A model generated the notes under the pieces. The model did no database searches, was not told where the DNA came from, and saw nothing but the letters and a program-made list of their open reading frames with translations. A stretch of 29,327 bases of DNA from a virus, in IMG/VR virus record IMGVR_UViG_3300025283_000002, positions 1 through 29,327 of that record; one strand, given 5' to 3'. Positions 1 through 29,327 of the stretch are shown piece after piece; the first letter of the stretch is position 1; every line of letters begins with the position of its first letter. The position numbers and the translations under genes were made by a program.

Positions 1-128
1 AACATCTTAACATCTTCCAGCACAATTTCGTCTGGGTTCTTTTCAAATCGACTCATTTTGTGTACCTTCCATGATCCACCGACACCACCATCCATATTGA
101 CAGTAATTTTTTCATTAGGTTCATTCAT
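1..128 (-). CDS. Hypothetical protein, N-terminal fragment cut by the left window edge
   Basis: An open frame starts with ATG at 128 and runs off the window after about 42 codons. The start is supported by a Shine-Dalgarno sequence, TGAGGTAAC, directly upstream of the ATG, and by a gap of only 14 nt from the stop of the methyltransferase gene, so it is probably the third gene of that operon. The visible protein begins MNEPNEKITV and contains MDGGVGGSWKVHK followed by a charged stretch. I do not recognise a family. Its position directly behind an endonuclease/methylase pair makes an accessory role possible, but nothing in the residues shows this. Confidence 0.6.
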   Translation of the reverse strand, partial: MNEPNEKITVNMDGGVGGSWKVHKMSRFEKNPDEIVLEDVKM

Positions 129-142
129 GTTACCTCAAAACA

Positions 143-988
143 TTAGGAATATAATAAAATCTCTGTAGCAGGTTTGGCAGCATATCCTGTGCTAGTTTTC
201 TCTTTACGTCCTGCTGTATATGTTACAGGAAAACGAACGAGATTTAGATTACCTTTACGATCATCAAAGAATGTAGAACCATCACAGCGATTGCACAACA
301 TCACATGACCGTCAACTGATTTAGCATGTTCAATCAGTTTTTCAGTTGCAGCATCATCCCAAGTCGTACCATATTTAGTGAAACTATCACGATATGGCGG
401 ATCAAAATAAGTAAATGCTGCTGTAGGACAATCAATATAATCTCCTGACAGGATGTTTACTTTCTGCAGCAGTTGACTCCACGCCATAACATTGTCTTTA
501 TCGTAGACAACATCAGTCTGATTCAACAACCCAGCAGGAGTACCATATCTATCGTTAGTATTCTTATTGATTTGCCAAATACCATTGAACCCCGTCTTCA
601 TCAGGAAGTATAACACTGCTGCTTCAAATGGTTTATCCCACACATTATAGTCGTATGCGTGTGCATGGCGCACCTCAAAGAAATACTTCTTCCTGTCTTC
701 TTTAGACAAACGAATGTATTTTGCTTGAAAGATATCCACAACGTTACAAAACGCTTCTGGATCTTTTTTTACCGATCGGTAAATATTCATGATACTATCG
801 TTAATATCATTAATATATGCGTGTTCGGGATTATATTTCTGCATGATATGCAAGAACATAGCACCACCACCAAAAAATGGTTCACTATATGATGGAATAT
901 CAATAGCGTTAGGAAGATATGGTAGTTGATACTTTAGGACTTTGGTTTTACCACCTGCCCACATGAATAATGGTTTGATCTTAGACAT
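143..988 (-). CDS. dam: D12-class (Dam-type) DNA adenine-N6 methyltransferase
   Basis: Transfers a methyl group from S-adenosylmethionine to the N6 of adenine in DNA. The D12-class motifs are in the usual order: the N-terminal WAGGKTK signature (residues 10-16), the SAM-binding EPFFGGGAMF (36-45), the TGFNGIWQINK block typical of Dam/DpnII-type enzymes, and the catalytic DPPY (196-199). The 281-aa length is normal for the class. Family members most often methylate GATC, but the target cannot be read from the sequence. The ATG at 988 overlaps the stop of the EcoRI-like endonuclease gene by 8 nt (ATGTCTAA), so the two are probably translationally coupled. It may protect phage DNA from that nuclease or from host restriction. 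Class confidence is high; pairing with the nuclease is inferred from adjacency. Confidence 0.94.
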   Translation of the reverse strand: MSKIKPLFMWAGGKTKVLKYQLPYLPNAIDIPSYSEPFFGGGAMFLHIMQKYNPEHAYINDINDSIMNIYRSVKKDPEAFCNVVDIFQAKYIRLSKEDRKKYFFEVRHAHAYDYNVWDKPFEAAVLYFLMKTGFNGIWQINKNTNDRYGTPAGLLNQTDVVYDKDNVMAWSQLLQKVNILSGDYIDCPTAAFTYFDPPYRDSFTKYGTTWDDAATEKLIEHAKSVDGHVMLCNRCDGSTFFDDRKGNLNLVRFPVTYTAGRKEKTSTGYAAKPATEILLYS

Positions 989-1499
989 TATGAATACGCT
1001 CAGTGATAACCTCCTTCATGATAGCATACAACTGATCTTCTGTAAACCCATCTGTACGAAGAAAAGCACTATTATCACCAGGATTATAACGATCAAAACC
1101 ACCTTCAAGGTGAGCAACGTTCAATGCTTTACCAATCTGCCCGTCGTCATATGCGCCTTCTCCTATACAGAATGTTACATAACTGACATTAGGATTTATC
1201 TTACGGCAGATAAAGTTGTTCTTGAACCAACGTTCGACAGCGTTACCTTTGTTCTGTTGTTTCTTGCCTTCGAAGACAGCGATTAAAAGACCCCTGTAGA
1301 ACCAAGCGCCGCCATCAGGTTCACAAGCACCTTTACCACCAGGAATCTGGTTTTTAGTGAGTTTTCTCTGCATAACCAGATCTGGATAGACCTGATTCAG
1401 TTCTTCATACAAAGATTTTTTTAGTTTCTTACACTGACCATCTAGTTTACGAGCGTGAGCATCAGTAGCGACTGTGCCTGGTTGAATACCGCCTGCCAT
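981..1499 (-). CDS. EcoRI-like PD-(D/E)xK restriction endonuclease
   Basis: Predicted to cut double-stranded DNA at a specific site. The 172-aa protein carries the core EcoRI arrangement: PDGG with D62, about 15 residues later E77-x-K79 (FEGKKQ), then GNAVER (85-90) followed by KN, and downstream SYVTFCIGEG. EcoRI has PDGG (D91), E111-x-K113 within EAKHQ, GNAIER (E144 and R145 contact the GAATTC site), KN, and a PYVLFLEG strand, so catalytic and recognition residues line up in order. It is much shorter than EcoRI (about 277 aa) and lacks the long insert between ExK and GNAxER. It is the first gene after a consensus promoter at 1526-1554 and overlaps the methyltransferase start by 8 nt. No clear Shine-Dalgarno precedes the ATG, and the leader would be about 20 nt. 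Family assignment is by motif only; the recognition sequence is unknown. Confidence 0.82.
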   Translation of the reverse strand: MAGGIQPGTVATDAHARKLDGQCKKLKKSLYEELNQVYPDLVMQRKLTKNQIPGGKGACEPDGGAWFYRGLLIAVFEGKKQQNKGNAVERWFKNNFICRKINPNVSYVTFCIGEGAYDDGQIGKALNVAHLEGGFDRYNPGDNSAFLRTDGFTEDQLYAIMKEVITERIHNV

Positions 1500-1525
1500 T
1501 TGTGTGTTTGATTGAGTACGAATAC

Positions 1526-1554
1526 ACTATAACCCCTCAGACATCAGATGTCAA
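1526..1554 (-). promoter_or_regulatory. Sigma70-type promoter for the endonuclease/methylase operon
   Basis: On the minus strand, TTGACA (1549-1554, full consensus) and TATAGT (1526-1531, 5 of 6 matches) are separated by exactly 17 bp. Transcription would start near 1519, about 20 nt before the endonuclease ATG. The -35 box and spacer lie inside an imperfect dyad described separately. The form fits a host-polymerase (early) phage promoter. Confidence 0.85.
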
Positions 1555-1558
1555 GGGG
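1533..1558. promoter_or_regulatory. Imperfect dyad overlapping the promoter (possible operator)
   Basis: The top strand from 1533 to 1558 begins CCCCTCAGACAT and ends ATGTCAAGGGG, so outer CCCC/GGGG and inner GACAT/ATGTC arms face each other around a 3-nt centre, with one unpaired base. It covers the -35 box and the spacer of the promoter at 1526-1554. That position would suit a repressor controlling the endonuclease/methylase genes. There is no T-tract, so it is unlikely to be a terminator. The operator role is inference. Confidence 0.5.
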
Positions 1559-1572
1559 TCAACCGATAAGTC

Positions 1573-1791
1573 TTACTGATAGGTGGGTGGATGATACTTA
1601 AGATATTCAAAAAACGTGAGCTTCATTTCTTTTTGTGTCATTCCACAATGCTTTGCAGCAGCAGGAAGTGTCATAGTGCAGTTAAACAACCCTCGGTTTG
1701 CCTCTTTAACATTCTCAGGAGTTGTTTTAACTGGAACTTCGCATAATAATGCTCTATTTATTTTTAAAAGGACCATCTTTTTTAATCTCAT
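1573..1791 (-). CDS. Small hypothetical protein
   Basis: A small protein of 67-72 aa, last of the five-gene cluster that begins behind the promoter at 2569-2597. Three in-frame starts are possible: TTG 1794, ATG 1791 and ATG 1776. I give the first ATG; the 1776 start would cut the overlap with the upstream gene to 23 nt and is equally plausible. The body has LLCEVPVKTTPEN, two separate cysteines and a C-terminal segment AAAKHCGMTQKEMKL that could form a helix-turn-helix-sized helical pair, ending in an aromatic-rich tail. I do not recognise a family; small conserved proteins of this kind are common in T4-like cyanophages. It overlaps the 69-aa gene by about 40 nt. Confidence 0.6.
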   Translation of the reverse strand: MRLKKMVLLKINRALLCEVPVKTTPENVKEANRGLFNCTMTLPAAAKHCGMTQKEMKLTFFEYLKYHPPTYQ

Positions 1792-1963
1792 CAAGTTTAT
1801 CTAGAATACCATCAAATGATTTAAGTTGATCAATACGACACAGAATCTCAGAAATAGTATTACATACTACTGGTCGTTCTTGTCGTGCTGCAAATGCTAG
1901 TGCATTACGCAGTGCTGATGATGCTTCATCAAGTGAATCTGTTACTTGTTGTGCTAATGCCAT
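1754..1963 (-). CDS. Small hypothetical protein, helical
   Basis: A 69-aa protein with an alanine-rich N-terminal half (ALRNALAFAARQ) and a charged C-terminal half rich in D, E and K (LDKLDEIKKDG); both halves look alpha-helical. Its ATG overlaps the stop of the 65-aa gene by one base (TGATG), a typical coupled arrangement. No membrane segment or catalytic motif is visible. It is the fourth gene of the small-gene cluster. Function unknown; the early-promoter context makes a host-takeover or regulatory role possible. Confidence 0.65.
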   Translation of the reverse strand: MALAQQVTDSLDEASSALRNALAFAARQERPVVCNTISEILCRIDQLKSFDGILDKLDEIKKDGPFKNK

Positions 1964-2160
1964 CAGTCAGATGCTCTCCACTGTGTATATACAGATGTGT
2001 CTGTAGTTGGTAAGATGCGATTAGATTGAAATTCTTCTACATGTTGAAGAATACGGTGTGCTGTTTCTTTAGAGGCAGCATCATCCCACTCCCAAGTTTC
2101 TTTCCAAAGATAATACATCTCATCGATAATGGAATCAATAAGTTTATCATAATGAGTCAT
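1963..2160 (-). CDS. Small hypothetical protein, acidic
   Basis: A 65-aa acidic protein beginning MTHYDKLIDSIIDEMYYLWK, with a W-rich segment (LWKETWEWDDAASKE) that suggests a short amphipathic helix. The ATG overlaps the stop of the upstream 41-aa basic gene (CGATGA) and its own stop overlaps the next ATG, so it sits inside a fully coupled string of small genes. No known family recognised. Confidence 0.68.
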   Translation of the reverse strand: MTHYDKLIDSIIDEMYYLWKETWEWDDAASKETAHRILQHVEEFQSNRILPTTDTSVYTQWRASD

Positions 2161-2282
2161 CGAATCACCTCCAGTTTACGTTTGAGTGCTTGTTTACGCG
2201 CTTTAGACTGACGCATCGCCTGAGGTTTCAGGGTGCGTTTTGCTTCTTTCTTAGAATGGTGCTGCCAGTTTGGCGTGGTCAT
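2157..2282 (-). CDS. Very basic 41-aa protein
   Basis: Found by reading the gap between two small genes. ATG at 2282 opens 41 codons, beginning MTTPNWQHHSKKEAKRTLK and ending KRKLEVIR before TGA. More than a quarter of its residues are K or R and few are acidic. AAGGAT lies about 8 nt upstream of the ATG as ribosome-binding site, and the stop overlaps the next gene's ATG (CGATGA). The spacing, coupling and biased composition support a real gene. A nucleic-acid-binding role is possible from charge alone; no family is recognised. Confidence 0.68.
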   Translation of the reverse strand: MTTPNWQHHSKKEAKRTLKPQAMRQSKARKQALKRKLEVIR

Positions 2283-2310
2283 CGGTCTATCCTTTGTATT
2301 TTATATAGGA

Positions 2311-2544
2311 TTATTCAAAGGTAGGGCAGGTAAAGTAAGAAAGGTCATCGCCTTGTTCTGCGGTGCCCCATTCCATAAACTCTTGACAGAGTGCCAAAAT
2401 GTCAGCATCACGGTTGCCTTTTTTATCAAGAACGTCAAAGCGTTCTTCTACATATTCAAGGATGTTCTCAATAACGTTCTCAACCTCATCAGACTCCATC
2501 ATGGGAACCACGCCGTCGTCGCCGTAATCAATGATGCCTTTCAT
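2311..2544 (-). CDS. Small hypothetical acidic protein, first gene of the small-gene cluster
   Basis: A 77-aa acidic protein. It begins MKGIIDYGDDGVVPMMES and contains a long predicted helix (ENVIENILEYVEERFDVLDK), then ILALCQEFMEWG. An AGGA Shine-Dalgarno lies a few bases upstream of the ATG. It is the first gene behind the promoter at 2569-2597, with a 28-nt gap to the 41-aa gene. I do not recognise its function; acidity and early-type transcription resemble small phage takeover proteins, which is only suggestive. Confidence 0.7.
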   Translation of the reverse strand: MKGIIDYGDDGVVPMMESDEVENVIENILEYVEERFDVLDKKGNRDADILALCQEFMEWGTAEQGDDLSYFTCPTFE

Positions 2545-2568
2545 GGGTGTCCTGTTTAGTACCTAAAC

Positions 2569-2597
2569 ACTGTAGCACAAGTGTCAACCCTTGTCAA
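2569..2597 (-). promoter_or_regulatory. Sigma70-type promoter for the small-gene cluster
   Basis: TTGACA (2592-2597) and TACAGT (2569-2574, 4 of 6 matches) are 17 bp apart on the minus strand, about 25 bp before the ATG at 2544. The -35 box lies inside the last codons of the upstream gene. A second TTGACA (2582-2587) falls in the spacer, and ACAAG/CTTGT arms face each other across it, which may give a protein-binding site. Confidence 0.7.
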
Positions 2598-3078
2598 GCT
2601 CCTCGGTCACGCGGGCGTTTTCTAGATCCAAACTCAACAAAATTTGATCAGAAGCAGGTTCAAAACCTAGTTCTGTTTTCAAATATTCACGATATGAATC
2701 AGTAACTTCCCTACCTCCGAAGATTGCATAATATCTTTTTAGTATCTGACCATATCTATCTTTACCAACTGTACCAAATACGCTTACATCTTTACCTAAG
2801 TCACTAACCCATTTATTAAATCCCACACGAAACATGTCAATCCCATGTCTATTTCCACGTCTGAATAAATCTAAGAGATAAATGTTTCCTAAAGCATAAT
2901 CATTCACTTGTCCATTTTTATTTGGATATGGTATTAATCTACCACACCCAACTGGAACATCATTGATCGTGACAGCAATATGCAATCCTTTTCTAACTGC
3001 TTCGATTGGAGGTTGATAATCAGAACGACTGATTACATACCAAAAATCTTCAAATTTGTGAGATATTCCATACTTCAT
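2584..3078 (-). CDS. Hypothetical protein, possibly GNAT-acyltransferase-like
   Basis: A 164-aa protein. The frame can be extended to a TTG at 3093, but ATG 3078 is chosen because GGAGAAAG lies directly upstream and TATGA gives a 4-nt overlap with the preceding oxygenase stop. The middle holds a beta-strand-like stretch IAVTINDVPVGCGRLI, then IYLLDLFRRGNRHGIDMFR and, further on, RYYAIFGG. Order and spacing are reminiscent of a GNAT fold (strand, RGxxxG-like loop, aromatic C-terminal motif), but no canonical R/Q-x-x-G-x-G/A loop is clear, so this is tentative. It is the last gene of the oxygenase cluster. Function otherwise unknown. Confidence 0.6.
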   Translation of the reverse strand: MKYGISHKFEDFWYVISRSDYQPPIEAVRKGLHIAVTINDVPVGCGRLIPYPNKNGQVNDYALGNIYLLDLFRRGNRHGIDMFRVGFNKWVSDLGKDVSVFGTVGKDRYGQILKRYYAIFGGREVTDSYREYLKTELGFEPASDQILLSLDLENARVTEELDKG

Positions 3079-3824
3079 ACAAACTTTCTCCAATGATTAA
3101 AGTGAAGTAAACCAGACTCATAGTTTATGACATTTTTGTTTAAAACTATTTTAATGTCACCTGCAATACTAATCCTAGTATCTGCAGCAACCAAACCAAC
3201 TTTATCAGGAAATACTGCGTGACCTATTCTACTAGGAAATAGTAATAAACTTCCTTCATCTGGTTTTACCGCATTTGCGGGTGAAGTCAAATAGTTGTAA
3301 TCTTTTAAAAAGTTTTTACCATCAACATTTCCATCAAACATCCCAGGAAACAACTCATTGTGTCTACCATCCCAGTTTTCATCTCTTGAAGAAAACCAGA
3401 TGGGGTAAGTAGTTTCATCTACTTGAGGATAGTATACGAATGAAATATCAGAAGATCCATGTTTATGAAAAGACATATCTTGATGTGGTTCTAGAATAGA
3501 ATACCAAGATTTCATAATGTAGAAGTCAAACAACTCCGTTTTAACTTTCATTGCACCATCCAAGTATACAAGAATGTGTGCCGTGATTTCTTTAAACATC
3601 TCTTCAAAAATCGGATCATGATGTAAAAAGATTTTGCCTCTATATTCTCCAGTAACTGATGATTTTTGCCTTTCAGTCAAAGTTGGATCTGGATCATAAT
3701 GAGAAAATCCATGTTTTTCTATATTTTTATCAGACAAAACAATCTGTTTATATTGTTCGTGTCCTTCCATTCTTCCATGATAAACAACTGTTGGATAAAA
3801 TGGTAAAATCTCAGCTTGTTGCAT
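3075..3824 (-). CDS. 2-oxoglutarate/Fe(II) oxygenase-like protein (2OG-FeII_Oxy_5 type)
   Basis: A 249-aa protein starting at MQQAEILPFYPTVV. The ATG at 3824 is chosen over an upstream in-frame start because TAGGAG lies a few bases before it and the previous gene stops just upstream. The double-stranded beta-helix signature is FHKHGSSDISFVYYP (H120, H122, D126), then LLLFPSRIGHAVFP (H202) and DTRISIAGDI (R217), the pattern of Fe(II) ligands followed by a 2-oxoglutarate-binding arginine. The N-terminal 'PFYPTVVY' opening and 'FPS..GHAV.P' are typical of phage and marine-bacterial members of this family. The substrate is unknown; protein or nucleotide hydroxylation are both possible. It is fourth of the five oxygenases in the operon. 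Confidence 0.8.
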   Translation of the reverse strand: MQQAEILPFYPTVVYHGRMEGHEQYKQIVLSDKNIEKHGFSHYDPDPTLTERQKSSVTGEYRGKIFLHHDPIFEEMFKEITAHILVYLDGAMKVKTELFDFYIMKSWYSILEPHQDMSFHKHGSSDISFVYYPQVDETTYPIWFSSRDENWDGRHNELFPGMFDGNVDGKNFLKDYNYLTSPANAVKPDEGSLLLFPSRIGHAVFPDKVGLVAADTRISIAGDIKIVLNKNVINYESGLLHFNHWRKFV

Positions 3825-3832
3825 TGTAACTC

Positions 3833-4597
3833 CTATGTAATGATCATGTATGTTCCACCAGCGGGTAATCCTTCGCACAAGTTGACAGTAACCATATTTC
3901 TGTCTCCTTTGATTTTTAAATCTGTTGGTTGATTGCCTTTAATGACTGGTATTGTTGATATAGAAAGATTAGAAAACTCCACAGAAGTGTTTTCTATTTG
4001 GTGTGGTAAAATATATATTGAACATTCTGGGTCCAGTGGTTTTTCTTTCCAAAGATTAAACATTAGTGTTACTCTAGGACCATAAAAATGAGGTCCGCCA
4101 AATACTCCATGAATATAAGGTTTAGTCCAGCATATAATCTTTCCTGGTTTTGGATTACTTAACCAAACAACAGTTGGAGTACTCGGATAATATTCAAACA
4201 CATCAGTATTTTCATATTTTGATGAGTTTGTTATAACTGTAGGACCGCCATCCCAAGACAGATAACTGACAAAAGACCACTCAGGTGTTCTACAGATCTT
4301 TTCTTTATCCATTAAAGAAACATCAAGATCTATATGAAATCCATGATCTTCAAAAGGTTCGTAAAAAACTCTAGTCCACCATTCTGCTCCAGTAGACTCA
4401 CCAGTATACTCAAAGTTTTTTACAGTTTCAGCAATATATTTTTCTATAATATTTTTTGGTTCTCGATCAAAAGAATACCAAAAATTTCTTTCGCCGTTTT
4501 TACATTTATTGATAGAAATACATTCTTTCTTTAAACGATCTACCGTATCAAGAGTTATATAATCATCTATTACGGAAAAGTTGGGTGTTGGTTTCAT
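3833..4597 (-). CDS. 2-oxoglutarate/Fe(II) oxygenase-like protein
   Basis: A 254-aa protein with a readable 2OG-Fe(II) core: DHGFHIDLD gives H88-x-D90, KPYIHGVFGG gives H163, and GPRVTLMFNLW gives R175, that is HxD...H...R with the expected arginine about 12 residues after the distal histidine. After the core comes a C-terminal extension of about 70 residues (LPHQIENTSVEFS onwards) that ends in a Gly-rich segment and is not part of the usual fold. The start overlaps the upstream 158-aa gene by 35 nt, a long overlap but with no better in-frame ATG nearby. The substrate is not evident. Confidence 0.78.
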   Translation of the reverse strand: MKPTPNFSVIDDYITLDTVDRLKKECISINKCKNGERNFWYSFDREPKNIIEKYIAETVKNFEYTGESTGAEWWTRVFYEPFEDHGFHIDLDVSLMDKEKICRTPEWSFVSYLSWDGGPTVITNSSKYENTDVFEYYPSTPTVVWLSNPKPGKIICWTKPYIHGVFGGPHFYGPRVTLMFNLWKEKPLDPECSIYILPHQIENTSVEFSNLSISTIPVIKGNQPTDLKIKGDRNMVTVNLCEGLPAGGTYMIIT

Positions 4598-5039
4598 ATG
4601 ATAAGAGTTCTTCTTCAGTATAAATGTCAGTAACCTTAAGCGGTGCTCCCTCGCATTTAGAGGAAGTTATATTTTCATAGTATACTGCTCCATCTGGGGC
4701 AGCAATACAGTTGTAAACGTATTTTTCTGGTGTATCCAGAATATCGTTCTTTCTATAAAAATACGTTTCTGCGTATTGTTGAGCATCTAATGGATTTGCA
4801 AAATACATTATAGCACATTTGTTATCGATTAAGATTTCTTTTAGGGGTTCTTCTAAAAGTTGATTGAAATAATCAAGAGCAGGTGCAGTTTTAGTTTGAT
4901 CTTCTTCGTTTAAGATTCCATCCATTCTACAAAAAAGAACTATTTTATTTTGTTCTTTTGCGTGAGCACAAATGTTGTTAACAACATCTGCATTGTCTTC
5001 TGTATCTTCTAAAAGAAAGTTACCATCTGCGACTATCAT
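4563..5039 (-). CDS. Hypothetical protein inside the oxygenase cluster
   Basis: A 158-aa acidic protein. Its ATG overlaps the stop of the upstream oxygenase by 4 nt (ATGA). The N-terminal half reads like alternating strands and helices (KIVLFCRMDGILNEED; EILIDNKCAIMYFANP), the second half is polar with AAPDGAVYYEN. No HxD...H oxygenase ligands are present. I do not recognise the fold. Tight coupling on both sides suggests it works with, or is regulated like, the neighbouring oxygenases. Confidence 0.65.
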   Translation of the reverse strand: MIVADGNFLLEDTEDNADVVNNICAHAKEQNKIVLFCRMDGILNEEDQTKTAPALDYFNQLLEEPLKEILIDNKCAIMYFANPLDAQQYAETYFYRKNDILDTPEKYVYNCIAAPDGAVYYENITSSKCEGAPLKVTDIYTEEELLSYETNTQLFRNR

Positions 5040-5638
5040 GACTTTTTCTTAAATAGTTTGAATGCTACTGTCATTCTTAATCCACTATATCTCCTAGTTG
5101 GAGATTCTGCGTAATGTAAAATAGTGCCAGGAAAATACACTGCTCTGTTTGGAATAGGAGGAATGTATTTTAGTACATTATCCTCATCCATAAACACTGT
5201 ATTACCACCCCATTCTACGTCCCAATGACTATTACTATATAGCAAAAAGGTATGTCCTTCATGATGATCTTGGTGAAAAGATCCCGACTGCCCATAAGTT
5301 TGTCCATTTGCATAGATCATTTCTATTTCAAAATCATGTTGTACAAGTTTTCTAATCTTATCCATCAAATAAGTATTAAAAAACTTTTCCTCAGAAAGTT
5401 CCATTCTCCAAAATGGAGTAACAAAAGGATCATAATGACTGCGAATACCACTATAAGAGTTCAACCTAATGATTTGTTGGTTATCTTCCCCAACATCAGG
5501 TCTTTGACTATGAGATCCAAACGACCACTTTGAACTAAAGCATAAATGTCTATAGACACACATAAAATCTTCTTCACTGAGTACATGGTCAAAAACCAGC
5601 ACATCAGTTATTTTGCCTTTTGATACTAACGTTTCCAT
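5036..5638 (-). CDS. 2-oxoglutarate/Fe(II) oxygenase (2OG-FeII_Oxy_3-like)
   Basis: A 200-aa protein with a clear prolyl-hydroxylase-type core: SGSFHQDHHEGH gives H122-x-D124, WGGNTVFMDED is the usual 'GG.l.f' turn, YFPGTILHYAE gives distal H175, and SGLRMTVAFKL gives R188 for 2-oxoglutarate. Predicted to couple 2-oxoglutarate decarboxylation to hydroxylation of an unknown, perhaps protein, substrate. Its start lies 35 nt inside the upstream PKHD-type gene and its stop overlaps the next ATG by 4 nt, so the cluster is tightly coupled. Of the five oxygenases here this and the 229-aa one have the most canonical motifs. Confidence 0.88.
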   Translation of the reverse strand: METLVSKGKITDVLVFDHVLSEEDFMCVYRHLCFSSKWSFGSHSQRPDVGEDNQQIIRLNSYSGIRSHYDPFVTPFWRMELSEEKFFNTYLMDKIRKLVQHDFEIEMIYANGQTYGQSGSFHQDHHEGHTFLLYSNSHWDVEWGGNTVFMDEDNVLKYIPPIPNRAVYFPGTILHYAESPTRRYSGLRMTVAFKLFKKKS

Positions 5639-6293
5639 AACTTCTAATCAAATTAAATCGAACACTTTCAATCTGCAGTATTTGTTCCTTTCTTAATGGA
5701 TATTCTTCTGGATTATCCATAGATTGTTTTAAAATAGACCACAAATCACCAACTGCTTCTCTGATTTGTGGATTATTAATCAGAGATTCAAACCACATAA
5801 TACAAACTTTTCTAGATCCAGAAATAATAGGTTCAACTCGGTGCTGAAGACCAGTTTGATATATTACAGCATGTCCTGCTGGTTCTTTGCAGCGGATTTC
5901 TTCCGTTCCTACGCTAATAACCAGTTCTCCTCCTTCATATTCTTCTGGATCATTCAGAAAAATAGTCATACTATAATCAGTTCTAGTATCATTATTTTGT
6001 ACATAAAAATCATTATGTACTCTATAATGCATATCTTTATTATAACGTAAAAATACTGGATCAGTAAACTTATACGCCAGAAACTTTTGTAGTATATACT
6101 CACATTTAGTAACTTTGTCAGAAACAAACTTAACTAATGTTGGAGTGTGAATAGGATCATACAACTCTTCATTATATTTCCATGCTTTATCAGGAGATCC
6201 TGTAGATTTACCATCTCTAAACTCACAAAAATCATAGAAGTTTAGAATATTGTCAACTAAAGGTTTTTCCAACAACGGCATTTTATAAATCAT
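5604..6293 (-). CDS. PKHD-type 2-oxoglutarate/Fe(II) hydroxylase
   Basis: A 229-aa protein close in layout to bacterial YbiX/PiuC-type PKHD hydroxylases: YRVHNDFY gives H93-x-D95, RTDYSMTIFLNDPEEYEGGE is the family's hallmark strand-turn, CKEPAGHAVIYQTGLQHRVEP gives distal H151 and the 'AG..v.Y....HRV.P' motif, and ISGSRKVCIMWFES gives R161. All ligands are present, so it should be active. PKHD proteins hydroxylate protein or small-molecule targets; the phage target is unknown. A second in-frame ATG at 6281 is possible, and neither start has a strong Shine-Dalgarno. It lies 15 nt after the chaperone-like gene. Confidence 0.9.
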   Translation of the reverse strand: MIYKMPLLEKPLVDNILNFYDFCEFRDGKSTGSPDKAWKYNEELYDPIHTPTLVKFVSDKVTKCEYILQKFLAYKFTDPVFLRYNKDMHYRVHNDFYVQNNDTRTDYSMTIFLNDPEEYEGGELVISVGTEEIRCKEPAGHAVIYQTGLQHRVEPIISGSRKVCIMWFESLINNPQIREAVGDLWSILKQSMDNPEEYPLRKEQILQIESVRFNLIRSYGNVSIKRQNN

Positions 6294-6308
6294 AACAATA
6301 TAATAATA

Positions 6309-7130
6309 TTATTCTGGAGATGATGCTGGCAAAATACCCATTAACTCTTGATAACTTTTGGTCAATCCCGCAGCACAATCATACAATCCCCTCAGATATC
6401 TATATTTGACGTAATGATTTTTAGGATCTTCTAAGTATGCAGTACCAGGAGCATATCCTACTTTCTCTAAATATGCATTTGCTTCAGCAATTTTTTCTTC
6501 ATCACCACTTGCAAATGTTTCAGTAAGTTCTTTTTCTTTACTTAAATACATATCTGGATCGACTGGAAATAACCAATCTAGTTTATCTTTTACTTCTACA
6601 TTCTTCTGAGGAACATCTCTCAATGCTTGGCGATATTTTAACCACATATTCTTAGTTTTTTCTGAAACTTGAGAATCAGTAGTAAACATCCAATCAGAAT
6701 GTGATAGAATAATACTTCTATACTGGTAAACATTTTCAGCTAATGTAGCTTCGTAAGATTTATAACCTTCTTCTAACTGCTTTTGTTCTTTTTCAAAGTT
6801 TACCTCAACTTGTCTTTCCCATCCAGATCTAAAAATCTTATAAACTTCTTTGGCATCAAGTTCTGGTAGTTCATACCATGTATAAATCTTCCAAATATAT
6901 TCACCTGGATTGTCTTTATCTGGCACTCTCTTTAATTTTTTACACCTATATGACCCATCACTAGCATACACAAATGTTTCTAGTTGATCATATTCACTAT
7001 TCCAGATTTCTGGAATTTTATCAAGAACATGTTCTTGCCAAATATCTACATCAATGGACATTGATTGTCCATTTTTTACTACTTGACGAGTATCAAGATA
7101 TGCCGATAATAAAATATTTACTTCTGTCAT
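6309..7130 (-). CDS. Tail-fibre assembly chaperone-like protein (Phage_tail_APC motif)
   Basis: A 273-aa protein with a segment matching the phage tail assembly chaperone motif: RSIILSHSDWMFTTDS (from about residue 136) followed by W..YRQALRDVPQ (about 161-172), where family members have 'R..LL..SDW....' and 'YRQALRDIP'. The region before it (about 105-135) is strongly charged and probably a coiled coil (FEKEQKQLEEGYKSYEATL). C-terminal to the motif is WLFPVDPDMYL and a helical region. It starts 2 nt after the stop of an oxygenase gene. Such chaperones usually lie just behind tail-fibre genes; here one oxygenase separates it from the three collar-fibre genes. It probably assists folding or trimerisation of those fibres. 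Confidence 0.7.
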   Translation of the reverse strand: MTEVNILLSAYLDTRQVVKNGQSMSIDVDIWQEHVLDKIPEIWNSEYDQLETFVYASDGSYRCKKLKRVPDKDNPGEYIWKIYTWYELPELDAKEVYKIFRSGWERQVEVNFEKEQKQLEEGYKSYEATLAENVYQYRSIILSHSDWMFTTDSQVSEKTKNMWLKYRQALRDVPQKNVEVKDKLDWLFPVDPDMYLSKEKELTETFASGDEEKIAEANAYLEKVGYAPGTAYLEDPKNHYVKYRYLRGLYDCAAGLTKSYQELMGILPASSPE

Positions 7131-7132
7131 TT

Positions 7133-7783
7133 TTATACAGGGCGTTTAAGGAACCATCCAGTCAAAATATATTTAGGTCTGGTATAAACTGGATTACCTC
7201 TATGTACATGTGTCATACCAGCTGGCCAAATAACAACTGTACCTACTGATGGTTTAATCCTGCGTTTTTGATATAAAAACTCTGTTTCTCCTTCATCATC
7301 TTCAATATCATTAAGATAAATCGCCCAGACAAGTTCTCTCAGAGCAGAATCTGGAGAAGAACTTTCATAATGCCAAACATGGTATCCACCACCCGATTCT
7401 GTTTTTTGAGCTTTAATATCCCAACTAACCAAAGGAATAGTTGCTAGTTGCCCATAATGATTTGTATAATCTTTCAAACAAGCGGCAAGATATTGATTGA
7501 TTTCTCGTGTCAATCCTTTATCGATCGAGTTAATAAAAACTGCTTTATCTTGTCTGCCTAGATTTTTATTTTCAAACTGATTGCTGCCCATGTGAATATT
7601 TTCACGAACACAATCCATCACTTCATCATTCATTGAAGGATTCATTAATGCAGTAAGAGACCATTTTTCAAATGCATTAATAATATCTACACATAGAACT
7701 TTAGGAAGAAAATTTTCCCAAACAGCAATAAAATCTTTGTAATCACCATCCATTAACTCAGGTGGTTTTATAGGTGTTTCCAT
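7133..7783 (-). CDS. 2-oxoglutarate/Fe(II) oxygenase-like protein with a variant ligand motif
   Basis: A 216-aa protein, first gene behind the promoter at 7806-7834. GGGYHVWHYESS gives H135, H138 and E140 in place of the usual HxD, so the first metal pair is probably H138-x-E140 or H135 with a nearby acid. VWAIYLND..DDEGETEF is the typical strand and acidic turn, VIWPAGMTHVHRGNP supplies the distal histidine (H192 or H194), and TRPKYILTGWF supplies R202 or K204 for 2-oxoglutarate. 'YH.WHyE....R.LvW.iYLND' is a recognisable subtype among marine phage oxygenases. The substrate is unknown. Its position next to the fibre genes would allow action on virion proteins, but this is speculation. Confidence 0.8.
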   Translation of the reverse strand: METPIKPPELMDGDYKDFIAVWENFLPKVLCVDIINAFEKWSLTALMNPSMNDEVMDCVRENIHMGSNQFENKNLGRQDKAVFINSIDKGLTREINQYLAACLKDYTNHYGQLATIPLVSWDIKAQKTESGGGYHVWHYESSSPDSALRELVWAIYLNDIEDDEGETEFLYQKRRIKPSVGTVVIWPAGMTHVHRGNPVYTRPKYILTGWFLKRPV

Positions 7784-7805
7784 AAGTCACTGGTGCATTG
7801 TTTGT

Positions 7806-7834
7806 ATTTTACCGCAGAATCAAAATTTTGTCAA
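7806..7834 (-). promoter_or_regulatory. Sigma70-type promoter for the oxygenase cluster
   Basis: TTGACA (7829-7834, full consensus) and TAAAAT (7806-7811, 5 of 6) are exactly 17 bp apart on the minus strand, ending 22 bp before the ATG at 7783. The -35 hexamer contains the TGA stop of the last collar-fibre gene. It would let the oxygenase/chaperone cluster be transcribed by host RNA polymerase independently of the late tail genes upstream. Confidence 0.85.
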
Positions 7835-8910
7835 TATGCTTTGATGATGTAGTTTACTCTGAAAAATGCCATCAACAAAGGAATATCAGAAACTGGAGAA
7901 AGTGCGGCTACCATTGAAATAGGTGTTGCTGCTGTTAAAACAAAGTTACCATCGGTTAATGTAATGCCCGTATCTGCAGCAGTAACATATTTATCGATAT
8001 AATCAAAAGCATTAGAACTACTAATAGCTACTGCACCACTAGCTCCTGCAGAGTTGTTATAAAATGCATTACCTGAACCATTTGCTCCTAAATTTATATT
8101 ACTTGTTGGAGATGCATTAAAATCATAAGTTGCATCTTTAGGTTTTTGTTGATTATGATTGATTTCTGAAATTTTGTGGGAATGTGATTGCAAATCACCA
8201 GGATCCCAGGGGTAAATATATCCATTGGTGTCATCGGCATGTTCACCAGCATATAATCCACCCGCTTGTGCAGCCGATCCACCCGTAACTTTTTCCGCAG
8301 TAGCAGTAGGATCTGGTTGTGATGTAAGCAAAATATGACCGTGTTCTGGTGCTTTTCTCAACACTTCTTCATCTAATGGTCCTATTCTGTAACTAGTATT
8401 ACCAGACATAGATGTAGTAATAGTTCCTTGAACTAAAGCATAACCAGAAACAGTCACTGACCCCACAACATATTCTGCGCCCTGTCTAGTTTCATTCATA
8501 ACCCATTGCCCACCCATAGCGCCAACTTCATCAGAAGTACCACCAGATTGATTAAATCTATTTTTAGAAACTGGGGCGGATACAGATCCAACTCCACTAA
8601 CACCACCAACGCCTACAAGTTTTTTTCCTCTATAATCAGGAACCTTGAAAGTTCCCATACTTGTACTAGTAGATCCCGTCCAGTTTGTTAAAGATGCAGT
8701 AAGAAGACTGACAGCAGTAGCACTATTATCATAATGAGATGATAACACTTTAGCTAGAGCTGGATATTGCGCCACATTATATTGTGTTCCATCACACAGT
8801 AAATATCCAGGATAATCTGCCATGGTAAATGTACCATTATTTTTTGCTATAGCAACAATTGTGCCAATAGCAGCACCAGACGATCCAGTTATTTTAGTGT
8901 AATATACCAT
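7831..8910 (-). CDS. Tail-collar-domain fibre/adhesin protein, copy 3
   Basis: A 359-aa virion protein of the short-tail-fibre/collar type. The N-terminal third has the Phage Tail Collar signature: YPGYLLCDGTQYNVAQYPAL (34-53) and TFKVPDYRGKKLVG (about 88-101). The rest is rich in G, S, T and N and low in charge, as in trimeric beta-structured fibres. Two HxH motifs, EHGH (about residue 190) and SHSH (about 242), could bind metal in the trimer as in T4 gp37 and gp12. It ends in YIIKAY like copy 1. Its ATG follows the previous stop by one base (TAAAATG). Likely a receptor-binding component; which surface it binds cannot be told. Confidence 0.85.
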   Translation of the reverse strand: MVYYTKITGSSGAAIGTIVAIAKNNGTFTMADYPGYLLCDGTQYNVAQYPALAKVLSSHYDNSATAVSLLTASLTNWTGSTSTSMGTFKVPDYRGKKLVGVGGVSGVGSVSAPVSKNRFNQSGGTSDEVGAMGGQWVMNETRQGAEYVVGSVTVSGYALVQGTITTSMSGNTSYRIGPLDEEVLRKAPEHGHILLTSQPDPTATAEKVTGGSAAQAGGLYAGEHADDTNGYIYPWDPGDLQSHSHKISEINHNQQKPKDATYDFNASPTSNINLGANGSGNAFYNNSAGASGAVAISSSNAFDYIDKYVTAADTGITLTDGNFVLTAATPISMVAALSPVSDIPLLMAFFRVNYIIKAY

Positions 8911-8911
8911 T

Positions 8912-10420
8912 TTACGTTTTTATTAAATATTGTACTAATATAAATGGCGAAGATATATCATCAAATTTTACTGCGTTGGAAGTAGTTAACTTTACGTTTG
9001 CATTTAATCCATCAGGAAGGATCTCGGTGAATGTCACTGCTTTAAAAACCACACTAGATTGAGAACTAGCACCAGATAAAATGTATAAGTTTGAAGAAAG
9101 GGTTACTGTAGATCCAGAAATATTACTTATAGTATTTCCGCCAGAACATCTAATACCTTTAGTTATTGTAACAATAGGTTGACCAGCTGCAAGACCAGTT
9201 GTGTTAGTAACACCCGTAATATTTGCACTATTATTAGTAACTGTTCCAGAAAAATTAATAAGATTTCCTAGATTACACTTAAAATCATGCAACTGTCCAG
9301 TTGGTTCACTTTGATGAAAGATTCCAGGTGATTTGAAAATAGGATGATTATGTTCTGTCTGAGTATCATTACCGCCATCTTCCGTGACAACATCTAAGTT
9401 TCTACCTGCAACAACAATAGGTTGTTGTTTGTTAGTATCAAAATTAGCAGTTGCCGTAGAAATATTATTAGGAGAAGTGTATAAGAAAACTGCTGGTTGA
9501 GATGGATTACAATAAGCAGATGAACCACCAGGAACTGTTGCGCCAGGTTGGGGCCAACATCCAGTTCCAGCTGGAACTGTACCAAATACTCCATAACTAT
9601 TAGAAGTTGTTGGTGCTGCTTGCGCCGCAGCAGATCCACTGCTATGATTAGGTGCAACCCATCCACCCCACCCAGAAGTTGTAACTGTATAGAATTTTGA
9701 GTTTGATGTGATTATTTGTCCACTAAAATAATCAGTATATGTTCCCCAGGGAACAGCCTGATTATAACCCCCAGTAGTTATAGCAGTACAAAAGACTGTT
9801 GTGTGAGAGTTTCTGTATGTTGCAACGGAAATAGAAAGATTATCTGCTTCACGTAATCTGACTGTTGTTGAATAGTGAGCATGTGGGTGTAGTTGAACAT
9901 TTGTTATTCCTTCACTAGTAACAGTAGAATCTGTAGTCCACCCTGGATTACCAGACATATCAACTACTAAAGAAGGAACTTTAAAGTTTCCACTAAATCC
10001 AATATCTACCTCCCCGTCTACATTGTTACTAATCAAAGCACCAACCCCAGCTTTAGAAAGAAGTGTGCCACTTGCGTTTTCTACAGATCCATTCAATATT
10101 TCACCAATATTTGTTTGAGATGCTCGTATAACTTTTGCTCCCAAATCAGGAACACGAAACTGATTTGGTGTTAATGTAACAGACGTTCCAGTAGGACCGC
10201 TCCTGTATCTATTTTCTGTTCCAACACCAAGAACACCAGCTAAAGCAGGGAATAATGCAGCTTGGTAGATTGTGCCGTCACATTTTAAAAATCCAGCTGG
10301 TATAGTATCTACGTTAGATGGATCATCTGGATCGGAACTAGTCATCGTTCTAGCATAAACATAGATGAACCCAGATCCACCTCCTAGTTTTCCTTTTTCG
10401 AACGAATATAAAACTGCCAT
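8912..10420 (-). CDS. Tail-collar-domain fibre/adhesin protein, copy 2
   Basis: A 502-aa fibre protein, the largest of three adjacent collar paralogues. The collar signature is IPAGFLKCDGTIYQAALFP followed by NQFRVPDLGAKVIRAS; the G of the usual 'PDLRG' is displaced. The middle (about 190-340) is a long polar Ser/Thr/Gly/Asn region with several Trp-Gly and Pro-rich turns, presumably the surface-exposed variable part. Two HxH motifs, HPHAH (about 175-179) and EHNH (about 354-356), are candidate metal sites. It begins 2 nt after the stop of copy 1. No obvious Shine-Dalgarno precedes the ATG, so translation may be coupled. Probably homotrimeric; receptor unknown. Confidence 0.84.
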   Translation of the reverse strand: MAVLYSFEKGKLGGGSGFIYVYARTMTSSDPDDPSNVDTIPAGFLKCDGTIYQAALFPALAGVLGVGTENRYRSGPTGTSVTLTPNQFRVPDLGAKVIRASQTNIGEILNGSVENASGTLLSKAGVGALISNNVDGEVDIGFSGNFKVPSLVVDMSGNPGWTTDSTVTSEGITNVQLHPHAHYSTTVRLREADNLSISVATYRNSHTTVFCTAITTGGYNQAVPWGTYTDYFSGQIITSNSKFYTVTTSGWGGWVAPNHSSGSAAAQAAPTTSNSYGVFGTVPAGTGCWPQPGATVPGGSSAYCNPSQPAVFLYTSPNNISTATANFDTNKQQPIVVAGRNLDVVTEDGGNDTQTEHNHPIFKSPGIFHQSEPTGQLHDFKCNLGNLINFSGTVTNNSANITGVTNTTGLAAGQPIVTITKGIRCSGGNTISNISGSTVTLSSNLYILSGASSQSSVVFKAVTFTEILPDGLNANVKLTTSNAVKFDDISSPFILVQYLIKT

Positions 10421-10422
10421 GG

Positions 10423-11595
10423 TTAAAAAGCTTTGATGATGTACAACATATTCATGGATGGAGTATTGACATCAACTGTCATAGACACAGCATTAGGAAC
10501 ATTCTGTGGTGATACATTATGTGTGGAAACATTATTATGATAGATAGTTTTTGGTGGTTTTAAACCAGACTTGTTCATAGTAATATCAAAAACCCCGTGG
10601 TTATGTCCACCAGGAAGAGGATTATTAGCCCATTGATCAAAGTTATGATTAAAGGTAGTTGCATATGTTACGTTGGAATCAAACGAAAAGTTAGGATGCG
10701 GTAGATTTGAACTGAAGTTTTTATATTGTCCTGTTTGATTTCGTGTATATGGATATTTATCCGATTTTAAAGGAATATATCCACCGCTAAATGGGTGACT
10801 ACAAATAGTGTTTGCGCCAAAACTTCTAGGTTGATCAGTTACGATGTGAGATTCTGTGTTATCTTCAAAAACAGAAAATCTTAAAGACCCGCCGACATCT
10901 GGCGATCCACCTTCTGCCTGGTTATTACCTCGATATCCCGTGACTCTTTTACCGTTTCCTTCAGTATTCGGTGTTGGTGTTTCGTAAAGTTCTGCTAGAA
11001 CACCCGTTCCTTGAATAGAAGGATATGAGTTGCCATGATCATGCCCAGGTGTATGTCTTTGCCCTAACTTACGAGAAACAGTATAATAAAGTTTAAAATA
11101 TGTCGGGTCATCTGCTGTTTGTCCAGTAGTTTTACCAACCATATTATTTGAGGGAGTAAGAGTAAATGTTAGATTGGCATTAGAAGTATAACTATTGGAT
11201 ATCCCAGAATCAGTGTTTGCTCCCATTTTACTGGTTATTGCTGTCTGTGCTTCACTATCAGATGATGGTAACCCAGTTACTCCAGTAATATATGAAGTAC
11301 TATAGTCTGCCATATGTTTTCCAGTTAAGTTAGGAACTAAAAAACTATCCAAAGCATTATAATTTGGAAAAGAACCATTAATAGTTCCACCGTAAGTGGT
11401 TCCTATAACCTGTGCTAAAAGAGGAAGTTCATTAGCAGAATATGAAGCTCCGTTGCATACTATCCATCCACGAGGAACACCAAAATCACCCTGATTTTCA
11501 TATCCCGTCTTGCTACTAGCAGTATCACCAGCCCAAGGCATGATAGTGCCAATAGCCGCTGATTTTAAAGTTTTTAAAGAGTTGTAGTATCCCAT
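10423..11595 (-). CDS. Tail-collar-domain fibre/adhesin protein, copy 1
   Basis: A 390-aa collar-type fibre protein, first of the tandem trio behind the giant structural gene (10-nt gap). The collar signature is IGTIMPWAGD, then PRGWIVCNGASYSANELPLL and FLVPNLTGKHMADY; it is the most degenerate of the three at the PDxRG site (PNLTG). HxH motifs lie at GHDHG (about 183-185) and GHNHG (about 330-332), one on each side of a polar, glycine-rich central region. It ends MNMLYIIKAF, like copy 3. It should be transcribed from the late promoter at 21997-22004 with the giant gene. Likely a baseplate-attached adhesin. Confidence 0.84.
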   Translation of the reverse strand: MGYYNSLKTLKSAAIGTIMPWAGDTASSKTGYENQGDFGVPRGWIVCNGASYSANELPLLAQVIGTTYGGTINGSFPNYNALDSFLVPNLTGKHMADYSTSYITGVTGLPSSDSEAQTAITSKMGANTDSGISNSYTSNANLTFTLTPSNNMVGKTTGQTADDPTYFKLYYTVSRKLGQRHTPGHDHGNSYPSIQGTGVLAELYETPTPNTEGNGKRVTGYRGNNQAEGGSPDVGGSLRFSVFEDNTESHIVTDQPRSFGANTICSHPFSGGYIPLKSDKYPYTRNQTGQYKNFSSNLPHPNFSFDSNVTYATTFNHNFDQWANNPLPGGHNHGVFDITMNKSGLKPPKTIYHNNVSTHNVSPQNVPNAVSMTVDVNTPSMNMLYIIKAF

Positions 11596-11605
11596 GTTAG
11601 AAAAA

Positions 11606-14600
11606 TTATAGTTCCATTAACCACCAACCTTGACTAGAGGCTGGAATAATAGCTCCACTAGAATCAGTGGATCCTGCATATACTAGACCAAAACCAGCAT
11701 TTCTTGTTTGAACAATCAGTTCACCACCACCAGAATACGCTGTAGTTAATCCACCCGCTTTTGTTCCATTTGCATCACCTTCAACTTTATGACCACTTTG
11801 AGCACGAATAATAAGACTTCTATTATAAGTCAAGTTACTACCCACGTCAACAAATCTAATAATATCTCCTGTTTGTGGAGATGTTGGCAAGAAAAGAATC
11901 AAATCGGCGCCAGCAGAAATCAAATAGTTGATGTTAGATATTAAAGGTGTTGATGCTGTGTTGCTAGCCGAAATATATAGGGTTCTTCTACCACCACTAG
12001 ATGTGAAGTAACCATCAATGCCTCCCATATCAATGGCACCAGTGTTATTAACTTTAAATCTCTTAGTGGTACTAGAGTTAACCGTTAAATCACCACCAGA
12101 TAAAGTTACATCACCACCTACATTTAGATTTTCTGCAACACCAGCGCCTCCATCAACAACCAATGCACCAGTTGTCGTATCAGTCGAACTAGTATTGCCC
12201 TCAATCTTCAATGTACCACTGTTTCCGTTACCGATTACAGTGTTACCAGTCTGAGCATCTACGGAGAAGTATGTAGTGCCACCCAATATACCATTTTTGA
12301 TTATAAAATCATCACCTATTGTTAGAGAACCTCCAGCAGTTGATCCACCGATAATCGTATCACCATCACAACTGTCAATCGAGAATCTAGTGACTGGGGA
12401 AGCAGATCCATCCGTAACAGTAAATAGTTCAGTTCCACATACAGTAGATCCATTAATCGTGAGAGATTTACCAAAACTAGTGCTGCCCGCAATAGTAGTG
12501 TCACCAGTAATACTATCAACCGAGAATACAACAACTGGAGCTGGTGCTCCATTATTAATAGAGAACTTCTTAGTGTCTCCAGTAGGAGTAGCTGTGATTC
12601 TTACATATTCAGATTGTCCCGTTCCCGCTACGTTAGTACCATCGATTCTCAAATAATCACGAACATTGAAACTTCCACCAAACTCAGCAAGATTAATCTT
12701 CGTAGAATCAATCGTAAATGACGTAGCAGATGTGACAGTTCCATCAAGGTCAATAGGAGTTAAATCTGGATAAGTTGGCGACAGCTGGAATGTTTGAGTA
12801 GTCCCTGTAGAAGATAGGTTTACAATAAAATACTTGCTAGTAGTATTGATTCCAGTTAATCCACCCAGATTGCTAAACTGAACAACATATGTTGTTAGTA
12901 AATCGGTTCCAGTTGTAGTAAACTGGTTTGTATTAGCATTGATTGAAATCTGTGATGTACCAGTTTTTGTAATAGTTGAAGCTGGAACGTAGTTAGGTGT
13001 TAGGTAACTTGCAGTTGGTGTTTTTTCCAACTTATAGATAACACTATCAGAAACGTGTACTGCTGCAGTTGTGCCATCCACTCCCCTAATAACAGAAACC
13101 GTAAATGGAGATGTAGACGTTGGGAAGTTGGTGGTCTTAACAATTTCATTATCAATCAGTAGATATTCATTAGTACCAATGCCTTTGGGGTTATTGATTG
13201 GAAGAGTTGTGGATGTTGCATTCCAAGAGGAGAATCCATCACTGTAAACTGTAGTGTATCTTAGAGTTGCTGTAACTTGTACAAACGTTCCGCCAAGTGT
13301 AACTGCAGGTCCACCATTAGTTAGACTTACTTGGAAGTTATTTGCCGTAGCATTAACAACATAGTAGAATGGACCAGAAGGATCTCCACTTGCATCATAT
13401 GATGTTTGAGTAATACCTGTAGTTCCAGAAACGATTGGGAAACAAACAATCTGATTATTTTGGAAGTATTGTGTGTTGCTAATAACATTAAATGTATTAC
13501 CAGAAACGGAAGTTACATTTAGTGATCCGTCAATATCAGGTATAAAACGATAATAGTCAACATTAAGAATCTGACTTGTTCCGCTAGAATGAACAGAAGG
13601 AGTAGATCCTAACGCTCCTCTTGCTACTGTAGCGGAAGCACTCAAGTATCCGCCATTCATAGTCAAACTACTGAATGATTGAGATGCTGCTTTAACGACT
13701 AGATTATTTTGAATCGTAGTTGTACCAGCAACGCCACCTAAAGTAAGATCAGTTGCAAAAGTACCAATCTTCAATGTACTTACGGCACCAGACTCAGTAA
13801 ACATATTAACTAAGTTAGCACTAGAGTTAATAGTTGCTCTAGTTCTAGATACACCGTTTACTACTACAGTTTCGCCACCATTGATTTGTAAGTTACCATC
13901 AAAAATATTTTGATAGTTTTTGACTCTTAAAATACTAGATGAAGGATTAGCAAATGCTCCACCTAAAGTAATCAATGATTGATATGTATTATTAGAGTTG
14001 CCTACGGTGCCAACATTAACTGTGGAATTAATAGATGCAGTGTGTACATTTAAAGTGCCTGCTGCAGTTACTGCAGTGCCAACATTAATCGTTTGTGCTG
14101 AAGTGGTGGTATTGAAAACATTAGCAGTTGTAACATATCCACCAAGATTTAACGTAGTTGTAGGGCTACTGGAGTTGTTGAGAAGGTTGAATGTAGAAGA
14201 AGTTGAAGTTAAATCTCCACCGTTGATTTCGGCATCTGCCTCCATCTTTAAATCACCTGTAATTCTACCAGTTCCAACTACAACTAATGCTCGATCTAGT
14301 TGTGCATTAGTAGCATTGATACCAACTCTACCACTATTTGTTGTAGCAACACGAAGAGTTGCTGCGTTAGTTGGAGTAGCACTGTCACCACCAACTATGA
14401 GAGCACTATCCTGAGAACTCTCCGTTTTTGTCGAAACTCCAGAAGAGTTGATTGACACAGAAACTGTTTTGCCGCTGACAAATGCATTACCAACTACATC
14501 TAGATTTGCTCTTGGTTCTGTTTCAGCAGTAATATATGAACTTTGATATGCAGTATCAGTTGCTCTTGCAAGAGTATTAATACCTACTTTATAATCACCA

Positions 14601-17600
14601 AATGCAGATGTCTTAGTTCTTATTGATTCCGAACCAATAACTCCAAACTCTTTCCAAAGATTATTTGAAACTTGGAAAGTTAATCCTAATGAAGAAGCAG
14701 ATTGTGTAACTGTAGTTGTTCCGATATTTGGAGCAATATACAAATATAAGTAGGTAGAAGTTGCTCCTGGATATCCTGGTTCATTAATCGCCGTACCATT
14801 ATTAGCATCAGCAGCAATAATGACATTAGTAGTAGGGATAGACCAAGATGTAGGTGAGTTAATCGCTGTGTTTGAAGATCCAGTGATTCTGATTTGAGAA
14901 TCGGATCTAATACCAAGGTTAGCAAGAGTGTCACCAAAGTTAACTCTAATAATAGAATATGTGTTGAATGTTTTAACGCTTACAACTTGTGGAGTGGCAC
15001 CCGTTGTACTCTTAGTTTCATAATCATTGGCAAAGATCCATCCCAAAGAACCACCGTAGGTGACCTTTTCGCCCTTGAATAAAATCTCACCAGATCTAGG
15101 TGGATTAGTTCCCCAGTTACTATTTGATGAGATGATTCGTTGAGATGTATTGAAGAATCCAGCAGCACCTCTGGCAGAGTTAGATCCATAATCACCAATC
15201 TGTACTGGTGTATAGTTGTTCGTTGCAGTTCTAATCCTATAATCCTGAGAACCACGAACATTGAGGTCCCAAACGCCAAAGGTAAAAATATTATTACCCA
15301 AGGTCATGTCGCCAATACCATTTCCTTTAGGATCATTTGCATCTGATCCAGCAGGAGAACTGTAGTTAATAATAGTAAGAGGTGGTTTAATAATAGCACC
15401 TGAAGTATTTGTTGTATCTGAAGAAATCAGAATAGGAACGTTGAGAGATACAACAGGAAGAGTTGGAGGAATAACTTGATTATAGTTAAATGTAACTGTA
15501 TTATTGAAAGTTACAGGATCATCAAATGTAGTTACAAGAACATTACTGATTCCTACATCCTCATCCTCTTCATCAGTAATAGGTGCGTCTAGGAACGTTT
15601 CTTCGCCTGTGATAGCGTTGATTTTGCGATTACCAATATAAAGATCACCACTGGAGTTTAAACCAGTATAGAGGACAATACCAGCATCTTGGCGTTTTGC
15701 TTGAGCATAGAAATCTTGCTTATCTGTAAGAACAACTTGTTGGCGAACAGGGAAACCAGTTGAATAGTTACCAGGACCAAACCCAAGATACTCAAATGTA
15801 TGGTTACCTGAACGAGCAATAGATGGTCTGCGAAATTCTACATATAGTTTTTGTTCCGTAGGATAATCAGATGCTCCAGAAATAGGAATCTTTCTTATCT
15901 CTGATCCAGCAGAAGCTCCGCCTTCTTTTGCAGTAAGAGCATTATTTCCCGTAAAAATATGCGAACCTGCACCAGGATCTGCTATGAGATCGACAACTGC
16001 TTCTTTAGTTAAACTTCTCTTAGCATCATTAACCGTAACATATCCATGTACATAGTTGTCAGCACTCGACACAGTTGCTGGTGGATCAAGAAGTGTAGTA
16101 TTTCTAGAGGGGTTATCTTGGTTTGTTACACTATCAGTAATCTGGAACCACAATGGATCATTCTTTTGAGATAGAGGATAGATTCTAGAAACTGGTTGCG
16201 AAAACTTGAAGTTTCTAAAGTTTTCTCCAATACCAGATCCAACAGGATATGGTCTAATATCACCACGAATAGCAGTTAAGTAATAGATACCATCTTGCTG
16301 TCCTTTGATTCTCTTACGAATAGTTTCTGATTTATAAACATAATAAGTATTTTCAAGATCATCTATATCAGATACACTATCGATTCTATATTGTGCATTA
16401 CCACCAGACGTGGATGGCAATGTAATCGTATCGCCAGGGGTTAATGTGTAGACATTTGCGCCATCTACCGTATATAAGAAGTTTTTCTTATTAGAACGAC
16501 CACCATCTTTCTCTTCCTGCATAATAGCAGTTACAGAACCTTGTGTAAAGGTTGTATTTGAGAAAGCACTGTAACCTAAAGATCCAGAAATATTTTTAAG
16601 AATCAAATAATTATGTGTCGGGAACCATGCATGTACGGTTGCAGATCCAGTATTTGCAGAGGCATATCCTGATCCTGCCCAAGTAATCGTACTGTTTACA
16701 ATAAAGTTACCAGTTCCTCCTTGTGGGGAACTAACTTTGATAGTAGAGAACAATGAAGTTTTTAAAGCAGGATCAATAACACCAACGTCAAAAACTGTTA
16801 GTTGTAAATAATTCGATCCAGAAACATTGATTTTTTTAGCTGATTGAATGGAAAAACTAATCTTACTGTCAGTTTCTGCTACATAAGGATCTTTGTATGG
16901 ATCATATTGACTGATAAAGTTAGGATTTGCAGTATTATATGCACTACCATTCTTTTGTTCGGTAGTTGTTAAACCTAGTCTCTCTCCATTTTTAACAATA
17001 TTTGCAAAAGAATCGGCAGCTCCAACTGGTCTAAGGACGATTCGTTGAGGTAATAATCTCCTTGTATCGTCCGTTTTTAGTTTAAGAACAAATCCATTGA
17101 TAGGATCTCTATAGTTACCCTCTTTTGGTATAACATATCTGATGCGATAAACTTTATCTGAGTTGTCACGATCATCAGCAATACGATAGAACCACGTATC
17201 AGTTGTTCTAGATTTTCCAGTAATATCAGCATAAACCGATAACTTTAATCTCTCTAAAATTTCATTATTTGTTGCTGAAGTTTGGATAAACCAAGAACCT
17301 TTATTACCTGCAGTATCTTGTGTTGTAGCTTCGGCATCAAATCTAACTGGAGTTCTTCTTTTGTTAGAAAATACATAAAACTGTGTACCAGCAGCACTAA
17401 ACTGAACCGCAGAATTACCATTGATAGCGTCAATGTGTGATGTGTGAATAGTAAATTTCGTGTTTCTTTCTTCTAATGTCCCTGGAACTGGTGGAATATA
17501 ACGAACATAATATTCAATATCAGTTGGTAATGTTCCACCACCAGATGTTTGTGATCTCGTTGGAAGTGTTGATCCAGAAATATCTACGCCTGTTCTAAAG

Positions 17601-20600
17601 AAAACTCTTTGGGGTGTGGTGTTTGCAGCTTGCTTATCAAATGAATGAGGTCCAGTAGTTGTAAATACCTCATTGTTTCCTGGTACAAGATTTACTTTGT
17701 ATTTGAAAAGATCATAGTTTAAATCTTGTACATATTGATGAACCTCAATAACAACGTTTGGATCAATAGATTCTGTTTCTGATGAATAAATGTAAATACC
17801 AGCATTTGCATTTTCTTCACTAGTAGCAAGCATCAATGTTTGCTGAGAAGTGGTAGATCCATCAAATGTTGTATATGAAGAAAAGTCAAATGGTTCTGTA
17901 TTTCTACCAGGAGCGATTACATAATACTTTGTATTAGTATCAAATCCCTTTGGTAACCTAATCAATCTTTTATCAACGCTATCATTTAATCCTCTAGGAA
18001 CAAGTCTTACGGGAGTAGCTGTTTCTAAGTTATGTGGATTTGTGTTTGATGTGGTGATTTCTGTTAACTTAAATAATGTTGCTCTGTTTGCAAGAGCAGA
18101 AGTATTTAAAGTAGGTGAAGAAACTGGAACAGTACCTACACCACTATTAATAATAGTTGAGATTGTTATAAACGCCGTAGTGATTGCAGTGGCAACATTT
18201 GCACATTCTGGATAGTTTGTGTCAGTAGTAATTGAAGAATCTGTTATTGGTTGAATGTATGAAGTGTCTGCCCAAATACCACTAGTTAATGTTAAAGTTA
18301 AAGTTACAGTAGAAGAACTTGCTGTAGCATTAACAGTAGAACCAGTATCTAAGAAACTATCTTCTGTTCCTAGTTGGAAAGTCGTTGAGTTTAAAATCTT
18401 CTTGACATATGTACCAGCAGGAATACCAGTCCCGCTAACTGACATACCCATAACAACACCAGCGCCGCCTGTACTTCCAACAGTAACAATTGGAGATCCA
18501 TTTACAATAGTTGCATTTTGAATAGTAAAACTCCAGTTTCTCATTGCGGCGATACATAAATCTCTCACATAGTTGTATGCATCCAGAGTTTCTGTCTTCT
18601 CGTTGTTGATATAATCTAATGTTGTACCAACATAATATGATTCCGCTGCATTAACAACATTGACGTTTCCACCTAAACGAAGATCAGCTGCAATCGCTTC
18701 AACAACATAACCAATATCACGCTTACACTTACTTGTCTCTCCAACCGATGACCAGGCACCAGGATCTCTTACAGGTACAGAAGAAATATTACCGCTAGAT
18801 ACTGCGCTGGTAAGTATAGAAATCAGACTGTCTACTGTTGCTCTCACATTAGCACATGAGTTTTCACTTAAGTTTGAACCTGTTACTGGATCAGCAGTGA
18901 TTGTAGTGTCTTTAACAAAAAGTTGATTTGTTAAAGCTTTCTTCATCCAATCACGAGCTTTATTGAAAGCAATGACTGATTGAGTTGTTTCCCCAACTAA
19001 ACCATTAGAAATAGGAACACCAGCACCGTCAAAATATAGCTTAGTTGCATCAACGATTGCTGCATTTCCACCATTATACAAGTCAGAAACCATCGCATCT
19101 ACAATAAGTCCAATATCACGCTTGCACTTAACTTCGCCTGCGTTATCAACAGTTCCAGTTGTTTCTGCTGGTAATGTAGCAAGATCAACTGCAGTTAGAG
19201 TTGTTGAAACGATAGTAGCAAGCGTGTCTACTGCACTTCTAACGTCCGCACAAGCGGCAGGATTATTATTTGCAATATTTGCACCACCACCACCATAAGT
19301 AGAAGGACCAGAAGAAATAGTAAGGTCTGTATAAACGCTCTGAGAACCAGTACTGCCATCTACCCATGTTCCGCCAGCAGGAGATGATGTAACCACTCCA
19401 GAGAACGAAGCAAGAGTGTTTGTGATTGCTGATTTGATAGCATCTCTAGCTTTATTGAATGCAGTGATTGATTGAGTTATTTCACCAGCAAGACCATTTG
19501 TAAGAAGAGTCGTATTAGCAGTGAAATACTGCTGTACAAACTTACGAGTATATCTGTTTCCACCCGCTGAACCAACATCCATCGAAACAGCATCGACAAA
19601 AATACCAATATCTCTCTTACATTTAGCAAGCAAGTTTGCAGGTGGTGGTGATGGAGGATTTGCTACTACGGTAGCATATGCAGTCTCAACAATAATATTT
19701 CTATTTTTTTGAATGAGACGATAAGCATCAAAATATCTGCCAACTTGTTGGTTGACTAAATCGCCAGGAACAACCCAATTAATTCCCCAAGATGCTTCAT
19801 CATATTGAACAGCAATCTCTAAGAACGCTCTCTCAATAATCTCAGTGCGATTTGCTTTAATCAGATTACTTGCATCTCTATATCTACCAGTTTCGGTGGT
19901 AATATTAGGATTAACATATGGAATATTTTGTAAAGCAGGATACTTTTTAAGAACGTATCCAAATGCTTCCGCTTGAATAAATGCTTTATTAGAATCGATT
20001 AAGTTAGCAGCATCTTGTAACCTATTTTCATCTGCTGTGAACAACCCACTAGGAGACAGAGTTGATAAAGATGTTGTCCACTTTTTAACACCATTAGGCG
20101 TTACTAATGCACTTTTGATTTGCTTACCAGATTCTCCAGAAATAGCGTCAAGTTTTACATATAACTTTTCCCCTGCTTTTGCACCCAGTTTAAATCCTTC
20201 AATAGATGCTGCTGGACGATCAGTTGGATCACTAGCATTATCAATACCATAGTACAACTTGGTATTATTTGGAGCGTCATTAGATAATGGAACATTAAGA
20301 GTATAGTAGTTCTTAAGCTCTGGTGTTGAATCAATAAGTTTCTTAGGTGGAATGATATGAGTAATGTATCCACCTTTATCTTGATTGAATGCAAATCCTT
20401 TATAACCAATGGTATGAAGTGAAGTATTACCAAAGTTAGAGTTTGAGTTGGTGATAGACATATCACCACCAGACTCCATAAGGAAGTGATCAGCAAAACC
20501 TACCGCGAAAATCGAAACGCACTGAATGAAAGAATCTTCTGATGCTCTAACGTGGAAGTTTCTCCAATCATCCTTCCAATATGCAGTACCATCAATATGG

Positions 20601-21958
20601 TATGGAGTTGTTGAGAAAGCATCTTGTAAATTTGCTTGATTCCAAGTGTTTGTAAACTCATCATAACGAATGAAAGAACGGTCATCTTTCTGTAGCGAAA
20701 CGCCCGTATACTGGGCAATAACCATAGATTTAAAACCAGTGGCTCTAGAACCATCTGCCCAGATACCACAAATACCCCAAGTTGAACGAATAGAAACGTT
20801 AAAGACGTATGGAGATGCTGATTCTACGCTATCTACTTCTGCTTGCACAGAAGCAGTAGTTCCTGGTTTGCTTAGCTTAATCAGCGAAGATTCGGTATAT
20901 GTTGCACCACTAGTCAATCCAAGACCAGCAGCACTAAAAGGTACATTATAAGTAAACTCTTTTAAATCAGTACCACTAATAGATTTTACTTTGAATACAC
21001 CGTTTAACTTATCCTGACCAGCATTTAATCCAGTGATAGCGACATACTGACCCGTGAAGAAACCGTGATTGATTTTGGTAGTTACAGTAATATCACAAGT
21101 TCCTGAAAATGCACCTGTAGTAATATTAGTTGGAATAATCTTTTCAATAGTAATAGAATCGGAAAGAGGACCAACGATTCTATTTTCTTGAATTCTAAAC
21201 TGAAACTCGTTAGGATCATCAATAGTTGGTTGGTAGTTGCTAAATGCTTTTGCTACCTTTTGATATAAAGCACCAAGATCTTCTTTTCTAGCAAAAACAA
21301 AGTTAGTAATCTTATGGTGAGAATATTCTGGTATCGAAAGAACCGTACCGTCTGGTTGTGAATATACCTTACCTACACCAGCAGTGGCGTCATAAAGTGG
21401 GTTATTTGGTGTTAAGTCACCATCAAGAATAGTAAACTGCCAGAAGTAACATCCACCTGTTACTTGGAAAATGGAAGTTCTGCCAATATCCTTATCTGCA
21501 GGGTCAGGTACATAAAGAGGACGCACCTGTGTTCTACGAAGGTCTGTACCTACAAGAGATGTACCTCTTGGAATAATACAACCACCTTCTACAGAGTTAA
21601 ACTTACGAAGAATGTTGTTAGCATTAGATAGATCTAGAATAGAGTTATCTGTCCACTCTCCATTTGCATAGTTAAACGCAGAAACAGTAGAAGCATCTGC
21701 ATCACCAGGGCGGTTATCTACATAGTGAGTACCAGGGGCTAGAAGAATCGTAAACTGGTCAAAACGATCATTATCAGAACCAGGAACATAAGAATAACGA
21801 GCCGTCTCTAAAAATGCTCTTTGAATAGTTACAAAAGGTCTAGTTGGTGAGTTTCCTCTGTTGTCTAATGCATCACTAGCATTAAAGTCATCAGGTGAAA
21901 CATACAAATATTTTCCAGTCTTACTTGAAAGTAGATTATCTAGTCTGGTTAATGGCAT
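11606..21958 (-). CDS. Giant (3450-aa) baseplate/tail-fibre structural protein with internal repeats
   Basis: One uninterrupted frame of 10.4 kb. The N-terminus (about 30-170) reads as the start of a right-handed beta-helix: RPFVTIQRAFLETARYS, TILLAPGTHYVDNRPG, CIIPRGTSLVGTDLRRTQV, TGGCYFWQFTILDG. Repeated helical modules follow between about 640 and 1170, including three CKRDIG modules starting near residues 779, 943 and 1076 with GGN and F/Y-N-K/Y-x-R-D landmarks. The C-terminal third is a low-charge beta-repeat fibre, with FSVDSITGDTTIAGS, FSIDSCDGDTIIGGS and FSVDAQTGNTVIGNG near 3148, 3198 and 3234, then TTGALVVDGGAGVAENLNVG, a motif frequent in marine phage fibres. It starts 39 nt after the TATAAATA late promoter, with GAGAAG before the ATG. 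Similar very large virion proteins are known in T4-like cyanophages; the exact position in the virion is not established by this sequence. Confidence 0.85.
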   Translation of the reverse strand: MPLTRLDNLLSSKTGKYLYVSPDDFNASDALDNRGNSPTRPFVTIQRAFLETARYSYVPGSDNDRFDQFTILLAPGTHYVDNRPGDADASTVSAFNYANGEWTDNSILDLSNANNILRKFNSVEGGCIIPRGTSLVGTDLRRTQVRPLYVPDPADKDIGRTSIFQVTGGCYFWQFTILDGDLTPNNPLYDATAGVGKVYSQPDGTVLSIPEYSHHKITNFVFARKEDLGALYQKVAKAFSNYQPTIDDPNEFQFRIQENRIVGPLSDSITIEKIIPTNITTGAFSGTCDITVTTKINHGFFTGQYVAITGLNAGQDKLNGVFKVKSISGTDLKEFTYNVPFSAAGLGLTSGATYTESSLIKLSKPGTTASVQAEVDSVESASPYVFNVSIRSTWGICGIWADGSRATGFKSMVIAQYTGVSLQKDDRSFIRYDEFTNTWNQANLQDAFSTTPYHIDGTAYWKDDWRNFHVRASEDSFIQCVSIFAVGFADHFLMESGGDMSITNSNSNFGNTSLHTIGYKGFAFNQDKGGYITHIIPPKKLIDSTPELKNYYTLNVPLSNDAPNNTKLYYGIDNASDPTDRPAASIEGFKLGAKAGEKLYVKLDAISGESGKQIKSALVTPNGVKKWTTSLSTLSPSGLFTADENRLQDAANLIDSNKAFIQAEAFGYVLKKYPALQNIPYVNPNITTETGRYRDASNLIKANRTEIIERAFLEIAVQYDEASWGINWVVPGDLVNQQVGRYFDAYRLIQKNRNIIVETAYATVVANPPSPPPANLLAKCKRDIGIFVDAVSMDVGSAGGNRYTRKFVQQYFTANTTLLTNGLAGEITQSITAFNKARDAIKSAITNTLASFSGVVTSSPAGGTWVDGSTGSQSVYTDLTISSGPSTYGGGGANIANNNPAACADVRSAVDTLATIVSTTLTAVDLATLPAETTGTVDNAGEVKCKRDIGLIVDAMVSDLYNGGNAAIVDATKLYFDGAGVPISNGLVGETTQSVIAFNKARDWMKKALTNQLFVKDTTITADPVTGSNLSENSCANVRATVDSLISILTSAVSSGNISSVPVRDPGAWSSVGETSKCKRDIGYVVEAIAADLRLGGNVNVVNAAESYYVGTTLDYINNEKTETLDAYNYVRDLCIAAMRNWSFTIQNATIVNGSPIVTVGSTGGAGVVMGMSVSGTGIPAGTYVKKILNSTTFQLGTEDSFLDTGSTVNATASSSTVTLTLTLTSGIWADTSYIQPITDSSITTDTNYPECANVATAITTAFITISTIINSGVGTVPVSSPTLNTSALANRATLFKLTEITTSNTNPHNLETATPVRLVPRGLNDSVDKRLIRLPKGFDTNTKYYVIAPGRNTEPFDFSSYTTFDGSTTSQQTLMLATSEENANAGIYIYSSETESIDPNVVIEVHQYVQDLNYDLFKYKVNLVPGNNEVFTTTGPHSFDKQAANTTPQRVFFRTGVDISGSTLPTRSQTSGGGTLPTDIEYYVRYIPPVPGTLEERNTKFTIHTSHIDAINGNSAVQFSAAGTQFYVFSNKRRTPVRFDAEATTQDTAGNKGSWFIQTSATNNEILERLKLSVYADITGKSRTTDTWFYRIADDRDNSDKVYRIRYVIPKEGNYRDPINGFVLKLKTDDTRRLLPQRIVLRPVGAADSFANIVKNGERLGLTTTEQKNGSAYNTANPNFISQYDPYKDPYVAETDSKISFSIQSAKKINVSGSNYLQLTVFDVGVIDPALKTSLFSTIKVSSPQGGTGNFIVNSTITWAGSGYASANTGSATVHAWFPTHNYLILKNISGSLGYSAFSNTTFTQGSVTAIMQEEKDGGRSNKKNFLYTVDGANVYTLTPGDTITLPSTSGGNAQYRIDSVSDIDDLENTYYVYKSETIRKRIKGQQDGIYYLTAIRGDIRPYPVGSGIGENFRNFKFSQPVSRIYPLSQKNDPLWFQITDSVTNQDNPSRNTTLLDPPATVSSADNYVHGYVTVNDAKRSLTKEAVVDLIADPGAGSHIFTGNNALTAKEGGASAGSEIRKIPISGASDYPTEQKLYVEFRRPSIARSGNHTFEYLGFGPGNYSTGFPVRQQVVLTDKQDFYAQAKRQDAGIVLYTGLNSSGDLYIGNRKINAITGEETFLDAPITDEEDEDVGISNVLVTTFDDPVTFNNTVTFNYNQVIPPTLPVVSLNVPILISSDTTNTSGAIIKPPLTIINYSSPAGSDANDPKGNGIGDMTLGNNIFTFGVWDLNVRGSQDYRIRTATNNYTPVQIGDYGSNSARGAAGFFNTSQRIISSNSNWGTNPPRSGEILFKGEKVTYGGSLGWIFANDYETKSTTGATPQVVSVKTFNTYSIIRVNFGDTLANLGIRSDSQIRITGSSNTAINSPTSWSIPTTNVIIAADANNGTAINEPGYPGATSTYLYLYIAPNIGTTTVTQSASSLGLTFQVSNNLWKEFGVIGSESIRTKTSAFGDYKVGINTLARATDTAYQSSYITAETEPRANLDVVGNAFVSGKTVSVSINSSGVSTKTESSQDSALIVGGDSATPTNAATLRVATTNSGRVGINATNAQLDRALVVVGTGRITGDLKMEADAEINGGDLTSTSSTFNLLNNSSSPTTTLNLGGYVTTANVFNTTTSAQTINVGTAVTAAGTLNVHTASINSTVNVGTVGNSNNTYQSLITLGGAFANPSSSILRVKNYQNIFDGNLQINGGETVVVNGVSRTRATINSSANLVNMFTESGAVSTLKIGTFATDLTLGGVAGTTTIQNNLVVKAASQSFSSLTMNGGYLSASATVARGALGSTPSVHSSGTSQILNVDYYRFIPDIDGSLNVTSVSGNTFNVISNTQYFQNNQIVCFPIVSGTTGITQTSYDASGDPSGPFYYVVNATANNFQVSLTNGGPAVTLGGTFVQVTATLRYTTVYSDGFSSWNATSTTLPINNPKGIGTNEYLLIDNEIVKTTNFPTSTSPFTVSVIRGVDGTTAAVHVSDSVIYKLEKTPTASYLTPNYVPASTITKTGTSQISINANTNQFTTTGTDLLTTYVVQFSNLGGLTGINTTSKYFIVNLSSTGTTQTFQLSPTYPDLTPIDLDGTVTSATSFTIDSTKINLAEFGGSFNVRDYLRIDGTNVAGTGQSEYVRITATPTGDTKKFSINNGAPAPVVVFSVDSITGDTTIAGSTSFGKSLTINGSTVCGTELFTVTDGSASPVTRFSIDSCDGDTIIGGSTAGGSLTIGDDFIIKNGILGGTTYFSVDAQTGNTVIGNGNSGTLKIEGNTSSTDTTTGALVVDGGAGVAENLNVGGDVTLSGGDLTVNSSTTKRFKVNNTGAIDMGGIDGYFTSSGGRRTLYISASNTASTPLISNINYLISAGADLILFLPTSPQTGDIIRFVDVGSNLTYNRSLIIRAQSGHKVEGDANGTKAGGLTTAYSGGGELIVQTRNAGFGLVYAGSTDSSGAIIPASSQGWWLMEL
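18540..19625 (-). repeat. Degenerate tandem repeats inside the giant gene (CKRDIG modules)
   Basis: Three copies of a module coding for CKRDIG-x-x-V-D/E-A start near 19622, 19131 and 18732, about 490 and 400 bp apart. Corresponding DNA such as CCAATATCACGCTTACACTT (18711) recurs with few changes near 19110 and more changes near 19605. Between them the AFNKARD and NGL-x-GE-x-TQS segments also repeat (about 19430-19500 and 18950-19010). This indicates internal duplication that has since diverged. Confidence 0.75.
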
Positions 21959-21996
21959 CTTCTCAGTAACCCGCGATATGGATATTTCTTCTGAGT

Positions 21997-22004
21997 TATT
22001 TATA
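21997..22004 (-). promoter_or_regulatory. T4-type late promoter
   Basis: The minus strand reads TATAAATA, the exact T4-family late promoter -10 element recognised with the phage sigma factor gp55. It lies 38 bp before the ATG of the giant structural gene and directly behind a terminator. No TTGACA-like -35 box is needed or present. It probably drives the giant gene and the three collar-fibre genes. Confidence 0.85.
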
Positions 22005-22006
22005 AG

Positions 22007-22030
22007 AAAAAACCTGAGGCGTACCCCAGG
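22007..22030 (-). terminator. Rho-independent terminator behind tRNA-Thr
   Basis: On the minus strand a 7-bp stem CCTGGGG/CCTCAGG (one G-T pair) closes a TACG loop and is followed immediately by six T residues. It ends the cpeT/tRNA transcript just before the late promoter at 21997-22004, separating early-type and late transcription. Confidence 0.88.
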
Positions 22031-22055
22031 CTTACTCCACTTCCTTCACACGGAA

Positions 22056-22127
22056 AGCCCCCGATCTGATTTGAACAGACGACCAGCGGTTTACAAAACC
22101 GCTGCTCTACCACTGAGCTACAAGGGC
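22056..22127 (-). tRNA. tRNA-Thr (anticodon UGU)
   Basis: A 72-nt cloverleaf: acceptor GCCCTTG pairs with CGGGGGC (two G-U pairs), D arm GCTC/GAGC, anticodon stem GCGGT/ACCGC around the loop TTTGTAA (anticodon TGT), T arm GTCTG/CAGAT with loop TTCAAAT, discriminator T. CCA is not encoded. It reads ACA threonine codons, which are common in this AT-rich genome. Its first 10 nt overlap the end of cpeT, including the TAG stop codon. Confidence 0.93.
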
Positions 22128-22603
22128 GATTTGACGAACTCAAAAGAACCATTAAATGATCCCCAGATATGTTCGTCAGTATTTAGATCATATCCTCGGT
22201 CGATTACACGATAATAACCATTTCCAAGGACACTTTCTGTTTGTAGATAGGTTTGTTTCTCCGACCAATTCACATAGCAGGTCTTACAAAGATTTTTGCC
22301 GTGAAACTCATTGCCTATCTTCTCAAATATTGTATCACATCCTTTTAAATATGTCAATTCTCCAGTTTCTGGATTTTTTTCATTAAAGTTTTTTATAAAG
22401 ATTTTAAAATCTTGTTCATAAACAAAAAGGATCCTATTACGATACTCTAGTTTATCAATGTAATAACGTTGAATACAACGAAATTTATGTTTACCGTAAG
22501 AAGTATGGACCAACTCAATCATAGCAAACTTTGTGGGTTGGCACATTGCTTGTATTTTATTTTGAAAAGTTCCTTCAAAATATTCACAAAAAGTGTCAAT
22601 CAT
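22118..22603 (-). CDS. cpeT: CpeT-like phycobiliprotein lyase
   Basis: A 161-aa auxiliary metabolic protein. The N-terminus FCEYFEGTFQNKIQAMCQPTKFAMI fits the CpeT/CpcT pattern 'l.G.f.N..QA...P..fa.I', followed by the EQDF strand, CDTIFEKIGNEFHGKNLCKTC and the C-terminal hallmark VIDRGYDLNTDEHIWGSFNG, where family members have 'DRG.d..t....WGs..G.f.F'. CpeT/CpcT proteins attach or help attach bilin chromophores to phycobiliproteins, so the phage probably supports light harvesting during infection of a phycobilisome- or phycoerythrin-containing host. It is somewhat shorter than typical cyanobacterial CpeT (about 190-200 aa). The start overlaps the 88-aa gene by 8 nt, and the last codons and stop form the 5' end of tRNA-Thr. 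Family call is strong by motif; enzymatic activity is inferred. Confidence 0.88.
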   Translation of the reverse strand: MIDTFCEYFEGTFQNKIQAMCQPTKFAMIELVHTSYGKHKFRCIQRYYIDKLEYRNRILFVYEQDFKIFIKNFNEKNPETGELTYLKGCDTIFEKIGNEFHGKNLCKTCYVNWSEKQTYLQTESVLGNGYYRVIDRGYDLNTDEHIWGSFNGSFEFVKSPL

Positions 22604-22862
22604 CTTTAGGCAATAACTCAGGATTTTCTACTTCTAGGTCAAACATCAACGGATGCATTTCTTCCATAATCAAATAGTTTGATACTTTCCACATATCCTC
22701 GTCATCATAATCTTGATGAGATAATGCTTCAGTTTGAACTGATGGATGATCTTGGATTATTTGTGGTAGTTCATCAAACGTATATGGAAGATTTTGTATG
22801 AAATACATTCTCACAACTTGCCCCATGTGGAAGACATATGCTTGAGATAGTGTGTATTTCAT
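22596..22862 (-). CDS. Hypothetical acidic protein upstream of cpeT
   Basis: An 88-aa protein, strongly acidic in its second half (HQDYDDEDMWK; MFDLEVENPELLPKDD), with a hydrophobic/aromatic N-terminal part (YVFHMGQVVRMYFIQNLPYTF). No family recognised. The ATG at 22862 lies 3 nt after a perfect 10-bp inverted repeat whose downstream arm contains the likely ribosome-binding bases GTGGAA. The gene overlaps cpeT by 8 nt, so it is probably co-translated with cpeT. A role in host metabolism or light harvesting is conceivable only from context. Confidence 0.68.
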   Translation of the reverse strand: MKYTLSQAYVFHMGQVVRMYFIQNLPYTFDELPQIIQDHPSVQTEALSHQDYDDEDMWKVSNYLIMEEMHPLMFDLEVENPELLPKDD

Positions 22863-22865
22863 AAC

Positions 22866-22894
22866 ATTTCCACTACAATATATTTAGTGGAAAT
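22866..22894 (-). promoter_or_regulatory. Perfect 10-bp inverted repeat between tRNA-Leu and the 88-aa gene
   Basis: ATTTCCACTA and TAGTGGAAAT are perfect reverse complements separated by 9 nt on the minus strand. One arm begins at the discriminator base of tRNA-Leu and the other ends 3 nt before the ATG at 22862 and contains its weak ribosome-binding sequence (GTGGAA). No T-tract follows, so it is not a standard terminator. It may hide the start site until the tRNA is cut out, or mark the tRNA 3' processing point; both are inference. Confidence 0.7.
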
Positions 22895-22977
22895 AGGAGC
22901 AGGGAGACTTGAACTCCCACGGGCATATGCCCAACAGATTTTAAGTCTGGTGTGTCTACCGATTCCACCATGCTCCC
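22894..22977 (-). tRNA. tRNA-Leu (anticodon UAA)
   Basis: An 84-nt class II tRNA: acceptor GGGAGCA with TGCTCCT, D arm GTG...CAC with GGTAGA, anticodon loop CTTAAAA (anticodon TAA), a long variable arm GGGC-ATAT-GCCC, T arm GGGAG/CTCCC with TTCAAGT, discriminator A. CCA is not encoded. It reads UUA, favoured in AT-rich phage genes. It lies 7 nt after the 62-aa gene's stop and is probably cut from the same transcript. Confidence 0.95.
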
Positions 22978-22984
22978 AAAAAAA

Positions 22985-23173
22985 TCATCTAATGATGATA
23001 TTATCAGTTTTCAAGATTCTTTTGCACTCTTGCATTAAGTTAATCATTTCAGTTACAGAAGAACATCTGAAAGTAAGGGTAGTTTCTTCTGATCCATGAA
23101 CGATTACCTTATTATTATACAGGTCAACCGTAATCTTGTCAAGTGCCTTCTCAGAAGGATTTATAAGATTCAT
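22985..23173 (-). CDS. Small hypothetical protein, first gene of the cpeT/tRNA island
   Basis: A 62-aa protein. An in-frame TTG at 23182 would give 65 aa, but ATG 23173 is preferred because AAGAGG lies at usable spacing upstream. It begins MNLINPSEKALDKITV, continues DLYNNKVIVHGSEET as two likely beta strands, and ends in a helix with MINLMQECKRILK. No family is recognised. It sits 26 nt after the predicted transcription start of the perfect promoter at 23206-23234, so it should be strongly and early expressed. Confidence 0.7.
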   Translation of the reverse strand: MNLINPSEKALDKITVDLYNNKVIVHGSEETTLTFRCSSVTEMINLMQECKRILKTDNIIIR

Positions 23174-23205
23174 GAGACTCAACCTCTTGAAACGCCCACA
23201 TTGCT

Positions 23206-23234
23206 ATTATAGTGTCCAAACTCTAGTCTGTCAA
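23206..23234 (-). promoter_or_regulatory. Perfect-consensus sigma70-type promoter
   Basis: TTGACA (23229-23234) and TATAAT (23206-23211) both match consensus fully, with a 17-bp spacer on the minus strand. Transcription would start near 23199 and run through the 62-aa gene, tRNA-Leu, the 88-aa gene, cpeT and tRNA-Thr to the terminator at 22007-22030. Confidence 0.93.
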
Positions 23235-23253
23235 CCTCTCAACTTTTTTTACT

Positions 23254-23279
23254 AAAAATTACCCCGAAATTTTTTCGGG
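23254..23279 (-). terminator. Hairpin terminator behind the spike gene
   Basis: CCCGAAA/TTTCGGG forms a perfect 7-bp stem with a 3-nt loop at 23263-23279. On the minus strand it is followed by GTAATTTTT, a slightly delayed T-rich tract. It lies 37 nt after the spike gene's stop and before the promoter at 23206-23234, so it probably ends the hub/spike transcript. Confidence 0.72.
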
Positions 23280-23316
23280 CTAATTTGTATTTTGAAAGTC
23301 GATTTTGAAATCGCTA

Positions 23317-24477
23317 TCAGTTAAGCATGATAGATGGTGCGGTGTAAGTTACACCTTTACTATCCCATTGTGCATAGTTTGATGAAGTAACCCCCACCTG
23401 TACTAGTGTGCTTGCCCTAAGCACTAAATTTTTCATTGCTTTGATGCCAGAATCTTGATCAGATAACTGCAAAAAACCACCAGAGGTGCTATTGATTTTA
23501 ATATACTCAGTGGTCTTTAAATCAAAAGCACCAGTAGTAACATTCATTTTTACATCGCCTTTTCTTGCATCAACTTTGATATCCGTTTTCGCTGTGCTTG
23601 CCTGTCCAATATCAATCTTCCAAGTTTCTGCTTTTGGTGCTTCTGGATGAGGAACTGCCATGACGGCGCCAGCAACTCTAGTTAATTTTTTACCACCAAT
23701 CTTTTCAACCATGTCACCAGAAACTTTGACCTCCATGTGACCTAAGGAGCTGATGCCAAAAGTTCCTCTGGGATCTCTCATCTCCAGTGTTCTTTCTGAA
23801 GAAATCTCATCGTAAATAACATTAACTTGATTTTTTCTGGCGCTAGATTTAACAGTAAAATCTCCCGCATTGATTTCTACTTTACCTCCAGCAATACCAG
23901 TATCTACTCCTTTAATCAGACCACTTATTGCTCCAACAGCACCAGCAGCCCCACCAACACCAGCATTTAACTGTAGTGTTCTGCCAGCATTGATTGTGCA
24001 TACATCCCCCGCATTAATACTTATGTTATCGCCACCTAGATTAAGATTTCCTCCAGTTGCTTTGATATTTACATTTCCATAAACTTCGATTGACATTGGA
24101 TTTTCAAATGCAGCCTTATTTTCTACAATAATGTGCATTTCCTTGCCAATCTTTAAAATATATTTGCCATCGCAAAATTGCTTAAACTGACCAGCTTCTT
24201 TATTATCCGCAGGAGAACAAACACTATACATCTCAATCGAACCATCTTCACCAATGCCAAAGTGTGCTCCAGTATCAGTAATGATTTGATATAATACTGC
24301 GCCTGTCACTGGATCTTTGGTTTTGATTTCAGTCACACCATTAACTTTAGTGGCAGAACAATATGCAGGATTTTCTGCTAAAGTAAATCCACATTCAGAT
24401 CCTGTTTTAGTACCAGCGCCAGGTATTTGTGTTCCATTATTTAAAGAATTTTTAGTACTAGTGTATGTGTTTGCCAT
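23317..24477 (-). CDS. Baseplate spike-like beta-helix protein
   Basis: A 386-aa virion protein. The centre (about 125-215) is a run of short alternating strands, such as VYGNVNIKATGGNLNLGGD and ISINAGDVCTINAGRTLQLN, and later VEINAGDFTVKSSARK, IDIGQASTAKTDIKVDARKG and DVKMNVTTGAFDLK. This is the N-I/V-x-I periodicity of intertwined triple-stranded beta-helices such as the C-terminal needle of T4 gp5 and gpV-type spikes. The N-terminal 120 residues are more globular, with several cysteines. It directly follows the gp5-like OB-fold gene (9-nt gap), suggesting that hub base and spike needle are two separate polypeptides here. Membrane piercing is the expected role; no enzymatic motif is visible. 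Confidence 0.78.
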   Translation of the reverse strand: MANTYTSTKNSLNNGTQIPGAGTKTGSECGFTLAENPAYCSATKVNGVTEIKTKDPVTGAVLYQIITDTGAHFGIGEDGSIEMYSVCSPADNKEAGQFKQFCDGKYILKIGKEMHIIVENKAAFENPMSIEVYGNVNIKATGGNLNLGGDNISINAGDVCTINAGRTLQLNAGVGGAAGAVGAISGLIKGVDTGIAGGKVEINAGDFTVKSSARKNQVNVIYDEISSERTLEMRDPRGTFGISSLGHMEVKVSGDMVEKIGGKKLTRVAGAVMAVPHPEAPKAETWKIDIGQASTAKTDIKVDARKGDVKMNVTTGAFDLKTTEYIKINSTSGGFLQLSDQDSGIKAMKNLVLRASTLVQVGVTSSNYAQWDSKGVTYTAPSIMLN

Positions 24478-24486
24478 TTTCTACCT

Positions 24487-27333
24487 CTATGGACAATCGA
24501 TGTAACTGCCAGTTTGCTTACCAGCAAGACCAAGTTTGATATCAGTAATCGTTTCATCTGGATAGCAATCTATTTTTGCAATAGCTGTTGCACCTGTGCC
24601 TTCCCCAAAGATTTCTACTGTTGGATATGCAGAATAAACCTTTGCTTTATCTATGATTTCGAAACCAATCACTTGACCATTGCCATTAATTTTTGCCTTA
24701 GCAACACTTGAATCTCCATCTATGTATACAGTAGGAATACTGGCAAAGTTAAATCCTACAGATATTGGTATAATGTTAGTTAAAATACAGCGGTTTCCAT
24801 TATCATTTGTTTGATATCCCAATCCTGGTCTTAAGATATCAACTCTTGCCACATATCCATCATCATCAAGTTCTGCTACGGCAGCAGCACCAAATCCACT
24901 GCCACTAATCACAACTGTAGGTGGATCAAGATAAGGATTACCAATCTTACAAATATCAATGCTTAATATTTTTCCAGAAGCATCAACTTGTGCTGGACAT
25001 GAGGTGGGAGGTTCAAAAGCTGGTGTGATATTATCTTTCTTGTTTACAGCTGGATCTGCTTTAATATAAAACTCAATAGAAGCACCAGTTCCATCAAGTG
25101 CAAAGGTGCAGTTTTCAAGTCCTTCCAGTTGAGTATCTTGCGCTATAACAATAGGAACAACAGCAATACCGTTATTGATATAAAAATATCCAGTCGTGGA
25201 GTTAGTATAAAAATCAGATGCAGTGATATTTACACCAAACATAGTAAAGTTTAAGATTGTATTATCTGGTACGTTAGTAGTATTAATAGTAAATGTGATT
25301 GTTTCTCCTTCTAAAACTATTGTCTTATCAGCAGTAATAGCATATGTTGGCAGAACAGATGCTGGTGAAACAAATATGTTTGCTACTACGGTGGCAGAAC
25401 CATCGAAATCCACTGGTAAACCTATCCCACCATTACTTGTCACAGACCAAGAACTTACACTAGGAGTTCCTCCAGGAGTAAAAATAACAGGAGAAGCAGA
25501 AGATGATCCACCAATAATCATATCTAAAGTTGAGTTTACAATGGCATCTACTGGAGGATATGTGGTTGGAGCAGGATCAGATGCTTGAATAGTAACATCA
25601 GCTGTAGCAGCAATATATGTTCTATCTTTATCTTCTAGGTTGATTCTTAAAGTATCTACTTCTTCATCTGCAGTATCATCCACAATAGTAATAGTTATCG
25701 TGGCAGTATTACTAGAAATATTAACTGATCCAACTCCTGTTGATGTTAATGTTGGTCCAGAAATCTGACTAGTTATATTATTATTGTTGTTCAGTTCGAA
25801 GTTATAATATAGCGTTGTGTTGTCTGCTATTTGAGTAGTTGATATAGTATAGGTTACTGTGCCACCTTCTGCTACTGTGTATACACTGGGAGCAATCGTG
25901 TAAGTTGCTGCTGGTGGTGGTGTAGTTATGGGGTCTGCACCAGGAGTTTCACCTGTTATTGGATCTGGTGCTGGAGTTCCACCAATAAACACAACATCAG
26001 TTTCTGCTGGAGGTGGATTCTTTAAAGCATCCTCGCAATATGAAGGTCCAGCAAGTTCACCATCCTCAATCTGCGCTAACAAATCATCTAAGAAGTTTTT
26101 CTTTTTCTTCTTGCCATCAGTACAACTTTCTTTTTCCTTATTGCATCCCGACAGACCAGTACATGTTATTCCGAGTAAGTTCATAACAAATGACATTGCC
26201 TGCCCCACTAGATTCAACGGAGCAGCAATCGCACCAAGTATAGATTGCAGTGGTCCTAAAACAGCTTGCAGAGCACTATTCATCATGCTTTGTAGTTCAC
26301 CGATCAACGTATTTAAAAAGTTTTCTACTTGACAAAAAGCAGCGTTGATAATGTTCATCACATATCCCATAATAAGATCCGTGAGAAACTTGAATAGTCT
26401 TTCAAGTAAACCATCGATTGTACACCCAATCTTCTCTAGTTGTTTCTTCAAAAACTCAACAACTTTTTTGAGTCCGCCACTTTTTGGGGTGAGTATTGCT
26501 TGTAATAAAGCATCAACACCTTTTCTAATAAGTTTGACTAACTCTCCTTTTAAACGAGCCAATAATGATTTGCAAATAGCAAAGATCTTATTGACTGCTC
26601 CCTGTGCCTGATCAACATAACTATAAAGTCCACCAGTATATTTGTTAATCAAATAAGATCCTAGTTGTCCACCTGAATCTTGAACTGCAAGCATCAGTTC
26701 GCTTAAAATGCGCTCAAACTTACTGGATGCTGAGTTATCACATTTACCTCCATCAGATAATGAAACGCAGAACTTTGTGCCAAAAGGATTAGCGGCACTT
26801 CTGTCTCCACATCTAGCGAGCAACGCTTCGGATGCGATGGCATTACTTCCAGATGCCGTGTGAGTTCCTGCTAGGTTTTTATTTTTATCTTTTGCTTTTT
26901 TGTTTGGTTCGTCTAATGGAGGTACGTGATCACTGGGAAGATATGTAGTAAATGATTTACATCCCCCTGGGTTGGGATCAGTTGGTGGTTTCTGTTTAGT
27001 TGCGTTTGCGGTTGCTCCAATGGATCCCATAATAACTGGTTGCTGTCCATCAGCACCATCCATAAAGAATCCAACTACCCAATCACCTAGACGAAGGTTA
27101 GCACTACCACCCTGACTGTTACCAGTTCTATAAGGTGTGGTAACAGGTAACATTGTGATTGCCCATGGCAAATCATCAATCGCTACGGCATTACAATCTC
27201 TTAGGTGGTGACCTACAATTCTAACTTTAAAACGGTTTGAGTTTTTTACATCGTGCTTCTCGACTTGTCCGATCCACCAGTAAAAACCATCTTTTCCCGC
27301 AAAGTTAGTTGGTAGACTATTTTCTAACATCAT
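24487..27333 (-). CDS. gp5: gp5-like baseplate hub protein with OB fold, no lysozyme domain, Calx-beta-like insertions
   Basis: A 948-aa protein. Residues about 15-120 form a gp5/VgrG-type OB domain: YWWIGQVEKHDVKNSNRFKV, DLPWAITMLPVTTPYR, LRLGDWVVGFFMDGADGQQP, VIMGSIG. Residues about 205-400 are amphipathic or hydrophobic helices without a single clear membrane segment, ending in a GKKKKKN stretch near 407. Two Calx-beta-like domains follow: about 480-570 (VYTVAEGGTVTYTIST, TIVDDTADEEVDTLRINLED) and about 660-745 (TIVLEGETITFTINTT). The C-terminus has two or more 'PTVxIxGxGxGAxAxA' repeats (near 806 and 906). The T4 gp5 lysozyme domain is missing; no glycosidase motif is visible. The closest T4 counterpart is gp5, with the needle supplied by the next gene. 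Confidence 0.8.
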   Translation of the reverse strand: MMLENSLPTNFAGKDGFYWWIGQVEKHDVKNSNRFKVRIVGHHLRDCNAVAIDDLPWAITMLPVTTPYRTGNSQGGSANLRLGDWVVGFFMDGADGQQPVIMGSIGATANATKQKPPTDPNPGGCKSFTTYLPSDHVPPLDEPNKKAKDKNKNLAGTHTASGSNAIASEALLARCGDRSAANPFGTKFCVSLSDGGKCDNSASSKFERILSELMLAVQDSGGQLGSYLINKYTGGLYSYVDQAQGAVNKIFAICKSLLARLKGELVKLIRKGVDALLQAILTPKSGGLKKVVEFLKKQLEKIGCTIDGLLERLFKFLTDLIMGYVMNIINAAFCQVENFLNTLIGELQSMMNSALQAVLGPLQSILGAIAAPLNLVGQAMSFVMNLLGITCTGLSGCNKEKESCTDGKKKKKNFLDDLLAQIEDGELAGPSYCEDALKNPPPAETDVVFIGGTPAPDPITGETPGADPITTPPPAATYTIAPSVYTVAEGGTVTYTISTTQIADNTTLYYNFELNNNNNITSQISGPTLTSTGVGSVNISSNTATITITIVDDTADEEVDTLRINLEDKDRTYIAATADVTIQASDPAPTTYPPVDAIVNSTLDMIIGGSSSASPVIFTPGGTPSVSSWSVTSNGGIGLPVDFDGSATVVANIFVSPASVLPTYAITADKTIVLEGETITFTINTTNVPDNTILNFTMFGVNITASDFYTNSTTGYFYINNGIAVVPIVIAQDTQLEGLENCTFALDGTGASIEFYIKADPAVNKKDNITPAFEPPTSCPAQVDASGKILSIDICKIGNPYLDPPTVVISGSGFGAAAVAELDDDGYVARVDILRPGLGYQTNDNGNRCILTNIIPISVGFNFASIPTVYIDGDSSVAKAKINGNGQVIGFEIIDKAKVYSAYPTVEIFGEGTGATAIAKIDCYPDETITDIKLGLAGKQTGSYIDCP

Positions 27334-27339
27334 GGTTTA

Positions 27340-27549
27340 TCAGTTATCGTAAACTCTACATTCCAAAGCTTCTGGATGATCATCACAATAAAGTTCGAGG
27401 GGAGATGGATCATGATCATCTTCAGGGTGTTTTGAATGATATCTTTCCAACGAGTCCAACTCTTCTTCTGCGTGGCGTCTAGCTTGAGAAGATGCCAAAG
27501 GATCATCAAGGATTTCTTTATCTTTGCTTATATGTTGTTGTATGTTCAT
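27340..27549 (-). CDS. cp12: CP12-domain protein (Calvin-cycle inhibitor, auxiliary metabolic gene)
   Basis: A 69-aa acidic protein whose C-terminus, PLELYCDDHPEALECRVYDN, matches the cyanobacterial CP12 C-terminal module (PLE-x-YC-x-x-x-P-x-A-x-EC-x-x-Y-D/E). The two cysteines of the redox loop are present with standard spacing. Before it, RRHAEEELDSLERYH stands where CP12 has its AWD-VEEL helix, but the tryptophan is lost, and the N-terminal cysteine pair of full-length CP12 is absent. CP12 binds GAPDH through the C-terminal loop and PRK through other parts, shutting down the Calvin cycle in the dark; cyanophage CP12 is known to redirect host carbon towards NADPH and nucleotide production. 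The gene lies between hub genes, 1 nt after one stop and 6 nt before the next ATG. Confidence 0.9.
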   Translation of the reverse strand: MNIQQHISKDKEILDDPLASSQARRHAEEELDSLERYHSKHPEDDHDPSPLELYCDDHPEALECRVYDN

Positions 27550-27550
27550 T

Positions 27551-28942
27551 TTATTTTACCTTGCTGGGTTTATCTTTCATACCATAAGAATCACGAACCA
27601 ACTTCACCCCACTCACCGCTTGTCTATTACCTCTTTTGAAGTTGTATGAAATATCTTGAATCAAATATACCCCACTATGTTCTTCATCATATGTTTGGTC
27701 ACTTCTTTCTTTTTCTGATGTTACATTAGGTAACAACAGATTAAGTTTATCTCCAGCATGTATTTGAAGACTACATGGTATAGTTATATTTAACACTTGA
27801 TTTGATAATAATGACATCCTTCCGATAGATTGTGCTAGATAATACTTTTTCCAATCTGGAAACTGTGTTGGTGAACCAGATGTATCTTTAGTTTCTGGCG
27901 ATGCAGTACCTGTATCATTATAAAATGTTTCATGATCAATAAACTGTGCCATGATTCTTGTTGGATACTGTGCCAACTCTCGTTGCCCTTTAGGAAGTTT
28001 TTCTGCGCTCCCCATATGTGTCATGTTTTTATATGTATCATTCAATGAATACACATATTCTTCATAGGTTCCTGTAGACGGATTAAAGAATATAATCAAA
28101 CTAGAATAAGTTCCCATTCTCATTCTTTTAAAAATATCTAGTTCTTGATCATAAGAATACTCAAGAATCTTTAAAGAAGTATTTGTTTCTTCTTTATCGG
28201 TATTTGTTATACTGTATGAATATGTTGCTATAGCATTTCCACTTGCCAACTTATCAATTGATTTGAAAACATATCCATTATATGTTTCAAAAAACAAATA
28301 TCCAGCTGTTCCTTTTAACTTACCTGCATTAGTCCCTACAGTACTTGGAGTGCTAGATGCACTTGCGTTAAGACTAATCGTGGGTGGTTTGGTGGCAGTT
28401 GGATTGCCCGATGATTTCGGTACACATTTTGTAGCTAAAGAATAAATCAGTTCAAATGGTCTTTTGTTTGAGGGAATGAACTTCATCTTAAACTGACATG
28501 GATCGTCAGCATTGATTGTTTTTTTTGTTTTTATAATCTGTTTCATAATATCATAAACTATTTTATGACCATAATCTTCATATTTCTTTCCTATTCTCAG
28601 TGCTTCATTTGCTAATGCTTCATACGAAACTAGTTTAAGTTCATATGCTTGTATTTTGCCATTCACCATTCTATTATTAATAGAATATACTTTAAAGTCA
28701 AAGTTATATGTTGTATCTCTGTCAGCTGTTTTTAACTCGATTTTTATAGTTTCATTACCTTGAATAGGAAGGTTGCCTATTACATTGCTGCCACTGTCAA
28801 CCAAAACTAGAGAAGCAGTCATGAATGGAGATAGTATGCTTTCGTAAATAGACATTTCCATCATCAAATCAATGATATTAAACTCTTTGTTATCTACACT
28901 AACAATATCTAGTTTTTGTAAATCATAGTTTAATGCTGTCAT
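27551..28942 (-). CDS. Baseplate hub protein, gp27/late-control-D-like
   Basis: A 463-aa protein. The N-terminal part has KLDIVSVDNKEFNIIDLMME, YESILSPFMTASLVLVDSG and NVIGNLPIQGNETIKIELKT, the 'strand - patch - G-x-E-x-I-x-I' layout of phage hub proteins that form the barrel above the spike (T4 gp27, P2 gpD, VgrG N-terminus). Then come SINNRMVNGKIQAYELKLVS and a helical region, a polar Ser/Thr/Pro/Ala linker near 180-210, and a C-terminal domain with LNITIPCSLQIHAGDKLNLLLP, also typical of hub barrels. Its position immediately upstream of the OB-fold hub gene (apart from cp12) supports the call. The alternative is another baseplate protein specific to cyanophages. Confidence 0.7.
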   Translation of the reverse strand: MTALNYDLQKLDIVSVDNKEFNIIDLMMEMSIYESILSPFMTASLVLVDSGSNVIGNLPIQGNETIKIELKTADRDTTYNFDFKVYSINNRMVNGKIQAYELKLVSYEALANEALRIGKKYEDYGHKIVYDIMKQIIKTKKTINADDPCQFKMKFIPSNKRPFELIYSLATKCVPKSSGNPTATKPPTISLNASASSTPSTVGTNAGKLKGTAGYLFFETYNGYVFKSIDKLASGNAIATYSYSITNTDKEETNTSLKILEYSYDQELDIFKRMRMGTYSSLIIFFNPSTGTYEEYVYSLNDTYKNMTHMGSAEKLPKGQRELAQYPTRIMAQFIDHETFYNDTGTASPETKDTSGSPTQFPDWKKYYLAQSIGRMSLLSNQVLNITIPCSLQIHAGDKLNLLLPNVTSEKERSDQTYDEEHSGVYLIQDISYNFKRGNRQAVSGVKLVRDSYGMKDKPSKVK

Positions 28943-28946
28943 TATA

Positions 28947-29327
28947 TTATCCTATGTAAGATGGTAACAGTGGTCTTAAATCACCAGCAGTTCCAGTATC
29001 AGAAGCAACTGTGTGGTAAGATCCTGCCCCAGGTGGAGATTTTGGACCCATTGGAATAGGAAGAAACGTATTATTTCCTGGTGCAGATGCAGTAGCTACT
29101 TGCTGTGGTTTTGCTGGAGTTCCTGGTTTTGCACCAGGAGATGCAGGTGGAACTTGTGCTCCAGGTTTTGTGTTTGCTGACGTTGCTCCTGCTGCTGGTT
29201 GACCTGATGCAGCTGCCGCTGCAGCTGCCGCTGGATCTGTATTGATTGCTGTTCTAAACTTATCTGCAGCTTCTAAAGCCGCCGTAAAGTTTTTTTGGAA
29301 CGCCTGCATTGGATCTTCTGGTTCGGA
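28947..29327 (-). CDS. Pro/Ala-rich protein, C-terminal part (continues past the right edge)
   Basis: The frame is open to the window edge. An internal ATG at 29309 gives 120 aa, but six codons upstream of it (SEPEDP) are also open, so the true start may lie outside. The visible part has a short helix (FQKNFTAALEAADKFRT), a run of eight alanines, a Pro/Ala/Gly/Lys linker (KPGAQVPPASPGAKPGTPAK) and a C-terminal tail ending LLPSYIG. Such sequences are usually flexible tethers in virion or baseplate proteins. The stop is 4 nt before the hub gene's ATG, so it belongs to the same operon. Function unknown. Confidence 0.65.
   Translation of the reverse strand, partial: SEPEDPMQAFQKNFTAALEAADKFRTAINTDPAAAAAAAASGQPAAGATSANTKPGAQVPPASPGAKPGTPAKPQQVATASAPGNNTFLPIPMGPKSPPGAGSYHTVASDTGTAGDLRPLLPSYIG
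29209..29232. repeat. Perfect 12-bp tandem duplication coding for alanines
   Basis: GCAGCTGCCGCT occurs twice in direct succession. It codes on the minus strand for the poly-alanine run of the Pro/Ala-rich protein. Because the unit is a multiple of three, slippage would change the linker length without shifting the frame. Confidence 0.85.

Follow-up and report, generated by a model that had tools for sequence, protein, structure and literature searches.

Why would a T4-like cyanophage carry, side by side, a gene resembling a classic bacterial restriction endonuclease and one for an adenine methyltransferase, and which DNA site would the two enzymes share? The question is raised by a 29,327-bp fragment from a marine cyanobacterial virus (IMG/VR record IMGVR_UViG_3300025283_000002; hereafter, the window), the other genes of which resemble the tail/baseplate region of T4-like cyanophages. 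The pair, denoted R and M below, lies on the minus strand:

1526–1554 (−): sigma-70-like promoter TTGACA-17-TATAGT, an 11/12 match directly 5' of R
981–1499 (−): R, a 172-aa ORF with an ATG start; predicted compact EcoRI-family endonuclease, phrog_2400
981–988 (−): 8-nt overlap of the R stop and the M start, from the ORF coordinates; 0–14 nt in many homologous loci
143–988 (−): M, a 281-aa ORF; D12/Dam-class N6-adenine methyltransferase (MTase), the predicted cognate of R (A-m6A-TT)

Both open reading frames, the overlap and the motifs named in a preliminary description of this DNA were confirmed, with exact coordinates, and a promoter-like site, such as it had mentioned, is present directly upstream of R; shuffling the 300 bp upstream of R yields an 11/12 match in 0.85% of cases. 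Translational coupling of R and M through the overlap is likely. Elsewhere in the window, all on the minus strand, a CpeT/CpcT homolog (phycobiliprotein lyase family; 22118–22603) is found near a baseplate hub-like gene, a run of genes at 3075–7783 includes at least one match to 2OG-Fe(II) oxygenases along with other oxygenase-like proteins, and a 3450-aa ORF (11606–21958) presumably encodes a structural protein of the tail or baseplate.

Alignment of R with EcoRI places the signature residues of the enzyme as follows:

1308–1319 (−): P61-D62-G63-G64 of R, equivalent to EcoRI P90-D91-G92-G93, with the catalytic Asp
1263–1271 (−): E77-G78-K79 of R, equivalent to the catalytic EcoRI E111-A-K113
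1230–1247 (−): G85-N-A-V-E-R90 of R, equivalent to EcoRI G140-N-A-I-E-R145, the AATT contacts

In addition, K93-N94 of R aligns with EcoRI K148-N149 and the invariant Q81 with EcoRI Q115; R thus resembles EcoRI and RsrI (PF02963 with PF13651) in the order and identity of D, E, K and Q, of GNAxER and of KN. Comparison of 28 diverse homologs revealed invariance at P61, D62, G64, E77, K79, K80 and Q81 and, in the second part of the motif region, at G85, N86, A87, E89, R90, W91, F92, K93, N94 and N95, with the x of GNAxER being either V or I. Invariance across 28 diverse homologs puts the conservation of these motifs far beyond chance, and the catalytic residues were unchanged in homologs down to 45% identity. 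In EcoRI, N141, A142 and R145 take part in contacting the AATT core (PMC4081073). The motif layout had initially been described as matching EcoRI in both order and relative spacing; the order holds, whereas the spacing does not, with 15 residues rather than 20 from D to E and 6 rather than 27 from the K of ExK to GNAxER. Unlike EcoRI (277 aa), the phage protein lacks the DNA-embracing arms.

The relationship to EcoRI is visible by profile–profile comparison only. R had no match in Pfam up to E 1 (the PF02963 gathering threshold is not reached), in NCBIfam or in PADLOC, and neither R itself nor its profile retrieved EcoRI or any other relative from the PDB by sequence. Given the absence of Pfam matches up to E 1, we regard R as a remote branch of the superfamily rather than a classical PF02963 member. 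With hhalign, in contrast, R matched five EcoRI-family proteins at E 1.4e-8 and a set of 80 compact bacterial EcoRI-like proteins at E 1.1e-11 (score 78.9, compared with a maximum of 20.4 for 60 column-shuffled profiles), so that the kinship proposed at the outset was borne out at E-values of 1e-11 to 1e-8. The AlphaFold2 model (pLDDT 88.6) has the order alpha-beta-beta-beta-alpha-beta, with D62 preceding the first core strand (65–68) and E77/K79 within the strand 71–80, a plausible topology for a PD-(D/E)xK nuclease. The best solved structure found by Foldseek was the restriction enzyme BbvCI (probability 0.87, E 8.6e-3), with EcoT38I, Bse634I and XPF/Mus81-type nucleases also among the matches; nothing fell below E 1e-3, and EcoRI was absent among the matches listed. 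Taken with the motifs, the model is consistent with R being a compact, armless EcoRI-family PD-(D/E)xK nuclease, as predicted here. By PHROG match, R belongs to phrog_2400, listed as 'unknown function', and this conserved cyanophage family therefore gains a predicted function and, as argued below, a predicted target site.

Compact EcoRI-like genes were also found in very diverse bacteria (L068–L147, including the Synechococcus MAG L139); a genome search with a looser motif gave at least 385 candidates of this bacterial family, whereas the motifs of the phage type were absent from all 84,980 prokaryote species genomes searched. The bacterial proteins, of about 235 aa, are alignable with phage R in their C-terminal part but have 42–44 residues from PDGG to GNAxER, compared with 24 in the phage. 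Similar to the phage pair, these systems (Paracoccus type) combine a shortened EcoRI-like R with an MTase that has DPPY (of class D12 in the single case tested); unlike in the phage pair, the MTase gene comes first, upstream of and overlapping the R gene, and the profile of phage M does not pick up its product.

The assignment of M is more straightforward: it matched PF02086 (3.4e-27) and TIGR00571 dam (1.2e-38), both above the cut-offs, and DpnM (1.6e-20). Three sites in M bear on its class and specificity:

392–403 (−): catalytic motif D196-P-P-Y199, from sequence and alignment
572–574 (−): Q139, at the position of E. coli Dam R124 by alignments; Q in R-linked copies
962–964 (−): M9, at the position of E. 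coli Dam K9 by alignments; I, M or T in R-linked copies

M shares with E. coli Dam and DpnM the fold class, DPPY, the N-terminal WAGGK motif and the conserved N120 and P134. Recognition of GATC by E. coli Dam relies on K9 for the G of base pair 1, on L122 together with P134 for base pair 3 and on R124 for base pair 4 (PMC10073500). The R-linked copies of M retain P134 but have I, M or T for K9 and Q for R124, changes that would fit A:T outer pairs and hence AATT. By itself this is a weak indication, because MTases without linkage to R also have Q at the R124 position; those of the phages BIS47 and S-H34, for example, combine this Q with a retained K9. The initial reading of M as a Dam-type MTase is upheld for the class (PF02086, TIGR00571, DPPY), but 'Dam-type' should not be taken to mean GATC: M differs from GATC-specific Dam in the residues for the outer pairs, and GATC shows neither a purge nor a link to R. 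As the target common to R and M, GATC was rejected, with 673 copies present in the R-bearing, M-less contig G001 (observed/expected ratio, O/E, about 0.8).

R is conserved within the Kyanoviridae. It was found in 58 IMG/VR loci and in 65 records of phage isolates, all from Synechococcus phages (S-RIM2 isolates, S-BM1 and S-CREM2), including S-RIM2 isolates whose names carry the years 1999, 2006 and 2007 and dozens more. The pair can therefore not be called unusual in T4-like phages, as had been supposed at first, and the S-CREM2 copy already bears the annotation 'restriction endonuclease EcoRI'. We found no description of the cyanophage R–M pair in the open-access literature. M lies downstream of R in 47 of the 60 loci examined (about 80%), overlapping the R stop by 0–14 nt in 28 and separated from R by a stretch of 0.9–1.4 kb, with room for one gene, in 17; in one locus, the contig end cuts M just after its start, and in another, the two are naturally fused in a single 470-aa ORF (L057:1887–3299; D12 domain at residues 185–430). 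The 13 loci with no M nearby comprise L031, L032 and L035, which represent the lineage of contigs G001–G003 discussed below, L016 and L017, and eight members of the divergent R2 clade (L051–L059). The R2 proteins (45–49% identity) retain CAPDGG, ESKKQG and GNAIERWFKNN; L057 apart, no D12 methyltransferase was found near them or on the 62-kb contig G010. A gene for a ParB/sulfiredoxin-like protein of 300–360 aa with a DGQHT or GNHTSEI motif recurs between R and M in several dissimilar versions (reference copy L002:5615–6670, SWUG_00042 of S-RIM2, phrog_2558; equivalent places in L005, L007, L012, L021, L024, L027, L030, L036, L044, L045 and L018); it may be mobile or may form a third part of the system. 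In L018 (1569–1976), R is apparently frameshifted after 135 aa, the remainder continuing in another frame.

The endonuclease-first order had been taken as the reverse of that of a resident system and as suited to a weapon. However, R also comes first in EcoRI itself, on its plasmid, and in the relatives from Rhodococcus and Leuconostoc, so that gene order says nothing about such a role. The phage pair thus shares with EcoRI the order of the genes and the (predicted) AATT core, and differs in being phage-borne, in its predicted site (AATT rather than GAATTC) and in its partner, which is of the D12/Dam class rather than an EcoRI_methylase. Overall, motifs, profiles and linkage support the original proposal of a phage-encoded pair in which an EcoRI-family PD-(D/E)xK nuclease is coupled with an MTase of the D12 class. 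It is extremely improbable that R is instead a degenerate or non-nucleolytic DNA-binding protein that became the neighbour of an ordinary orphan Dam-like methylase by chance. Such a view could draw on the lost arms, on the position of R below the Pfam threshold and on the frequency of D12 MTases in phages (662 records), but all catalytic residues are invariant even in the distant homologs, the genes overlap and have been fused in nature, and the complete purge of AATT described next would be difficult to account for if R did not cut DNA.

On the premise that R cuts a site shielded by M, phages with R and without M must be free of it. Three contigs carrying R provided this situation, no D12 MTase being found on any of them, although the contigs are partial and M could lie on the missing sequence. 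Compared with expectations from trinucleotide counts, AATT was absent from all three: 0 versus 339 in the 111,864 bp of G001, 0 versus 251 in the 80 kb read of G002 and 0 versus 233 in the 73,883 bp of G003, or 0 versus about 820 in the pooled 266 kb. G001 and G002 represent one species (99.9% identical) and G003 a second one (86.4%), so the zero-AATT evidence comes from one lineage. As a control set, we used 80 relatives of the helicase gene that neighbours R in G001, analysing those on sequences of at least 9 kb. All four with R had AATT at O/E 0, 0, 0 and 0.13, whereas all 68 without R were at 0.50–1.08, none of them at zero. Among the 16 palindromes, AATT best separated 27 units with R from 77 without (AUC 0.93, the next being CATG with 0.78), with a P-value of 4.6e-11 that is too small because the units are related to each other. 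Recognition of an AATT core by R is thus indicated, indirectly, both by the zero counts in contigs with R but not M and by this separation.

The loss of AATT acts on DNA rather than on protein, as follows from the synonymous codon bias in G001. Asn was encoded by AAT in 0/213 cases before T versus 570/1363 elsewhere, Glu by GAA in 0/84 cases before TT versus 710/1202 elsewhere, and Lys by AAA in 0/73 cases before TT versus 438/1075 elsewhere. The same bias was evident in the window, despite the presence of M (16/114 versus 376/493 and 2/24 versus 291/351), where 49 AATT sites were found versus 207 expected (O/E 0.24), none of them within the R–M genes. More generally, phages with both genes on larger contigs retained 42 to 990 AATT sites, and the O/E of phages with R other than the M-less ones ranged from near 0 to 0.88. 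Two short contigs with R and no M nearby (L016 and L017, of 11 and 23 kb) had ordinary or high numbers of AATT; their M may be located elsewhere in the genome. In the R2 clade, AATT was not purged, and no palindrome was consistently depleted besides CCGG, which is generally absent. GAATTC, the site of EcoRI, was rejected as a target: AATT has gone in every context from the M-less contigs, and GAATTC was not specially depleted in phages with both genes.

Given the zero counts in the contigs with R but not M, the contrast with R-less relatives and the synonymous nature of the loss, it is most likely that R cuts and M protects AATT, both activities being predicted. The site statistics further support R being active against unprotected DNA. 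What is new here is the naming of AATT, through site statistics, as the most likely target of R. An explanation in which a host restriction enzyme cutting AATT drives the depletion, R being incidental and directed at another site, has some basis: palindromes are evidently selected against independently of R, at the host or phage level, as cyanophages with and without R miss others, above all CCGG, which is at zero in nearly all of them. Nevertheless, we consider this explanation very unlikely, since the depletion tracks R among phages sharing the same helicase gene, since phages with M tolerate AATT, and since the GNAxER segment of EcoRI contacts exactly the AATT core (PMC4081073).

Taken together, the locus is very probably a two-gene restriction–modification operon of a T4-like cyanophage, in which R cuts unmodified AATT and M shields it, with M-less lineages being AATT-free. 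Computation establishes the homology of R, its linkage to M and an AATT depletion that goes with R and with the absence of M; cleavage activity, methylated base, timing and biological role are what we infer, as follows. R, presumably as a dimer, would recognize AATT and cut it where unmodified, and M would methylate AATT, most likely at the second adenine (A-m6A-TT), by analogy with the second-position adenine of Dam, sparing the phage DNA. Driven by a host-type promoter, R would attack both the host chromosome, thereby releasing nucleotides and shutting off host genes, and any unprotected co-infecting phage, such as R-less cyanophages. Phages that lost or never had M would have kept R and cleared every AATT, protecting themselves by sequence. 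On balance, we favour the view that a lytic lineage exists that carries an active 4-bp restriction enzyme with no methyltransferase and is immune since selection removed every AATT. If so, the distinction of self from non-self rests on the genome text itself, sequence replacing methylation, and this lineage amounts to a natural experiment in which a site purge stands in place of modification.

The M-less lineage also bears on the notion that the pair is a selfish addiction cassette, carried along by phages to no benefit of their own. Two-gene restriction–modification units are mobile, the gene neighbourhood differs between phages (S-CREM2 versus S-RIM2), and 17 loci have additional genes between R and M, all as this notion would have it. 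However, addiction needs M, whereas the lineage in which no M was found on the partial contigs keeps an R with intact catalytic residues at the cost of every AATT, and R recurs in S-RIM2 isolates named for three different years and in dozens more; a purely selfish cassette is therefore quite improbable.

As to what R is for, breakdown of host DNA appears more likely than superinfection exclusion. An AATT cutter would reduce a Synechococcus chromosome to roughly kilobase-sized pieces (an estimate from general base composition), and pieces of this scale suit host DNA breakdown. That the same enzymes were selected for destroying the DNA of rival phages in a co-infected cell, and not for attacking the host chromosome, is conceivable but rather doubtful. 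Cyanophages without R are near-normal in AATT (68–407 sites per 50 kb; O/E 0.50–1.08 among the helicase-gene relatives) and would be cut, and a phage protected by M or by the loss of its sites is thereby told apart from other phages; yet the host DNA is just as unprotected and far larger. The restriction–modification pairs of chloroviruses (CviJI and others) provide the closest functional parallel to the cyanophage pair, in that a virus encodes R beside M and degradation of host DNA has been proposed. Their sites are of 2–4 bp, and in the sections of PMC7019647 considered here, the breakdown of host DNA is ascribed to the packaged nucleases whereas mutual exclusion is not, which, by analogy, would also argue against exclusion as the function of cyanophage R. 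Chloroviruses differ in that they infect eukaryotic algae and package R in their virions, as cyanophage R is not known to be; the same sections mention no M-less, site-purged chlorovirus lineage (PMC7019647).

R would thus represent a case of a virus turning a classic bacterial antiviral enzyme to its own use, and is a concrete candidate for the enzyme behind host chromosome breakdown during cyanophage infection. Among bacterial restriction enzymes, MluCI and Tsp509I are AATT cutters, and phage R is likened to them by its (predicted) specificity alone. Because carriers of phrog_2400 include the isolated phages S-RIM2 and S-BM1, the prediction can be tested in Synechococcus. The approach of sorting site statistics by the presence or absence of a nuclease is applicable to other orphan phage nucleases. 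In this respect, further palindromes were poorly represented in the 50 kb read of several cyanophages: TCGA was missing from ACG-2014d (L211), GTAC from S-RIM44 (L214) and GCGC from P-TIM40 (L207), and GATC was at 0.2 of expectation in S-RIM8 (L205) and S-M1 (L208). Further restriction enzymes, encoded by phages or hosts, may lie behind these gaps and, if sequence can indeed replace methylation as in the M-less lineage, the cyanophages free of TCGA, GTAC or GCGC in the stretch read may themselves carry more such enzymes.
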